Of a stretch of 64,000 bases of DNA, positions 1-64,000 are shown piece by piece. Within the stretch, counting starts at the first letter, position 1; each line of letters starts with the position of its first letter. Location of the stretch: the NCBI RefSeq assembly GCF_030068445.1, contig NZ_JAQPOK010000089.1, positions 1-64,000 of the forward strand. Direction: 5' to 3'. The position numbers were made by a program, and so were the translations under genes. The notes under the pieces are model-generated. The model made no database searches. It saw nothing but the letters and a program-made list of their open reading frames with translations, and was not told the origin of the DNA. The DNA is from Roseofilum halophilum BLCC-M91. Its GTDB lineage: Bacteria > Cyanobacteriota > Cyanobacteriia > Cyanobacteriales > Desertifilaceae.

Positions 1-150
1 GCAGCAAATATTCTCAGAAAAGTATCTGGAAGGCTCAAGCTTAACTTAAGCCAACTAAGTAGAGGCGCTTTGATTACGCCTTTAAGAGTTCATTTTTGGA
101 CTTCTTAAGAATCTGCGCGTCTTTAGACCGCAGAGTTTCAATCCTTCTAC

Positions 151-2979
151 CTATACCGTCCCTTGTTGGGCAGTAGCCTTGGGTTGAGCTTGGGGTTGGA
201 ACTGGAAGAGAGAATAGACCACATTTCGGCGAATCGAAATCATCATCTCTAAAAACAGTTCATAGCCCTCACTCTTATACTCAATCAAGGGGTCTTTTTG
301 CCCATAACCGCGCAACCCAACCGACTCTCTCAGGGCATCCATTTGTTGCAGATGTTCCCGCCAGAGGGTATCAATTTGCTGAAGAATAAAAAATCGTTCC
401 GCTTGACGCATTAACCCAGCTTGAATCTGGTCAACTTCCGCCTCTTTCAAGTCGTAGGCAATACGGACTTGCTCGTGCAAGAAAGTTTTCATCTCGCTGA
501 AGCTCAAATCTTCCAGTTGCTGCGGTTGCAAATCTCTGAGCAGATAGACAAACTCTTGCACTTTGCCCACCAGTTGCCCCAAATCCCACTCTTCGGCCGG
601 CAATTCTGGGTTAACATAGGCTTCTACAATATCGTCCATCGTCCGTTCGGCATAGGCAATCACCTGTTCTTTCAAGTCCTGCCCTTCCAAAACCCGGCGG
701 CGTTCAGCATAAATGGCGCGGCGCTGGTTATTCATCACCTCGTCATATTCAAAGACCTGCTTACGGATGTCGTAGTAGTAAGTTTCAACTTTCTTTTGCG
801 CCCCTTCCAGGGAACGGGTAAGCATTCCCGACTCGATAGGCATATCTTCTTCCACGCGGAAGGCATTCATCAAACCAGCCACGCGATCGCCCCCAAAAAT
901 CCGCAATAAGTTATCCTGTAAACTCAAGAAAAACTTCGTCGTTCCGGGGTCACCCTGACGACCCGCACGACCTCGAAGCTGATTATCAATGCGCCTCGAA
1001 TCATGACGTTCCGTCCCCATCACAAACAACCCACCAAGAGAAATCACCTCCTCATGTTCTCGGTCAGTCCACTCCTCATACTCCGAGCGAATCAGATTAA
1101 ACACTTCCCGTAATTTTTGCACCACCGGGTCATTCGTCGGCGCTTTTTCCGCCGCTACCGCCACCTTATCCTCGGCTGCCAACTCCGCTAAAGAGCGCTC
1201 CCCATACTCAGACACCGCAAAATCCACCACCTCTTTTAACTTCGCTTCCGTACTCGCCGACAACTGGGTGGGGAAAATCTTCGGCGACACCTTCCAGGTT
1301 TTCACCTTCTTATCCAAACTAAACCCTTGGGCTGACTTCCGTTTACCCGTACCCGGCACTTTAGCCATTTTCATCCCCTCTTCATCTTCCGGTTTCACAA
1401 TTCGGGGCATAAAATACTCCCGTAACTTCAACCGGGCCATATAATCCGCATTTCCGCCCAAAATAATATCCGTACCCCGTCCTGCCATGTTCGTGGCAAT
1501 CGTCACCGCTCCTTTCCGTCCCGCTTGAGCCACAATTTCCGACTCCCGCTCCACATTTTCCGGCTTGGCGTTCAGCAACTGATGGGGGACTTCCAACTGA
1601 CTCAACAGATTAGACAACACCTCCGACTTCTCCACACTCGTCGTTCCCACCAAAATCGGCCGCCCTTGGTGATGCAATTCGGCACAATCTTGAGCCACCG
1701 CCTTCCACTTCGCTTCCTCGGTCTTATACACCACATCCGCCATATCTCTACGTCCCGTAGGCCGGTTGGTGGGGACAATGGTCACTTCTAAGCTATAGAT
1801 TTTCTCAAATTCCGCTTCTTCCGTTTTCGCCGTCCCCGTCATTCCCGATAACTTAGGATAGAGCAAAAAGAAATTCTGATACGTGATGCTTGCTAAGGTC
1901 TGGGTTTCCGGCTGAATTTCCACATGCTCTTTGGCTTCAATCGCCTGATGTAGTCCATCACTCCAGCGACGACCGGGCATCACCCGACCAGTAAATTCAT
2001 CGACAATCACAATTTCATCGTCGCGGACAATATAGTTGACATCCTTAATAAACAACTCCTTGCCCTTAATGGCGTTAAACACAAAATGGGCCCAAGGGTC
2101 ATCCGGGTTGAATAAATCCGCAACTTGCAAAAATTCCTCAGCCGCAATATATCCCTCATCGGTTAACAGCACATTGCGGGCTTTTTCATCGACCTCATAA
2201 TGGCCCTGTCCGCTTTCCTCATCCAACGGAACCAAGGTTTGGGCCAGTTGAGCGGCTTTGATATACTTTTCACTGGGCCTATCGACTTGACCTGAAATAA
2301 TTAGAGGGGTTCGCGCTTCATCGACTAAGACCGAATCCACTTCATCAATAATGCAGAAATTAAAGGGCCGCTGTACGACTTCAGCCATGGAGGAAGCCAT
2401 ATTATCGCGCAGATAATCAAATCCGACTTCGGAGTTGGTGGCGTAGGTAATATCGCAGTTATAGTTTTTGCGGCGTTCTGAGGGGGCCATGCTCTGCTGA
2501 ATTAAGCCCACGCTTAAGCCTAGGAAACGATGGACTTGCCCCATCCATTCCGCGTCCCGACGGGCGAGGTAGTCGTTGACGGTAATGATGTGAACCCCTT
2601 TGCCGCTCAGGGCGTTTAAGTAAGCGGGAAGGGTTGCCACTAGGGTTTTACCTTCCCCGGTTTTCATTTCGGCAATTTGGCCATCGTGGAGAACCATCCC
2701 CCCAATCATCTGGACATCGTAGTGGCGCATTCCCAGGACGCGCTTGGAGGCTTCGCGCACAACGGCGAAGGCTTCGGGAAGGATTTCATCGAGTAATTCT
2801 TTTTGCGCTTGCTCAGAACCGGCTTTTTCCAGAATTTGTTTATATTCTGCGGTTTTTCCTCTCAACTGGTCATCGGATAGGCTCTGGATGTCTTCTTCGT
2901 AGAGGCTGATTTCAGCCACGAAGGGCTGATATTTTTTGAGTTTGCGGGTGTTGGGGTCACCAAACAGGTTTTTCAGCAT
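151..2979 (-). CDS. secA: Preprotein translocase ATPase SecA
   Basis: SecA is the ATP-driven motor that pushes unfolded preproteins through SecYEG, in cyanobacteria at both plasma and thylakoid membranes. The 942-aa product has the Walker A motif GEGKT at residues 108-112 and the DEVD box at 212-215. The second helicase lobe carries [10 protein letters not shown] and [13 protein letters not shown]. An insertion at about residues 540-620, rich in Lys, Ala and Glu, resembles those of cyanobacterial and plastid SecA. The C-terminus is Gln/Pro/Ala-rich and lacks the Cys-rich zinc tail of proteobacterial SecA. Length and start fit the family. It is divergent from glsA, about 120 bp away, and seems to stand alone. 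Confidence 0.98.
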
Positions 2980-3102
2980 AATCGATGTACTCTACCAGAC
3001 GACGCGCGGTGCAAAAGACTTTTTATTATGGTATCACTTCTAAGATGGGTAATGGGTAATGGGTAATCGGTCAATGGAAAAATCAAAGGTTAAAGAGTTG
3101 GT

Positions 3103-4002
3103 ATGAGAGATTTGAATAGCATAACTCAATCTACTGTAGAGCCATGGTTAACCGACATTGAACGGCTCGATTTGTCGGGGGAACTGCCCAGTTATATTCC
3201 TCAATTGGCTCAAGTCGATCCACAACATATGGGTATTTATATTCAAAGCTTAGATTGTCCAGGGTATGGATGGGGGGAAAGTTCTGTACCGTTGATGAGT
3301 GTGATTAAGCCGTTTGTTTTGTTGTATGCTTTAGAACAGCTTGGGATTGATAAAATTAAGAGGATTGTGGGTCATATGCCTTCGGATTTATCCTATAACT
3401 CGGTGGAGCAGTTACAGGCAGATGGGGGATTTCCCCGGAATCCGATGATTAATAGTGGGGCGATCGCCCTCTGTTCCCACTTACCCGGATCGACGGGTAT
3501 GGAAAAGTGCCAAAAATTCTGCGATCGGCTCAATAAGGATGGTCAAACTCACTTATTTTTAGATCGACAACTTTTAGCCTCTGTGGAATCTTTACCCAAT
3601 GTAATCAATCAGGAGTTAACGAAACTCTTGGCACAATCGGGTTATTTAGGCAGTTCTGAAGCGGTGGCTTTAGATACCTATCAACGGGTTTGTTGTTTAT
3701 CCTCAAGTCTTGCAGATTTAGTAAAATTGGGATTAGGATTAATCGATCCACAAGGCCAAACTCAGTCAGAACATCAACTCTGGGTAACTCAGTTAATCCA
3801 AACCTGTGGATTATATGAATATTCTACTGAATTTTCTCGTTTAGTGGGATTACCCACAAAATCAGGAGTCAGTGGAGTATTGTTATCCTTGGTTCCCCAA
3901 CAGGGGGCGATCGCCATATATAGTCCCCTTCTCGATTCCACGGGAAATTCGGTTGTGGGAATGGCATTATTAAAACGAATAGCTGCTTATTTGCAAGATT
4001 AA
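3103..4002 (+). CDS. glsA: Glutaminase A
   Basis: Predicted to hydrolyse glutamine to glutamate and ammonia, as a member of the serine-dependent beta-lactamase-like glutaminases. The 299-aa length is typical. The catalytic Ser-x-x-Lys is visible as SVIK at residues 66-69 (context PLMSVIKPF), and the family segment NPMINSGAIAL follows. The start at 3103 follows a short stretch of repeated TAATGGG units (about 3048-3070). The gene ends two bases before the stop of the convergent small gene at 4005. No signal peptide is seen, so it should be cytoplasmic. Confidence 0.93.
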   Translation: MRDLNSITQSTVEPWLTDIERLDLSGELPSYIPQLAQVDPQHMGIYIQSLDCPGYGWGESSVPLMSVIKPFVLLYALEQLGIDKIKRIVGHMPSDLSYNSVEQLQADGGFPRNPMINSGAIALCSHLPGSTGMEKCQKFCDRLNKDGQTHLFLDRQLLASVESLPNVINQELTKLLAQSGYLGSSEAVALDTYQRVCCLSSSLADLVKLGLGLIDPQGQTQSEHQLWVTQLIQTCGLYEYSTEFSRLVGLPTKSGVSGVLLSLVPQQGAIAIYSPLLDSTGNSVVGMALLKRIAAYLQD

Positions 4003-4004
4003 AG

Positions 4005-4304
4005 CTATATATTTTGGGTGGCAATTAAACTTTGGCAAGATTCCCAGGGGGTTTTCACTGCTGCGACAGATGCAGTGACCTCTTGGGATTCGGGTTGATG
4101 ACAAACAAGAAAGACGCGATAGAGCGTTCCTCCAATTTCAATAAATTCCCCCATCATAGGAATGCGACTGACTGTAATGAATGTGGATAGGGGCTGACTT
4201 TGGGGAGAGTCCTTAAGATACAGACCAATTTGAATTGTGGCGTGTAAGGGTCTGCTGGGTTCGCTCGATAGGATGGGGGGAGTTGAGTTAGAGGATGTGG
4301 CCAT
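4005..4304 (-). CDS. Small hypothetical protein, 99 aa
   Basis: I do not recognise the family. The 99-aa product has a polar N-terminus (Ser/Pro-rich, residues 1-20). A predicted beta-rich core includes the segment GEFIEIGGTLYRVFLVCH, which looks like one small beta-barrel or sandwich domain. It has no signal peptide or membrane segment. It converges on glsA with only 2 bp between the stops, which favours a real gene in compact DNA. Function is unknown. Confidence 0.6.
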   Translation of the reverse strand: MATSSNSTPPILSSEPSRPLHATIQIGLYLKDSPQSQPLSTFITVSRIPMMGEFIEIGGTLYRVFLVCHQPESQEVTASVAAVKTPWESCQSLIATQNI

Positions 4305-4639
4305 AGCTAGGATTGAAGATAACAGTCAGAACGGGTGATTATCGGAAGGCCTCAATGCTTGAGAGGGTTGATTCCGGTTTCAGTTAGATAAGTTTACACT
4401 TGTTGGGTGTTAAACAACACACTTATCCTGGAAATCCAGGGAAAATCAGGAACAGGAGAGTACAGGAACCTGGATTTGAGCGATCGCCTTCAGCAGGGGA
4501 CTGAACCAGATATAATGGTTAAGAATTATAAACCCCCGATGATGGCTAACGGTGATTAACTGTAATTATGAGCGAAAACCGGAAGTCCATTGACTCATTA
4601 TTCTGAATTTTGACGCTTACCCTGCCCTTGGAGGTTTCG
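4305..4639. other. Intergenic region with promoter-like element
   Basis: About 335 bp between the divergent small gene and the ABC-F gene. A TATAAT hexamer lies at 4511-4516, about 125 bp before the ABC-F start, and could be its -10 element; no convincing -35 was identified. One HIP1-like site (gcgatcgcc) lies near 4480. No ORF or clear RNA gene is seen. Confidence 0.35.
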
Positions 4640-6358
4640 ATGCTGCGATTAGAGCATATCAGCAAAATTTATTCGACTGGCCAAGTGTTAAGTGATATCA
4701 ACTGGGAAGTGAAACCGGGCGATCGCGTGGGTTTGGTGGGGGTGAATGGGGCCGGAAAATCGACCCAGCTCAAGATTATTGCCGGAGAAATTGAGCCGAC
4801 TTCTGGGGAAGTGATCCGGCCGACAAATTTGCAGATCGCCTATTTGACCCAGGAATTTGATGTGAACCCTGGGGATACGGTGCGCGAAGAGTTTTGGAAG
4901 GTGTTCCATGAAGCCAATAGAGTTCATCATGCGATCGCCGAAATTCAGCATCAGATGCAAACGGCTACCCCAGAGGAGCTAGATATTCTCATCCATAAGC
5001 TCGATAAGCAGCAACGACACTTTGAAGCGCTCGATGGATATGGGTTAGACGCGCAGATCGAGAAGATGTTACCAGAGATGGGGTTTGAACCCGATGATGG
5101 CGATCGCCTCGTCAGCGCCTTTTCTGGGGGCTGGCAAATGCGGATTCAACTGGGTAAAATCCTCCTACAATCCCCCGATCTCCTCCTCCTCGATGAGCCA
5201 ACCAACCATCTAGACTTAGAAACCATTGAATGGTTAGAAACCTATCTCAAAAGCTCAACCCTTCCCATGGTGATCGTCTCCCATGACCGGGAATTTCTCG
5301 ATCGCCTCTGCACTCAAATCGTAGAAACCGAGCGCGGAGTCTCCACCACCTATTTAGGCAACTATTCCGCCTATCTGCAACAAAAAGCCGAGCAAAAAGC
5401 CGCCCAACTCAGTGCCTACGAAAATCAACAAAAGGAATTCGATAAGCAACAAGCCTATATCGAGCGATTTCGCGCCAGTGCCACCCGCAGCACCCAAGCC
5501 AAAAGTCGCGAGAAGCAGCTCGACAAAATAGAGCGCATCGAAGCGCCGGTTAGTGACCTCAAAACCCTGCATTTTCGCTTCCCCCCTTCCCCGCGCAGTG
5601 GTCGGGAGGTGGTGAATATCAAGGATTTAACCTACCTGTATGACGATAAGATCCTGTTTCTGGGGGCATCTCTGGGAATTGAACGGGGCGATCGCATCGC
5701 CATTTTAGGCCCCAATGGTTGCGGAAAATCCACCCTACTGCGATTAATGATGGGCTGGGAACCTCCAGTCGAAGGCAGCGTCAGCTTAGGCAAACATAAC
5801 GTCATTCCGGGCTATTTTGAACAAAACCAAGCGGAAGCCTTAGACCTAGGTAAAACCGTCATGGATACCATCCATGATGAAGTCCCAGATTGGACTAATG
5901 AAGAAGTGCGTACCCTCTTAGGTCGCTTCCTATTTAGTGGGGATATGGTTTATAAAAAGGTGGAAGCCCTCAGTGGAGGAGAAAAAGCCCGGTTAGCCCT
6001 AGCTAAAATGCTCTTACAACCCGCAAATTTGTTAATCTTAGATGAACCGACCAACCATTTAGATATTCCCGCAAAAGAAATGTTGGAAGAAGCGCTGCAA
6101 CATTACGATGGCACAGCGATTATTGTCTCCCACGACCGTTATTTTATCTCCCAAGTCGCCAATAAAATTGTAGAAATTCGCGACGGTGAATTTCAAGTCT
6201 ATCTGGGGAACTACCATTATTATCTCGATAAAATCGCCGAAGAAAAAGAAAAGTTAAAATTAGCGGAAATCGCCAAAGCGAAAGCAGAAAAAGCGGCCGC
6301 GAAACGGGAGAAACAAAAAGCGAAACAAAAGGCGAGAAAGCAAGCCAAAGCGAATTAA
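4640..6358 (+). CDS. ABC-F family ATP-binding protein
   Basis: A soluble duplicated ABC ATPase with no membrane domain, as in ABC-F proteins (Uup/YdiF/EttA type), which usually act on ribosomes. The first Walker A is GVNGAGKST, with the signature FSGGWQMR and DEPTNHLDL. The second is GPNGCGKST, with LSGGEKARLALAK and DEPTNHLDI. Between them lies the Lys/Gln-rich linker typical of the class, and the C-terminus is a highly basic coiled coil. I place the start at the ATG at 4640 rather than the upstream TTG at 4610. GGAGG at 4630-4634 is well spaced from it, and the protein then begins MLRLEHISK, giving 572 aa. The exact ABC-F subfamily is uncertain. Confidence 0.93.
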   Translation: MLRLEHISKIYSTGQVLSDINWEVKPGDRVGLVGVNGAGKSTQLKIIAGEIEPTSGEVIRPTNLQIAYLTQEFDVNPGDTVREEFWKVFHEANRVHHAIAEIQHQMQTATPEELDILIHKLDKQQRHFEALDGYGLDAQIEKMLPEMGFEPDDGDRLVSAFSGGWQMRIQLGKILLQSPDLLLLDEPTNHLDLETIEWLETYLKSSTLPMVIVSHDREFLDRLCTQIVETERGVSTTYLGNYSAYLQQKAEQKAAQLSAYENQQKEFDKQQAYIERFRASATRSTQAKSREKQLDKIERIEAPVSDLKTLHFRFPPSPRSGREVVNIKDLTYLYDDKILFLGASLGIERGDRIAILGPNGCGKSTLLRLMMGWEPPVEGSVSLGKHNVIPGYFEQNQAEALDLGKTVMDTIHDEVPDWTNEEVRTLLGRFLFSGDMVYKKVEALSGGEKARLALAKMLLQPANLLILDEPTNHLDIPAKEMLEEALQHYDGTAIIVSHDRYFISQVANKIVEIRDGEFQVYLGNYHYYLDKIAEEKEKLKLAEIAKAKAEKAAAKREKQKAKQKARKQAKAN

Positions 6359-6475
6359 CAGGGATTCTTGATTATGTGGCAGTTTATGTGGCAGTTACAG
6401 CGCTTCGCGCTAGGCAAAAGGCAAGAGGCAGCAGGCAATAGCTTGCGGGACTTACGTTTGGGGAGTAATCAAAGG

Positions 6476-7375
6476 ATGGGCTTGATTTTTATTGTGTATT
6501 TAATTTTGCCATTAATCTCAACTTCTGCTAGCTTTGCCCAAACCCCCATAAATGAACCATCTTTCATTCCCTTATCTCCCAATCCAGGACAACTCTGCCC
6601 CAAAGAACCCGCCATAGACCGCTTCATTTATCACACGATCGCTCCGGGAGAAACCCTAAGCCAGATTGCGGCCAACCATCAATTAATGCCTTCAACCTTA
6701 ATGGGTCTCAATCGTTCCCTACGCAACGGAGAAGCCCCCATGGGCACGCAAATTGTGATTCCGCCCTATGATGGGGTGTTAGTACGGATTCCGGCGGGTA
6801 AAACTTGGCGAGATGTGGCAGAAGCTTACCGAGTGCCGGCCGATGCTCTCTTTGAGGTGAATGGATGTCAACAAAACCCAGAAATGGTGTTTGTGCCAGG
6901 GGTAAACTGGACTCCCGGTCGGCCATCGAGGGAAGTGCGAACCCGACTTTCTACCTATCCCCTGCCGGAGATTGCCCCCTTACTCAAAGGGTATGGTTGG
7001 TATTTAAATCCACAGACCTCTAAACGAGAATTTAGTAGCGGAGTCGATATCCGCGCTCCTATTGGCACTCCGGTTTTGGCAGTGGGAGAGGGTATCGTTG
7101 CTTATGCAGGCGATCGCGGCTCCTATGGTCAACTTGTGGTCATCAACCATCCCGGAGGACGACAAACCCGTTACGCTCATCTGCAAACTATTGAAGTTTC
7201 CGCCGGTCAAACCATCCGTCAGGGAGACCGACTGGGAACCGTGGGAACCACTGGAAATCCCCAGTTTTCCATTCCCCATCTCCATTTTGAAATGCGCTAT
7301 CGATCGCCTGTGGGTTGGGTGGCTGAAGATCCGGGGTTATATATTCAGGCCTTAGGCCGAAATTTGCGGTACTGA
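6476..7375 (+). CDS. LysM and M23 (LytM) domain cell-wall protein
   Basis: Exported peptidoglycan-associated protein. From the ATG at 6476 it starts with a clear signal peptide ending near TSASFAQ. The longer reading from TTG 6368 adds 36 residues translated from repeat-like DNA, including the palindrome gcgcttcgcgc, so I prefer 6476, which has GGGAG at 6461-6465. A first LysM (from HTIAPGETLSQIA) is followed by a second, weaker one (AGKTWRDVAEAYRV). The C-terminal LytM/M23 domain keeps YAHL and HLHFEM. The usual first zinc ligand in the HxxxD motif is Ser, reading FSSGVDI, so catalytic activity is doubtful. It may instead be a binding or activating protein, as with degenerate LytM factors. 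Confidence 0.88.
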   Translation: MGLIFIVYLILPLISTSASFAQTPINEPSFIPLSPNPGQLCPKEPAIDRFIYHTIAPGETLSQIAANHQLMPSTLMGLNRSLRNGEAPMGTQIVIPPYDGVLVRIPAGKTWRDVAEAYRVPADALFEVNGCQQNPEMVFVPGVNWTPGRPSREVRTRLSTYPLPEIAPLLKGYGWYLNPQTSKREFSSGVDIRAPIGTPVLAVGEGIVAYAGDRGSYGQLVVINHPGGRQTRYAHLQTIEVSAGQTIRQGDRLGTVGTTGNPQFSIPHLHFEMRYRSPVGWVAEDPGLYIQALGRNLRY

Positions 7376-7378
7376 AGT

Positions 7379-8917
7379 CTAATGGAGAAAATGGCGCATT
7401 CCGGTAAACACCATCACCACCCCTAACTCATTGGCTGCGGCGATCGAGTCCTTATCCCGCACGCTGCCCCCAGGCTGGACGATCGCCTCAATCCCAGCAG
7501 CCGCAGCCTTGCGTACTGTGTCGTCAAAGGGGAAAAAAGCATCACTGCCAAGGATGGCCCCACGGGCCTTTTCTCCCGCCTGTTCCAGGGCAATTTGCGC
7601 CGCTCCGACGCGGTTCATTTGACCCGCTCCCACCCCACAGGTGGTTTGATTTTTGGTCACCACGATCGCATTCGATTTCACATGCTTGACCACTTTCCAG
7701 GCAAAAAACAGCTCTTCCAACTGCTCTGGAGTCGGTTGTTTTTCCGTCACCACTTGCCACCGATCCGGGGTGCTAATGGTGCGATCGCTCTCTTGCAACA
7801 AGAACCCACCAGCAATCCCCTTGATCTTCACGGGCGGCCCCTGCATCAGATCCGGTAAAACCAACACCCGTAACTTCGATTTCTTGTGTAAAATCTCCTC
7901 AGCCTCCGGTTCGCAGCCCGGAGCCACCACACATTCCAGGAACATCTTTTTTAACTCCTGGGCCGTAGCCCCATCAAGGGGTTTATTCAGAGCCACAATA
8001 CCGCCAAATGCCGAAACAGAATCAGCCGCTAACGCCTTCTCATAAGCTTCCAGCAAGGTATCCGCCACCGCCAGTCCACAGGGATTAGTATGTTTCAAAA
8101 TAGCCACGGCTGGCTTATCCGTAAACTCGGTAATAATTTCCCGCGCTGCCTCCAAATCCACCAAATTGTTATAGCTCAGTTCCTTACCTTGTAATTGGGT
8201 CGCTCCCGACCATCCCTCTTTCCCCGTCCCCGTCTGATACCAAGCAGCGCTCTGGTGGGGGTTTTCCCCATAGCGCATGGTTTGCCGCTTCTCTCCCGAT
8301 AGGCTAAATTCTGGAGGTAAGAGTTCCTCTTGCTGACCGGTGAGATAAGCCGTAATAGCTCGGTCATAGCCCCCAGTATGGGCAAAGGCTTTAATCGCCC
8401 GTTCTTTGCGAAATTCTGCGGAAGCTTTGCCCCCCTGTTGACGCAGTTCGGTTAAATAAGCATCATAATCCGTTGGATCGCAGAGGACGGTGAGATGGGC
8501 ATAATTTTTAGCCGAAGCCCTCAGCAGCGTAGGGCCGCCAATATCGATATTTTCGATCGCCTCTTCTAAACTCACATCCGGTTTGGCGATCGTCTGTGCA
8601 AACGGGTATAAATTCACCACCACCAAATCAATGGGGCGAATCTCATTATCCGCTAAATCCTGAAGATCCCCCTCCAGATTGCGCCGTGCTAAAATCCCCC
8701 CATGAATGCGAGGATGAAGCGTTTTCACCCGGCCGCCTAAAATTTCCGGCGATCCCGTATAGTCAGCCACCTTAGTTACCGTTAAGCCAGCTTCTTGTAG
8801 GGTTTTCGCTGTACCTCCACTACTGACTAAATCAAATCCAAATTCTTCCACCAAACTCCGGGCCAGATCCACCAGTCCCGTTTTATCCGATGTGCTAAGA
8901 AGGGCGAGAGGAGCCAT
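7379..8917 (-). CDS. purH: Bifunctional AICAR transformylase/IMP cyclohydrolase
   Basis: Catalyses the last two steps of IMP synthesis: formylation of AICAR with 10-formyl-THF, then ring closure. The 512-aa protein has the MGS-like IMP cyclohydrolase domain at the N-terminus (STSDKTGLVDLA, SSGGTAKTL, GGRVKTLHPRIHGG). The AICAR transformylase domain follows, with the conserved KHTNPCG and SDAFFPFDD segments. Length is normal for the family. It converges on the M23 gene, with the stops 3 bp apart. Many ORFs read in other frames over this gene are not real. Confidence 0.98.
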   Translation of the reverse strand: MAPLALLSTSDKTGLVDLARSLVEEFGFDLVSSGGTAKTLQEAGLTVTKVADYTGSPEILGGRVKTLHPRIHGGILARRNLEGDLQDLADNEIRPIDLVVVNLYPFAQTIAKPDVSLEEAIENIDIGGPTLLRASAKNYAHLTVLCDPTDYDAYLTELRQQGGKASAEFRKERAIKAFAHTGGYDRAITAYLTGQQEELLPPEFSLSGEKRQTMRYGENPHQSAAWYQTGTGKEGWSGATQLQGKELSYNNLVDLEAAREIITEFTDKPAVAILKHTNPCGLAVADTLLEAYEKALAADSVSAFGGIVALNKPLDGATAQELKKMFLECVVAPGCEPEAEEILHKKSKLRVLVLPDLMQGPPVKIKGIAGGFLLQESDRTISTPDRWQVVTEKQPTPEQLEELFFAWKVVKHVKSNAIVVTKNQTTCGVGAGQMNRVGAAQIALEQAGEKARGAILGSDAFFPFDDTVRKAAAAGIEAIVQPGGSVRDKDSIAAANELGVVMVFTGMRHFLH

Positions 8918-9039
8918 AATCTACTTGTTCCATGATTGATGCGCCATGTTTAAGGATACAGCAGGGGTTTATTACCAATTAGAAATTAAACCTTAAAATT
9001 CTCACCTCCTCAGTTCCCAGCCGAAAACCCAAAAAAGAT

Positions 9040-9067
9040 TTGAATCCGGGAACATCTGTGTTATAAT
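9040..9067 (+). promoter_or_regulatory. Sigma-70-type promoter of tRNA-Arg
   Basis: TTGAAT at 9040-9045 and a perfect TATAAT at 9062-9067 are separated by 16 bp. The -10 ends 12 bp before the mature tRNA 5' end, as expected for a short-leader tRNA transcript. Confidence 0.7.
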
Positions 9068-9079
9068 CCTTTAGGTTAA

Positions 9080-9152
9080 GGGCACGTAGCTCAGTGGATA
9101 GAGCACCAGATTCCGGTTCTGGGTGTCGGGGGTTCAAATCCCTCCGTGCTCG
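9080..9152 (+). tRNA. tRNA-Arg, anticodon CCG
   Basis: A 73-nt cloverleaf. The acceptor arm gggcacg pairs with cgtgctc (one G-U). The D arm contains agctcagtggatagagc. The anticodon stem ccaga/tctgg encloses loop ttccggt with anticodon CCG, which reads CGG. The T arm gggggttcaaatccc has a standard TTCAAAT loop. The 3' CCA is not encoded. A promoter lies just upstream. Confidence 0.97.
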
Positions 9153-9658
9153 TTATCTCAACCTAAACCGACTATCACACCCCAGAGAAGGAAAGGACAG
9201 TTCCAATCTGCCACCTCAAACCAGAAACAGGAAACGGCATGGGTAGTAAGGTACAATTATCAAACCTCTACCTGTTGTTTCGTCAAGGTGCTGTATGGTA
9301 GATTCCATAAGGCTTTTAGCCCCTAGAGTAGCCTTAGCTGGTGTCAGGGGATTGGATTCAAGTCCTTTTTCCCCACCAGAAACTCCTAAAACGTCAGCTC
9401 TTTATCCCGCAAGAGGCCGGCTTTGACTAATATTTGACCTCAAGAGGTGACCGGATAAACCCATCCCAATTACACCCAATTTAGCCGGAAATAGGTTAAC
9501 CTAATAAGTAATATAAATCATAGGAGTCTTCTCATTGCAGATACGGTTTAAACGTATTAATGAGAAACAGAGGATTTCTTTAGTATGGCAATATTTCCAT
9601 TCAATGAGCTATGCTTTAGGGCTTGGGGTGCGGAACAATCCAAAAAGGGGCAACTAAG
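9153..9658. other. Long intergenic region with a possible structured RNA
   Basis: About 500 bp between tRNA-Arg and the next gene with no convincing ORF. An interrupted stem lies at 9338-9379: CTGGT pairs with ACCAG, and inside it GGGG pairs with CCCC around an A/T-rich loop. Further C/G-rich segments near 9410-9470 could extend a structure. I could not match it to ssrA, rnpB, ffs or 6S RNA by their known conserved motifs. A non-coding RNA is possible but unproven. Confidence 0.3.
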
Positions 9659-11020
9659 ATGGGACCTAGTTTAATGGATGAAAATTATCCACCTTCTGGT
9701 TTCAAGATAAGAGAACTAAAGAAAAACCTTGGTCAATACCAAGAAACGATTTATCGTTATTTCTTATCGATTGTCAAAAAAGAGAGTCCAGAGCAAGTTC
9801 TGAAAGAATTTAAGCAGTTATTTATTGCTCACCTAGAAGTTAGCAATAAAGCAGTTAATCAAGCCTTGTTTAATCTCGTATTTGCCAATCAAGAAGAAGA
9901 ATTTACTCATACCTTAAAACGGTGCTGTTATATTTTAATTAATAACTGGGAAGCCAGTAGACATCATGAAGCGGTTCAGGATTTAGTCAATAGTTTTGAA
10001 GATCAAACGATTGGTCGTCCTAGCCATTCTGCACCCATTAAAAGACTGAGAAAGTGGACGCTTAACTTTGTTAAGAGCAGCGACTATGAAGAAATCAAAC
10101 TTTTTTGTGCTAAGTTCGGTGTCGAAGAAAAGAATTGGAGTAATCGCTACACCTCCTATCTGTTAGTGCCCCAATATATTAACATCAAGAACTCTGCCGA
10201 ACAACGGCAAGCGGCTAAAGTGCGATCGCACGAACTTAAAGAAAAGTTCAAATTTGATTTAGCGATGTACACTACCCGGTCTCAGCTTACCCATAATCAG
10301 GACAGTGAACTGCCTCAAAATCCGACCCAGTTAGGGGATGAAGTGTTACATCTGATTAAAACGATCCTTCTGAGACGCGGGCCATACAATTATTTGAATT
10401 TAGCTCATATTTTCCTGCAACAAACTCAGGATATTAGTTATCAAGAATTCAAGCAGGCTCTCCAGCGTTACTTGGTGTTTTCTGTAGATGATACTGCTTT
10501 TATCCATTTAATTGAAAATAAGTTGTCAGTTCAGTTAAATAATCTCTATACTGACTATGACGATCTGCCGGTCAATAAAGCTCTGCTGCTGAGAACTTGT
10601 AACCGCGTTGTTGAATATCTGACCACTGAAGACCGGAAAACTCCTTCAAATTTATTTGTGCTGTGGGTGGCTCAAAATAATCCTCTGACGTTAGTGACGA
10701 TGATGCTGAAGTTGATCTTGATCAGTAAACCGACTAGGGTTCACCTGGAGGCTAGAATTGCGGATTTAATTCACTACTATAAAGATTATCCAGAAAATGA
10801 ATGTAAGTGGCTGATTAACTTTATGGAAGTGTTGAATATTGCTTTTGCGATTTATGCGGATAATGTCCAGTACAACTTAGTCCGCATTGACCAAAAGAGT
10901 TTGGGAAGTCAGTCGGCCTCGAATTTAGATAAATATCAGATTTTTTCCCAATTGCATATGGATAAACCTGTGGATTTTCTCCATGAAAATCACGAGGATT
11001 TTTTGGAGGAGGAAGAATGA
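9659..11020 (+). CDS. Hypothetical protein, 453 aa, alpha-helical
   Basis: Not recognised. From the ATG at 9659 the protein is 453 aa; a TTG at 9623 and an ATG at 9674 are alternative starts. The 9659 start has AGGGG about 11 bases upstream. The sequence looks largely alpha-helical, soluble and rich in Asn, Gln and Leu. No signal peptide, membrane helix or nucleotide-binding motif is visible. It ends in an acidic tail (HEDFLEEEE). The even codon use and long open frame support a real gene. A MITE-like repeat starts 7 bp after the stop. Confidence 0.8.
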   Translation: MGPSLMDENYPPSGFKIRELKKNLGQYQETIYRYFLSIVKKESPEQVLKEFKQLFIAHLEVSNKAVNQALFNLVFANQEEEFTHTLKRCCYILINNWEASRHHEAVQDLVNSFEDQTIGRPSHSAPIKRLRKWTLNFVKSSDYEEIKLFCAKFGVEEKNWSNRYTSYLLVPQYINIKNSAEQRQAAKVRSHELKEKFKFDLAMYTTRSQLTHNQDSELPQNPTQLGDEVLHLIKTILLRRGPYNYLNLAHIFLQQTQDISYQEFKQALQRYLVFSVDDTAFIHLIENKLSVQLNNLYTDYDDLPVNKALLLRTCNRVVEYLTTEDRKTPSNLFVLWVAQNNPLTLVTMMLKLILISKPTRVHLEARIADLIHYYKDYPENECKWLINFMEVLNIAFAIYADNVQYNLVRIDQKSLGSQSASNLDKYQIFSQLHMDKPVDFLHENHEDFLEEEE

Positions 11021-11026
11021 ACAATG

Positions 11027-11174
11027 ATATCAAATCCGCTTGAATACCATAATTAAAAATGTAGGGAGCAAGATGCTCCCACTCCAGTAATATCAAATAA
11101 TTGAGGGAGTGCGGGCATCTTGCCCGCTAGTTTAACTCATTTTCATGTCCGCTTGCGGAAACCGGACTTGATAT
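11027..11174. repeat. MITE-like palindromic element, copy 1
   Basis: 148-bp element with inverted ends: ATATCAAATCCG at the left and CCGGACTTGATAT at the right (11162-11174). Inside are the hairpins GGGAGCaagatGCTCCC and GCGGGCatcttGCCCGC and the palindromic end unit around TCCGCTTGCGGA. Related elements lie at 29394-29577 and from 40849. It fills the gap between the 453-aa gene and the MNT gene. Confidence 0.75.
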
Positions 11175-11189
11175 GACCTTGAGCTTCGT

Positions 11190-11525
11190 TCACACTTCAA
11201 TTCCCTCTTTTCGCACATTGCGATAAAATCCAGTTCTTGAGTTGTTCCAGGTTTCAGAAGTGGTAAAACAGCAACTTAAATATAGGTGATAATTCAAGCA
11301 CAAATCGCTAATAAATCCACTGATTCTTTTGATTTCGTCAAAATAGATAAATGAATGTTTCAGCACAATCAAAATATCGACATCGGAATCGATTTCAGCC
11401 TCCCCCCTTGCCTGGGAACCAAACAAAATCACTCGATCTAGATTGTTCTGATAAAGTTGTTGTAAATATTCTTTGAGGGTATTCGTTGCGATCGCCACTA
11501 GCGATCGCCTCTCTTTAAGAAGCAT
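11190..11525 (-). CDS. MNT-type nucleotidyltransferase domain protein
   Basis: 111-aa minimal nucleotidyltransferase, the family of MntA-like antitoxins that AMPylate HEPN toxins. The signature GS-x10-DxD is clear: G36 and S37 in LFGSQARGE, then D48 and D50 in SDVDILIVL. In typical modules a HEPN gene lies next to it. Here the downstream side holds a MITE-like repeat and the upstream side is ileS, so no partner is visible. The C-terminus (YRNVRKEGIEV) matches the usual end of this family, so the gene looks intact. It lies in the same direction as ileS but is separated from it by a terminator-like hairpin. Confidence 0.83.
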   Translation of the reverse strand: MLLKERRSLVAIATNTLKEYLQQLYQNNLDRVILFGSQARGEAEIDSDVDILIVLKHSFIYFDEIKRISGFISDLCLNYHLYLSCCFTTSETWNNSRTGFYRNVRKEGIEV

Positions 11526-11548
11526 AACCCTAATAGAATGTCAATATA

Positions 11549-11575
11549 TGTAGGGGCTTTCCGGCCGCCCCTACA
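11549..11575. terminator. Palindrome downstream of ileS
   Basis: TGTAGGGGC and GCCCCTACA form a perfect 9-bp stem around a 9-nt loop, three bases after the ileS stop codon. It may stop transcription, although no long T run follows. The same GTAGGGGC...GCCCCTAC ends occur just after gnd (18361-18407) and in an ileS linker, so this is also a member of a dispersed repeat family. Confidence 0.5.
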
Positions 11576-11577
11576 CC

Positions 11578-14500
11578 TTAAAATTCCCCATCTAGGGCGG
11601 AAACGCACCGCTCGCAGAGGGTGGGATGTTCAGCGCTTTCGCCGATGTGGGTGGAATAGTTCCAGCAGCGATCGCACTTTTCGCCCTCTGCTTTCACCAC
11701 ACCAATCCCCAGAGTATCGCCTGCTGCCTTATGCTCTAACCCTTCTAACGCTTTTAGATCGTCCACCAATTCCACTTGGGAAGTAATGAACAGATAGCGC
11801 AGTTCATCCACTCCATTGCCAATAGTGACCTCTTCTGGAGTCTCCGATGGCGCATCTTCTACACTGAGGTCACTGAGCGGAGTCGAAGTGACCTCTTCTG
11901 CAACAGGTGCAAAACTGTCCACCGGTTCGGAGGCTTTTCCGGTTCCCATAAACTCTTGCACTGCCCGATTCACCTGACTCAAGAGAGCCGAGCGCTCTTG
12001 GGCATAGAACAGCCGTTGCCGCACAAACCAGATGGTATAGATAATGCCTACCAGTTCCAACAGGAGGGAGAAGATGGGCAACTTCAGCATCGATTGAGCC
12101 GTTGTCCAGCCTACATTTACCGTTGCTGCACCACCGACTAAGACGAATAGAGTCAAGAAGGCGCGGGGATAATCTTTTACCCATTGCCGCCATTGTTTCC
12201 ACCATCGGGTGGCAACTGCCATGAACTCGCCCAACGATCCTGGTTCCGTAGGGGCGGGTTCACCCAGATCTGGGTTGGAAGACCAAGCATTTCCTGAACC
12301 CGCCCCTACCGCGCTTTCTGGCGTTTCTGCCACGGGTTGCGGTTGCGGTTTGAGGGCGACGGAGAGTTCAGGGTTAAAGGCTTCTAACTGTTCCCGGAAC
12401 TTGGCATCGGCGACATAAAGCAAGACTTTGGCTTCTAGAGCCGAGCCGATCGCCTTAGCATTCCGTGCCCCTTCTAATACCTTATTCACTTCCATGCGAA
12501 TTTGGCGCAATTTTGTCCATTTTTCGGCTAACGGGGGATTGTGCCAATAGGGTTCAGTCACCAACCATCCCGCCTGAAAGACCGATTCATGGGGCGTTTT
12601 GTAGGGTAGATTTTGCCAGATGTCTTCTGCCATGTGGGAGAGTACGGGAGCGATCGCCCGTGCTAAGTTTTCCACGGCGATCGCCAGCACCGTCTGACAA
12701 CTGCGGCGACGTTTGCCATTTTCGGCACTGATATAGAGCCGATCTTTGGCAATATCCAGATAGAAATTAGACAAATCTACCACACAGAAATTCTGCACCG
12801 TTTGGAAGAAGCGGAAAAACTGATAACTTTCAAACGCCTCGGTGATTTGGGCGAACACTTCCCCCATGCGATGCAACATATACTGGTCTAACTCTGGCAT
12901 TTCCTCATAGGGGACGCGATCGCGCTCTGGATCGAAATCATATAAATTCCCCAACAGGAACCGGGAAGTATTGCGGATCTTGCGATACACATCCGATAGC
13001 TGTCTCAGAATCGTCTTCCCAATGGGCACATCGGAAGAATAATCCACCGAAGACACCCACAGACGCAGCACATCCGCGCCGTAGGGAGGAGCCTCCTTCT
13101 TATTGTTACCCCCATTAATAATGTCCAACGGATCGACCACATTGCCCAGAGACTTACTCATCTTCCGTCCCTGTTCATCCAAGGTAAACCCATGGGTTAA
13201 AACGCTCTTATAGGGAGCCATCCCCTGAGTCGCCACACTGGTGAGCAAACTAGACTGGAACCAGCCCCGGTGCTGATCGGAGCCTTCCAGATACAGATCC
13301 ACCGGATATTTCAACTCTTCCCGCGCCACTGCCACACCAGCCCAGGAACAGCCAGAGTCAAACCACACATCCATCGTATCCGTGCCTTTGCGGTAATTCT
13401 GCGCCTCTTTTTGATATTTGGGCGGTAATAATTCTTCTACAGAAAGAGTCCACCAAGCATCCGAACCCTGCTCGCCGATAATGGCTTTCACATGGTCAAT
13501 GGTTTCTTGGGTTAACAGAGCTTCTCTGGTTTCCTGGTGATAGAACACCGGAATGGGCAAGCCCCAACTCCGTTGTCTGGAAATACACCAATCCGATCGC
13601 TCCGAAACCATGGAAGTAATCCGGTTTTCGCCAGAAGCTGGAATCCATTTCACCGAGGCGATCGCCTCTAAAGCCGTTTCTCGGAACTTCTCCACCGAAG
13701 CAAACCATTGCTCAGTCGCCCGGAAAATCGTCGGTTTTTTAGTGCGCCAATCATAGGGATACTTATGCACATAGGGCGATTGTTTGATTAAAGCGCCCGC
13801 TTCCGTCAACGCCTCAATAATTGCCTGATTTGCATCCTTTAGCACATTTAATCCCGCAAATTTACCCGCTAACTGCGTAAACGTACCCGCATCATCTACC
13901 GGGGACAAAACCGGCAATCCATAGCGTTGACCCACCATAAAATCGTCTTGACCATGGCCAGGAGCCGTATGAACTAATCCCGTCCCCGACTCCGTAGTTA
14001 CATACTCTCCACCCACAACAATGGGAGACTCCCGGTTAAACAGAGGATGTTGATAGGTGCAATGCTCCAGATCCTGCCCCTTAACCTTCGCCTTCAGCGT
14101 CAGTTTAATCTCCAATTCTTCCGAGAGGCGGGCGATCGCCCCTTCTGCCACCAAGATATACTTCGGTAAAGTCCCTTGATCCGTGGCTTCACTCTCTGCA
14201 TCACTTCCTTTCGCAAATCCCTTACCCTTCGTCTTCCGGGTTCCTTTACCCCAAGGGGTTTCCACCACCGCATAGGTCAATGCTGGATTCACCGCTACCG
14301 CCAAATTACCCGGAATCGTCCAAGGTGTCGTCGTCCAAATAGCGACCCCCAAATCCGGCATAAACGGATTAAGCTGGGCAAACACCGCATCATTCAGATG
14401 CACCATCCGGAACACCCCATAGATACTATCAGAGGTATGGCCTTCCGGATACTCCAACTCAGCCTCCGCCAGAGCAGTGCGAGAACTCGGACTCCAATGT

Positions 14501-15090
14501 ACCGGTTTCAGACCCCGATAAATATAACCCTTGAGTACCATTTGCCCAAACACCTCAATTTGGGCCGCCTCATATTCCGGAGTCAGGGTTAAATAGGGAT
14601 TCTCCCAATTTCCCCAAATTCCATAGCGCTTAAAACTTTCTCGTTGTTCATCAACCGTTTTTTGGGCAAACTCGGCCGCTTTTTGCCGCAGGGTAATCGG
14701 CGTTAACTGCTTGCGCTCCGCCGACTTCATTGCCTGAAGCACCTTCAGTTCAATCGGTAGCCCATGACAGTCCCACCCCGGTACATAGCGGACTTTATGG
14801 CCTTGCAACAACTTGTATTTATTAATAATATCCTTAAGGATTTTATTCAACGCATGGCCCATATGCAGAGAACCATTAGCGTAGGGCGGGCCATCATGGA
14901 GAATAAACAAATCCCCCGGATTTTCTTGGGAGAGCTTTTCATAAATCTGATGATCTGCCCAAAATTGTTGCAGTTCCGGCTCTTTTTTGGTGGAATTTGC
15001 CCGCATATCAAAGCCAGTTTTGGGCAAATTAACAGTGGTTTTATAGTCTTTTGCTGCTGTCACGGTACTTATTGGGAGGGTTAGGGACAA
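11578..15090 (-). CDS. ileS: Isoleucyl-tRNA synthetase with inserted CAAD membrane domain
   Basis: Charges tRNA-Ile. Class I motifs are present: HMGH in [15 protein letters not shown] and KMSKS in [10 protein letters not shown]. The C-terminal zinc finger CDRCWNYS...CERC closes the protein. At 1170 aa it is about 200 residues longer than usual because of a segment at about 915-1090. This holds two hydrophobic helices, roughly 975-995 ([17 protein letters not shown]) and 1003-1025 ([15 protein letters not shown]), flanked by acidic/Pro-rich linkers. This matches the CAAD domain that anchors some cyanobacterial aminoacyl-tRNA synthetases to thylakoid membranes. Both linkers contain palindromic repeats (12248-12309 and 11866-11895). 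A smaller Lys/Gly-rich insertion lies in the editing domain. Confidence 0.96.
11866..11895. repeat. Palindromic repeat inside the ileS linker
   Basis: Arms GAGGTCACT (11866-11874) and AGTGACCTC (11887-11895) surround GAGCGGAGTCGA. The sequence resembles a common dispersed cyanobacterial repeat and is translated in frame in the linker between the CAAD helices and the zinc domain. Confidence 0.65.
12248..12309. repeat. Palindromic repeat inside the ileS CAAD linker
   Basis: A perfect 15-bp inverted repeat: GTAGGGGCGGGTTCA (12248-12262) and TGAACCCGCCCCTAC (12295-12309). An inner palindrome CCCAGATCTGGG lies at 12263-12274. It is translated as part of the N-terminal CAAD linker (about residues 928-948) without breaking the frame. 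Confidence 0.75.
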
Positions 15091-15195
15091 AAGGGTTCTG
15101 TAGTCAGATTGTAACAGGGAAGTTTATCGGCTTTTAAGGGCGATCGCCTCCCCGGTTAAAATCCAGGTGAGCATTTTATGGAACTTTATCAGCCA

Positions 15196-16713
15196 TTATC
15201 TCCGTTTCTTGCGTCTTGAAGACCGAGAACGAGAAGGTTTGCTCTCCTGAGTTTCTGTCGGTTCCGTAGATTCCGCTTCAGTTTCCTCATCCGTTTCTGG
15301 CTCCGATTCCGACTCGGATTCCTCGGAGTCTATAGAATCATCCTCCACCCCCTCTTCTTCCGTCGTCTCAGAAGACTCTGAAACCGTCTCCGGCAAGTCT
15401 GAACCCGAAGCTGGAGGAATTTCAGCATTTTCCGACTCAGAAGCATCTTCTGAACTTTTTTCATCTAGCAATGGCTCTGGTTCCGTTGGTGCTGGGGTTT
15501 CTTCCTCCACCCCTTCCGAAGTTTCCGGAGTCTCTGGAGTCTCTAGAGTCTCCGCCACCGCCTCCGGAGTTTCTGGAGTCTCTGGAGTCTCTAGAGTCTC
15601 CGCCACCGCCTCCGGAGTTTCTGGAGTTTCCGGAGTCTCTAGAGTCTCCGCCACCGCCTCCGGAGTTTCTGGAGTTTCCGGAGTCTCTAGAGTCTCCGCC
15701 ACCGCCTCCGGAGTTTCTGGAGTTTCCGGAGTCTCTAGAGTTTTAGCCACCGCCTCCTCCACCACTTCCGGTTCTGGAGTTTCCAGAGTCTCTAGAGTTT
15801 TAGCCACCGCCTCCTCCACCACTTCCGGTTCTGGAGTTTCAGCAGTTGATGACTCTGACTCCTCTTCAGTCCAAGTTTCCCCATCTGATGTTTCCCCATC
15901 GGAAGAAGGCGTTTCAGACGGCTTCGATTTTTGCAATCGCGCCGTCAAACTCTTCAAGAAACCCAAAACACTCGACAGAGTTTTAGACTTCGGTTCCGGA
16001 GCAGTAGCTGGAGGTTCTGGCGTTTGCGTCTCCAGTTCTGGAGATTCTGGTACAGACTCTAGAGTTTCCTGATTCTCTGGAGTTTCTTCTTCCAGCTCTT
16101 CCCTTGTTTCAGTTGCTTCAGTTGCTTCAGTCACCTCTGTCTGCTCACTCACCGATTCTCCTACCCCTTGCACCACCTCTGGTTCTGGCTCAGGTTCAGG
16201 TTCTGGAGATACAGGAGATTCAGGTTCAGCCATAGGCGCGTCTTCTGCACTCGGTTCCGGTTCACTCACCGTTTCCTCCGTGCCTACCGGGACAGGAGTT
16301 TCTGGAAGCGTTTCTCCTTCGGCAACAGGAACATCAGATTCTGGAGTCCGAGCATCAGGAACAGCCACCTCTGGAGCAGTCGATTTCTTAAACAAACGAT
16401 TCAGAGCGCCTAAACCATTTTGTTTTAACTCTTCCGCCTCCACAGGCGTTTGTTGGCCAGCAGGCGTTAATTGGCGACGCAAAGTTAGGGATTCCCAACC
16501 CAAATACAACAACAGGGGAACCGCCGCCATTTGACCGAGCATCACCGCACCCGTAAACCGTCCAGCACAAAACCAGAGGGTGAGGGCATAGAGAAAGCCT
16601 AGCCCACTCCAGATAAAATCACTTTTACGCCGATAAACTTCTGGAAAAAAGAAGAAAGCCATATAAAAGGCAAAACTTCCCAAACCAACGGCCAATGCCA
16701 GAATTCGTGCCAT
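15196..16713 (-). CDS. Ycf66-like membrane protein with acidic repeat tail
   Basis: The first 85 or so residues hold three hydrophobic segments: ILALAVGLGSFAFYMAFFFF, a second around FIWSGLGFLYALTLWF, and a third around AVMLGQMAAVPLLLYLGW. Their layout and sequence fit the Ycf66 N-terminal family of cyanobacteria and chloroplasts. The remaining 420 residues are disordered and rich in Glu, Pro, Thr and Ser. They include near-identical repeats of the type AVAETLETPETPETPE and end in a basic tip (RSSRRKKRR). The tail should lie on one side of the membrane, but its role is unknown. Family assignment is by recognition of the N-terminus only. Confidence 0.78.
   Translation of the reverse strand: MARILALAVGLGSFAFYMAFFFFPEVYRRKSDFIWSGLGFLYALTLWFCAGRFTGAVMLGQMAAVPLLLYLGWESLTLRRQLTPAGQQTPVEAEELKQNGLGALNRLFKKSTAPEVAVPDARTPESDVPVAEGETLPETPVPVGTEETVSEPEPSAEDAPMAEPESPVSPEPEPEPEPEVVQGVGESVSEQTEVTEATEATETREELEEETPENQETLESVPESPELETQTPEPPATAPEPKSKTLSSVLGFLKSLTARLQKSKPSETPSSDGETSDGETWTEEESESSTAETPEPEVVEEAVAKTLETLETPEPEVVEEAVAKTLETPETPETPEAVAETLETPETPETPEAVAETLETPETPETPEAVAETLETPETPETPEAVAETLETPETPETSEGVEEETPAPTEPEPLLDEKSSEDASESENAEIPPASGSDLPETVSESSETTEEEGVEDDSIDSEESESESEPETDEETEAESTEPTETQESKPSRSRSSRRKKRR
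15521..15835. repeat. 48-bp in-frame tandem repeat array
   Basis: Four nearly identical 48-bp units start at 15521, 15569, 15617 and 15665. Two longer diverged units (66 and 57 bp) follow to about 15835. Each 48-bp unit encodes 16 residues of the acidic tail of the Ycf66-like protein, so copy-number change would keep the frame. Confidence 0.9.
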
Positions 16714-16932
16714 ACCTGCTGAACCCTCTGTTACTAATTCTCTGTCTACAGCCTACAGGGTCATTTTACCGTGCTGACCCAGACTTAATCTCTTCTTTAC
16801 AGGACTATTTTACAGATCGGGCTAACCTTGTAGGTAATTTGCTGTTATAGCAGTTTCCGATGCAAACCGACATCATCGCAGAAGCAAGTGCTGTATAGCA
16901 AGCAATTGTTGGTTACACCAGTATATAAACTT

Positions 16933-18351
16933 ATGACACAGCCAAGTTTTGGTCTAATTGGCCTTGCAGTTATGGGTGAAAACCTAGCCCTAAACGTAGA
17001 ACGGAATGGATTTCCCGTAACGGTTTATAACCGAACTTATGCCAAAACTGAAGAGTTTATGGCCACCAGAGCCAAGGGGAAAAATTTCTTAGCCGCCCAA
17101 ACCCTGGAAGAGTTTGTGCAAAAACTCGATCGCCCGCGCAAAATTTTGATTATGGTAAAAGCAGGTAAACCCGTTGATGCCGTGATTAATAGCCTCAAGC
17201 CTTTGCTCGATGAAGGAGATATGATTATCGATGGCGGTAACTCCCTCTATGAAGATACCGAACGGCGCACCCAAGATCTAGAAGCCTGTAACCTAGGGTT
17301 TGTGGGCATGGGAGTCAGTGGCGGTGAAGAAGGAGCGCTCAATGGCCCCAGTTTAATGCCAGGGGGAACGCCAGCCGCCTACCAGGAATTAGAACCCATT
17401 GTCACCAAAATTGCCGCCCAAGTGGATGATGGCCCTTGTGTCACGTTTATTGGTAAAGGTGGAGCGGGTCATTATGTGAAAATGGTTCACAATGGCATTG
17501 AGTATGGCGATATGCAGTTGATTGCTGAGGCCTACGATTTGCTCAAAAATGCGGTCGGTTTAACCAATCCCGAACTCCATGAAGTGTTTAAGGAGTGGAA
17601 TGAAACCGAGGAACTCAATTCCTTTCTGATTGAGATTACTAGAGACATTTTTACAAAGATCGATCCAGAGACCAATCAGCATGTTATCGATCTGATTGTG
17701 GATGCAGCCGGTCAAAAAGGGACGGGACGCTGGACGGTGGTCACTTCTCTGGAATTGGGGGTCAGTATTCCCACGATTACGGCAGCCGTCAATGCTCGGA
17801 TTATCTCTTCGTATAAGGAAGAGCGGGTAGCAGCGTCTCAGGAGTTAACGGGGCCGAGTGGCCAATATGACGGAGATCTCAAAGCATTTATTCCTAAGAT
17901 TCGGGATGCTCTGTATTGCTCTAAAATTTGTTCCTATGCCCAGGGGATGGCGCTACTGAGTAAGGCTTCTCAGGAGTTTGGCTATGAGTTAAATCTGAGC
18001 GAGATTTCCCGCATCTGGAAAGGTGGATGTATTATTCGCGCGGGCTTCTTGGATAAGATTAAGGTGGCGTTTAAGGAGAATCCGAGTTTGCCTAATTTGT
18101 TGCTTGCTCCTGAGTTTAAGCAGACCATTCTAGACCGTCAGCAAGCTTGGCGGGAAGTGTTGGCTTTGGCTTGTCAGTTGGGGATTCCGGTTCCGGCTTT
18201 TAGTGCGTCCTTGGACTATTTTGATAGCTATCGTCGCGCGACGTTACCGCAGAATTTGACTCAAGCGCAACGGGATTTCTTTGGCGCTCATACCTATGAA
18301 CGGGTTGATAAACCGAGAGGGGAGTTTTTCCATAGTCAGTGGATGAGCTAG
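16933..18351 (+). CDS. gnd: 6-phosphogluconate dehydrogenase, decarboxylating
   Basis: Oxidises 6-phosphogluconate to ribulose 5-phosphate, CO2 and NADPH in the oxidative pentose phosphate pathway. The NADP-binding motif GLIGLAVMGENLALN is at the N-terminus. The catalytic segment GKGGAGHYVKMVHNGIEYGDMQ and the C-terminal LTQAQRDFFGAHTYERVD are conserved. I choose ATG 16933 over the upstream ATG 16888. The protein then begins MTQPSFGLIGL and has 472 residues, the family norm; the 15 extra residues would not fit. Confidence 0.97.
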   Translation: MTQPSFGLIGLAVMGENLALNVERNGFPVTVYNRTYAKTEEFMATRAKGKNFLAAQTLEEFVQKLDRPRKILIMVKAGKPVDAVINSLKPLLDEGDMIIDGGNSLYEDTERRTQDLEACNLGFVGMGVSGGEEGALNGPSLMPGGTPAAYQELEPIVTKIAAQVDDGPCVTFIGKGGAGHYVKMVHNGIEYGDMQLIAEAYDLLKNAVGLTNPELHEVFKEWNETEELNSFLIEITRDIFTKIDPETNQHVIDLIVDAAGQKGTGRWTVVTSLELGVSIPTITAAVNARIISSYKEERVAASQELTGPSGQYDGDLKAFIPKIRDALYCSKICSYAQGMALLSKASQEFGYELNLSEISRIWKGGCIIRAGFLDKIKVAFKENPSLPNLLLAPEFKQTILDRQQAWREVLALACQLGIPVPAFSASLDYFDSYRRATLPQNLTQAQRDFFGAHTYERVDKPRGEFFHSQWMS

Positions 18352-18360
18352 AGCAGAAGT

Positions 18361-18407
18361 GTAGGGGCTTTCCGCCTGTTTCCCTTGGGGACATGAAACG
18401 CCCCTAC
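18361..18407. repeat. GTAGGGGC palindrome after gnd
   Basis: GTAGGGGC (18361-18368) pairs with GCCCCTAC (18400-18407) around a spacer containing the word GGACATGAAA seen in other repeats of this window. It lies 9 bp after the gnd stop, and a related palindrome lies just after ileS. It may act as a transcript end. Confidence 0.55.
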
Positions 18408-18579
18408 ATCTTGTCTAATTGTTATGGGGAATGCATGACCAGCACGTGGCGCTATATTTTGCTAAATTGGTGAGGTAATCTTGATGCAGGGTGGCGGCGA
18501 TCGCCTCGGGTCGTCTGTTTCTCCTCTACCTATAGATTTCTTTGCCTACTTCCCCCAAGCGATTCAGAGCAAAAAGATT

Positions 18580-21500
18580 ATGATTAATCTAAGCGGCTAT
18601 CAAATTCTGGCCAAGATCTACGAAAGTGACAAAACAGTAGTCTATCGGGGTTGTCAACAAAAAGGGAATCTGCCAGTGATTCTCAAGTTACTCAAATCTG
18701 AGTACCCCACCGGGGAAGAGAGAAATCGATATCAGCAAGAGTTTGAACTCCTCAATCGCCTCAATCTCGATAGTGTGGTTAAGGCTTACGCCCTAGAAAC
18801 CTATCAAAACTCTTTAGTCATGGTTTTAGAGGATTTCGGGGGAGAATCCTTAAAACAGTTGTTAGCCTCTCAGAAATTTACCCTGTTAGGATTTTTGAAC
18901 CTAGCGCTCCAAATTGTCAAAAGTTTGGGAGATTTGCATCAAGCCAATATTATTCATAAAGATATCAATCCGGCCAATATTGTCTTTAATCCCGCCACCG
19001 GAAAAGTGAAACTGGTCGATTTAAGTATATCGGGAATGCTCAATCGAGAGGATGAAACCTCTCGTCAGGCTCCCACCATTGAAGGGACTTTAGCTTATAT
19101 GTCCCCGGAGCAAACCGGAAGACTTAATCGCAGCTTAGACTATCGCACAGATTTCTATTCCTTGGGGGTCACCTTTTATGAACTCCTGACCCATAAGCTT
19201 CCCTTTGAAGCCACAGAAACGATGGAACTCATCCATTGTCACATTGCCAAACAACCCGTTGCTCCCCATATCGTCAATCCAGAAATCCCCCAGATTGTCT
19301 CTGATTTGGTAATCAAATTACTGGCTAAAAATGCTGAGGAGCGCTACCAAAGTAGTTGGGGATTACTGGCCGATTTAGAGCGGTGTTTGGTGAATCTGAA
19401 AGAAAACGACCAGATCGATTTATTTCCGTTAGGGGAACAAGATGTTTCCGATAATTTTAAAATTCCGGAAAAACTCTACGGCAGGGATAAGGAAATCGAT
19501 ACGCTGTTAGCAGCTTTCGAGCGAGTCGCGGATGGTCATAAGGAATTGATGCTGGTGAGCGGCTATTCGGGGATCGGTAAATCGGCTTTAGTGCAAGAAA
19601 TTTATAAGCCCATTACCCGCAAAAATGGCTATTTTATCCTCGGAAAATTCGATCAATTTCAGCGTAGTATTCCTTATTTTGCTATTGTTAAAGCGTTTTC
19701 TGAATTAGTCAATTTACTGCTCACAGAAAGTGAAGAAAAATTAAAAGCCTGGAAAGAGAAGTTATTAGCCGCCCTTGGCCCCAATGGGCAAATTATTATT
19801 GATGTTATTCCGGAAATCGAATATATTATTGGCCCCCAACCCTCCGCGATCGAATTAGGGCCAGCAGAATCCCAAAATAGATTTAATTTAGTCTTTCAGA
19901 ATTTTGTGCAAATTTTCTGTCGCCCAGAACATCCCTTAGTGATGTTCTTAGATGACTTACAATGGGCAGATTCTGCCACGTTGAAGTTGATTGAGCTGAT
20001 GCTGACAGAAGCAGAGGTGAAACACTTTTTCTTAATTGGAGCCTATCGAGATAATGAAGTCAGCCCCAGTCATCCTCTGATGATGATGGTGGATTCTCTG
20101 CGAATTCAGTCGGTGAACTTGAGCGAAATTCACTTAAAAAATCTGAACTTACATCAAATTGGTCAGTTGATTTCTCAAACCTTGCATCAAGACCAAAGTT
20201 CGGTTCAGCCTTTGGCAAATTTGATCAAAAATAAAACAGAAGGAAATCCATTTTTTGTGAATGAGTTCCTGAAAACTTTATACCAAGAAAAGCTTCTCAG
20301 GTTTGTTCCGCCTCAGCCGGATACGATGGGCGGATGGGCTTGGGATTTAGAAGAAATTGAGTCCATGAGTATTACAGAAAATGTGGTGGACTTAATGATT
20401 GGTAAGTTACGCAAGTTACCGGAAAAGACACAGGAAGTTTTACGATTATCGGCTTGTTTGGGAAATCAATTTGATTTAAATACTTTGTCTTTAATTTATG
20501 AAAAAGAATCCTATGGCACGTTTCAAGATTTGTTGCCTGCGATTGCAGAAAAAATGATTCAGGCCAATTCGGGTCGCGATGTGGTGGATTTTGATTTAGT
20601 GACGGCTCCTTTATTAATTTTAAATTATAAGTTTTCCCACGATCGCGTTCAGCAAGCGGCTTATACTTTAATTGATGAGGTGGATAAAAAGGCGGTGCAT
20701 CTGAAAATCGGGCGAATGCTGTTGGAGAGAACGCCGGTTGAATATCGCAGTGAACGGATTTTTGAGTTGGTCGATCATATGAATGTGGGTCGATCTTTGA
20801 TTGCGGAAAGGGATCAAATCCTGGAATTGGCTCAACTGAATTTAGAGGCAGGAAAACGGGCGAAGGATGCTACGGCTTTTGTGGCTGCTTCTCAATATTT
20901 AAGGGAGGCAATGAGTCGTCTGCCGGATAATATTTGGCAGTTGGATCATGGGTTTGCGTTTTCGTTGTATAGAGAACGGGCAGATGTGGAGTATCTGAAT
21001 GGAAATTTTGCTGAATCAGAAGCTTTGATTGATGAAGTTTTAGCTCATGCTGAGTCTGATTTTGAGAAGGCGGAGATTTATAATATTTTATTAATTCAAA
21101 ATACCCTCAGAGGTCAATATCAAAAGGCGGTGGAAATTGGTAGAACTGCTCTTGATTTATTAGGGATAGATTTACCGACTGAAGGTTTAGATCGGGTAAT
21201 TCCCCAGCAGTTAGAAAAAGCGGGTGAAGCGCTAGGGAATCGCCCGATCTTATCCTTGCTCGATCAACCGAAAATGGAGAATCCTGTCAGCGAAATGAAG
21301 GTGAAGTTATTAAATAATTTGGCTCCACCGACTTATATGCTGAATATTCAGTTGTGGACGCTGATGATTCTGAAGGGTGCAACGTTGGTTTTAGAGGAGG
21401 GATATACTCCAGAAGTGGGATTCTTTTTGCCTACCTATGGCATTTTGTTGGTGAATTTGTTTGGAGAATATCGTAATGGTTATGATCTGGGACGGGTGGC

Positions 21501-23967
21501 TTATCAGTTGAATCAAAAGTGGGGACATCCGACTTATAAGGCTGGTGTGTGTTTAATTAGCACTTTGAATTATTGGTTTAATCCGGTGAAAGATTCAAAT
21601 CCTTTAGGCAATGAGGCTTATCAATCTGCGCTGGATGCGGGTGATTTACCCTATGGGGGTTATGTGTTGCATAATCAGTCTCTTAATTTCTTTGTCCAAG
21701 GTAAACCGATTAATGAGATTTTAGAGGAGATTCCTAAGTATTTACCTTTTGCCGAGAAAACGGAAAATCAGTTGGTGACGGATATTTTACTGGGTTTACA
21801 GTTGGTACTGTTGAATTTGGACGATCAAACGGATGAGCCGTTAAATTTTGATGGGCCGAGTTTAACGGAAGGGGAGTATGTGGAGCTGTGTCAGCAAAAT
21901 CAGAATACGTTTGCGTTGTGTATTTATCAGATTTTTAAGATGCAAACGCTCTATTTGTATGGCAATCTGGAGGAAGCTTTAGCTCTGAGTGAGACGATCG
22001 CTAATCAACTTCAGTCGATTCTGGGAACTGTGCCGGTTACTGAGTATAATTTTTATTCTTCTTTGCTGTGTCTATCGGCTTATGGGATGACAGAGGAGAC
22101 GGAGCGAGAGGCTCTGTTAGCTAAGGTGAGAGAGAATCAACGGCAATTAAAGGTATGGTCGGAAAATTGTGCGGCGAATTTCTTGTCTAAATATTTACTG
22201 GTAGAAGGGGAATTGGCTCGCGTGCAAAATGATCTGGAGCTGGCGATCGATTTGTACGATCGCGCGATCGCCGTTGCTACGGAGCATGAGTTAATGCCGG
22301 TGCAGGCGATCGCTAATGAACGGGCGGCGGATTTTTGGCTGGACAAAAATAAAGTCTCCTATGCTCTGGTGCATTTACGGGAGGCTTACTATCATTACCA
22401 GAAATGGGGCATCAAGCGCAAAGTGGCATCTCTGAAATTAGCCTATCCCCAATTAGAAGCCACATTAAATCAATCCACCAATGGCATAGATGTGGCGAAA
22501 ACCATTCACACCTCTACCAATTCGATTTCTCATAGCCTAGATTTAAATACAGTCCTCAAAGCCTCTCAAGCCATTTCGAGTGAAATCGTTTTAGATAAGC
22601 TTTTAGGTAACTTAATGCAAATCTTGATTGAAAATGCCGGAGCGCAATCTGGATTTTTGCTGCTGCCCAAGGAGGGCAAGTTGCTGATTTCTGCGTCGGC
22701 TTCTGTCGATGAGGAAACGATTATTAATCAAGACTCAACAGCCGTAGAAACCAGTGAAGAGCTTCCCATTACTGTGATTAACTATGTGGAGCGATCGCTC
22801 TCGGATGTGGTGTTAAGTCATGCCTGTCGAGATGGGCAGTTTACTAACGATCCTTATATTACTAAGCGCCAGGTTAAATCTCTGCTGTGTATCCCCATTG
22901 TTAGCCAAGGGCAACTGATTAGTATTCTCTACTTAGAGAATAACCTCACTACCGATGCCTTCACCAGCGATCGCATTGAAGTGCTGCAAGTTTTATCCTC
23001 CCAAGCGGCGATCGCCCTTGATAATGCTCTCCTCTATGCCTCCGTCGAGCAAAAAGTGCAAGAGCGCACCCAAGAACTCAACCAAAAAAACCAAGATTTA
23101 TCCCAAACCCTCGAAGAGCTACAACGAACCCAAGCCCAACTCATCCAAACAGAAAAAATGTCCGGTTTAGGTCAAATGGTGGCTGGTGTTGCCCATGAGA
23201 TTAATAATCCCGTCAGTTTTATCTATGGGAACCTCGCCCCCGCTACAGAATATGTTGAAGATTTACTGTCTTTGATCGATCTCTATCAAACCCATTACCC
23301 TAATCCTGTTGAAGAAGTTGAAGATCTGATTGAAGATATCGATCTCGACTTTATCAGTGAAGACCTCAAAAATCTTCTCACTTCCATGCAAGTGGGAGCT
23401 GAACGCATCCGGAAGATTATTCTTTCTCTACGCAACTTCTCCCGCCTGGATGAAGCAGATAAAAAACCGGTTAATCTGCATGATGGATTAGAGAGTACGC
23501 TCTTGATTTTGCAAAATCGCTTCAAAGAGTCGGGGAATGAAAAAGAAATTAAAATTATTAAAGAGTATGGCAATTTACCTCTAGTCAATTGCTACGCTTC
23601 GCAACTCAATCAAGTGTTCATGAATTTATTAACCAATGCTTGCGATGCGATGCAAGATCAGAGAAATACCGAAACCCCTGAAGATCGGCAACCCTCGATT
23701 ACGGTGCGGACGCAAGTAACGGATCGCCAATCGGTGGAAGTCATTATTGCTGATAATGGCCCGGGGATGAGCGAGGAAACCTTGAAAAGAATCTTTAATC
23801 CCTTTTATACCACTAAGCCGGTCGGTTCTGGAACTGGTCTAGGGTTATCCATCAGTTATCAAATTGTGGTGGAAAAACATAGCGGACAACTCAGTTGTAT
23901 TTCTCAACCGGGAGAGGGCGCTCAGTTTATTGTGGAAATTCCTTTACGACCTACGGAGGAGGAATGA
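18580..23967 (+). CDS. Hstk-type Ser/Thr kinase-ATPase-GAF-histidine kinase
   Basis: Giant two-headed sensor kinase of about 1795 aa. The order is: Ser/Thr kinase domain at about 1-270 (IIHKDINPANIVF, KLVDLS, GTLAYMSPEQTGR), AAA/STAND-like ATPase with Walker A SGYSGIGKSALV near 365, a long helical TPR-like middle, a GAF domain, a coiled coil, then HisKA (GVAHEINNPVSF) and HATPase (GTGLGLSISYQIV). This is the architecture of the Hstk family of cyanobacteria. I choose ATG 18580, giving MINLSGYQILAKIYES, because upstream codons to 18481 look non-coding. The kinase head has DLS in place of DFG but keeps the metal-binding Asp. No response regulator is adjacent. Ligand unknown. Confidence 0.93.
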   Translation: MINLSGYQILAKIYESDKTVVYRGCQQKGNLPVILKLLKSEYPTGEERNRYQQEFELLNRLNLDSVVKAYALETYQNSLVMVLEDFGGESLKQLLASQKFTLLGFLNLALQIVKSLGDLHQANIIHKDINPANIVFNPATGKVKLVDLSISGMLNREDETSRQAPTIEGTLAYMSPEQTGRLNRSLDYRTDFYSLGVTFYELLTHKLPFEATETMELIHCHIAKQPVAPHIVNPEIPQIVSDLVIKLLAKNAEERYQSSWGLLADLERCLVNLKENDQIDLFPLGEQDVSDNFKIPEKLYGRDKEIDTLLAAFERVADGHKELMLVSGYSGIGKSALVQEIYKPITRKNGYFILGKFDQFQRSIPYFAIVKAFSELVNLLLTESEEKLKAWKEKLLAALGPNGQIIIDVIPEIEYIIGPQPSAIELGPAESQNRFNLVFQNFVQIFCRPEHPLVMFLDDLQWADSATLKLIELMLTEAEVKHFFLIGAYRDNEVSPSHPLMMMVDSLRIQSVNLSEIHLKNLNLHQIGQLISQTLHQDQSSVQPLANLIKNKTEGNPFFVNEFLKTLYQEKLLRFVPPQPDTMGGWAWDLEEIESMSITENVVDLMIGKLRKLPEKTQEVLRLSACLGNQFDLNTLSLIYEKESYGTFQDLLPAIAEKMIQANSGRDVVDFDLVTAPLLILNYKFSHDRVQQAAYTLIDEVDKKAVHLKIGRMLLERTPVEYRSERIFELVDHMNVGRSLIAERDQILELAQLNLEAGKRAKDATAFVAASQYLREAMSRLPDNIWQLDHGFAFSLYRERADVEYLNGNFAESEALIDEVLAHAESDFEKAEIYNILLIQNTLRGQYQKAVEIGRTALDLLGIDLPTEGLDRVIPQQLEKAGEALGNRPILSLLDQPKMENPVSEMKVKLLNNLAPPTYMLNIQLWTLMILKGATLVLEEGYTPEVGFFLPTYGILLVNLFGEYRNGYDLGRVAYQLNQKWGHPTYKAGVCLISTLNYWFNPVKDSNPLGNEAYQSALDAGDLPYGGYVLHNQSLNFFVQGKPINEILEEIPKYLPFAEKTENQLVTDILLGLQLVLLNLDDQTDEPLNFDGPSLTEGEYVELCQQNQNTFALCIYQIFKMQTLYLYGNLEEALALSETIANQLQSILGTVPVTEYNFYSSLLCLSAYGMTEETEREALLAKVRENQRQLKVWSENCAANFLSKYLLVEGELARVQNDLELAIDLYDRAIAVATEHELMPVQAIANERAADFWLDKNKVSYALVHLREAYYHYQKWGIKRKVASLKLAYPQLEATLNQSTNGIDVAKTIHTSTNSISHSLDLNTVLKASQAISSEIVLDKLLGNLMQILIENAGAQSGFLLLPKEGKLLISASASVDEETIINQDSTAVETSEELPITVINYVERSLSDVVLSHACRDGQFTNDPYITKRQVKSLLCIPIVSQGQLISILYLENNLTTDAFTSDRIEVLQVLSSQAAIALDNALLYASVEQKVQERTQELNQKNQDLSQTLEELQRTQAQLIQTEKMSGLGQMVAGVAHEINNPVSFIYGNLAPATEYVEDLLSLIDLYQTHYPNPVEEVEDLIEDIDLDFISEDLKNLLTSMQVGAERIRKIILSLRNFSRLDEADKKPVNLHDGLESTLLILQNRFKESGNEKEIKIIKEYGNLPLVNCYASQLNQVFMNLLTNACDAMQDQRNTETPEDRQPSITVRTQVTDRQSVEVIIADNGPGMSEETLKRIFNPFYTTKPVGSGTGLGLSISYQIVVEKHSGQLSCISQPGEGAQFIVEIPLRPTEEE

Positions 23968-24110
23968 TTTTTAAGTAATAAGTCATGAGAAACTTGACAG
24001 CGCCTTAAGTTGTCCATCAGCCTTGCCAGGCGCTTACCCACAACTTCATTGCACAGGAGTAATACCATTACCTATTACCGCGCGAAGCGCTATAGTTCAC
24101 AATGCGATCG

Positions 24111-24821
24111 CTAATCCCATTGAAAGTAAAAGTCATCCACACTAAATTGTCCATCAAAAGCGGAAAAGTTAATGCGGTGGATCTCTGGTGTCTCTGTGGT
24201 TAACGTCAAAAGAGCATTCGGAGCAATAGGAGCGTTAGAGTCTGCTAGATTCGCTTCTGACAACTCCGTATAGGCGATCGCTTGCTTGTGTCGATCAAAC
24301 CCCGTTAACGTAATTCGTCGGGAGCTAGTGACATAACAACTCATGGCGCTGATTGGACGAGTAAACAGCACTTCCATCCAACCACTTTTGGGCCCAGCAA
24401 TCAGTACCATTGTTCCTGTTTTCGGAGGATAGGCAGGATTAGAGGGTTGAAGAGCGATCGCATTGCGAAACTGAATCCCCCACTGTTCAAACTGGTGATT
24501 CACCACTTCAAACCCTTGCAAGGTTTCTAAATCCAAATGAATCCTCTTGCTCCCCCCAGCAGAGGACGGTAAGTCAGATTCTGTGATATCCGCAGCATTA
24601 GACACGGCCGTTTGTTGTTCGCTCAAGCAATCAAAGGGATAGATTGTTCTCTCGGAGGGAGTCCGCAATCGGCACAGGTGCAGATGGCGATCTGATTCTC
24701 CAATAGAAACCAAAGATTCCACAACTGGAGTTGTTGATACTCTATCAGATAGCTGAGGTTGAGGCTGGTTTCTACCCTGTCTCTTAAGTTTTGCGCCAGC
24801 TATCTTCTCTGCTAGGGTCAT
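24111..24821 (-). CDS. Hypothetical protein with beta-sandwich-like domain
   Basis: 236-aa product of unknown function. The first 75 residues are polar and low in order. From about residue 95 (HLDLETLQGFEVVNHQF) to the end the pattern resembles beta-sandwich domains found in some PEP-CTERM proteins. That pattern includes an asymmetric pair of strands around ITLTGFD and the final INFSAFDGQFSVDDFYF. There is no signal peptide and no PEP-CTERM tail, so it is probably cytoplasmic. It is downstream of and parallel to rsmD/gyrA but separated from them by a terminator hairpin. Confidence 0.7.
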   Translation of the reverse strand: MTLAEKIAGAKLKRQGRNQPQPQLSDRVSTTPVVESLVSIGESDRHLHLCRLRTPSERTIYPFDCLSEQQTAVSNAADITESDLPSSAGGSKRIHLDLETLQGFEVVNHQFEQWGIQFRNAIALQPSNPAYPPKTGTMVLIAGPKSGWMEVLFTRPISAMSCYVTSSRRITLTGFDRHKQAIAYTELSEANLADSNAPIAPNALLTLTTETPEIHRINFSAFDGQFSVDDFYFQWD

Positions 24822-24877
24822 AACGCTCCGTCCTCACAAAATGTTATCTAGAATACTTGATCTTCCGCAAAAATAAG

Positions 24878-24900
24878 AATGAGGGGTCACGCCCCTCATT
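24878..24900. terminator. Hairpin between rsmD and the 236-aa gene
   Basis: AATGAGGGG (24878-24886) and CCCCTCATT (24892-24900) form a perfect 9-bp stem with a 5-nt loop. It lies about 45 bp after the rsmD stop on the minus strand and is likely the end of the gyrA-rsmD transcript. Confidence 0.65.
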
Positions 24901-24946
24901 AACATTATGTCCTATTGACTCGGTTTTGACTGCTTAACAGGAAGAA

Positions 24947-25477
24947 TTAACTCGAATAAAAGGTGACAGCACTATTCCCGTAAACCTTTTGGCGAAGAAT
25001 TTCTAAGCCATCTAGCTCACCTGGAGGAGGGAGTTGGGGAGCATGTTCAACCGCGAGTTCTCCTGTAGGAGAGAGCAGATCGAGATCGGCGATCGCCTCT
25101 AACACCGGCTGATATAATGAACTCTGATAGGGTGGATCGAAGTAAATGCGATCGAAGCGATCGCCCTCTAAGCGCTGCAACCGCTTCACCACATCCCCAG
25201 ACCAAACCCGAAATCGATCTGCTGATGCCATCTGTTGCCAATTTTGGCGAATCACCCCACAAGCGGGACTCGACTGTTCAATCCCCACCACCCAACTAGC
25301 CCCCCGACACAACGCTTCCGCCCCCATGGAACCACTACCAGCACACAAATCTAACCAGCGACAGCCCTCAATCGAACCTTGCCAAATATTAAATACCGCT
25401 TCTCGGACTCGCCCAGCAGTCGGGCGAGTCCGAGAACCGGAAAGGGTTTTAATCACACGATTGCCATAAATACGCAT
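24947..25477 (-). CDS. rsmD: 16S rRNA (guanine966-N2)-methyltransferase
   Basis: SAM-dependent methylation of G966 in 16S rRNA. The 176-aa protein has the RsmD N-terminal motif TRPTAGRVREAVFN, the SAM motif WLDLCAGSGSMGAEALCRGA and the catalytic FDPPYQS. Length fits. It is 37 bp downstream of gyrA on the same strand, so they are probably co-transcribed. The codons for the RPT motif form a perfect 15-bp inverted repeat (25400-25436), an unusual feature in a coding start region. Confidence 0.94.
   Translation of the reverse strand: MRIYGNRVIKTLSGSRTRPTAGRVREAVFNIWQGSIEGCRWLDLCAGSGSMGAEALCRGASWVVGIEQSSPACGVIRQNWQQMASADRFRVWSGDVVKRLQRLEGDRFDRIYFDPPYQSSLYQPVLEAIADLDLLSPTGELAVEHAPQLPPPGELDGLEILRQKVYGNSAVTFYSS
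25400..25436. repeat. Perfect 15-bp inverted repeat inside rsmD
   Basis: TTCTCGGACTCGCCC (25400-25414) pairs with GGGCGAGTCCGAGAA (25422-25436) around loop AGCAGTC. It spans codons for the conserved motif near residues 14-26 of RsmD. Confidence 0.85.
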
Positions 25478-25514
25478 ATCACCAAGATTTCATCACCACG
25501 ATGTGAACTGGAAA

Positions 25515-28139
25515 TTATTCCGCTAAGGGTTCGGGAGTGTCGATTTCAGGGGGTAACTCTACCTCTTGCTCTCCCTCTGTCGTTTCTTCGGCGTGGGTAG
25601 GAACCAGGGCAACTGCGGCAATGGCATCGTCTTTATCTAACCGTTGCACCAATACCCCGGTTGCACCACGGGATTGTACGGAAATGGCGTTAGTGGACTG
25701 GCGAATAATAATGCCACGGGAGGTGACCATCATTAACTCGTCGTCGGGGTGAACGATGCGGAGAGCGGCTAACTTATCATGGGTTTTATGGGATTTGAAC
25801 TTAGTGGCAATAATGCCTTTTCCGGAGCGATTTTGCAGTCGGAACTGGTTCACGGGAACTCGTTTTCCATAGCCTCTGGTGGTGACGACTAAAGCCCAGG
25901 GGCCCAGGGGAGTGGTATCTATGTCTTCGGTTTCTGGTTGCTCGTTGGTCTCTTCTTCTTCGGTCTGATCGACCATTAGCTCATTGAGAACCTGACCGGG
26001 TAGAATATCCATGCTAATTAGGCGATCGCCATCCGCCAGTTTCATCGCTCGCACTCCCCGTGCCGTCCGACCCAGGGGACGCAATTGTTGGGTATTGGTT
26101 CGGAAATGAATCGCTTTGCCCTGGCGAGAGGCAATAATAATACTATCTTCTTCCGTTGCTCGTCTGACCCAACGCAACTGATCCCCTTCCCCTAAAGAAA
26201 TGGCGATTAACCCGTTGGTGCGAATGTTACTAAAGGCATCAAGGGTAGTGCGTTTAATATAGCCATTTTGGGTGAGCATGACCAAATATTCATGGTCGCT
26301 AAATTCAGATACCGGGATAATGGATGTAATCTTCTCATCCATGGGGATGGGCAACATTTGTACCAGGGGCGTGCCCTTAGCATTCCGGGAGCCACTGGGA
26401 ATTTGATAGGCCAGGAGGCGATAGACCACACCGCGATCGCTAAAAAAGAGTAAGCTATCGTGATCGCAACAGGTCAAGAAATGGTCAATGCCATCATCTT
26501 CTTTGATTTTTGCGCCGGATTTACCCCGTGTTGCCCGACTTTGGGCATCAAAGGTATCCACGGGCATCCGTTTAATATAGCCCTGTTCCGTAATTAAGAT
26601 CACCGCTTTTTCATTGGCGATCAAGTCCATATCGACGAGATCCCCTTCTGCTCTTTCGATTTGGGTGCGGCGAGGGGTGGCAAATTTTTGTTTCAGGTCT
26701 GCACATTCTGCCTTAATCATCTCTAGGATACGATTGCGGTTGGCCAGAATGTCTTTTAAGTCGGCAATGCGAAGTTGTAGGTCTTCATGTTCTTGACGAA
26801 TTTTTTCGGCTTCTAGGGCCGTCAGTCGCCGCAGTTGCATTTGCAGAATGGCATCTGCCTGCATTTCCGAGAGGGAGTAGTTTTCGATCAGCTCGGTTTT
26901 GGCGCTGGGGGTATCGGCAGCGTGACGGATGAGTTGGATAATTTCATCTAGGTATTGCATGGCAATGAGCAAGCCCTGCAACAGGTGGTCTCGCTCTTCG
27001 GCTTTGCGGAGTTCGTATTGGGTGCGTCGGGTGATGGTCTCTACGCGGAATTCCAGGAAGACGTTGAGGAAGTGTGTGAGGGAGAGCAGTTGGGGGTCGT
27101 TGTTGACGAGGGCCAACATATTGGCCCCGAAGTTGGTTTGCAGGGGGGTTTGTTTGTAGAGGTTGTTGAGAACGACCCTAGGATAGGCATCCCGGCGCAG
27201 TTCGACGACGATCCGCATTCCGTCGCGATCGCTTTCATCGCGAATGTCGGCAATGCCGTCAATGCGTTTATCATTGACAAGTTCGGCGATCCGCTCAATG
27301 AGGGCAGCCTTATTCACCTGGTAGGGAAGTTCAGTAACAATAATGGCATCCCGTGACGGTCTTCCCCGATGCTCAATGGTTTCGATGTCGGCGATCCCGC
27401 GCATGGTAATGGAGCCGCGCCCCAGGGTATAGGCTTCTTGGATACCGGAGGTTCCCAATATTTTGCCGCCGGTGGGGAAGTCAGGGCCGGGAATATACTG
27501 CATCAGGGCAGTATCGGTTAAGTCTGGATTTTCAATAAGCGCCACTAAGCCATCGATCAGTTCTCCCAGGTTATGGGGGGGGATATTGGTGGCCATTCCC
27601 ACGGCAATACCGGCTGAACCGTTGAGCAGCAGTTGGGGAACCCTGGCGGGGAGAACGATGGGTTCCTGTTGGGAGCCGTCGAAGTTATCGAGAAAGTCTA
27701 CGGTTTCGGCTTCGATGTCTTGCAGCATGGCTTCGGTGGCGATCGCCTGGAGGCGACATTCGGTGTACCGCATGGCGGCTGGGGGGTCGTTGTCTACGGA
27801 GCCGAAGTTACCATGACCGTTGATCAGGGGCGATCGCATGGAAAAGTCTTGCGCCATCCGCACGAGGGCATCATAAACGGCGGTATCGCCATGGGGATGG
27901 TATTTACCGAGGACTTCCCCGACGACACGGGCGCATTTCCGGAAGGGGCGATCGGGGGTTAATCCCAGTTCATGCATCGCATACAAAATCCGGCGGTGAA
28001 CCGGTTTGAGTCCATCCCTGGCATCGGGGAGCGCTCGACCTACAATCACGCTCATGGCGTATTCTAGGTATGACCGGGACATCTCATTTCTTAAGTCCGT
28101 GGGCACAATCCGATCTAGGGGGATACTCATACGGGGCAA
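25515..28139 (-). CDS. gyrA: DNA gyrase subunit A
   Basis: Breakage-reunion subunit of gyrase. The catalytic tyrosine is Y125 in [10 protein letters not shown]. The quinolone-region [10 protein letters not shown] is at 81-90, with Thr at the usual Ser83 position. The C-terminal domain shows beta-pinwheel blades. Its GyrA box is weak: SRATRGKSG instead of QRRGGKG. An acidic tail ends the 874-aa protein, as in many GyrA. Given only one topoisomerase A subunit in view, a ParC-like paralogue cannot be fully excluded. The gene is followed by rsmD. Confidence 0.92.
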
Positions 28140-28349
28140 GGCTCCATGCAGAAAACAATTCAGAAACTACAAAACTTGGTATTCCCGCCCACAGAGGGGG
28201 TTTGAGCGTACCAAGTTGTGAGTGTTTACTTATCAAATTTTAACATATTTTCAGAGTCCCGCTCTGCTCTGGATTCTGATGGGGGCGATCGCCTCTTCAA
28301 CGGTGATTTCTGTTTAAGCTAACAGTAGGAGATTAAAGGAGACATATTG

Positions 28350-28550
28350 ATGAGTACAGAGCGCTGGGATGATGAGCGGTTAGACCGTTTAGCCGATCTG
28401 ATCGAAAGTAATGCTCGTGCCGCTAGGGAAGAGCGGCAACAGTTATTTGAAATGGCTAAGAACCACGATCGCCTGATCGAAAGTAATGCTCGCGTGATTC
28501 AAGCTCTAGCCAATGCCGCAGCAGAAGCAGGGGAGGAGCGGCAACAGTAA
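28350..28550 (+). CDS. Small coiled-coil protein, 66 aa
   Basis: Short charged helical protein beginning MSTERWDDERLDRLADLIES, with two similar segments containing LIESNAR (around residues 18 and 43) that suggest an internal duplication. Small proteins of this pattern are common in cyanobacteria; function unknown. The ATG at 28350 has AAGGAG about 8 bases upstream, better than the TTG at 28347. It lies between gyrA (divergent) and rplU (same strand). Confidence 0.72.
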   Translation: MSTERWDDERLDRLADLIESNARAAREERQQLFEMAKNHDRLIESNARVIQALANAAAEAGEERQQ

Positions 28551-28556
28551 CCGTAA

Positions 28557-28688
28557 TTGACAAAATAGAAAGTAAAGTGAAATAATGATAGATTGTCTGC
28601 TTAATCCCTGCTCGGATCAGGTGCAAGCATCCCTAAATGCTGGTAACAACCAGCTACCTGTACGGCAACCCCAAGGAACCGATATCCC
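28557..28688 (+). promoter_or_regulatory. Promoter and structured leader of rplU
   Basis: TTGACA at 28557-28562 with an A/T-rich -10 candidate AATAAT at 28581-28586 (18-bp spacing). The leader contains two hairpins: AGCATccctaaATGCT, and a perfect GCTGGT-aaca-ACCAGC (28639-28654). AAGGA follows near the start codon. The compact structure before a ribosomal protein operon suggests autoregulation. No known motif was matched. Confidence 0.45.
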
Positions 28689-29057
28689 ATGAGTTACGCA
28701 ATTATTGAAACGGGTGGTAAACAACTGAGAGTTGAACCCGGTCGCTTTTATGACATTGAACTGTTGGCGGTGGAACCGGAGCAAACGGTTTCGATTGACC
28801 AGGTGTTGTATATCCAGCATGGTGATGATATCCATGTGGGGCAACCCTTGGTGAGTGGCGCGACGGTGGAAGGAACGGTAATGCGTCATTTTCGCGATCG
28901 CAAGGTTTTAGTCTATAAAATGCAGCCGAAAAAGAAAACGCGCAAAAAACGCGGACACCGCCAAGAACGCACCCGGTTGATGATCGATTCCATTAATCTC
29001 AATGGAGAGGTGTTAACCTCAACCGCAGCACCGGCTGAAGTCTCTGAAGAAGCTTAA
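28689..29057 (+). CDS. rplU: 50S ribosomal protein L21
   Basis: 122-aa L21 of the large ribosomal subunit. It begins [18 protein letters not shown] and has the basic [15 protein letters not shown] stretch and the typical C-terminal extension of cyanobacterial L21. It is 55 bp upstream of rpmA in the conserved L21-L27 order. The start follows AAGGAA at a usable distance. Confidence 0.98.
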
Positions 29058-29112
29058 TTGCAGTAAAGTTTGTACACTAGATATACACTCGATAATCAAT
29101 CTCAAAAGTCCT

Positions 29113-29379
29113 ATGGCACATAAGAAAGGAACTGGAAGTACACGCAACGGCCGCGACTCGAACGCCCAACGCTTGGGTGTAAAACGCTTTGGTGGGGAAA
29201 ATGTCCTGGCGGGTAATATTCTTGTCCGTCAAAGAGGAACTTCTTTCCATGCGGGTAAAAATGTGGGTGTGGGCCGGGATTACACTCTGTTTGCTCTGAC
29301 TGATGGTATCGTTACGTTTGAGCGCAACGGTAGATATCGGAAGAAAGTGAGTGTTTATCCTGCACAAGCAACCTCTTAG
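29113..29379 (+). CDS. rpmA: 50S ribosomal protein L27
   Basis: 88-aa L27, located near the peptidyl transferase centre. The N-terminus [20 protein letters not shown] and the segment [21 protein letters not shown] are diagnostic. It is co-directional with rplU. There is no N-terminal extension needing cleavage. A MITE-like repeat begins 15 bp after its stop. Confidence 0.98.
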
Positions 29380-29393
29380 GTTGCATGGGTTTC

Positions 29394-29577
29394 ATATCAA
29401 GTCCGGTTATTCATGTCCGCGAAGCGGAAATACCCTAATTAAAAGTCTAGGGAGCGAGACGCTCCCACTCCACTAAGATCAACCGATTCTAGGAGTGCGG
29501 GCATCTTGCCCGCTTCTTTTTTCTAGGAGTGCGGGCATCTTGCCCGCTTCTTTTTTCCCATTCACCGGACTTGATAT
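29394..29577. repeat. MITE-like palindromic element, copy 2
   Basis: 184-bp element with perfect 13-bp terminal inverted repeats, ATATCAAGTCCGG (29394-29406) and CCGGACTTGATAT (29565-29577). Inside are TCCGCgaaGCGGA, GGGAGCgagacGCTCCC and two tandem copies of an AGGAGTGCGGGCATCTTGCC hairpin unit. No ORF is present. It sits between rpmA and the convergent 287-aa gene. Confidence 0.85.
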
Positions 29578-29588
29578 TACTGGGGTTT

Positions 29589-30452
29589 TTAAGTAGTGGC
29601 ATCAAATGTTTGGGCTTTGAGAATGACCATGTTGCTTCCTACGACGGAGTTACGGGCTAATAAATGACCGTCGAGATCGAGAATTTCTAAACGGCTAAAG
29701 TCGAGTTTTTGCGATCGCCGCAACATATCGTTAGCGAGGCGCTTTTGTTGCTCTAAAGGTAAGTCATACCAGCGCCGATCGACTTTTAGCACCAGGAGGC
29801 TATTCAAGAAATCGGCTTCTAATGAATCAATTAAACCCTCTTCATATTTTTCGGTTAAGCGGTTGACTTGCTCTTGAATGGTGACAATTAACCGTTGTTC
29901 GGGAGTGAGAACGGGAGGAGGGGGTGGGGCAATGTCTACAGGAATGGGTTCTGGAATTTCTTCTTCTTGTTCTTCTTGCTCAACAGGTTCTTCTGCTTCT
30001 GCCATTTCTGGGGGTTCGGGTTCTTGAGTCACTTCTTCTATGGGTTCTGGGATCTCTTCTTCTGGGATCTCTTCAGGGATAGGTTCTGGGGCGATCTCTG
30101 GTTCTTCCACTTCTGGCGGCGGTTCTGGAACTTGCGCGACTTCTGGAGCGGGACGGGGAATGAGGGAAACGGAGAGGATCAGAGAGACGGTGATGATTGC
30201 ACCTAGAGCTAGACTGAGGTCAAAATCATTGATGTTCTGATTCCAGGGAGCCGGTAGCCATCGGCGCACCCGTGCTAAAAGCCGATCCCACAGGGGAAAT
30301 ATTGGCTCTTGGGGATCGGAAAAGGGAGAGGTTTCTAGGCGATCGGCGATCGCCTGCAACCCAGTAATGAGCGATCGCAAGATCTTCAGCATTTGCCGTT
30401 TCACCCAAGAGGGACTCTCTACGGGTGGACGATTAGAAGGTTGTCCTGTCAT
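29589..30452 (-). CDS. Hypothetical single-pass membrane protein with Pro/Glu-rich linker
   Basis: 287-aa protein of unknown function. A cytoplasmic N-terminal part of about 75 residues is followed by one membrane helix (ALGAIITVSLILSVSLI, around residues 82-98). A long Pro/Glu spacer of about 85 residues comes next, then a helical C-terminal domain (from LTPEQRLIVTIQEQVNRL) to the end. The layout recalls cell-envelope spanning proteins, but no family is recognised. It is directly upstream on the minus strand of a MITE-like element and 17 bp downstream of the NADH dehydrogenase gene, so the two may share a transcript. Confidence 0.75.
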   Translation of the reverse strand: MTGQPSNRPPVESPSWVKRQMLKILRSLITGLQAIADRLETSPFSDPQEPIFPLWDRLLARVRRWLPAPWNQNINDFDLSLALGAIITVSLILSVSLIPRPAPEVAQVPEPPPEVEEPEIAPEPIPEEIPEEEIPEPIEEVTQEPEPPEMAEAEEPVEQEEQEEEIPEPIPVDIAPPPPPVLTPEQRLIVTIQEQVNRLTEKYEEGLIDSLEADFLNSLLVLKVDRRWYDLPLEQQKRLANDMLRRSQKLDFSRLEILDLDGHLLARNSVVGSNMVILKAQTFDATT

Positions 30453-30469
30453 AATTCCCCTGCATTCTT

Positions 30470-31831
30470 TTAATTTTTGATCGCTGGAAGGGGCATATCT
30501 TCCGTCGTATCCAGATTTTCCGGAGTAATGGTTAACAGGAAATCTTCACCGGTAATTAACCGCGCTCCTCGACCTCTGGTTAGGTAGTTCCATCCCCATT
30601 GCACCATCACCACTAATTTATTATCAAACTCAATTAAATAGTAAATATGGGCAAACACCCAGGTTAACCAGGCAATAAATCCCGTGAGCTTCATCCATCC
30701 CAAGTCTACCACCGCCGCATTTTCCCCAATCACCGCTAGACTGCCCACTTCGGTATAGCGGAATGGGGAATGGGTTTGGCCGCGCAGTTCCCGTTTGATC
30801 CATTGGGCCACATATTTGCCCTCTTGCATAGCAACAGGAGCAATACCGGGTAAGGGACGCTCTCCTTCTCCTTGATGGGAAAAGTTGGCTAAGTCACCGA
30901 TAACAAAGATATTAGGATAACCCGAAATGCTTAAGTTATCTTCGACCATCACCCGACCCGCTCGGTCTAGGGCGACTCCAGTTTTTTCATGCAACACTTT
31001 ACCGAGTCCAGAAGCCTTGACTCCAGCAGCCCAGAGGATGGTACGGGCGGGAATTAATTTTTCCGTTTCTCCCTGACGTACCGTTACTGACCCTTCCGTT
31101 ACCTGGGTGACTAGGGTCTGGGTTTGTACCTTTACCCCTAGCTGGGTGAGGTCTGATGCTGCTCTCGCGGACAATTCTGGCGCGTAAGGGGGTAAAATGC
31201 GATCCATGCCTTCTAGGAGCAAAATCCGGGCGCTGGTGGTATCGATGTGGTGAAAGTCATTTTTGAGAACGCTATGGGCCAGTTCGGCGATCGCCCCCGC
31301 TAATTCTACCCCAGTGGGGCCGCCCCCCACAATCACGAAGGTGAGCCAGGCTTTTTGTTTTTCGGGGTCGGTTTCCTTTTCTGCGGCTTCAAAGGCCCCA
31401 TAAATGCGACGACGCATGAGTAGAGCATCTTCGATGGTTTTTAAGCCAGGGGCAATACTTTGCCATTGGTCATTGCCGAAGTAGTGATGCTTCACGCCCG
31501 TGGCCAGAATCAGGGTATCGTAGGAGAGGGTACGATCGCCGAGGGTAAGCCGTTGGCGATCGGGATCGATATCCGTTACCCGGTCTAAGAGAACTTGGGT
31601 ATTTTTATTTTGATTGAGAACCAGACGCAAGGGTGAAGAAATATCGGCTGGGGATACACTGCCCGTAGCCACTTGATAGAGTAAGGGTTGAAACAGGTGA
31701 AAGTTTCGCTTATCGATTAACGTCAGTTTAACCGGTGCTTTGCCTAGGGCTTGAGCTGCATAAAGCCCCCCAAAGCCTCCTCCGACAATCACGACATGGG
31801 GAACAGAGGGTTGGGTATTGTTATCAACCAT
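30470..31831 (-). CDS. Type II NAD(P)H dehydrogenase
   Basis: FAD flavoenzyme of the NDH-2 family, passing electrons from NAD(P)H to quinone without pumping protons. The FAD Rossmann motif GGGFGGLYAA is near residue 17. The NADH motif IVGGGPTGVELAGAIAEL is near residue 165. Other conserved segments are TLILATGVKHHYFG and IFVIGDLA. Near the C-terminus a hydrophobic stretch (LTGFIAWLTWVFAHIYYLI) probably binds the membrane. Length (453 aa) is typical. Confidence 0.93.
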   Translation of the reverse strand: MVDNNTQPSVPHVVIVGGGFGGLYAAQALGKAPVKLTLIDKRNFHLFQPLLYQVATGSVSPADISSPLRLVLNQNKNTQVLLDRVTDIDPDRQRLTLGDRTLSYDTLILATGVKHHYFGNDQWQSIAPGLKTIEDALLMRRRIYGAFEAAEKETDPEKQKAWLTFVIVGGGPTGVELAGAIAELAHSVLKNDFHHIDTTSARILLLEGMDRILPPYAPELSARAASDLTQLGVKVQTQTLVTQVTEGSVTVRQGETEKLIPARTILWAAGVKASGLGKVLHEKTGVALDRAGRVMVEDNLSISGYPNIFVIGDLANFSHQGEGERPLPGIAPVAMQEGKYVAQWIKRELRGQTHSPFRYTEVGSLAVIGENAAVVDLGWMKLTGFIAWLTWVFAHIYYLIEFDNKLVVMVQWGWNYLTRGRGARLITGEDFLLTITPENLDTTEDMPLPAIKN

Positions 31832-31924
31832 AGCGTTAGGATTCTCAAGGTGAGAGATTTAGATCGGATCTTAGTTTAGCAATTCAACCAAACTTGAGAT
31901 GAGGATCTCCTACCCATCTCCCCA

Positions 31925-33343
31925 CTATAATCTATAAAAACCGTCATTTCGTCTAGGTTCTGGCCGTTGTGATGGGGAGATAGGGGATTTAAATTCCCGA
32001 AATATCATGCGATCGCGCCCTTGTTTTTTCGCTTCGTAGAGCGCTTGATCCGCAACTTCAAATAACTCTTCTCCTGATGTGGAATGGGTAGGAACGGTCG
32101 AAGAAATCCCCATACTCATCGTGATCAATGGACTCACCAAAGAGGCTTGATGCTCAATCCCTAAATTTCGCACATTGCTTTGAATTTCTTGAGCCACAAT
32201 CCAAGCCCCAGATGCTTGAGTATTGGGTAGCACGACCACAAATTCTTCTCCCCCATATCGCGCCACTAAATCGGCTGGTCTTTTTAATGTTTTTTTAAGA
32301 GTTTGGGCAATTTTTTGTAAGCATTCATCCCCCATTTGATGCCCATAGGTATCATTATAGCGCTTAAAATAGTCTACATCACAAATAATCATCGATAAGG
32401 GCCCTTGCTCTCGGGCCAAGCGATACCATTCTCGATTAAATGTTTCTTGTAAACAACGACGGTTCGCCACTTGAGTTAAACCATCTAAATTGGCCAGTTG
32501 ATTTAATTCCTGGTTAACTTTTTCTAATTCGGCAGTTCTTTCGGCCACTTTTCGTTCTAAAGTATGGGAATATTCTCGAAGTTGTTCATAAAAGAGGGCA
32601 TTTTGAATAGAGGCTGCGGCTTGGGAAGCTAGAGCAATAAATAATTTTAGATCTTGGGCAGTATATTCTAGAGTGCGATCGCTACTAATTTGAATCACAC
32701 CTAATTTTCCCGTTTGAGTCATTAACGGGCAACACATTAGAGAAGCAATCTTAAAAGTTTGCGAAATAAAGCGAGTATCTAAATCAACTTGATTGACAAT
32801 TTCTGCTTGCCCTGTCTTAAAAACATGGCCATAAATTCCTAAATTGGCAGATATTTTTTGACCTAATATGACTTGATTTTCGTTTTGTTTCGGGTAAAAT
32901 ACTTGCATCATACCATCCTGGTAAATCATCACCACCAGGGCATTACCCGGAATTTGTTTTAAGGCTTCATCTGCCATCAGCTTGATCACTTCCTGGACGT
33001 TCAAGCACGTGGATAGTTTGGCAGAAATATCATATAAAAAATTTAGTTCTTCATATTTATCTAAAGCATCAATAGCTAAAACTTTCTTGTTGATTTCTGT
33101 TTCAATCAAGTAAATGAGCATTTGTGTGATGGGATGATCTAATAGAGGACTCACAACCCAACCGACAATCGAGTTTTCTATAGAAATTTCATACCCTTGA
33201 AAATCCCCTAAATTCAAATTGCCGATAATCGGTCTTTGATGGTCATCTAAAACCGCTATCGGATGGTCATCATCCAAGAGTCGCTGAATTAATCCTTTCA
33301 TCCTTGGTTTGAGGATAATTTTTTTAAACTTGAGGTTAATCAT
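31925..33343 (-). CDS. GAF-GGDEF diguanylate cyclase
   Basis: Makes cyclic di-GMP from GTP. An N-terminal region of about 110 residues is followed by a GAF domain (about 110-255), a coiled coil and a GGDEF domain with an intact ARYGGEEF active site. The product-inhibition I-site RxxD is present as RPAD, five residues upstream. It starts 6 bp after the stop of the receiver gene in a three-gene operon with the kinase, so it is a likely output of that signalling chain even though the receiver is a separate protein. Confidence 0.92.
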   Translation of the reverse strand: MINLKFKKIILKPRMKGLIQRLLDDDHPIAVLDDHQRPIIGNLNLGDFQGYEISIENSIVGWVVSPLLDHPITQMLIYLIETEINKKVLAIDALDKYEELNFLYDISAKLSTCLNVQEVIKLMADEALKQIPGNALVVMIYQDGMMQVFYPKQNENQVILGQKISANLGIYGHVFKTGQAEIVNQVDLDTRFISQTFKIASLMCCPLMTQTGKLGVIQISSDRTLEYTAQDLKLFIALASQAAASIQNALFYEQLREYSHTLERKVAERTAELEKVNQELNQLANLDGLTQVANRRCLQETFNREWYRLAREQGPLSMIICDVDYFKRYNDTYGHQMGDECLQKIAQTLKKTLKRPADLVARYGGEEFVVVLPNTQASGAWIVAQEIQSNVRNLGIEHQASLVSPLITMSMGISSTVPTHSTSGEELFEVADQALYEAKKQGRDRMIFREFKSPISPSQRPEPRRNDGFYRL

Positions 33344-33349
33344 TCACCG

Positions 33350-33739
33350 TTACTCATATAGAAATCCAAGAATTTCTCTAGATTTTGCTAACACTTCTTT
33401 GGGCCGAAAAGGTTTGGTCATATATAAGTTAGCGCCCATGGCAATTCCTGTTTTTTTGTCAAATTCTTGACCTTTTGCGGTGAGCATAATAATATAGATA
33501 TGACCCAAGCTCATATTTTGCTTAACTTGGGCACAAACTTCTAATCCATTCATTTTCGGCATCATTACGTCCAAAAATACTAAATCAGGTTTCTCTTGTT
33601 CAATAATCTGCAATGCTTCTTGGCCGTTTTTAGCCGTGAGTAATATTACGTCATCTTCATCTTCGAGCTTTTCAAGGGCTTGTTCCATAAGGATAAGAAT
33701 ATTTGGCTCATCGTCAGCGATTAAAACTTTTTTATTCAT
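33350..33739 (-). CDS. Single-domain response regulator (CheY-like)
   Basis: 129-aa receiver domain with no output domain. The phosphoacceptor Asp lies in LVFLDVMMPKMNG, the acidic pair in IADDEPN, and the conserved Lys in MTKPFRPKEVL. Its start codon overlaps the stop of the upstream kinase gene by 8 bp, and it is followed 6 bp later by the GGDEF gene. It is therefore the likely partner of that kinase and may act by protein contact. Confidence 0.93.
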   Translation of the reverse strand: MNKKVLIADDEPNILILMEQALEKLEDEDDVILLTAKNGQEALQIIEQEKPDLVFLDVMMPKMNGLEVCAQVKQNMSLGHIYIIMLTAKGQEFDKKTGIAMGANLYMTKPFRPKEVLAKSREILGFLYE

Positions 33740-36731
33740 TAAATTCCTCTAAAATATGTGCTTTGACAACGGTTGCATCCAGGGGAAGCAAGCAAGAAAA
33801 TTTACTTCCTTGATTGAGGGTGCTTTCGACCCAAATTTTTCCGCCATGATATTCAATAATTTGTTTACAAATGGGTAACCCTAAGCCAGTGCCTTTGGGT
33901 TTGTTGGTTAAAATATCTCCCACTTGCTTGAATCGCTCAAATACTTTATCCTGGTCTTCTGGAGCAATGCCAATTCCCGTATCAATAATGGCAATCATCA
34001 AATGATCGTCCACTACCTTGGCTTCACAAGTAATGGTTCCTTGCTCCGTAAATTTTACGGAATTAGAGATTAAATTAATGACGACTTGAATGATGCGATC
34101 GCGATCGACTTCAATCACGGGGAGATGGGGATCGATATTTTTAATGAATTGTAAATGATTCCGTTCAATCAAAGAGGATGTTGCCGCGATCGCTCGATCT
34201 AAAATCACTTGTGGATCGACGGGTTGAATATTCCAATCCACTCGCCCAGATTCCATCTTAGCAATATCTAAAACGTCATTAATTAAGGATGTTAAGCGTT
34301 CTGCCTCGGAGATGATGATTTCAATATTATTACTAACTGCAATCACCGATCGCTTAACTTTTCTATCCTCTTGCACTGTCACCGGGAAAATTACGTCTTC
34401 TAATTTTTCCTGAATCATTTCCGCAAATCCTAAAACGGATGTTAACGGGGTGCGTAATTCATGGGAAACGGTGTTCAAAAAATCAGTTTTCATCCGATCC
34501 ACTTCCCGTTCTACTGTGACATCTCGAATGAGAATGACGGAACCCATACATTGATCCCCTTCCATGCCTTCTCCCTCCTTAATAATACTGGTGGCTAGGG
34601 CTTGACCTTCCCGATTGTTGCCTAACTTTACATTCAGGGTTACAATCTCCTGGTTCCGATTCTGAATCGTCGTAATTAATTCATGTAATTCTGGAGAAAA
34701 GATTGTCCAAATATTCTGCCCTTGTAATTGCCATTTTTCTAAATTAAACATGGCTAACAAAGCCGGATTAAATCGGGTGATTTTTCCTTGAGTATCCGTG
34801 ACCAATAATCCATCGGCCAAGTTATCAACAATGGCATTTAAATCGGCTAAAGTAGTTCGCAGTTCGCTGGATCGCTTTTGAGCCTGGGAGAGTAATTCTG
34901 CCTGTTGTAGGGCGACTCCCAGTTGAATGGCAATTTTACGAGTGAACTCTATTTCCTTGGATTGCCAAGTCCTGGGTTCTGAACATTGATGAATACAGAG
35001 CAAGCCCCATAACTGTTCGCCTTTTACTAGGGGCAAAACTAAATTGGCTCGAATTTGGAATTGGTTTAAGATATCAAAGTAGCAAGGGGATAAGTTGGCT
35101 GTTTGAATGTCAGAAATGGCTTGGATTTTACCTTGATGATAATGGATGTGATGATGATCGTGAAAGCATCGATCTTGTACAATTTTTTGTAAAGTCGAGT
35201 CAAAGGGGGGGATAACATCTTCGGAAATAAATTTCCCGACTGTTTGATCGGAGTGGGAATCAAAGGCGAAAATCCCGACGCGATCGGCGTTGAGTAATTG
35301 TCTAACTTCTGTGGCGGCTGTTTGGAAAATGGTTTCTAAATCTAAGGTACGACGAATTTTATCGATGACTTCTGCGATCGCTCTCTCCCGTTGTGCTTCT
35401 TCTTCTAATTCTTCTGCCCGTTTTTTCAGTTGCGCTTCTAAGGTGCTTTGTAATTCGCTAGAGCGCTTTTGAGTTTGGGCTAATAACTGGGCTTGCTGAA
35501 TGGCTACGCCTAACTGGGAGCTAATTTGAATTAAGAAGTTAATTTCAATTTCTTGCCAATTTCTGGGGCCAGTGTTTTGAAAGGCTGCTAATAACCCCCA
35601 GAGACGCTGGTGTTGATAAATGGCTACAATGGCATAGGCTCTGGCTTGATAGGATTCTAATGCCTGAATATAACAGTCTGAAAAATCATGGGTATAAATA
35701 TCGGAACAGACGCGAAATAATTGCCCTTGCTTAAATAATTGTCCTTGGGTTGCCTGTAAATGAGTGTCTGTGACGGACAAATGTTCTAGATTTTTGAGGC
35801 TACATTCACTAATCTTACAGTTCAACTCTGGATTTTCTTGTTGACAGATAATTAAGGATTTCCAGTGTGGGTTAACGGAGTCTACTAAAAATTCACCACT
35901 CCAGTCTTCATTGAAGCGATAAATGACGACTCGATCGGCTTTGAGGAGGTGGCGGACTTCTTGGGTGGTGGTGCGAAAAATGGTGTCGAGATCTAGGGAT
36001 TGACGGATTTTGGTGATCACGGCGGCGATCGCCTGTTCCCGTTCTACAGCTTGAGCGACGGCTTGGGCTAACTGTTCGGACTGCTGCTTTTGCCCCGCTA
36101 AGACTTCTGCTTGCTGTAGGGCGACTCCTAAATGAACGGCAATATGGGAAACAAATTCTATTTCTTGGGGTTGCCAAGAGCGAGGGGCGCGACAGTGATG
36201 AATGCATAGAAGCCCCCATAAGGTCTCTCCCTTAAGCAGGGGAACCACTAAATTGGCTCGGACTTGGAATTGCTCCAAGATCTGAATATGGCAAAGGTTC
36301 AAACCTTCTTGATAAATGTCATCACAGGCCCACATTCGCCCGTCTTGGTAATATTGGGCGTAGTGATCGCCGAAACAGTGGTCTTCAATGCGAGCGGCTA
36401 AGGTTGAAGAAAACGGGGGTAGGACATCCTCGGAGACAAATTCCCCCCATTGGTAATTCGAGTTCTGGCCAAACTGATACATCCCCACCCGATCGGCATT
36501 CAAAAGCTGCCGTACTTCTCTGGCGGTTGATTGAAAAATGGTTTCTACATCCAGAGATTGGCGAATGCGAGTAATCACCGCTAAGAGGGCTTTTTCTTGG
36601 GCAATCTGAACGGGTTCTGGCTGCGTCTGGGTTGTTTTTTCCAGTTCCCATACCCGTTCTCTAAGCCGTTCAATTTCCTCTTGAAGGGCCGTATATTCAC
36701 TTGCTTTAACCACAACATACTCATCGGACAT
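33732..36731 (-). CDS. Multi-GAF (cyanobacteriochrome-type) PAS histidine kinase
   Basis: 999-aa sensor kinase with three GAF domains (about 50-210, 235-410, 455-610), a PAS domain (about 625-745) and HisKA/HATPase (SHELRTPLTSV, GTGLGLPICKQI). GAF1 has the DXCF motif D117-H-C119-F and the bilin-binding Cys147-His148. GAF3 has D520-R-C522-F and Cys550-Tyr551. Both have the following RANLVxPL segment. GAF2 keeps Cys353-Tyr but lacks DXCF and is more diverged. These are hallmarks of cyanobacteriochromes, DXCF types usually sensing blue-to-green light through two cysteines. The gene leads an operon with a receiver and a GGDEF protein. Chromophore binding itself is inferred, not seen. Confidence 0.9.
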   Translation of the reverse strand: MSDEYVVVKASEYTALQEEIERLRERVWELEKTTQTQPEPVQIAQEKALLAVITRIRQSLDVETIFQSTAREVRQLLNADRVGMYQFGQNSNYQWGEFVSEDVLPPFSSTLAARIEDHCFGDHYAQYYQDGRMWACDDIYQEGLNLCHIQILEQFQVRANLVVPLLKGETLWGLLCIHHCRAPRSWQPQEIEFVSHIAVHLGVALQQAEVLAGQKQQSEQLAQAVAQAVEREQAIAAVITKIRQSLDLDTIFRTTTQEVRHLLKADRVVIYRFNEDWSGEFLVDSVNPHWKSLIICQQENPELNCKISECSLKNLEHLSVTDTHLQATQGQLFKQGQLFRVCSDIYTHDFSDCYIQALESYQARAYAIVAIYQHQRLWGLLAAFQNTGPRNWQEIEINFLIQISSQLGVAIQQAQLLAQTQKRSSELQSTLEAQLKKRAEELEEEAQRERAIAEVIDKIRRTLDLETIFQTAATEVRQLLNADRVGIFAFDSHSDQTVGKFISEDVIPPFDSTLQKIVQDRCFHDHHHIHYHQGKIQAISDIQTANLSPCYFDILNQFQIRANLVLPLVKGEQLWGLLCIHQCSEPRTWQSKEIEFTRKIAIQLGVALQQAELLSQAQKRSSELRTTLADLNAIVDNLADGLLVTDTQGKITRFNPALLAMFNLEKWQLQGQNIWTIFSPELHELITTIQNRNQEIVTLNVKLGNNREGQALATSIIKEGEGMEGDQCMGSVILIRDVTVEREVDRMKTDFLNTVSHELRTPLTSVLGFAEMIQEKLEDVIFPVTVQEDRKVKRSVIAVSNNIEIIISEAERLTSLINDVLDIAKMESGRVDWNIQPVDPQVILDRAIAATSSLIERNHLQFIKNIDPHLPVIEVDRDRIIQVVINLISNSVKFTEQGTITCEAKVVDDHLMIAIIDTGIGIAPEDQDKVFERFKQVGDILTNKPKGTGLGLPICKQIIEYHGGKIWVESTLNQGSKFSCLLPLDATVVKAHILEEFNE

Positions 36732-36841
36732 GGGATTGAAATAAACGGAAAAATAAGGGAGTTGTCTGGATGGGTAGCTTGGCCAGTATAAAAGATTAGA
36801 AGGGTAACTGTGCGTAAAGAAGTTTAAAGCTTTGAATGAAT

Positions 36842-36871
36842 AAGGGATACAACCAGTCGGTTGTATCCCTT
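36842..36871. terminator. Strong hairpin downstream of the caspase-like gene
   Basis: Perfect 13-bp stem AAGGGATACAACC / GGTTGTATCCCTT with a 4-nt AGTC loop, about 37 bp after the stop of the caspase-like gene on the minus strand. A T-rich stretch follows in that direction. Confidence 0.7.
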
Positions 36872-36907
36872 CAGAGGAGTCGATCCCTTGGATGCTAGGG
36901 CTTGAGG

Positions 36908-38761
36908 TTACAAGCGAGTCTGCCAGACGGCGATCGCCCGTTGGGCCTCTGCATAAGCTGCCGTATTTTGGGGAACCAACTGGGCAGCCGCGATCGCTGC
37001 TGCTGGGCCGTCGCTGGCTAACCGCCGATAGGCAATTTTGAGAATTTCACTACTCCATTGGTTGGCTAACTGCTGGGCTTGGCTATAGCGGGGTTGATCG
37101 GCTCCAATGGTCTTCACCTGGGCGATCGCCTGATTATAAGAAGACGCTTGATTGGCCTTAACCTTGCTACTGGCTTGCTGAATCACCGTCTGATTCGCTT
37201 GCGCTTGGGCTGCCTGCTGTTGCCAGGAAGGAATCATGTTCTGGGCTTGCGAATAAACCGATACTTCCGATGGAACCAGTTGGGCAGCAGCGATCGCCTT
37301 CTGAAATTCTCCCTGAGCCGCTCGACCCATGGCAATATCCATAATCGCTTGACCCCATAACTCAATTTTTCCTTGAGCTTCGGCATAGGCCGGATTATCG
37401 GCTGAAATTTTCCGTGCTTCTTCGATCGCCTTTACATAAGGTGACGCTTGCTGAGAACCTAAAATACTGGTCACTTCTGAGAGCGTTGGCGGACTGGCTG
37501 GTTCCGGTTGAGCTGCCGGTGGAGCCACCGTTGCCGGAGCTTGGGGAACTGGTTCTGGAGAAGGCGCTGGGGAAGGCACTGGAGAAGGCGCTGGAGTCGC
37601 CGCTTCTGGAGCAGGGGCAGGAATCACCACCACTTCTGAAGGAGTGGCTGCTGGAGAAGGCCCTGGAGAACCCTGGACAGGCTCAGTCACTGTCGGGCTG
37701 GGTTGTCCTTCCACCGTGGTTAGCGCATTGCGATTGCGTAAAAATACTCCCCCAATTAAAATCAGAGCGATGCCCCCCCAAGCCAGAATCAGTAATCGCC
37801 AAAACTGTGCATCTTCTTCATTGGATTTGGGGTCTTGAGATTGGGGTTTTTTGTCAGGTTCCATAGGCTTACGAATATCTGTTGTATCTGTTGAGGTTTT
37901 CTGGGCAACAGGGCTTGGCTGAGGAACGCCCCCAGAACCGGAGGGAACACTTAACGGTTCGGTGGTACTGGAAGAGTGAGAAAGGGATTCTTCTGTTTTG
38001 GGTTCCTCAATCGGTAAAATCACCCGATGAACTCGGCCGGGAGGATTCACCACCATCAAGGCTTGTTGGTTGGGTCGATTGTGTTGATCGCTCAATTCCA
38101 TTAGCCGACGGTGCAGATAGCGATCTAAACTTGCTAATGTACTACATTGACCCGATCGCAATCCTTCCAGCAAAGCAGCCGTAAATAACCCTTGTCGTAA
38201 TTCTAAGGTCTCTTGGGAAAATTGACCCGGTTGACAAGAAAGAAGGGTGGCAATTTCTAGTTCTCGCGCTAAATTAGCCGTCTGGTTTCCTAAAAGTCCC
38301 CCAATTTGCAAACTCGATGGCCGATTCATATCCAGAACAACCAGCACATTTTCAGTGGGTAAGTCTCCTAGACGGTTGAATAAGTCAGCTATCGAGATAC
38401 CTGTGGAGGTGACTTGATTGGGATCGCTTTCAATGGGCATCAGATAGTCTTGGCCATCGATACTGGAGCCATAACCGCTAAAGAAGACCCAAAGGTGATC
38501 GTCTGGCTCTAGCTGGAATTGGGGATGCTCGCGCCGACCGATTTTGTCGATCCACCCTTCGATTGTGGGGCGATCGGGGTAAGTAGATTCTCCTTGAATG
38601 GGCTGTGAAACCTCACTCAGGAGTAAGCATTGATCCAGGGATAACCCCGCTTGATATGTCCAAAAATCAGAAAATGCCTGGGCATCTTGTTGGGCATAGC
38701 TTAACGGTTGGAAATGTTGATATTGATTAATGCCGATGGCGATCGCCCTGGTTTTTCCCAT
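36908..38761 (-). CDS. Caspase-fold membrane protein lacking the His-Cys dyad
   Basis: 617-aa protein with an N-terminal caspase-like (peptidase C14) domain, beginning with RAIAIGINQYQ and PLSYAQQDAQAF. The catalytic His of the usual SGHG is Tyr97 (FFSGYGSSIDG). The usual Cys of the DxC strand is Asn146 (VVLDMNRPSS). It should therefore be a non-peptidase paralogue, similar to variant cyanobacterial metacaspases. A membrane helix follows near residue 335 (ILAWGGIALILIGGVFL), then a Pro-rich spacer. The Ala/Gln-rich C-terminal helical region has repeated elements (AIAAAQLVP occurs twice). It is monocistronic with a strong terminator. Confidence 0.88.
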   Translation of the reverse strand: MGKTRAIAIGINQYQHFQPLSYAQQDAQAFSDFWTYQAGLSLDQCLLLSEVSQPIQGESTYPDRPTIEGWIDKIGRREHPQFQLEPDDHLWVFFSGYGSSIDGQDYLMPIESDPNQVTSTGISIADLFNRLGDLPTENVLVVLDMNRPSSLQIGGLLGNQTANLARELEIATLLSCQPGQFSQETLELRQGLFTAALLEGLRSGQCSTLASLDRYLHRRLMELSDQHNRPNQQALMVVNPPGRVHRVILPIEEPKTEESLSHSSSTTEPLSVPSGSGGVPQPSPVAQKTSTDTTDIRKPMEPDKKPQSQDPKSNEEDAQFWRLLILAWGGIALILIGGVFLRNRNALTTVEGQPSPTVTEPVQGSPGPSPAATPSEVVVIPAPAPEAATPAPSPVPSPAPSPEPVPQAPATVAPPAAQPEPASPPTLSEVTSILGSQQASPYVKAIEEARKISADNPAYAEAQGKIELWGQAIMDIAMGRAAQGEFQKAIAAAQLVPSEVSVYSQAQNMIPSWQQQAAQAQANQTVIQQASSKVKANQASSYNQAIAQVKTIGADQPRYSQAQQLANQWSSEILKIAYRRLASDGPAAAIAAAQLVPQNTAAYAEAQRAIAVWQTRL

Positions 38762-38818
38762 GACCCACTCCTAAAATATACATGCTTATTCCCGAATTCC
38801 CTAGCGGGTAGCGCTACA

Positions 38819-39133
38819 TTAGCGTAACTTCTGTACATCAGCCATAAATACGTCAAAGGCTTCTTGAGTTTTGCCTAAGTAATTACCATCGGCCTCTAGG
38901 GCATCTTTTAACTCTTCCGCTACTGCAATTAATCCCGCATCTTCTGACATATAAGCGCCTTTCATTTCAATCTCGCGCCAATACTCTTCAATCACGCGGG
39001 TTCTCATCGTTTCATAGGTCTCAATTAGGGAAGCTTTGGCTTTCTTTTGTTCCGCGTTGAGGTTTTCATACTCCAATTGACTAATTAATTCCGCTAATTC
39101 GGAAAGATGTCGGCGCACAGTTTCCCAGCTCAT
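38819..39133 (-). CDS. Small conserved-looking hypothetical protein, 104 aa
   Basis: Alpha-helical, acidic, soluble 104-aa protein beginning MSWETVRRHLSELAELISQL. No motif is recognised. The frame is well used and the length is consistent with a small cyanobacterial protein of unknown function. It lies upstream of the caspase-like gene on the same strand, 57 bp before its start, so the two may be co-transcribed. Confidence 0.7.
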   Translation of the reverse strand: MSWETVRRHLSELAELISQLEYENLNAEQKKAKASLIETYETMRTRVIEEYWREIEMKGAYMSEDAGLIAVAEELKDALEADGNYLGKTQEAFDVFMADVQKLR

Positions 39134-39228
39134 AACGATGTCCCTTCATAAGATCGGAGAGTTTCGACAGGTATCTTACCAGGTTCTTTGCCAGACCTTT
39201 GATACTTTACAAAGGTTAACATTTTTTC

Positions 39229-39957
39229 TTACTCTTCAATCACCAGATTTTCAAGAGTCGGGGGGATTTTAGCTGCTTTGAGTAAGGGTTGTAAACCCTC
39301 AAAAACCCGATCGCTAATGATCTGATGTCCTGCGGCACTCGGATGAATAATATCATCTTGTCGATATCTCTCATCTCTGTGCAGGCCTTTAAGAATCTGG
39401 GGAATTAAATAGGCTTGAGTTTCCTTGGCTAAGTCCTCAAACAGGCGATCGTAATTATCTCCCACAACCCCTACATTAATGCCCAAGATGACGGCGATCG
39501 CCCCCTGAGCTTGAATTCGGGTAATGATTTGGCGTAAATTTTCCTCGGTTTCGGTTTCGGGGATACGCTGTAGATAGTCATTTCCCGATAATTCTACCAT
39601 CACCAACCAGGGGTTTTGATCCAATACATCGGTTTGCAGACGGGCTAACCCCAGGGCTGTGGTATCTCCTGCTACCCCTTGATTGAGAATGGGGACATTT
39701 AAGCGACGACTTAAAAGACTGGGAAAGGCTTGCTCTACCTGGACTCCATAGCCAGAGGCAATGCTATCGCCCAAAACGATCATCTGCTCCCCTTGTCCGA
39801 GTTGCAAATTTTTGACCTGGTTCACGGATGAACTGCAACTGATGACGAGTCCCCAGGTGGTAAACAAGAGGACTAGAAGAAGGAGCGATCGCCGCAGGTT
39901 GCGTTTCGCGAATGGAAGTAGACTTAAACTTAGGATAGACAAGATCATGATTATCAA
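39229..39957 (-). CDS. GDSL-family esterase, lipoprotein
   Basis: SGNH/GDSL hydrolase related to TesA-like arylesterases. The catalytic Ser is in IVLGDSIASGYG, the oxyanion Asn in ELSGNDYL, and the Asp/His in DDIIHPSAAGH. The N-terminus has a hydrophobic segment ending in the lipobox LVISC at about residue 41, so the protein is probably a lipoprotein facing the periplasm. Length is 242 aa. It is divergent from the DUF1350 gene. Confidence 0.9.
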   Translation of the reverse strand: MIIMILSILSLSLLPFAKRNLRRSLLLLVLLFTTWGLVISCSSSVNQVKNLQLGQGEQMIVLGDSIASGYGVQVEQAFPSLLSRRLNVPILNQGVAGDTTALGLARLQTDVLDQNPWLVMVELSGNDYLQRIPETETEENLRQIITRIQAQGAIAVILGINVGVVGDNYDRLFEDLAKETQAYLIPQILKGLHRDERYRQDDIIHPSAAGHQIISDRVFEGLQPLLKAAKIPPTLENLVIEE

Positions 39958-39994
39958 GGATTGGATATAAACTCAAGGATTTTAAGTTGAGGCT

Positions 39995-40762
39995 ATGGAC
40001 TGGTTAGAGATTGATGACAATTGGGTATTAGTACCTCCCAAACCGATCGCCGTGGTGCATTTTTTGGGCGGTGCGTTTATTGGTGCAGCCCCCCATGTGA
40101 CCTATCGCTGGTTATTGGAGGCGATCGCCGCTCAAGGCTATATTATCGTCACCACCCCCTTTATCAATACCTTCGATCATTATCAGATTGCGCGATCGGT
40201 TTTGGAGCGATTTAATCACACCCTAGCCGAATTAGAACGATTCGGAAAACTGCGACGGCGCTATTTACCCCTTTACGGATTAGGTCATAGCATGGGCTGT
40301 AAACTGCACCTGCTGATCGGTAGTTTACCCAAGATTAATCGAGCCGGAAACATCCTGATTGCCTACAATAACGCTCCCGTTAATGAAGCCATTCCTCTGG
40401 GTCTCAATCTTTCCAGCCTGTTAGAACTCGAATTTACCCCCTCTCCAGAAGAAACCGAACGTTCGATCGAGAAAGAGTATCAGATCCGACGCAATCTCTT
40501 AATTCGCTTTCAGAAAGACGACATCGATCAAAGTTCCCGGTTAATTGAAATTTTGCAAGCCAAATTTGCCAATATGGTCACGTTACAAAGGCTTCCCGGC
40601 AATCATTTAACGCCCCTCGGACAAGATATAAACTGGCAAGCGGGACGAGAGTTTAGCCCTTTAGATGCTATGGGGCAATGGGTGAAACAGGAGTTTATTT
40701 ATAAGGATATTACCCGGTTGAAATCTGAGATTTTGCGATGGTTGAATCCTGGTATTGGTTGA
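39995..40762 (+). CDS. DUF1350 family alpha/beta-hydrolase-like protein
   Basis: 255-aa protein that fits the DUF1350 family of cyanobacteria and plants. Conserved segments are VHFLGGAFIGAAPHVTYRWLLE, the nucleophile-elbow-like GLGHSMGCKLHLL and YNNAPVNEAIP. The His-Ser-Met-Gly context suggests a serine hydrolase, but no substrate is known. A MITE-like repeat region begins about 85 bp after its stop. Confidence 0.88.
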   Translation: MDWLEIDDNWVLVPPKPIAVVHFLGGAFIGAAPHVTYRWLLEAIAAQGYIIVTTPFINTFDHYQIARSVLERFNHTLAELERFGKLRRRYLPLYGLGHSMGCKLHLLIGSLPKINRAGNILIAYNNAPVNEAIPLGLNLSSLLELEFTPSPEETERSIEKEYQIRRNLLIRFQKDDIDQSSRLIEILQAKFANMVTLQRLPGNHLTPLGQDINWQAGREFSPLDAMGQWVKQEFIYKDITRLKSEILRWLNPGIG

Positions 40763-40848
40763 TAGTTGCTGTTGAAACCACCAAGACACAGAGAACACAA
40801 AGGTAAGAAAAGCTATAAAATTGTAATTGATTCAACAGACTTGATATG

Positions 40849-41062
40849 ATATCAAGTCCGGTTTCCGCAAGCGGACATGAAAATGAGTTAAACGAGCGGG
40901 CAAGATGCCCGCACTCCCTCAATCCTTTGATATTATTGGATTTAAACGAGCGGGCAAGATGCCCGCACTCTCCCTCAATCCTTTGATATTATTGGATTTA
41001 AACGAGCGGGCAAGATGCCCGCACTCTCCCTCAATCCTTTGATATTATTGGAGTGGGAGCAT
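40849..41062. repeat. MITE-like element copy 3, with tandem internal units
   Basis: Begins with ATATCAAGTCCGG (40849-40861), the same left end as copy 2, then TTTCCGCAAGCGGACATGAA. It contains three tandem copies (about 55-57 bp) of a unit with the GCGGGCaagatGCCCGC hairpin and the word TTTGATATTATTGGA, and ends in GGGAGCatcttGCTCCC. The expected right inverted end is missing, replaced by the 21-bp tandem array. Confidence 0.75.
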
Positions 41063-41167
41063 CTTGCTCCCTATACTACCCCTCTTGCTCCCTATACTAC
41101 CCCTCTTGCTCCCTATACTACCCCTCTTGCTCCCTATACTACCCCTCTTGCTCCCTATACTACCCCT
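41063..41167. repeat. 21-bp perfect tandem repeat, five copies
   Basis: The unit CTTGCTCCCTATACTACCCC plus T is repeated five times without change, directly following copy 3 of the MITE-like element. No conserved ORF is expected here; the repeated frame would give only SCSLYYP-type peptides. Confidence 0.95.
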
Positions 41168-41283
41168 CAATACCTGGATGGCAGACAAACGGCACACCGC
41201 CTGATTTTGGTATCAGGTGGTGTAAAATCCGAAATCGTGGAAAATAAACTGTTTAATTTTTAATTTTTAATTTTTAATTGATT

Positions 41284-42696
41284 ATGGGATTAATCATTGC
41301 GGGCGATCGCTCCGGAGTGGGGAAAACAACCATCACCTTGGCACTGTTGGCAAGTTTGCGAGAACAAGGAGTATCGGTACAATCGTTTAAGGTGGGGCCC
41401 GATTATATCGATCCCATGTTTCATACTTATATTACGGGTCGCTCTTGCCGCAATTTAGATCCGGTGTTAACCTCTCCAGAATGGGTGCAAACCTGTTATT
41501 CTCACCATCAGCAAACAGCAGATTGTGCGGTGGTAGAAGGGGTGATGGGGTTGTTTGATGGCTTGCCCTACAATTGTCATCCTGACGATCGCTTTTTTGG
41601 CTCTACGGCTCATGTGGCCAAACTGCTCAATTTACCGGTGATGCTGGTTTTAGATTGCGGAAGGATGTCTAATTCTGTAGCCGCGATCGCCCATGGCTTC
41701 AAAACCTTCGACCCCAGCATACCATTAGCGGGAATTGTCCTCAATCGGGTGGGGAGCGATCGCCATCAAGAATACCTGGAAGCAGCCCTAGAACCCCTCA
41801 ATTTGCCTATTTTAGGCGTATTTCCCCGCCAAACTCAAATTACCATCCCAGACCGCCATCTAGGGCTAATTCCCACGGCTGAATTACCCCAGTTGAACCA
41901 GATTTTAGACCGATTAGCCCATTTAGGAAAACATCATTTTAATTGGCAAACCTTGCAGCAATTTCTCAAAGTCCCCCTTTCTAAGGGGGATTTAGGGGGA
42001 TCGCATAAAATCCCCCCATCCCCTAACCATAAGCCTAAAGTCCGATTGGCGATCGCCCAAGATCCAGCCTTTAGCTTCTACTATGCCGATAACTTAGATA
42101 TCTTGGAAAATCTAGGGGTAGAACTGGTTCCCTGGAGTCCGATAGGCGATCGCACCCTTCCCCCTAAGATTGATGGACTCTACTTCGGGGGCGGATTTCC
42201 AGAAATGTTCGCCGAGCAACTCACAGAAAATCAAGCCGCTCGAAGAGCCATCTACCACGCCATCTTAGCCGGACTGCCCACCTATGCCGAATGCGGTGGT
42301 TTAATGGTTTTGTGCCAAAGTCTCACCACCTTTGCAGGCAAAACCTGGGAAATGGTAGGTATTCTGCCCTCCCATGTCACCATGGAGAAAAAACTTACCC
42401 TCGGCTATCGACAAGGAACCGTCCTCCATGATAGTCCCCTGGTGGTAGCCGGTACAACCCTTCAAGGCCATGAGTTTCATCGCTCTCAACTGACTCCCCC
42501 TTTCCCCACTGGAGAAGGGGCGGCTCTTCCCTTATTTCAATTAAAAGGCTACGATCGCCATAGGCTCCCGGTAAGCGAAGGATGGCAAATCTATAATCTT
42601 CATGCCTCCTATTTGCATTTACATTGGGGCGATCGCCCAGATATTCCTCGGCGCTTTGTGCAAAAAATGTTGGCAATTAGGGAAGGGATTCGGTAA
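41284..42696 (+). CDS. cobB: Cobyrinate a,c-diamide synthase
   Basis: ATP- and glutamine-dependent amidation of cobyrinic acid in corrinoid synthesis (CbiA/CobB family). The N-terminal Walker-type segment IIAGDRSGVGKTTITLAL and the C-terminal glutamine amidotransferase with the catalytic AECGG are present. The ATG at 41284 is preferred to TTG 41278; the product is 470 aa. Between the domains the protein contains VPLSKGDLGG followed by IPPSP, encoded by a dispersed palindrome (41972-42019). A second low-complexity stretch (TPPFPTGEGAALP) lies near 42490. The upstream region is repetitive, and I see no cobalamin riboswitch there. It is 2 bp before the FAD oxidoreductase gene. Confidence 0.94.
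   Translation: MGLIIAGDRSGVGKTTITLALLASLREQGVSVQSFKVGPDYIDPMFHTYITGRSCRNLDPVLTSPEWVQTCYSHHQQTADCAVVEGVMGLFDGLPYNCHPDDRFFGSTAHVAKLLNLPVMLVLDCGRMSNSVAAIAHGFKTFDPSIPLAGIVLNRVGSDRHQEYLEAALEPLNLPILGVFPRQTQITIPDRHLGLIPTAELPQLNQILDRLAHLGKHHFNWQTLQQFLKVPLSKGDLGGSHKIPPSPNHKPKVRLAIAQDPAFSFYYADNLDILENLGVELVPWSPIGDRTLPPKIDGLYFGGGFPEMFAEQLTENQAARRAIYHAILAGLPTYAECGGLMVLCQSLTTFAGKTWEMVGILPSHVTMEKKLTLGYRQGTVLHDSPLVVAGTTLQGHEFHRSQLTPPFPTGEGAALPLFQLKGYDRHRLPVSEGWQIYNLHASYLHLHWGDRPDIPRRFVQKMLAIREGIR
41972..42019. repeat. Palindromic repeat inside cobB
   Basis: Two adjacent hairpins, TCCCCCTT-tct-AAGGGGGA (41972-41990) and AGGGGGAT...ATCCCCCC (about 41994-42019). This matches the common cyanobacterial CCCCCTT-AAGGGGG repeat type and is translated in frame as PLSKGDLGG. 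Confidence 0.8.
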
Positions 42697-42698
42697 AT

Positions 42699-43916
42699 AT
42701 GACAAAAATCTATGATTGGATCTTAATCGGGGCAGGTATTACCGGTAGCGCTCTAGCCTATGAACTCGGTAAGCTGGGATTAGAGGTATTGCTTTTAGAT
42801 CAAAGTGCTGATGGCGATATTCCTGCGGAGTCGCTTTCCGCAAGCGGACATGAACGCGATCGGGCAACCCGCTATAGTTATGGGGGCGTTCATTGGTATG
42901 GTAATTCCGGAGACATGGGAAAATTGTTCCAGGAAGGAAAAGCCAGACACGAGCAATTATCCGACGAGTTAGGGATGGATACGGAATATCGACCGGTGAA
43001 TCTGTTATTTACCGTCGATCCGGGGCAAGATGTGGAACGCACGATCGCCGCTTACGAGCAGATGAGCGATCCGTTTCAGATTTTAAGCCCCCAAGAAGCC
43101 TGTGAAATTGAACCTCTACTGAATCCAGAGGCGATCGTTCATGCTTTAATCTTAGAGCAAGCGCAGGTTAACCCCATTCTCCTCAATCAAGCCTATCAAC
43201 AGGCCATGATTCGTCAAGGGGGAGCCATGGAAATGGGTGAAGTCCAGGAATTAGAAAACCATCGCGATCGTTCCTATTCTGTCAGCACTTCTGAAGATAT
43301 CTATCGGGCGAAAAATGTAGTTGTTTGCGCGGGGGGATGGACTCGCCAACTGCTCAAACAAGCGGGAATTGATATCCCTATTTATTTTACCCATGCAGAA
43401 TTAATAGAAATTCTCGAAACCAACCAGCGTTTATCCAGTTTTGTCATCCCTTCCCAAACCCAACTCTATCAACTGGAAACCGTTTCTAGTCGTCCAGAAT
43501 TGGAATTCCTTTGGGATGAACCGGGACATGAATTAGCCCCCGCCATTGTCGATACCAGTGCGGTACAGTTTCAAGATGGTAGACTCTTATTGGGACAATT
43601 GAGCCGCACGGTAACCGATCCCCAAGCTCAGGTTAATCCTCAAAAGAGCGAGCAAGAGATTCGCCAAAAAGTGGGACAAGTCTTACCCGCGTTAGCCCAA
43701 GAACCAGGAACCTGGCACTCTTGTTTAGTTGCCTTTGTCCATCAAAATTTTGCCATTATGGGGGCTGTACCCAAACGAGAAGGGTTATATGTTTTTTCTG
43801 GGTTTACCGCTCCCATGACCTTAGTTCCGGCGATCGCCCCCCGGTTTGCCCGGCAGTTAACCGGTACTCCCGATCCCCTGTTATCTCCATTTATCCTCAA
43901 AAGTAATGAGTATTAA
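42699..43916 (+). CDS. FAD-dependent oxidoreductase (DadA-like)
   Basis: 405-aa flavoprotein of the glycine oxidase/D-amino-acid dehydrogenase superfamily. The FAD motif is WILIGAGITGSALAYELGKLG, a strand pattern ends in VVVCAGGWTRQLL, and a C-terminal segment reads GLYVFSGFTAPM. The substrate is unknown. Near residues 42-53 the segment AESLSASGHE is encoded by a piece of the MITE-like repeat (tttccgcaagcggacatgaa at 42835-42854) and looks inserted between the FAD strand and RDRATRYSYGG. The start is 2 bp after cobB, so they form an operon. Confidence 0.88.
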   Translation: MTKIYDWILIGAGITGSALAYELGKLGLEVLLLDQSADGDIPAESLSASGHERDRATRYSYGGVHWYGNSGDMGKLFQEGKARHEQLSDELGMDTEYRPVNLLFTVDPGQDVERTIAAYEQMSDPFQILSPQEACEIEPLLNPEAIVHALILEQAQVNPILLNQAYQQAMIRQGGAMEMGEVQELENHRDRSYSVSTSEDIYRAKNVVVCAGGWTRQLLKQAGIDIPIYFTHAELIEILETNQRLSSFVIPSQTQLYQLETVSSRPELEFLWDEPGHELAPAIVDTSAVQFQDGRLLLGQLSRTVTDPQAQVNPQKSEQEIRQKVGQVLPALAQEPGTWHSCLVAFVHQNFAIMGAVPKREGLYVFSGFTAPMTLVPAIAPRFARQLTGTPDPLLSPFILKSNEY

Positions 43917-43948
43917 GGGGTGACTCGGAGTGCCCATTCCCTGTATCA

Positions 43949-45346
43949 CTATCCATTTTCAGTCTGTATCGGCAACACAACCGTAAAAGCAACAAATGTA
44001 CTACCACTGTTCACCTGAATTTTTCCCCCTAAACGCTCGCTTAATTTTTTCACTAAAGCCAGTCCCAAACCCGTTCCCCCTTGTTTCCAAGGATCGGCGC
44101 TGGGAATGCGATAAAACTTATCAAAAATTCGCTCTAATTCAGATTTAGAAATTTCTATGCCTGTATTTTTAACCTCCATCCATAGCTTGGGACGATTGCT
44201 AACCACCCGATCGGAGTTGGGGGGTAAAAATTCTGAGGGTTGCTCTAACCATGCCTTGAATTGAATTGATTCGTCTGGAGGGGTATATTTACAAGCATTA
44301 TTGAACAGTTCGGCAATTACCCGTTCTAAGCTAAACGTCTCGGAGAGGAAGTCGGGAATGTCATCAGCAATTGCAATTGACAGGTGTTGTTGACGAGTGT
44401 GGGCGCGATCGCGAAACGAGGGCAGGATCTTCTCCATAAACTCGACCAAATTAATCCGATCCAGATCGCTGGGTGCTTCCTGATTTTCCAATCGCTGGAG
44501 ATCGAGTAAGTCATTAATCAGATTAATTTCCCGTTCGCATTCAGCCCCCAAAATTTGTAAATAATGGTTCACTTTTTTCTCTAAGGCTTCCTGTTGAGTG
44601 TTCCCGCTTTCTGGGGGAGCCGCAGTCATATATCGTTCTAAGGAGATATTGAGCATCCGAATCGCCATTTTCATATTCGACACGGGAGTGCGCAGTTCAT
44701 GGGAAACGGTGCTGAGAAAATCATCCTTAAGATGATTGAGTTTCTCTAACTCCTGCACTTGAGCTTGTGAGGACTGAAACAGACGCGCTTGACGGATGGC
44801 GATCGCACATTGATTGGCGACTTGCTGCACTAAGCGAAGTTCTAGCTCGCTAAACTCATAGTCCGCATGGTGAACTAACCACAAATCTCCCAATACTCCT
44901 TGATTGTCAAAAATAGGACAGGCTAACATCGCCGATCGCCCCCGTTCTGGATTGGGCAATAGGGAGCAAAACTGAAAATACTGCCCTCTAAGCAACTGTT
45001 TATACAGTTCAGGAAACTTGGCTAATTTGGCCACCCGGCCGTGAATGGCAGGAATTGTGGCAGCATATTCCGAGCAAATCGTTGAGGTTCCCTTCTCTAA
45101 ATCATATAAAGAGGCATTACATCCTTTAATGCCCAAAACTACAGTTAATTCTCGAACAGCAGTTTGCCAAATTTGGGTTTCGTCTAAACTATCTCGGACT
45201 TTATCCGTAATTCGCTTGAGCATAGCCTCAAACTCTAGGGCTTGCTCCAGTTGGCTCGTGCGTTGCTGAACTATGGAGTCGAGCTTGGGCGAGCTATTGG
45301 CAGAACTTAGGGAAGACAGATCGGGATTAGGAGGCTGTATGCTCAT
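43949..45346 (-). CDS. GAF-domain histidine kinase
   Basis: 465-aa sensor kinase with no membrane helix. After a short polar start, a GAF domain spans about 40-190 (SLYDLEKGTSTIC, AMLACPIFDNQGVLGDLWLVHH). HisKA carries the phosphorylatable His in LSTVSHELRTPVSNMK, and HATPase has GGTGLGLALVKKL. The signal is unknown; the GAF shows no bilin-binding signature. A NarL-type regulator lies about 570 bp away on the same strand, with a small gene between, and may be its partner. Confidence 0.9.
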   Translation of the reverse strand: MSIQPPNPDLSSLSSANSSPKLDSIVQQRTSQLEQALEFEAMLKRITDKVRDSLDETQIWQTAVRELTVVLGIKGCNASLYDLEKGTSTICSEYAATIPAIHGRVAKLAKFPELYKQLLRGQYFQFCSLLPNPERGRSAMLACPIFDNQGVLGDLWLVHHADYEFSELELRLVQQVANQCAIAIRQARLFQSSQAQVQELEKLNHLKDDFLSTVSHELRTPVSNMKMAIRMLNISLERYMTAAPPESGNTQQEALEKKVNHYLQILGAECEREINLINDLLDLQRLENQEAPSDLDRINLVEFMEKILPSFRDRAHTRQQHLSIAIADDIPDFLSETFSLERVIAELFNNACKYTPPDESIQFKAWLEQPSEFLPPNSDRVVSNRPKLWMEVKNTGIEISKSELERIFDKFYRIPSADPWKQGGTGLGLALVKKLSERLGGKIQVNSGSTFVAFTVVLPIQTENG

Positions 45347-45671
45347 AGCTGTTGCTGATTGGAAGTGGGTGAGAATCGAGATCGCCCCTAGTAGAATATC
45401 TAAGGACTATCTTATTAAGGGTATCTAACTTTAGACCGGTCATCCGTTTGATCGCGGTCAAAAGAGGATAAAATTCAGAATTTACGATCGCACTCATGAC
45501 AAAAGTTAATAACTTTGAGAGTCACTCTGTAAGGTCGAGTTGACGATCTTGCTCGATCTTTCTCAAGGTGAATCCATCCATGAGATGACAAAACGCTGAA
45601 AAAGACTTATCATTGCTTAACATTAGATCCCTCAAAGTTGCCCACAATCGACAAGAAACTTAAAAAACTGT
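45347..45671. other. Intergenic region, no gene seen
   Basis: 325 bp between the divergent kinase gene and a small gene. I see no ORF, strong hairpin or tRNA. It presumably carries the two divergent promoters. Confidence 0.4.
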
Positions 45672-45863
45672 ATGAAACCTGAACTCCAAACCAAAGTTGC
45701 CCAAGGATTAGTCTCCGGTGGCGTGGCTCTCTTTCTAATCGGTGGCGGCTGTGTGGCTTCCGGACTGCTGAGTCTCAAAAGTGTCCCCCCTGGATTGGCC
45801 GGTACTGCTCTGCTGATGGAAGTGGCCGGATTAGGATTAACAGAAAAGAATCGAGAGGCTTAG
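45672..45863 (+). CDS. Small membrane protein, 63 aa
   Basis: 63-aa product with one or two hydrophobic stretches (LVSGGVALFLIGGGCVASGLL and LAGTALLMEVAGLGL), suggesting a small hairpin membrane protein. No strong Shine-Dalgarno sequence precedes the ATG. It lies alone between the GAF kinase and the NarL gene. Function unknown; confidence is moderate because of its size. Confidence 0.55.
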   Translation: MKPELQTKVAQGLVSGGVALFLIGGGCVASGLLSLKSVPPGLAGTALLMEVAGLGLTEKNREA

Positions 45864-45914
45864 ATAGTTTAGAAATCCCTGAGACCGATGACCAGCAGAG
45901 GGGCGATTACATCC

Positions 45915-46571
45915 CTACACCAACCCTTCTCGCAACGCCTTAACCGCCACTTGTACCCGGTCATCGACGGCTAATTTATTCATAATCCCCCGTACATGGG
46001 TTTTAACCGTATTGGGACTGAGGTAGAGTTGCTCGGCAATTTGGGGATTGCTGTATCCTTCTACCATTAACTTGAGTACCTCTGACTCCCGCTCTGATAA
46101 ATTGGCAATATTGCCCTGGGGAGTGGGGGGCTTGAGATGACTAATCACTTGGCGGGCAATTTGTGGGTCAAGATAGGTTGCACCTTCCTGGGCCGCAGAA
46201 ATGGCGGCCAAGAGTCGGTCTACATTGGCTCCTTTAATACAATAGGCATCGGCCCCACTAGAGAGGGCGGCAATAATTTCATTTTCGGTGGTATGGGAGG
46301 TGAGCATCACCACCCGTGTTTGGGGGAGTTGTGCTTTAATTTGTTGGGTGGCGGCAATGCCATCTAAGCGAGGTAAACCAATATCCATGACGACGAGATC
46401 GGGCTGCAATTTTTGGGCTGCTTGCACCCCTAGATAACCGTCTTCGGCTTGACCGATAATTTCCAAGTGGGGAAATTCGGTGAGGGTTTGTTCTAAGCCG
46501 AGTTGCATCATGGGGTCGTCTTCAACAATGAGAACCCTTAAGGGGGTCGGGTGTTCTGGGGCAGCAGACAT
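45915..46571 (-). CDS. NarL/LuxR-type response regulator
   Basis: 218-aa DNA-binding response regulator. The receiver has the phosphoacceptor Asp in LVVMDIGLPRLDG. A LuxR-type helix-turn-helix occupies the C-terminus (LSERESEVLKLMVEGYSNPQIAEQL, SPNTVKTHVRGIMNKL). Length and start are typical. The partner kinase is not adjacent; the GAF kinase at 43949-45346 is the nearest candidate. The comF gene is 38 bp upstream, same strand, so they may be co-transcribed. Confidence 0.94.
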   Translation of the reverse strand: MSAAPEHPTPLRVLIVEDDPMMQLGLEQTLTEFPHLEIIGQAEDGYLGVQAAQKLQPDLVVMDIGLPRLDGIAATQQIKAQLPQTRVVMLTSHTTENEIIAALSSGADAYCIKGANVDRLLAAISAAQEGATYLDPQIARQVISHLKPPTPQGNIANLSERESEVLKLMVEGYSNPQIAEQLYLSPNTVKTHVRGIMNKLAVDDRVQVAVKALREGLV

Positions 46572-46609
46572 AATGTAATGGCGCTCGATAATGACTAAGG
46601 GAGAAAAGG

Positions 46610-47311
46610 TTAAACTGGAGGTTGGGTGACGGATGTGGTGGCGATCGCCACTACACCATAAACGGATATCCCCTGATGACGCAAAGCTTCGGTTGCGGAT
46701 TGCACCGTTGCCCCTGTGGTATAGATATCGTCCAACAATAGCACAGGGGAGGATGGATACCGGGAAATTCGAGCTGGGTTGACGGTAAAGGCATCTTTAA
46801 GATTAACACGACGTTGATCGGCGCTTTTACCAAATTGGGCTTCGGTTGGACGAGAGCGAATCAGGCCGTTTGCAGATAAAGGAAAGCCTGTAACTTGGCA
46901 AAAACTGGCGGCTAGGCGCTCGGCTTGGTTAAATCCCCGTTGTTTGAGTTTGTCCTGATGTAGGGGAATGGGGATGACGAGGGGAGAAGCCTGCTTAGAA
47001 ACCCCTGTAGCGCTCCAGGCTTCCCCCAACCATTGTCCCAAGGGGCGGGCAATTTCGGGATGGTTGTCATATTTTAAGCGGGCGATCGCCCGTTTGAGCT
47101 GTCCTTGGTATTTGCCCCAAACCCAAACGGGGATAGGAGAGGAGGGGCAAGTATAGAGATGGCGACGGGACGGGCAAAATTGCAATTGACGTAAGGAGCG
47201 CCCGCAGGAGGAACACAATATATCCCCATCTGTGGGGCGATCGCACAGGGGACAATTCGAGCGCAAAAATAGATTGAGAAGACTATCGGTGATTTCAGTC
47301 CAAAATCCCAT
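46610..47311 (-). CDS. comF: ComF family phosphoribosyltransferase-like protein
   Basis: 233-aa ComF homologue, needed for DNA uptake in naturally competent bacteria. A four-cysteine zinc motif (CPLCDRPTDGDILCSSCG) near residue 20 is followed by a PRTase-like domain with the PRPP-type motif VLLLDDIYTTGATV. It is upstream of the NarL-type regulator gene and divergent from a rhodanese gene. Confidence 0.9.
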   Translation of the reverse strand: MGFWTEITDSLLNLFLRSNCPLCDRPTDGDILCSSCGRSLRQLQFCPSRRHLYTCPSSPIPVWVWGKYQGQLKRAIARLKYDNHPEIARPLGQWLGEAWSATGVSKQASPLVIPIPLHQDKLKQRGFNQAERLAASFCQVTGFPLSANGLIRSRPTEAQFGKSADQRRVNLKDAFTVNPARISRYPSSPVLLLDDIYTTGATVQSATEALRHQGISVYGVVAIATTSVTQPPV

Positions 47312-47438
47312 AAAAGTTACCTTAATTCTGGTCTATTTTCTCCTGATTTTCCCCTTTTTCCTAGATGCATCGATTAAAATAATCCTGAGTCGCGCGATCG
47401 CCTGTTATAACAAGATATTGAGATTGAGAGTTAATGTT

Positions 47439-47882
47439 ATGAAAGGGAAACGCTGGATTCTAGTTCTATCTGCTTTATATTTAAGTGCTGCGATCGCCGG
47501 ATGTGCCCTTCCCGGTAACAGCCAAGAGGCGATCGCCGAAATGAGTGTGACTCAGGTGAAGCAACTGGTGGCTCAAACACCGGGAACCTTAGCCGAACAC
47601 GCCCTCTTTATCGATGTCCGCACCCCTCAAGAATACGCCCAAGATCGCATTGGGGAGAGTCCCTTAATTCCCCTGGCAGAAATTGAATCGGGAGAAGAGA
47701 TTGAGAAAATTCGTCAATTAGCCGGCGATCGCCTTGTCATCCTTTATTGCTTCTCCGGGTTTCGCTCCGGTAAAGCTCAACAGATCCTCGAACAAGCGGG
47801 TATTGAAGCGGTGAGTCTAGAGGGAGGCATTCAAGCCTGGCGCAAAACCATCCCCCCAACCACAGAAGCCAACCTTTTTTAA
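47439..47882 (+). CDS. Rhodanese-domain lipoprotein
   Basis: From the ATG at 47439 (MKGKRWIL) the 147-aa protein has a lipoprotein signal ending in AGC (AAIAGCALPG). The longer upstream reading to 47232 adds residues that overlap the comF start region and is unlikely. The rhodanese domain carries DVRTPQEYAQDRI and the active-site Cys in LYCFSGFRSGKA, suggesting sulfur or phosphate transfer at the cell envelope. It is divergent from comF. Confidence 0.86.
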   Translation: MKGKRWILVLSALYLSAAIAGCALPGNSQEAIAEMSVTQVKQLVAQTPGTLAEHALFIDVRTPQEYAQDRIGESPLIPLAEIESGEEIEKIRQLAGDRLVILYCFSGFRSGKAQQILEQAGIEAVSLEGGIQAWRKTIPPTTEANLF

Positions 47883-47927
47883 TCGTAGTACCCAACCTCT
47901 CAGCCTATTACCCTTCTGCCGCGCGTT

Positions 47928-49634
47928 TCATGTCCGCGACGCAAGGAAAGCGCTGTCACTTGAAGTGGATAAACTCGACATCGGCATTAACGGGCGATCG
48001 CCATACAACAGCTCTAGATACGTTTCTCCCAACTCAGACAGCAGCCTAAAATGCACCTCCTCCTCAATTCCCAACGACACCCGCACCTGAGTCAACAACT
48101 CCAAAGACTCCTGAGAACCTGTCATCTTCTTCTCCAACATTTCCCGCAAAATTCCTTCATAAACCCGCACCTTAGACTCCTGACTAAATCCCGGCAGCAC
48201 CTTAGCCAAAACATACACTTCTTCCGCTTTCAAATCCTCCAGAGAACGTCCTTCCAGAAACTCCGTAAAATCAAACTCTAATTTACTCAATTGTCGGCGC
48301 AAACTACTCGCCACACTTTCCTTATGATACAGACTTAAGGAACGATTCCACGTGCGATACAACCAGGCAGCACTTAAAAGCGGAACCAGAGCTTGAAGAC
48401 TCCATTCTAGCCATTCTGGAAATAATTCTAAGGTAGAATGGGTTCCCACGGAAAACAGAAAGTTAAACGTCACAAAGGTAGACAAGGAAAACACATGATG
48501 ACGGACTTTTGCCGCCGAAAATTCTCGATCGTGGTGTAGACAATAGGCTTTATAGGCTTTTTCCAGCCGACACAAGCTCCCATAACTCCCGAAAGTGAAT
48601 GCTGCAAAGGTCAGAGGAACAGCAATCAATCGGGGAATCGGAATAGGGATATTAAACAGGTGAAAACCAGGGGTAAACAGTCTTTGCACTTGTTCTGTGT
48701 CGTGAGTCCAAGCCCCAGAGTAAAAGTAGTCTAAATCTCCAGCATATAAAATGTAATACAAATAAAATGCAATTACCAAGCCCACATAGCCATAATGGAA
48801 AAACTTGCGCTCTGATTTCTGCAAAGAGTCCCAATAACTGCGTTCTGCGTCAATGTCAAAACAGGCGGATTTACAGGCAACACAAGCACTTTTTTCTTTC
48901 CCGGTTTCATCCATTGTTCGACACATGGATTGGGTAATTTTAGACGTGGTTTTTTCATGGGCTGGACTGCCCCATAATGCCCTGGGGCCGGTGTAAAAGA
49001 CTTCAATGGGGCCCATGGGGCAAATGTATTGACACCAGGTTTTACCGGCGAATAAATAGCCGACAATGATACTAGCCAGAATGGTGGCACTCAGAAAAGC
49101 GGCTAACAGCAGACGATGGGAGTCTAAAAATAACATTCTCAGGCATAAACCAACAAAGAGAAACCCGAATTGAAAGAGGATATGATGGCGACCGAGCCAA
49201 GAATTGGAGTCAATTTTTACTCCTTCTAAACGGATTTTACCCGTACGAGGATTGGTGATTTGTTTTTGCCGTTGAATACCCGATAAACGGGGCAGTTGGG
49301 AAAAGAAGGAGAGGGGGCAAATTCTGCGCCAACTTTCATGACCGAAGAGAAAAACGATACAGATGACTGCACCGATAATGACTCCCCAAAAGAGTCGGGT
49401 GGCGATCGCATAGGGACGCTCAATAAAACACTGTCCTTGCACCGTTACCACCTCATGACACCGTTGCGGATCGAATACCCTCGGATCGAGACGCAGTAAG
49501 CTCCAGTGGGTGTCTGGATGGGTTAACAGGGGTGAAATGGGGTCGTATATCAAAGATGCAATTAAGAGCAACCAGGCGATCGCCAGCAGCGATCGCACCC
49601 TTCTCATCTGTTTCTCAGGAACATTCTGTAACAT
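47928..49634 (-). CDS. Membrane iron-sulphur (4Fe-4S) protein
   Basis: 568-aa polytopic protein of the NapH/polyferredoxin-like type. Hydrophobic helices (LLAIAWLLLIASLIY, FWGVIIGAVICIVFLF, LFLDSHRLLLAAFLSATIL) surround segments CPLSFFSQLPR and WCQYICPMGPIEVFYTG. A Cys-rich stretch C-x9-12-CVACKSAC near residue 265 fits one 4Fe-4S cluster. The cluster number looks lower than in classic NapH. The last 130 residues form a soluble helical domain that is not recognised. It starts after AAGGAGGT with good spacing. The electron partner is unknown. Confidence 0.85.
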   Translation of the reverse strand: MLQNVPEKQMRRVRSLLAIAWLLLIASLIYDPISPLLTHPDTHWSLLRLDPRVFDPQRCHEVVTVQGQCFIERPYAIATRLFWGVIIGAVICIVFLFGHESWRRICPLSFFSQLPRLSGIQRQKQITNPRTGKIRLEGVKIDSNSWLGRHHILFQFGFLFVGLCLRMLFLDSHRLLLAAFLSATILASIIVGYLFAGKTWCQYICPMGPIEVFYTGPRALWGSPAHEKTTSKITQSMCRTMDETGKEKSACVACKSACFDIDAERSYWDSLQKSERKFFHYGYVGLVIAFYLYYILYAGDLDYFYSGAWTHDTEQVQRLFTPGFHLFNIPIPIPRLIAVPLTFAAFTFGSYGSLCRLEKAYKAYCLHHDREFSAAKVRHHVFSLSTFVTFNFLFSVGTHSTLELFPEWLEWSLQALVPLLSAAWLYRTWNRSLSLYHKESVASSLRRQLSKLEFDFTEFLEGRSLEDLKAEEVYVLAKVLPGFSQESKVRVYEGILREMLEKKMTGSQESLELLTQVRVSLGIEEEVHFRLLSELGETYLELLYGDRPLMPMSSLSTSSDSAFLASRT

Positions 49635-50433
49635 CGTCAGTACCTCCTTGAACTTGCTTCCATCCTAGGAAACACAGCTAGGGAATGACCTGACTCTAAA
49701 CACCCAAATCCACCTCACACTAGCACTAACCCTCCCTTCACAAAAGGACTAGAGCGGTCTAGTTCCAAAGAACTAGGCGATCGGTTATCGGGACTTAAAC
49801 AAGAAAAATGTTCAAAGCCTTAATATAACGAGATGGTGCGTGACGCGGGTATTTCACAAATCTGACAACCCGCCAAATTTCCTGGCGCGTCACACACCCT
49901 ACCCGAAATGGTTTGTGGGGTTTCCCAAAACCCCGGTAGGGTGTGTTGCGGCATCGATAAATCATCGGTTTTTACGACAAATATTAACCTTGCCGCAACG
50001 CACCACCCCCACCAACAAACCCCATGAATAAATATGTGAATTCAACCCAACATTGAATTCGGCGTTCCGTGGACGGTGCGTTATGCGGAAATATCATTGA
50101 TTTGTCACCATTCACATTTTCTGACCGCATAACACACCCTACCTATGATGGTGTCGCCCCCGGTAGGGTGTGTTGCGGCGGGAATACACCACAATTTTCA
50201 CCCAAATATCCACATCGCCGCAACGCACCACATCCCAGATATTGATATCATTTGCATGGTGCGATGATTCAAATTGGCCGATCGCGTAATTATGGATGGT
50301 GCGTTATGCGGAAATGCCATTGATTTGTGACGGTTCACATTTTCTGACCGCATAACACACCCTACCTGTTCGACAATCCAAACGTACCATTTATCTATCA
50401 TAATAATACGATCGCAATTTTCGACGGATTACA
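49635..50433. repeat. Hairpin-repeat island upstream of the RAYT gene
   Basis: After about 180 bp of plain sequence, five hairpin units follow: 49835-49903 (GGTGCGTGACGCG ends), 49935-50013 and 50162-50230 (GGTAGGGTGTGTTGCGGC ends), 50075-50143 and 50298-50366 (GGTGCGTTATGCGG ends). All share related inverted ends and a similar size (about 69-79 bp). Confidence 0.8.
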
Positions 50434-51052
50434 ATGGCAGAATATCGGCGAGAATATTGGCAGGGGGCAACCTATTTTTTTACACAGGTGACCTGCGATC
50501 GCCAGTCCTGGCTGTGCGACGATATGGCTAGGGTAGCGTTGCGACAGGCGATCGAAACGGTTCGCCGTAAACGTCCGTTTCAAATCGATGCTTTTGTCTT
50601 ATTACCCGACCATTTTCATTGTCTGTGGACGCTACCGGAAAACGATGGGGATTTTTCAACCCGAATGCGTTTGGTCAAAAGCCATGTAACCAGAGCGATC
50701 GGCGATCGCTTGAATTTGGAGACGAAAACAACGCGATCGCGCCAATCCCGTCGGGAACGAAATTTATGGCAACGGCGGTTTTGGGAACATCGGGTACGGG
50801 ACGAACAAGAATTTGCCGCCTATTGCGATTATATTCATATTAACCCGGTGAAACATGGGTTATGTAAATCGCCGACAGATTGGCCGTGGTCAACCATTCA
50901 TCGGTTTATTCAACAAGGCATTTATCCCCCCGATTGGGGCCAGTAATTTCAATTAAAAATCCCGGTAGGGTGTGTGACGCGCCAGGAAATTTGGCGGGTT
51001 GTCAGATTTGTCAAATACCCGCGTCACGCACCATCTCGTTATATTAAGGCTT
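49815..51052. mobile_element. RAYT segment bounded by 89-bp inverted repeats
   Basis: The left end 49815-49903 and the reverse complement of the right end 50964-51052 match at 88 of 89 positions, starting with AAGCCTTAATATAACGAGAT on the outside. Each end includes a hairpin, and the segment carries the RAYT transposase gene and four further hairpins. No target duplication was identified. The right end runs into a small ORF. Confidence 0.75.
50434..50946 (+). CDS. REP-associated tyrosine transposase (RAYT, IS200/Y1 family)
   Basis: 170-aa single-domain Y1 transposase of the REP-associated branch. The HUH motif is HFH in LLPDHFHCLWTLP. The helix with the probable catalytic Tyr is in FAAYCDYIHINPVKHGL, the family pattern YIHxNPVxxG. 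Length fits RAYTs. These enzymes cut and join REP hairpins. The gene is surrounded by hairpins of matching style and lies inside an 89-bp inverted-repeat bounded segment, which supports the assignment. The gene looks intact. Confidence 0.92.
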   Translation: MAEYRREYWQGATYFFTQVTCDRQSWLCDDMARVALRQAIETVRRKRPFQIDAFVLLPDHFHCLWTLPENDGDFSTRMRLVKSHVTRAIGDRLNLETKTTRSRQSRRERNLWQRRFWEHRVRDEQEFAAYCDYIHINPVKHGLCKSPTDWPWSTIHRFIQQGIYPPDWGQ

Positions 51053-51232
51053 AGAGACTGTATGGGTAAATTGTTGAAATTCTTCAAGGGTGGGAACGCT
51101 TGCTTGATGCCGTTCCAGCGTGTAGTCACCGCTGCCAACTTCGAGTTGCTGAAGGAAGCGCAACATACCAACGACTCCGAGCGAATCAACCAGAGCTTTG
51201 TAGCCATTTTTTCTAATTTCAGCTTGTTTCAT
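51044..51232 (-). CDS. Small PIN-partner (antitoxin-like) protein, 3' end in repeat
   Basis: 62-aa product beginning MKQAEIRKNGYKALVDSLGV, with GMLRFLQQLEVGSGDYTLERH, a pattern I associate with small cyanobacterial proteins next to PIN toxins. It overlaps the 3' end of the PIN gene by 14 bp on the same strand. Its last codons AAG CCT TAA are exactly the outer end of the 89-bp inverted repeat (51044-51052). The natural C-terminus was therefore probably replaced by insertion of the repeat. Role as antitoxin is inference. Confidence 0.62.
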   Translation of the reverse strand: MKQAEIRKNGYKALVDSLGVVGMLRFLQQLEVGSGDYTLERHQASVPTLEEFQQFTHTVSKP

Positions 51233-51701
51233 GGTTTGTATTTTCCTCTTGTAATCGGTTCATCAACCAAACAACCGGATTTTCAACCGGGATAGTGACT
51301 ATTTCAGGATATTGCTTGGCTTTTCGCAGAAGTCGATCGTCGGTAGTCAGAAAAATATCGACGGACGGTGACTGGGCAAATGCCAAATGCAAGGCATCGT
51401 AGAGCTTAAATCCTAGCTGCATCAACTCCTGGGCAGAAGCTTCAATTTCTGGCGTGGAGGAGAGATGGGTTTGAGCAATGGATAAGGTAGCTTCTAGCTG
51501 TTCTTGCTTGGATGAATCGGTATTTCTGGCGATTTCAAACCGAATTGCATCACTACTGAGTAGTAACCACTCTCGATCTTCGCATTTTTGGAGGATAGAC
51601 AGCATTGCTTCAGCTTCAAGTTTGACTCTTGATTGTTGCAAGTCATCCAGTGGACGGTTGAGGCAACAGATATCAGCATAAATGACATAGGTCTGGCTCA
51701 T
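51219..51701 (-). CDS. PIN-domain ribonuclease toxin-like protein
   Basis: 160-aa PIN domain protein. The acidic residues expected for metal binding are present: Asp in YADICCLNRPLDD, Glu in RFEIARN, Asp in LYDALHLAFAQ and the DD in LTTDDRLLRKA. Typical members cut RNA and act in toxin-antitoxin pairs. It starts by ATGA overlap with a 51-codon ORF and overlaps the next small ORF at its end, an operon of three small genes. Confidence 0.85.
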   Translation of the reverse strand: MSQTYVIYADICCLNRPLDDLQQSRVKLEAEAMLSILQKCEDREWLLLSSDAIRFEIARNTDSSKQEQLEATLSIAQTHLSSTPEIEASAQELMQLGFKLYDALHLAFAQSPSVDIFLTTDDRLLRKAKQYPEIVTIPVENPVVWLMNRLQEENTNHETS

Positions 51702-51853
51702 GGCTCACCTCGAACGATCTGCAATTCTGCTTTGCCGGTTGCAGCATCCGTAGCGATCGCGGGGATGAATCCATTGGGGTCAAACTTAGGAGCCAATAGC
51801 ATTCCTTCTTCGACAGCTTCAACGGAAGTCCGGGCAGCAAATTGTGATGACAT
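51698..51853 (-). CDS. 51-aa ORF upstream of PIN gene, resembles a HisI N-terminus
   Basis: Reads MSSQFAARTSVEAVEEG..., then LAPKFDPNGFIPAIATDAATG, before ending in KAELQIVRGEP. The middle resembles the FDENGLIPAIVQDAETGEV region of HisI (phosphoribosyl-AMP cyclohydrolase), but the catalytic part is absent. Its stop overlaps the PIN start (ATGA), implying translational coupling. It may be an antitoxin-like small protein or a truncated hisI piece; the resemblance is by eye. No clear Shine-Dalgarno sequence precedes the start. Confidence 0.5.
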   Translation of the reverse strand: MSSQFAARTSVEAVEEGMLLAPKFDPNGFIPAIATDAATGKAELQIVRGEP

Positions 51854-51919
51854 TAGCACAAAAGAATGAGAATAATAATTATCGCATAATTTGGCAAACT
51901 ACATCTGTTACAACCAGCG

Positions 51920-52300
51920 ATTTGAAATGGTGCGTTATGCGGAAATATCATTGATTTGTCGCCATTAACATTTTCTGGCCGCATAACACACCCTACCTAT
52001 GATGGTGTCGCGCGATTTGGAATGGTGCGTTATGCGGAAATATCATTGATTTGTCACCATTCGCATTTTCTGGCCGCATAACACACCCTACCTATGATGG
52101 TATCGCGCGATTTGGAATGGTGCGTTATGCGGAAATATCATTGATTTGTCACCATTCACATTTTCTGACCGCATAACACACCCTACCTATGATGGTGTCG
52201 CGCGATTTGGAATGGTGCGTTATGCGGAAATATCATTGATTTGTCACCATTGACATTTTCTGACCGCATAACACACCCTACCTATGATGGGATCGCCCCC
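51920..52300. repeat. Tandem array of four 95-bp hairpin units
   Basis: GGTGCGTTATGCGG begins at 51929, 52024, 52119 and 52214, exactly 95 bp apart. Each unit folds as GGTGCGTTATGCGG...CCGCATAACACACC and is followed by CCTACCTATGATGG and a GATTTGGAA-type linker (TCGCGCGATTTGG). Units differ at a few positions only. Single copies of the same hairpin lie at 50075-50143 and 50298-50366. Confidence 0.95.
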
Positions 52301-52594
52301 GGTAGGGTGTGTTACGGCGGGAATACATGATGGGTTTTGACGCAAATATTGACATCGCCGTAACGCACCACCCCCACCGAAAAATTCCATTAATAAATAT
52401 TGGTTTTACACAGACAAAACCGACCCAGAAAAACATATTATTTCTGGGTGTTTGTGAAATTGGGATGATGTGATGATGATTTTATAAATGACCGTGATGG
52501 TGGAAATGTGGAGGCGGTGCGTTACGGCGATTTCCCTTTTCTGGTGGCGCACGAAGGTTTATTGTCGCCGTAACGCACCCTACCTAACTAGTAG
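52301..52594. repeat. Two more hairpin repeats next to the array
   Basis: 52301-52378 (GGTAGGGTGTGTTACGGC...GCCGTAACGCACCACC) and 52516-52584 (GGTGCGTTACGGCGA...TCGCCGTAACGCACCC), variants of the same family. The 137 bp between them contain no ORF that I would support. Confidence 0.7.
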
Positions 52595-54382
52595 TTAGGA
52601 TAGAGGAAGTTTGGGGGAGTGAGAAGTTTGATGACCCTGTTGCCACAGGGTGGCATAGAGTCCTTCTCGTTCCACCAAATCCGTATGGTGTCCCGATGCG
52701 GTAATGCTGCCATGTTCCAGAACAAAGATTTTATCCGCACGCAAGGCTTGGGCGATGCGGTGGGTGATGACTATTACCGTGCGCTTTTGGGCGATGCGAT
52801 CGATAGTCGCGAGAATTCCCGCTTCCGTCGCCACATCCAGGGCAGATGTGGCTTCGTCGAGAATCAGAATTGCCGGATCTCTCACCAACGCTCTCGCTAG
52901 GGCGATTCTTTGCCGTTGTCCCCCCGATAGTTGTCCGCCCCTGTCGCCAACCCGGGTCTCGTAACCTTGGGGTAAAGTTAAGATAAAATTGTGAATTTCG
53001 GCTGCTTTGGCGGCGGCTTCTACTTGTGCATCGCTGGCTTCTAAATCACCCATGCGGATATTTTCTCGGATGGAAGTGTTAAATAAAATCACCTCCTGAG
53101 AAACCAGTCCGATTTGAGAGCGCAGGGAACGCAAAGTGGCATGGCGTAAATCGATTCCATCCAACAAAATGCTCCCTTTGTCGGGGTCATAAAAGCGCGT
53201 CAGTAAGTTAACAATCGTGCTTTTCCCAGCCCCACTCTGCCCGACAAACATCACATACTCGCCGTGACGAATTTTCAGGGATAAGTTTTTAACTCCGACT
53301 CTCTCGGTAGAGTAGTTAAAAGTGACAGTATCAAAGCAAATTTCCTGGGAAAAATGCGGCAATGCAACTGCATCCGGTGACTCTTGCACTGTGGGCGTTT
53401 CTGAGAAAATATCCGTGATGCGTCGCAGGGCAGCTACACCATCAATAAAAATCGGAATCGAACTGGCTAGGGCAAGAATATAGAGGTTTAAATTGAGGAG
53501 CAAAACTTGATAGGAAACGAGAGTCCCTACAGAAATATAATTGTTGTAGGTCATCACCGAACCGATACTGAGGATGGCAAGCTGGGTGAGAACAAAGAGA
53601 ATGAGGGGAATTCTTTGTACTAAGTAGGACAAAAACATTGCCCGAACATAAATTCGCTGCAAGTCATTCAACTCACGGTCAAACTCTTGAGAAGCGCGAG
53701 TCTCCATGCCAAACAGTTTGACCACAGATTGAGAGAGAATATTTTCTTCGAGGAGACTGGAAATTTCTCCTTCTTTTTGCAGCACATGATAACCTTTGGC
53801 AGTAGCGATTTGGGCAATGGGTGCAGGAGCAATAACACAGAGGGTAATACCCATCAACGTCAAAGTGGCTAACTGCCAGTTGAGTAAGAAGAGGAAAACC
53901 GTAGAAAAGAGGATGTTGCTCATTGCCATAACCACCACGGTTAGCCCCGCCGAGATTAAACCATCTTCTACAGTTTTTACGTCGGAAATGATACATTTAA
54001 GAATATCTCCGGCTGAACGTCGTCCAAAAAACTCCATTGACAGACCCTGGAGATGCTCGAATAGAGAGCGGCGAATATTGTTAGTAATAATAATTCCCAA
54101 TCTGGCTCCTAAAAAATTACCCAGCAAGCCAATGGCAATGTAAAGAATTGCCCCAATACAAAGTAGGGATATGATTAAAACTAAAAGTCGGTAATTTTGA
54201 GGGATAATTGCTGCATCAACCAGAAATTTTAAGCTGACTCTCGATACAGAATCAAAGGCCGCATTAAAAATAATGCAGCAAAACATAAGAATAACTTGCC
54301 ATTTGTAGGGGCCGATATATTTAGCGATGGTTTTGATAAACCAAGTAAGCTGCTGCATGGTTGGTGTAAATGCTGTTGGCAA
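52595..54382 (-). CDS. ABC exporter (MsbA/HlyB-like half-transporter)
   Basis: 595-aa fused membrane and ATPase protein that should work as a dimer. The first 320 residues hold six hydrophobic helices. The ATPase has Walker A GQSGAGKSTIVNLL, signature LSGGQRQRIALARALV and Walker B ILILDEATSALD. No C39 peptidase domain is present. The substrate is unknown: lipid, peptide or protein are all possible. It lies about 290 bp downstream, same strand, of a tiny ORF with a strong Shine-Dalgarno sequence, and of a secreted-looking solute-binding protein gene further on. Confidence 0.92.
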   Translation of the reverse strand: MPTAFTPTMQQLTWFIKTIAKYIGPYKWQVILMFCCIIFNAAFDSVSRVSLKFLVDAAIIPQNYRLLVLIISLLCIGAILYIAIGLLGNFLGARLGIIITNNIRRSLFEHLQGLSMEFFGRRSAGDILKCIISDVKTVEDGLISAGLTVVVMAMSNILFSTVFLFLLNWQLATLTLMGITLCVIAPAPIAQIATAKGYHVLQKEGEISSLLEENILSQSVVKLFGMETRASQEFDRELNDLQRIYVRAMFLSYLVQRIPLILFVLTQLAILSIGSVMTYNNYISVGTLVSYQVLLLNLNLYILALASSIPIFIDGVAALRRITDIFSETPTVQESPDAVALPHFSQEICFDTVTFNYSTERVGVKNLSLKIRHGEYVMFVGQSGAGKSTIVNLLTRFYDPDKGSILLDGIDLRHATLRSLRSQIGLVSQEVILFNTSIRENIRMGDLEASDAQVEAAAKAAEIHNFILTLPQGYETRVGDRGGQLSGGQRQRIALARALVRDPAILILDEATSALDVATEAGILATIDRIAQKRTVIVITHRIAQALRADKIFVLEHGSITASGHHTDLVEREGLYATLWQQGHQTSHSPKLPLS

Positions 54383-54673
54383 AAATTTAGACTGCCATCT
54401 TCGTGGGTCTAATCCCGACGGTGGGCAATGCTCACGCTATTACTAAAGCAAACTCAAAATCCGATCTCCTGGATTTCGGTGAACTGCCGATGCTTTTATG
54501 CCTTTGAGGGCTAGGTGTTTCGATATTTTCTCAATCAGTAGGATGAGCGTTGCCCATCCTACTTTTGAGTCAGTAGGGTGAGAGAGGCTCACCCCAGTTC
54601 TTTTCCATTGCAATTAATCACGGGATTGAACGAAAAAGATTAATTGACGGAAAGAAGTATTATGATGCTTTAA
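54383..54673. other. Intergenic region with two hairpins
   Basis: About 290 bp between the ABC exporter and the tiny ORF. Two imperfect palindromes are present: AGTAGGATGagcgttgccCATCCTACT near 54540 and GGGTGAGagaggCTCACCC near 54580. Both are common repeat types. No long ORF. Confidence 0.45.
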
Positions 54674-54703
54674 TTACCAACGCCGCCAGAAGAAAAAAAA
54701 CAT
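54674..54703 (-). CDS. Candidate tiny ORF, MFFFFWRRW
   Basis: Nine-codon ORF: ATG, four Phe codons (TTT TTT TTC TTC), TGG CGG CGT TGG, TAA. It is preceded by AAAGGAGGTGAT, a 12-base match to the anti-Shine-Dalgarno end of 16S rRNA, spaced well for the ATG at 54703. A second in-frame ATG at 54712 would add MIN but is too close to the Shine-Dalgarno sequence. Upstream lies a perfect hairpin GCGGGAC-gt-GTCCCGC (54767-54782). Both a leader peptide (Phe/Trp-rich) and a secreted or signalling peptide are possible. No homologue can be checked here. Confidence 0.4.
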   Translation of the reverse strand: MFFFFWRRW

Positions 54704-54724
54704 ATTAATCATCACCTCCTTTTT
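54704..54724 (-). promoter_or_regulatory. Very strong Shine-Dalgarno sequence of the tiny ORF
   Basis: On the minus strand AAAAAGGAGGTGATGATTAAT precedes the ATG. AAAGGAGGTGAT is complementary to 12 bases of the 16S rRNA 3' end, much longer than any other ribosome-binding site seen in the window. Confidence 0.75.
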
Positions 54725-55204
54725 GTTTTGTATGGGTTTATTTGCAGAACATTTACTCCGCTTAACGCGGGACGTGTCCCGCCTGAATTGGAATTTTCAT
54801 GGTGCTTTATCCTTCGGTTAGAGATGGTTTAGAGTGACGCGAAATAATGGCATCGTGCCGTTTTATTTCTTGGCTAGTTTCATTGTCTCTTAAAGAGATT
54901 TTAGGATTTTATTTTGAGGTTGAAAGTTTCTGTGGTATTGATTGCCTTGATAAACTCCACATTCATTTTGTCGTTGCAATTTCCCTATTTTTGCATAATT
55001 TTTCAGTTTAGTAGTCCGTTTTACAGGAGGATTACCTGTACTTAATGGGATTGATTGCTGATTGAAAATCGCGCTTTTAAAGAAAGATGAAAGATGAGTA
55101 GGGGTTGGCACCAGCATCATGTCACGACTCCAATGAATTGACAGTAAATCTACAGTAGTTATTGTGGTCAGGGGAGAGTTATAAATTCCCCCGACGGCAC
55201 AAAA
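54713..55204. other. Intergenic region upstream of the tiny ORF
   Basis: About 490 bp between the tiny ORF and the solute-binding protein gene. It contains the hairpin at 54767-54782 and otherwise no convincing gene. One longer open frame (54890-55120, minus) gives a low-complexity peptide without family resemblance. Confidence 0.4.
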
Positions 55205-57556
55205 TCAAGCAAAAGGAATGGAAACATAACCGTCTTCCGTATCGACAACGCCAACCGGAAGACCGGGAAAACTCCGGGCTGTCATCTCACTCAAATTGCC
55301 CACAGCGGAAATCGCATTCAAAGCGAAATCATTGGGCAAACCCAAACTTGCTCCGATATTTCCTTCCGCGCCCAAAAAGCGGCGCACAACTGGGTCGAAA
55401 CTATTAACGGCTTCAGCCACATTCTCTGAAGTCAAGTCCAGTTCTACCCCTTCATAAAGGGCGTAAGTCACCCCAGAAACCACATCCTTCCACTGGGATT
55501 GGTTTTCATCCACCACCATTGCTAAAGGTTCCTCTCCCAAGACTCCGGGCAGCGGCTGCGACAGGTTTTGCTGTTCGGGAGGTAAACTCAGAAGACTAGA
55601 GAGAATCAAGGTTCCATCGCCAGTTATGACATCGAGTTCGCCGTTAATGTAACTATCAAATAGAGTTTGGAAGTTAGTAGAGGTGACGATTTCCGCATTA
55701 ACGCCCAGAGAGTCCAGTCTTTCTCGCAACCGAGTCTCAGAAGTCGTACCCGCACCGACACCAATGCGACGACCTTCAAGCTGCTCAAAAGAGGTAATGC
55801 CACTATCACTGCGAGCCATTACAAATTGAGCGTCGTAAGAATTAATCGGGGCATAATCGACTCCCAACAGGGCATCCCGCTTGAGGTTGTGGGTGGTGTT
55901 GCGACTGGTAATATCCACAATGCCGTTGGCAACATCGCTGAAGCGCTGGGCGGCGGATGTCTGAACCACGAACTCCACAGCATTGGGGTCGCCAAATACC
56001 GCTGCTGCTACGGCCCGCCCCAAATCCACATCGAAGCCGGTTAAGTTGCCGTTGGCATCGGCAAAACCCAGTCCGGGAGCCTCATTTCTCACCCCGACGC
56101 GCACGAAACCTCGGTCTAAAACTTCCTGCAAAATGTTGCGGTTATCGTTATCCACCAAGGGCACGCTGATTGTATCGCTACCGGAAAAGGGCGGATAAAA
56201 TAGCTGACCTTCTGGTTCCACAAACATCAGTTCGTTGAGATTGCGGGGTAACGCCGTTTCGTCGAAGTTGCGATTGTAAATCTCTTCGTAGTTGCCGATT
56301 TGTTGGATGATTTTCCGGGCGAAGTCATTGGAGATTCCCAGGGATTCGCCTAAATTTCCTTCTACTCCCAAGAACCGCTTAATGTCGGTATTGCCATTGA
56401 GAAATTCATTCACATTCTGGGAGTTGATGCCAAAAACTTCCGCTTGAATGGGCGCGTTAACTACCCAGCGGACTACATCGGCAAATTCTGACTGGTTTTC
56501 CGGGAAAATCAATGCTAACGGTTCTTTACCCAGATTCTCCTCTAAAATCACTTGATTCCCCGGATTAGATAAGGTGGGAATCCGCGAAGCCAGCGCCCCA
56601 CGATTCATCGAAACTGCCCCAATTTGCCCCGCATCATAAGCAGCAAAGAGGTCATCTTGAGAGGAAAAAGTTTGGATATTTAGAGTTACTCTCGCTCGTT
56701 GCGCCGCATCTTCTAAGTTTTGCTGAGAGCGAGTTCCAGCCAATACCCCAATAGTAGTTCCTGGCAATTGTTCCACCGAACTAATGCCACTGTTCCCTCG
56801 CACCATTACCCCTTGGGTATCGAAGAACACGGTCGGGGAATAATCCACTCCTAAACTGGCATCGCGGAGAACCGAATGAGCGGGCAAAGTGGCGGCGATA
56901 TCTGCGGCACCATTAGCAACCGCATTAAAGTCTTGTCCCGCTTCGACAACCACATATTCGATCGCATCAGGATTGCCAAATAAAGCATTGGCAATGGCCC
57001 GACTAAAATCAATGCCAATGCCACTAAAAGACCCGTCCGCTTCTCGGTTACTAAAACCAACGGCATCGTCATAGACCGCCACCCGCAAAAAGCCTCGGTC
57101 TAAAACCTCTTGGAGGAAAGAACCCTCCCGGGTAGCGCTACCGACAGGGGCGCGACCTTCCGCAGCGCCAAAGTTAAGGTAATGTTGCAAACCGCTAGCA
57201 AAATCGCCGTCAGCCACGGCCTCCGCTACGTCGGGGTTAAAGTCGAGATAAAAGCTCTCGTTAAAAGGAATTTGTGGCATCCGCCCTTCGGCTAAACCAA
57301 ACCTCACCCAATGGTCGTAACCGCTGGCAAGCGAGCCTCGGGCCACGGCCTCCGCTACGTCGGGGTTTTGTTCCAGGTAGGCATTTTCATCGAAGGCCAC
57401 CAGGTCTGAAGGCATGGCAGCAGCAGAAAACAGGGGTTCGCCAGTTAAAGGATCGGCGAGGGTTCCGTGAGAGTTAGCGATCGCTTCCCAGGAAGGCTCT
57501 AGCATTTCTGGGGAGTTAACATATTGAAGATTTGTAGGAGCTATGGGATTTGCCAT
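55205..57556 (-). CDS. Double solute-binding-domain protein with N-terminal repeats
   Basis: 783-aa protein with two tandem SBP_bac_3-like domains, roughly 145-420 and 475-740. Each starts with LQEVLDRGF(L/V)RV and contains DIAAT or DITSR followed by a DYxP strand, as in amino-acid ABC transporter receptors. N-terminal to them are two copies (about 59-93 and 102-136) of a motif with NPDVAEAV, then a YDHW-type segment and a GLAEGR-type ending. No signal peptide is visible, unusual for a substrate-binding protein. The nearby ABC exporter could be its secretion route, but this is inference. The gene is preceded by one copy of the repeated leader. Confidence 0.83.
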   Translation of the reverse strand: MANPIAPTNLQYVNSPEMLEPSWEAIANSHGTLADPLTGEPLFSAAAMPSDLVAFDENAYLEQNPDVAEAVARGSLASGYDHWVRFGLAEGRMPQIPFNESFYLDFNPDVAEAVADGDFASGLQHYLNFGAAEGRAPVGSATREGSFLQEVLDRGFLRVAVYDDAVGFSNREADGSFSGIGIDFSRAIANALFGNPDAIEYVVVEAGQDFNAVANGAADIAATLPAHSVLRDASLGVDYSPTVFFDTQGVMVRGNSGISSVEQLPGTTIGVLAGTRSQQNLEDAAQRARVTLNIQTFSSQDDLFAAYDAGQIGAVSMNRGALASRIPTLSNPGNQVILEENLGKEPLALIFPENQSEFADVVRWVVNAPIQAEVFGINSQNVNEFLNGNTDIKRFLGVEGNLGESLGISNDFARKIIQQIGNYEEIYNRNFDETALPRNLNELMFVEPEGQLFYPPFSGSDTISVPLVDNDNRNILQEVLDRGFVRVGVRNEAPGLGFADANGNLTGFDVDLGRAVAAAVFGDPNAVEFVVQTSAAQRFSDVANGIVDITSRNTTHNLKRDALLGVDYAPINSYDAQFVMARSDSGITSFEQLEGRRIGVGAGTTSETRLRERLDSLGVNAEIVTSTNFQTLFDSYINGELDVITGDGTLILSSLLSLPPEQQNLSQPLPGVLGEEPLAMVVDENQSQWKDVVSGVTYALYEGVELDLTSENVAEAVNSFDPVVRRFLGAEGNIGASLGLPNDFALNAISAVGNLSEMTARSFPGLPVGVVDTEDGYVSIPFA

Positions 57557-57617
57557 GATGCGGTTAACGAAAAATGAAATAAGTAGGTAACAACAACAGA
57601 TGCACTGCTAAGGGCCA

Positions 57618-57812
57618 ATAGATAGGATTAACTTCATCGCTTCTTCTATTAATAAGACTGTTTTGGGTGGCAGTTTGTGAACTTTTTTGCCTCAAAATAG
57701 AGAAATTTCTTTTTTGAGCAAGGCCACAAGGCCATTTTCCCCGTAGGTTGGCTGTTGGAAACCCTAAATCAATGGTGTTGGGTTCCACTCCGTTCCACCC
57801 AACCTACAACTC
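57618..57812. repeat. Leader repeat, copy A
   Basis: About 190 bp shared with copies B and C. It contains (minus strand) GTTCACAAACTGCCACCCAA near 57670 and a GTTGGGTGG...CCAACAC-type hairpin near 57780. It lies upstream of the solute-binding protein start. Confidence 0.85.
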
Positions 57813-57895
57813 TCACCCTTGTCCTTACTTAAGTAGGGATGTTCCATAGAACTTCCCTACTCATTTGGGTTGTGACAAGGTGGGCGTTCAAACAG

Positions 57896-58476
57896 TTAGG
57901 CTTTTGCCTTTTTTCTGCTTCCCAGCATTAAACCGCCCACTGTAATAAAACCTAGTATTAGGCTAGGCTCTGGGACAGAGACCATCTCCGTCCCCTCGAT
58001 TTCAGTCTCTATCGCTTGAGGAGGAACTGCTGGAGCGGGGCTTGGCTGCTCCGCCACCACCGCCGCCACAACTGGATCGGAGAAAGAGATGTTGTCGTAT
58101 GTATTCTCAAAGTCATTCAATGTCGAGAATAGTCCGAAATCCCTGAACAAGTTAAACCGATCGCTTGAAACAGACAACAAATGCAACTCCTCCCTAGATA
58201 AATCAAACCATAAGTAATCCAAATCGATCGCTCCTCCTCCTAGCTCCTCTAATCCAGCAAGCTCAAAGGATAGGACTTCACCACTTCGGGTTTCAATTAT
58301 TCCGTTCTCGTCAAGATCCTCACCCTCAAAGGAAAATACTACATATTAGGATACAAATCATCCCAGGTGATTTCCCATGATAAAGGAGCAGCAACAGACT
58401 TGAGAGGAGAGGCGATCGCCATTGTCATTCCCAAAGTCAAAGCCGCACACAATTTTTGAGCAGTCTTAACCAACAT
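57896..58476 (-). pseudogene. Frameshifted PEP-CTERM protein gene
   Basis: Two reading frames together look like one gene. The first begins at 58476 (MLVKTAQKLCAALTLG...), a signal peptide followed by SWEITWDDLYPNM, and stops at 58339-58341. The second frame resumes at about 58337 (VFSFEGEDLDENGIIETRSG) and runs to 57896, ending in the PEP-CTERM signal VSVPEPSLILGF with a hydrophobic helix and the basic tail GSRKKAKA. A frameshift near 58335-58345 separates them. It could be a real mutation or a sequencing error. The intact product would be a 190-aa exported, sorted surface protein. No exosortase is in the window. Confidence 0.8.
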
Positions 58477-58521
58477 TATTTCTGACCTCATCAACAATTT
58501 TGAACAATTCAACAAAAAAGT

Positions 58522-58710
58522 AGGATTGACTTCATCGCTCCTTCTATTTAATAAGACAGTTTTGGGTGGCAGTTTGTGAACTTTTCCGCCTCAAAATAGA
58601 GAAATTTCTTTTTTGAGGAAGGTGACAAGGCCATTTTCCCCGTAGGTTGGCCGTTGGAGACCCTAAATCAATGGTGTTGGGTTCCACTCCTTTCCACCCA
58701 ACCTACAACT
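58522..58710. repeat. Leader repeat, copy B
   Basis: Near-identical to copy A over most of its length. It lies upstream of the PEP-CTERM start with about the same spacing as copy A to its gene: the conserved GTTCACAAACTG word is about 100 bases upstream of the start in both. Confidence 0.85.
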
Positions 58711-59020
58711 GCTTTCAGTCGGTTTTAACCGACTTGCGCTATTAGCCAGGGATTTTAATCCCTGGCGGGCGATCGGGTCTAATTGAGAATGGTGCAAGAT
58801 GTGAGTAGAACACAATGGGGCCTCTGTTGTCATTGCGAGGCGGCGGCAAACACTCGTTAACCTCGTTAACTCAAGAGAGAAACTGGTTAAGCCAGCCGTA
58901 GGCGAAGCCTTCTCGCAGAGTAGCAATCTCAGAGATTGCCACGGGGGGAGCGTTAACGCTCAAATGAACGCCATTATTTGGCGCGACCCCCTCTCGCAAT
59001 GACAGTACCCAAATTTTCGT
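58711..59020. repeat. Hairpin cluster between leader copies
   Basis: Several common dispersed hairpins: AGTCGGTTTTAACCGACT near 58727, CCAGGGATTTTAATCCCTGG near 58745, and GGGGGAGCGTTAACGCTCAAATG-type palindromes near 58940-59010. No supported ORF. Confidence 0.55.
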
Positions 59021-59190
59021 CAAGGCCAATAGATAGAATTTGTTCCATCTATTAATAAGACAGTTTTGGGTGGCAGTTTGTGAACTTTTCTGCCTCAAAA
59101 TAGAGAAATTTCTTTCTTAAGGAGAACGACAGGGCCATTTTCCCGATAACAGGGCCATTTTTTCCGTAGGTAAGCTGCTGGGAACCGGAA
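59021..59190. repeat. Leader repeat, copy C (partial)
   Basis: Shares the central part with copies A and B, including the conserved GTTCACAAACTGCCACCCAA block, but the hairpin part is altered. It lies just downstream of the ECF sigma gene end and overlaps the last codons of that ORF. Confidence 0.75.
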
Positions 59191-60211
59191 CCCAAGGCCC
59201 CCTGAAAGGCAGAGAAAGAAGCTGGGTTCCACCAAATACCGATCGCCCCTTACCGATTAACCTTTTTTTCCCGCGTCCAATCTGGCCTGACGCAAAATAG
59301 CACCAGACCCATCTCCCGGGCAATTCAAATTGATATCTATTCTTAATCCGAAGCGATAACCTTGCATTGGCAAAGATAGCCCCGACTGCCTGGGGTCGAA
59401 GAATCAAGGCCAACTTACTCCATCGCAATTTAGATTTGAGCCAGGGTTCGGGACTTACGCACAAGGAACAAAGTTTGGGCCTTTGAGATTGCTCTCCCCT
59501 CGGCAACGACAGAAATGGCCGTTGGAGTTCTTCTTTTGGCCTCAGTTCTGCTGGATTAACCCTTGTTGGGTTCCGTTTCGCTTCATCCAACCTACTAGAG
59601 GCCGGTTCCCCCACCGACAACCCATCCGCACTCGTCTCTTCCACATCCGTTGCCAACGAAGAACCAGAGTCCTCTGCCACTCCCTCATACTCGTTCCATC
59701 GCTCTCGCAAAATGGCCCTGGCATTAGAAACCCGCTTGCGGGCAGTCCCCTGAGAAATCGCCAACCGTTCGGCTATCTCCTTGTAAGACAGCTCCTCCTT
59801 CCAGTAGAGAAAAAAAGTCTCCCGCAACTTGGGAGATAAATTATTTACCTCTCCCTCAAAAAAAAATTCGAGATCTTGCCGCGTAGCGGCAAGATCTGGT
59901 TCTTCTTCCTGGCTAACCCATAGCTCTTCCTTAGCTTCACAGGAAAATAGGCGATCGCGCTTTTTAAGCAGGTTCGTGCAAAGATTATTCACCAATCTGA
60001 CCAACCACGCCTTCACATTATTAATAGGTTTGCTGCTGGTTCGCCAACCCTCCCTAGCCCTAAGCATAGCCATACCCAGAACATCTTCCGCCTCCGTTTG
60101 GTTGCCTCTCATCCGTCGGAGGCAGCAACGGTAGAGACAGCCTTGATGCTGTTGCCACTCCCGCCAAAACACCGAATCAATACCTACAGTTCTTTTGTGC
60201 CTATCTAGCAT
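59117..60211 (-). CDS. ECF-type RNA polymerase sigma factor with repeat-derived tail
   Basis: The first 180 residues are a normal ECF sigma. Region 2 is around CLYRCCLRRMRGNQTEAEDVL, with region 2.4-like VKAWLVRLVNNL. Region 4 is LSPKLRETFFLYWKEELSYKEIAERL...GTARKRVSNARAILRERW. It starts at 60211 with GGAG about 10 bases upstream. The remaining 180 residues (RLDEAKRNPTRVNPAE onward) have no domain resemblance and run through repeat DNA, including a GTTGGATGAAGCGAAACGGA-type element and leader copy C. The true functional end is probably near residue 190. No anti-sigma factor is adjacent. Confidence 0.87.
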   Translation of the reverse strand: MLDRHKRTVGIDSVFWREWQQHQGCLYRCCLRRMRGNQTEAEDVLGMAMLRAREGWRTSSKPINNVKAWLVRLVNNLCTNLLKKRDRLFSCEAKEELWVSQEEEPDLAATRQDLEFFFEGEVNNLSPKLRETFFLYWKEELSYKEIAERLAISQGTARKRVSNARAILRERWNEYEGVAEDSGSSLATDVEETSADGLSVGEPASSRLDEAKRNPTRVNPAELRPKEELQRPFLSLPRGEQSQRPKLCSLCVSPEPWLKSKLRWSKLALILRPQAVGAIFANARLSLRIKNRYQFELPGRWVWCYFASGQIGRGKKRLIGKGRSVFGGTQLLSLPFRGPWVPVPSSLPTEKMALLSGKWPCRSP

Positions 60212-60611
60212 CTTTGTAACTCCTCGTCTCCTTTCGGATACAAAAAAATTAAGCTAGACACCCCGGTTTTCTCAATTCTCTGTTTGCAATTTTGTTACCT
60301 CTGATTCTAATATCCAGGTTTGCTGTCGTCAAGAACCCAAGTCACTGTCAAAATTAAAAAGTCTTGGCAGAAGTGCCATGGACATTAGTGGAGTCAAGCA
60401 CCAAACATGGAATCGAGTATTTTGGTGTGGCTATTAAACAGTAGACAGTAGTTCAGGCTTCTAGCCTGATTAAGGTTAATCTAAAACTAGCTCGATTTTG
60501 AGGCAGACGAAAGAGACAAACTTGACATCGGAATTAAAGTCCGATCGCCAGCAGCGTTATAATAACAACGAACTTATGACGTGATTCCACCTCTTCAAGT
60601 TGTATATTCAT
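60212..60611. other. Intergenic region before the RecQ-like gene
   Basis: 400 bp between divergent genes. A small palindrome around AGGCTTCTAGCCT lies near 60455. No ORF or RNA gene is evident; it should hold both promoters. Confidence 0.4.
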
Positions 60612-62705
60612 ATGCCTAATCAACTCAGACAACAAGCCTTAAACTTTCTACGCATTGCCCTCAATAACCCTGTAGCAGAATTTAGAGAGGGACAATGGGA
60701 AGCCATTGAAACCCTAGTCGAAAATCAAGCTCGTCTGCTCGTAGTACAACGCACCGGTTGGGGCAAAAGTCTAGTCTATTTTCTCGCAACTCGACTTCTA
60801 CGCGATCGAGGAAATGGCCCCACCCTCCTCATTTCTCCCCTACTTGCCCTCATGCGAAATCAAATCGCCGCCGCCTCCAGAATTAACATCAAAGCTGCTA
60901 CCATTAACTCCAGCAACCCAGAAGAATGGGAATCAGTAACAACTGAATTACTCACAGGAAACATTGATATCTTACTCATCTCTCCCGAACGACTCGCCAA
61001 CCAAGCATTTCGAGAAACCATCCTCTTACCCATCTCTCAAAAAATCGGCTTATTTGTTGTCGATGAAGCCCACTGTATTTCCGACTGGGGACATGATTTT
61101 CGCCCAGATTATCGGCGCATTGTCCGCATTTTGCAAGCCCTACCTCCCAACATTCCCACCCTCGCCACTACCGCCACAGCCAACAACCGCGTAGTTAACG
61201 ACATTAAACATCAATTAGGGACAAATTTACAACTATCCAGAGGAACCCTCACCCGCAAAAGCTTAAAACTACAAAACATTTATCTTCCCAGTCAAGCCGC
61301 GAGAATGGCATGGTTAGCCCAATATCTTCCTTACTTACCCGGAAGCGGCATTATTTATGCATTAACCGTTAGAGATGCCGATCGCGTCGCTGAATGGTTA
61401 ACAACCCAAAACATCCATGCTCAAGCCTATCATGCTGGGTTAACTAATCAACAACGGGAAAATTTAGAAGATCGACTGCTCAACAACCAAATCAAAGCCT
61501 TAGTCGCCACCACCGCTTTAGGCATGGGTTTTGATAAACCCGATTTAGGATTTGTCATTCATTACCAGCGCCCCGGTTCAGTCGTCCATTACTATCAACA
61601 AGTCGGACGAGCCGGAAGAGCAGTAGAGCAAGCCTATGGCATTCTTTTAAGTGGTGAAGAAGATGACGAAATCACCGACTATTTTATTGACACAGCCTTT
61701 CCTCCAGAAGCCCATAACCAACAAGTTTTGAACGTCCTCAATCAGGCTGAACATGGTTTATCTCTAACTCAAATCGAACAATACTCCAATCTGGCTAGAA
61801 AACAAATTGATAAAGTCTTAAAACTCCTCTCTTTAGAATCCCCTGCACCAGTCACTAAACGCGGTTCCCAGTGGTATGCTACCCCCACAGCCATCAACTA
61901 TCAACCCAACCGCGAAAAAATTGCCCAATTAACCCAAATTCGCCGCGCCGAACAAGCTCAAATGCAAGATTACATGAATAGTCAACAATGCCTGATGGTA
62001 TTTCTCGCTCAAGCATTAGATGATTTTCATACAACGCCCTGCGGTCAATGTGCTGCCTGCTTAGGTCAAGCCTTAATCCCGGAAACTTACCCCAGAGAAT
62101 TACTCAATCAAGCGTTGCACTTTTTGCGCCGTAACCATCTTGTAATTGAACCGCGAAAACAATGGAAAGCTCAAGCTTTATCAAGCTATAATTTTTCGGG
62201 TAACATTCAAAAAACCTTAATACCAGAACCGGGAAGATCCTTATCTCTTTGGGAAGACGCAGTATGGGGAGAACTCGTCAGAAAAGGTAAGTATCAAGAT
62301 CGGCATTTTGATGATAGCTTAGTGCAGGGTGTATTAGAGATGATTCAATACTGGCGACCCCAACCTTTTCCCACTTGGGTAACTTGTGTTCCTTCTTTGA
62401 AGCGTCCAGAACTGGTTCCCAATTTTGCCCAAAGATTGGCTCACCAGCTCAATGTACCGTTTGTACCCGTGGTGCGAAAAGTGCGACAGAACAAAGAACA
62501 AAAAGAGATGAATAACAGTTATCAACAAGCCCATAACTTAGACGGTGTATTTACAATCGACACTTGGTCAGGACTTGGTGGGCCAGTATTCCTTGTTGAT
62601 GATATTGTAGATTCTCGTTGGACATTTACTGTAATTTCGGCGCTCTTAAAACGTGCCGGAAGTGGTGCGGTGTTTCCCCTAGCTTTAGCCTTAAATTCTT
62701 TTTAG
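60612..62705 (+). CDS. RecQ-like DNA helicase fused to a phosphoribosyltransferase domain
   Basis: 697 aa from ATG 60612 (TTG 60600 is less likely). RecQ motifs are intact: QRTGWGKSLVYFLATRLL, VDEAHCISDWGHDFRPDY, TATANNRV, ATTALGMGFDKPDLGFVIHY and YYQQVGRAGRA. The zinc cysteines follow (QQC then CGQCAAC). The C-terminal 130 residues lack the usual RQC and HRDC domains and instead hold a PRTase-like domain with VFLVDDIVDSRWTFT. It is 18 bp upstream of a DprA-like gene, so they form an operon. Such helicase-PRTase-DprA groupings suggest nucleic-acid handling, perhaps defence or competence; the role is not known. Confidence 0.9.
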   Translation: MPNQLRQQALNFLRIALNNPVAEFREGQWEAIETLVENQARLLVVQRTGWGKSLVYFLATRLLRDRGNGPTLLISPLLALMRNQIAAASRINIKAATINSSNPEEWESVTTELLTGNIDILLISPERLANQAFRETILLPISQKIGLFVVDEAHCISDWGHDFRPDYRRIVRILQALPPNIPTLATTATANNRVVNDIKHQLGTNLQLSRGTLTRKSLKLQNIYLPSQAARMAWLAQYLPYLPGSGIIYALTVRDADRVAEWLTTQNIHAQAYHAGLTNQQRENLEDRLLNNQIKALVATTALGMGFDKPDLGFVIHYQRPGSVVHYYQQVGRAGRAVEQAYGILLSGEEDDEITDYFIDTAFPPEAHNQQVLNVLNQAEHGLSLTQIEQYSNLARKQIDKVLKLLSLESPAPVTKRGSQWYATPTAINYQPNREKIAQLTQIRRAEQAQMQDYMNSQQCLMVFLAQALDDFHTTPCGQCAACLGQALIPETYPRELLNQALHFLRRNHLVIEPRKQWKAQALSSYNFSGNIQKTLIPEPGRSLSLWEDAVWGELVRKGKYQDRHFDDSLVQGVLEMIQYWRPQPFPTWVTCVPSLKRPELVPNFAQRLAHQLNVPFVPVVRKVRQNKEQKEMNNSYQQAHNLDGVFTIDTWSGLGGPVFLVDDIVDSRWTFTVISALLKRAGSGAVFPLALALNSF

Positions 62706-62723
62706 AGAGCTGATTATAGAATT

Positions 62724-64000
62724 ATGGAATCTCATTTACTTTCATTAGATACTCAAGCCATTTTACTCCTCTGTGCCAGTTTTGGCGAAGATCGGGTTTC
62801 TTTTCCTCAGCCGTTAAAGTTGAGTGAATACAATGCTGTAGTCGGGTGGCTTAAGGAAAATAAAATGCGTCCTGGCGATTTGCTCGATTCAATGGGTAAG
62901 GAAAAGCTCCAAAACGCAGCTATTTACAAGCTGGATAATTCTCGCATTGATGCTTTACTAGAAAGAGGATTTTTGTTGAGTTTATCTGTAGAAAAATGGA
63001 CTCAGCAAGGATTATGGATAGTGGGACGGGGCGATCCTAACTATCCTCAGCGTTTTAAGGAAAGATTAAAACAAAAGTCTCCCCCCATTTTGTATGGAGT
63101 GGGACAACAGGATTTATTGGAAAAAGGAGGTCTGGCAATTGTCGGATCTCGTAATGTTAGTCAAGAAGAAATTAATTATACTCATCAAATAACCAAGATC
63201 TGCGCTCACCAACATATTCAAGTGATTTCTGGTGGAGCGCGGGGGATCGATCAAGCCTCAATGTTGGGAGCTTTACAAGAATCAGGAACTGTCCTTGGCG
63301 TTTTGGCCGATAGTTTAATTAAGACGGCTCTGAATAAAAAATATCGTAGCTCTATTGCTGAAGGAAGATTAACCTTAATTTCTCCTTACGATCCCGATGC
63401 TGGCTTTCATGTGGGTAATGCGATGGGTCGAAATAAATATATTTATAGTTTAGCGGATTATGCGTTGGTGGTCACTTCTGATTATGAGAAAGGGGGAACT
63501 TGGGCGGGAGCAAAAGAAGCGCTAGAAAAAATTAAGGATGTCCCTGTTTTTGTCAAAGTTGAGAATTTTATCCCCGAAGGAAATCAACAGTTAATGCATC
63601 AAGGGGCTAAATCTTTTCCAACCCTTTCTTCTTCTGCTTTGAGTCAATCCTTAAAGGAAGAATTAGAACGGTTTAATTTAGAAACGACTACTGAGGAATT
63701 GACGCTCGTGAGCCATCCCATAGAAGAGGATGAAAATAAACAGAAAGAAAGCGCTCCACATCTAGGTCAATTGACGAATGATGTCACTAAAGATGGGGTG
63801 AGCAAGCCTCAAGATATTTATGAGGCGGTTTTACCCTTCATTCTGGAAGCCTTATATCAACCTCTCGATCTCAAGTCTCTGGTTAAACGTTTGCAGGTGA
63901 GACCAGGACAACTCCAAGATTGGCTGAAGAGAGCGGAGGAGGAGGGGAAGGTGAAAAAAACTAAGAAACCGGTGCGGTATGTGGCTAATATTGAAGAGAA
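62724..64000 (+). CDS. DprA/SLOG-like protein, truncated by window end
   Basis: At least 425 aa, running past 64000. After about 115 residues a Rossmann-type DprA domain shows LAIVGSRNVS, ISGGARGIDQASMLGAL and the later segment NAMGRNKYIYSLADYALVVTS. The usual DprA sequence with FPxRNR is altered. It is followed by YEKGGTWAGAKEAL, as in SLOG-family DprA relatives. A C-terminal winged-helix-like region (ILEALYQPLDLKSLVKRLQV) starts near residue 373. The true end is outside the window. It starts 18 bp after the RecQ-like gene. Whether it is the housekeeping dprA is doubtful given the N-terminus. Confidence 0.86.
   Translation, partial: MESHLLSLDTQAILLLCASFGEDRVSFPQPLKLSEYNAVVGWLKENKMRPGDLLDSMGKEKLQNAAIYKLDNSRIDALLERGFLLSLSVEKWTQQGLWIVGRGDPNYPQRFKERLKQKSPPILYGVGQQDLLEKGGLAIVGSRNVSQEEINYTHQITKICAHQHIQVISGGARGIDQASMLGALQESGTVLGVLADSLIKTALNKKYRSSIAEGRLTLISPYDPDAGFHVGNAMGRNKYIYSLADYALVVTSDYEKGGTWAGAKEALEKIKDVPVFVKVENFIPEGNQQLMHQGAKSFPTLSSSALSQSLKEELERFNLETTTEELTLVSHPIEEDENKQKESAPHLGQLTNDVTKDGVSKPQDIYEAVLPFILEALYQPLDLKSLVKRLQVRPGQLQDWLKRAEEEGKVKKTKKPVRYVANIEE

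Follow-up and report, generated by a model that had tools for sequence, protein, structure and literature searches.

Response regulators of the PleD/WspR type place a GGDEF domain with an I-site under the control of a receiver carried in the same protein, and in the SiaC/SiaD system of Pseudomonas a cyclase is controlled in trans by the phosphorylation state of a small separate partner, SiaC, which is not a receiver. SesA of Thermosynechococcus and Cph2 of Synechocystis link a cyanobacteriochrome (CBCR) GAF domain to the synthesis of cyclic di-GMP (c-di-GMP) within one protein, and Cph2 binds its bilin through two cysteines (PMC5812497). In the accessible portions of this literature, cyanobacteriochromes that control c-di-GMP do so as fused sensors, and receivers that control cyclases do so as parts of fused response regulators (PMC9927289, PMC5240096, PMC8846402, PMC10581220, PMC5812497, PMC4284477). 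In Anabaena PCC 7120, the histidine kinase CdgK is co-transcribed with the GGDEF cyclase CdgS, whose phosphorylation was proposed to increase cyclase activity; CdgK is a hybrid kinase of the membrane with CHASE, PAS, GAF and Hpt domains, and CdgS contains its receiver within its own chain (PMC9927289). A CBCR kinase, a stand-alone receiver and a separate cyclase forming one system were not found among the matches listed in our literature search (titles and abstract openings); the subscription literature being mostly outside this search, an earlier account of such a split system may exist.

Here, a stretch of 64,000 nucleotides from Roseofilum halophilum BLCC-M91 (contig NZ_JAQPOK010000089.1, positions 1 to 64,000), hereafter the window, was analysed around three genes that, like cdgK-cdgS, couple a cyanobacterial kinase gene to a GGDEF cyclase gene. 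Unlike in SesA and Cph2, kinase, receiver and cyclase are three proteins; the kinase does not have the architecture of CdgK, and the cyclase lacks the receiver that CdgS and the PleD/WspR proteins carry, although WspR chains are its best solved-structure matches. The likeness to SiaC/SiaD lies in a separate small partner, proposed for the window, that would control a cyclase in trans, the proteins upstream of SiaC/SiaD being different from those found here.

Gene organisation and conservation of the locus

The three genes lie on the minus strand in the order kinase, receiver, cyclase and encode, according to ORFs, Pfam matches and motif scans, a sensor histidine kinase of 999 aa (33732..36731), a stand-alone CheY-like receiver of 129 aa (33350..33739) and a diguanylate cyclase of 472 aa (31925..33343). 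The first-pass annotation of this DNA had reported an 8-bp overlap between the kinase and receiver genes and a gap of 6 bp before the GGDEF gene, and the ORF coordinates give exactly these values (33732-33739 and 33344-33349, respectively). Its observation on the three-gene set was confirmed and exceeds chance, as judged from the GAF matches to solved chains and from the recurring gene order. The genomes of five other members of the genus (L009, L010, L120, L121 and L122) show the same order, and all of them retain GGEEF, the RxxD I-site being absent in L122; the kinase-receiver-GGDEF arrangement also occurs in three additional families (f6, f7 and f18). Promoter and terminator scans yielded fewer sites than in shuffled sequence. 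A tie to the NDH-2-like gene downstream was dropped, since the cyclase gene of L122 is followed by a gene on the opposite strand.

A proposed split response regulator

Judged from sequence, the likeliest reading of the three genes is a light-to-c-di-GMP chain made of separate proteins, as the first-pass annotation had suggested. Layout, cyanobacteriochrome-type GAF domains, motifs, bilin genes and recurrence speak for such a chain, but the split design extends beyond light and c-di-GMP and is peculiar to neither, because among the loci read the same front module with a stand-alone receiver is more often found on class III cyclases than on GGDEF proteins.

The observed gene layout, intact motifs, conservation, swapping of modules and the frequent presence of a stand-alone receiver gene beside cyclases that bear the module form the basis for proposing, with moderate confidence, that the set works as a split response regulator, in which a light-switched kinase would phosphorylate the receiver and the latter would act in trans on the module formed by the N-domain and GAF domain of the cyclase (N-module) to set c-di-GMP output. 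The kinase, with its three dual-Cys cyanobacteriochrome-type GAF domains, would sense light, probably of short wavelength, and one light state would lead to autophosphorylation at H757. The phosphoryl group would then pass to D57 of the receiver encoded by the overlapping gene, and the phospho-receiver would dock on the N-module and, via the long GAF-GGDEF helix, alter dimer geometry and with it c-di-GMP output, while the I-site would provide product inhibition of the cyclase. Bilin binding, colour, sign of the response, phosphotransfer and docking site are the parts of this chain that we infer.

The stand-alone receiver and the cyclase

The receiver matches Response_reg (2.8e-28) and no other Pfam domain, and the motif scan found D9/D10, the phosphoacceptor D57, T87 and K109; with these DD, D, T and K residues and no second domain, it is a predicted single-domain response regulator. 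Over the 36 rows of the receiver family that remain once the two most divergent, L200 and L201, are left out, the conserved family-specific residues are scattered across the fold and no single output face is singled out, a point against the split regulator.

The cyclase matches GAF and GGDEF (2.3e-52) in Pfam, without a receiver domain, and consists of an N-domain (aa 1-100), a GAF domain (114-248), a long helix and the GGDEF domain (284-445). The intact GGEEF and I-site noted earlier were recovered as RPAD-x5-GGEEF at 355-368 (RPAD at 355, GGEEF at 364), and this GG(D/E)EF active site predicts an active diguanylate cyclase; against NCBIfam SiaD, the GGDEF part reaches 159.6 bits, far under the 290-bit cut-off. 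No canonical bilin Cys was found by motif scan in the first 250 aa, which leaves the cyclase GAF without one. The cyclase chain having no CBCR GAF, it falls outside the fused CBCR-GGDEF class (SesA, Cph2), and since receiver and GGDEF are in separate chains it also falls outside the fused receiver-GGDEF class (PleD, WspR, CdgS). A scan of 26 further GGDEF-bearing proteins (22 + 4) that were fetched from the genome of the window gave no CBCR-type Cys motif.

The N-domain (33044..33343, minus strand), of about 100 residues, is predicted to form a helix, four strands and a long helix. It matched nothing in Pfam up to E=10 and had no relative with E<=0.001 in a fold search, the latter being no evidence of a new fold. 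In fold comparison the best Z was 5.6, with roadblock, GAF and PAS chains nearly tied and a model pLDDT of 72. Hits of a PDB profile search with the N-module fell almost wholly on the GAF part, the best stretches starting at profile position 97 or later in 26 of 27 rows, with 6oap (80-249) as the exception.

Association of the N-domain with stand-alone receivers

Gene neighbourhoods were read in the window, L009, L010, L089, 20 regions from the order search and 40 regions picked for family spread; L206, with no domain match in any called ORF, contributes nothing to the counts. The N-domain was present in 65 proteins across 64 loci, heading a GGDEF domain, a class III cyclase, a histidine kinase, a SpoIIE domain, a Ser/Thr kinase or nothing. 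A stand-alone receiver gene on the same strand within 1 kb accompanied 32 of the 36 N-domain cyclases (GGDEF 11/13, class III 21/23), counts swollen by near relatives, as 6 of the 13 GGDEF cases come from one genus; those without an adjacent receiver are L123, L139, L133 and L193. By comparison, a receiver was nearby in 0 of 11 receiver-less GGDEF proteins without the N-domain, a control set taken from the window's genome alone and including one ORF (L217) cut by the fetched stretch. Pairing required the N-domain profile, the 1-kb limit and the same strand, so that opposite-strand pairs such as that of L183 are missed, and two cases of an earlier count with a 1.5-kb limit (window 18481-23967 and L137 4606-7116) were excluded as GAF-only module matches. 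No N-domain cyclase (0/36) has a receiver in its own chain, and the N-domain GGDEF proteins carry GGEEF in 13/13 and the RxxD I-site in 10/13 cases.

Among the loci read, class III cyclases paired in this way outnumber GGDEF cyclases (21 to 11), and the pairs mostly adjoin kinases without cyanobacteriochrome-type GAF domains or have no kinase near. A tentative proposal, to which we give somewhat less than even weight, is that N-domain and GAF together serve as a plug, whereby one class of stand-alone receivers would drive unrelated enzymes in trans, namely GGDEF, class III cyclase and perhaps SpoIIE and Ser/Thr kinases. If so, cyanobacteria would possess a family of response regulators that are interchangeable and assembled non-covalently, and the same type of light-sensing kinase would have been switched between c-di-GMP on the one hand and cAMP or cGMP on the other.

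The same neighbourhoods bear on an alternative that we regard as unlikely, in which kinase and receiver form a light-sensing pair acting elsewhere, on a different regulator or the machinery of motility, and the cyclase shares no more than their transcript and answers to ligands that its N-domain and GAF bind themselves. Such a pair would be consistent with the lack of any receiver-cyclase fusion, no receiver being fused N-terminal to the N-domain in the 65 proteins (the only one that also contains a receiver, the hybrid kinase L126, has it at the far end of the chain), and with the weak and tied likeness of the N-domain to roadblock, GAF and PAS chains, which would suit a sensor of ligands or partners. 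A stand-alone receiver is also near 0 of 13 N-domain histidine kinases (6 of 16 other N-domain proteins have one), which, like the lack of fusion, counts against the split regulator as well, since an N-module present on kinases without a nearby receiver may not be a receiver dock. On the other hand, the adjacency of N-module cyclases to stand-alone receivers is not tied to one type of kinase and comes in two gene orders, which argues against action elsewhere, as does the clustering of output labels in the receiver tree as well as the N-module tree, where 0 of 500 shuffles were as low for GGDEF and class III alike, though neither output forms a single clade and near-copies favour such clustering.

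The kinase and its three GAF domains

Pfam assigns to the kinase three GAF domains (aa 61-205, 233-425 and 446-620), PAS (630-742), HisKA (747-829) and HATPase_c (876-985), with no receiver of its own. The HisKA dimerisation/phosphoacceptor domain (34245..34493, minus strand) has H757 in SHELRTPL (motif at 756), and the N, G1, F and G2 boxes were all found by motif scan. GAF1 (36117..36551) and GAF3 (34872..35396), both on the minus strand, were said to have the DXCF motif and a bilin-type Cys, and indeed contain DHCF (aa 117-120) with C147 and DRCF (aa 520-523) with C550, respectively. For GAF2 (35457..36035, minus strand) the earlier description of a kept Cys without DXCF is correct (C353; DTHL at aa 322-325) but incomplete, as it missed the candidate second Cys, C310, which lies in CSLK, a CXXK pattern, within an insertion of about 22 residues. 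The residue following the canonical Cys is His in GAF1 and Tyr in GAF2 and GAF3. Comparison of 41 GAF domains from 12 kinases revealed CXXK in the insertion of all 10 insert-bearing GAFs, the other Cys of the window's insertion being present in only 3 of them; the position matching the DXCF Phe, Leu in the window, is F or V in 3/10 (L009, L121 and L010).

Against solved cyanobacteriochrome-type chains, the best E-values were 2.1e-39 (GAF1), 2.6e-46 (GAF2) and 9.8e-45 (GAF3). The top matches of GAF1 and GAF3 are 6oap, 6bhn, miRFP670nano and 3vv4, which we take to bind bilin, and those of GAF2 are 6bhn and 6xhg, in agreement with a red/green-lineage GAF. Their motif cysteines and closest solved relatives make GAF1 and GAF3 candidate DXCF dual-Cys cyanobacteriochromes, and GAF2, with its insertion-loop CXXR/K Cys and a Leu in a red/green-lineage domain, a candidate of the insert-Cys type, hence all three GAF domains are dual-Cys candidates. 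The insert-Cys cyanobacteriochromes NpF2164g3, NpR1597g2, Mbr3854g4 and Mbl3738g2 have a CXXR/K Cys in the insertion, a Leu that replaces the DXCF Phe, and the canonical Cys (PMC5240096), a pattern that GAF2 shares in its residues; the window's domain, however, sits between two DXCF-type GAFs in a kinase seemingly feeding a separate cyclase. The characterised UG1 has Tyr where GAF2 has His (PMC5240096).

We consider it improbable that the kinase is cyanobacteriochrome-like yet does not sense light in vivo, its GAF domains serving chromophore-free in dimer signalling in response to another cue. In the five further genus genomes the GAF cysteines are kept with a sole exception, L122, whose GAF3 has DCSF at the DXCF position and Ser for the canonical Cys; the loss of both cysteine positions indicates that GAF3, at least that one, is not essential and, like the missing canonical Cys in GAF1 of the related kinases L129 and L130, would suit a kinase insensitive to light. 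Against this, both cysteine positions are kept in 10/10 GAF1-type domains (in L123 the canonical Cys is followed by Q instead of H or Y), canonical and second Cys in 10/10 insert-bearing GAF2-type domains, and the window's genome has bilin synthesis genes (one heme oxygenase match and three ferredoxin-dependent bilin reductase matches). Stand-alone receivers serve as sinks in other systems and many homologous kinases are hybrids with their own receivers, but with no receiver in the window's kinase and no other response regulator among the scanned ORFs flanking the three genes, a role of the receiver as phosphate sink or feedback element, with the kinase addressing the cyclase directly or not at all, is very improbable.

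Possible outputs and exchange of modules

At E<=0.001 the window's genome yielded no PilZ match, while MshEN gave 2 matches, so no c-di-GMP target is proposed. For Roseofilum, a gliding, light-responsive filamentous genus, the proposed split response regulator is a candidate for linking light colour to a second messenger. If it holds, one receiver could serve several targets, or several kinases one cyclase, and an undescribed domain preceding at least five different outputs would acquire a role.

The gene sets allow the trans action of the receiver to be tested directly, and they include cases in which nature has exchanged a c-di-GMP output for a class III cyclase or the reverse. At L124, a class III cyclase is accompanied by a kinase of the CBCR type and by a receiver sharing 78% identity with that of the window; the N-module of this cyclase groups in the tree with the GGDEF N-module of L123 (support 93/87, under the tool's star), which suggests that the output was exchanged and the front module and receiver retained.

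Gene organization and flanking genes

ORF calls confirmed the kinase (36731-33732), the receiver (33739-33350) and the cyclase (33343-31925) at the positions reported by the first-pass annotation, all on the minus strand, and the ORF coordinates reproduced the 8-bp overlap of kinase and receiver and the cyclase start 6 bp past the receiver. Three GAFs, PAS, HisKA and HATPase_c were assigned by Pfam to the kinase, Response_reg to the receiver and GAF plus GGDEF to the cyclase, while the catalytic and phosphotransfer motifs were found intact in all three by motif scan. Promoter and terminator scanning was uninformative, returning fewer sites than in shuffled sequence.

Immediately upstream of the kinase lies a caspase-domain (PF00656) gene encoding 617 aa (36908-38761, minus strand); at its position, five relatives with the same three-gene order (L009, L010, L120, L121, L122) carry an ORF of 601-619 aa, matched by size and place. 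An NDH-2-like oxidoreductase gene (30470-31831, minus strand) begins 93 bp past the cyclase and is followed by one for a 287-aa proline/glutamate-rich protein (29589-30452, minus strand) with no Pfam match at E<=0.01. Both could be co-transcribed with the cyclase in the window, but in L122 the gene downstream of the cyclase is on the opposite strand.

Candidate light-sensing GAF domains of the kinase

DXCF motifs and bilin-type cysteines, expected in GAF1 and GAF3, were found as DHCF with C147 and DRCF with C550, and these domains matched solved cyanobacteriochrome (CBCR)-type chains at 2.1e-39 and 9.8e-45, respectively. The description of GAF2 as keeping its cysteine without DXCF was correct as stated, but it overlooked a further cysteine, in CSLK, within an insertion of about 22 residues. 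The best GAF2 matches were red/green-lineage GAFs (6bhn, 2.6e-46; 6xhg, 1.5e-43) and its DXCF position reads DTHL. In the available text of Cho et al. (2017, PMC5240096), insert-Cys cyanobacteriochromes are described as having Leu at the DXCF Phe position and, in their insertion loop, a CXXR/K motif of poor conservation; GAF2 resembles them with DTHL and CSLK.

When cysteines were compared over 41 GAFs from 12 kinases, the insertion was present in 10, all with a C followed by K three residues on; the window's other insertion cysteine occurred in just 3 of these 10, and the Leu was less constant, being F or V in 3/10. Both cysteine positions were retained in 10/10 GAF1-type domains, with the canonical Cys of L123 followed by Q, and both were gone from GAF3 of L122. 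For bilin synthesis, the window's genome gave one heme oxygenase match and three ferredoxin-dependent bilin reductase matches. Since known optima of dual-Cys types range from near-UV to red, according to the same partial source (PMC5240096), short-wavelength sensing by the kinase GAFs is the reading towards which we lean, colours not being readable from sequence.

The N-domain and its exchangeable outputs

No Pfam family matched cyclase residues 1-100, even at E up to 10, and Pfam placed no receiver domain in the cyclase chain. Modelled alone by AlphaFold (pLDDT 72), this N-domain consists of one helix, then four strands, then a second, long helix, elements recovered in the full-length model (mean pLDDT 78, pTM 0.42); structure searches gave weak, close-ranked matches only, to roadblock, GAF and PAS chains. 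In the GAF that follows the N-domain, motif scanning detected no bilin cysteine.

Within the order, 88/147 genomes gave a match to residues 1-248 (the N-module) at E<=0.001, with many of the weaker matches confined to the GAF; within the class, a 20-row profile matched in 83/388 genomes at E<=1e-20. Close reading of 64 loci gave 65 proteins with the N-domain proper, L206 contributing none and L133 and L211 a pair apiece; the outputs of these proteins were class III cyclase (23), GGDEF (13), histidine kinase (13) and other or nothing (16). Among representatives, Pfam identified class III cyclases (L089, L097, L098, L109, L193), histidine kinases (L100, L113), a SpoIIE phosphatase (L176) and Ser/Thr kinases (L187, L191), and no further domain in L189 and L183. 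In trees, neither the GGDEF nor the class III proteins formed one clade.

Receivers and kinases beside N-domain proteins

Stand-alone receivers of at most 175 aa, encoded on the same strand within 1 kb, accompanied 21/23 class III, 11/13 GGDEF and 6/16 "other" N-domain proteins and none of the 13 kinase fusions. As control, 22 GGDEF proteins without the N-domain were fetched from the window's own genome: such a receiver was near 0/11 of those lacking a receiver and 2/11 of those with their own. Fisher's exact test (32/4 vs 0/11) gave 8e-8, a figure used as description because the rows are related by descent (6/13 GGDEF cases being one genus) and the control is one genome with one ORF cut by the fetched stretch. 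In L183 (2112-3555), a stand-alone receiver and an N-domain protein are convergent, 10 bp apart, and this pair is absent from the count since only the same strand was taken.

The receiver lay upstream of the cyclase in 11/11 GGDEF cases with a receiver and downstream in 20/21 such class III cases. The exception, L124, has a CBCR-type kinase, then a receiver sharing 78% identity with that of the window, then a class III cyclase; in the tree, the N-module of L124 pairs with that of the L123 GGDEF protein (support 93/87, below the tool's star). By gene order and tree, L124 reads as an output swapped while the front end was kept.

Within 1 kb upstream, 10/13 GGDEF cases had a kinase with CBCR-like GAFs, 9 of them also with the receiver: the window's family (6) and one each in families f6, f7 and f18. 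In L175 (f7), the kinase is seen as two ORFs, one bearing a GAF and containing a DXCF string, the other encoding the kinase part. In L123 (f8), a five-GAF CBCR-type hybrid kinase lies upstream of the GGDEF gene with the N-module, the two being separated by 865 bp (7195-8059), and a stand-alone receiver is absent. L134 and L139 had no such kinase within 1 kb. Kinases beside the class III cases mostly lacked such GAFs: the kinase was of another kind in 12, had at least one local GAF-profile hit in 3 (L124, L133, L190; cysteines checked in L124 alone) and was not found nearby in 8. The window's genome holds a second set (L089, 3646-8577) of hybrid kinase, N-module class III cyclase and stand-alone receiver, this kinase having peptidoglycan-binding, Cache and HAMP domains.

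Proposed signalling chain

Taken together, we think that the genes form a chain from light through kinase and receiver to cyclase, in which light would alter kinase activity, phosphate would pass to the receiver, and the receiver would act in trans on the cyclase at its N-module. The first two steps are suggested by established two-component logic and the gene overlap, the last by the neighbourhood pattern and a cyclase without any receiver. Against action in trans, none of the 65 N-domain proteins had a receiver fused ahead of that domain, the N-module also heads kinases without receivers nearby, and receiver conservation reveals no clear conserved output face.

Relation to known systems and to the organism

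In the portions available of the respective sources, fused CBCR-GGDEF (SesA and Cph2; PMC5812497) and fused receiver-GGDEF (CdgS; PMC9927289) are the known ways of achieving each half, whereas the window's operon has neither defining fusion. Motif scanning found the CBCR-type Cys motif in 0 of 26 other GGDEF-bearing proteins fetched from the window's genome (22 + 4). Two GGDEF-bearing proteins carry a DXCF string without that motif (L220 and L235), the latter a PAS/GAF GGDEF-EAL protein scoring under the Tlr1612-family cut-off. For c-di-GMP networks, direct demonstrations that a stimulus acts on a kinase are called "exceptionally rare" in the part seen of a 2022 review (PMC8846402), and for that reason a light input to this operon would be of use.

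Roseofilum acuticapitatum BLCC-M154 and MAG UBA2566 are relatives with 77% identity; genomes G034 and G076 are placed in the window's genus. R. reptotaenium is described as gliding and positively phototactic in the accessible text of PMC4284477, and an involvement of the operon in gliding or phototaxis is speculation. Elsewhere in the window, 18481-23967 (plus strand) encodes a protein of 1828 aa in which local profiles mark a GAF and a kinase-like region, and GAF-matching ORFs 1763-1833 aa long recur in the window's genome.
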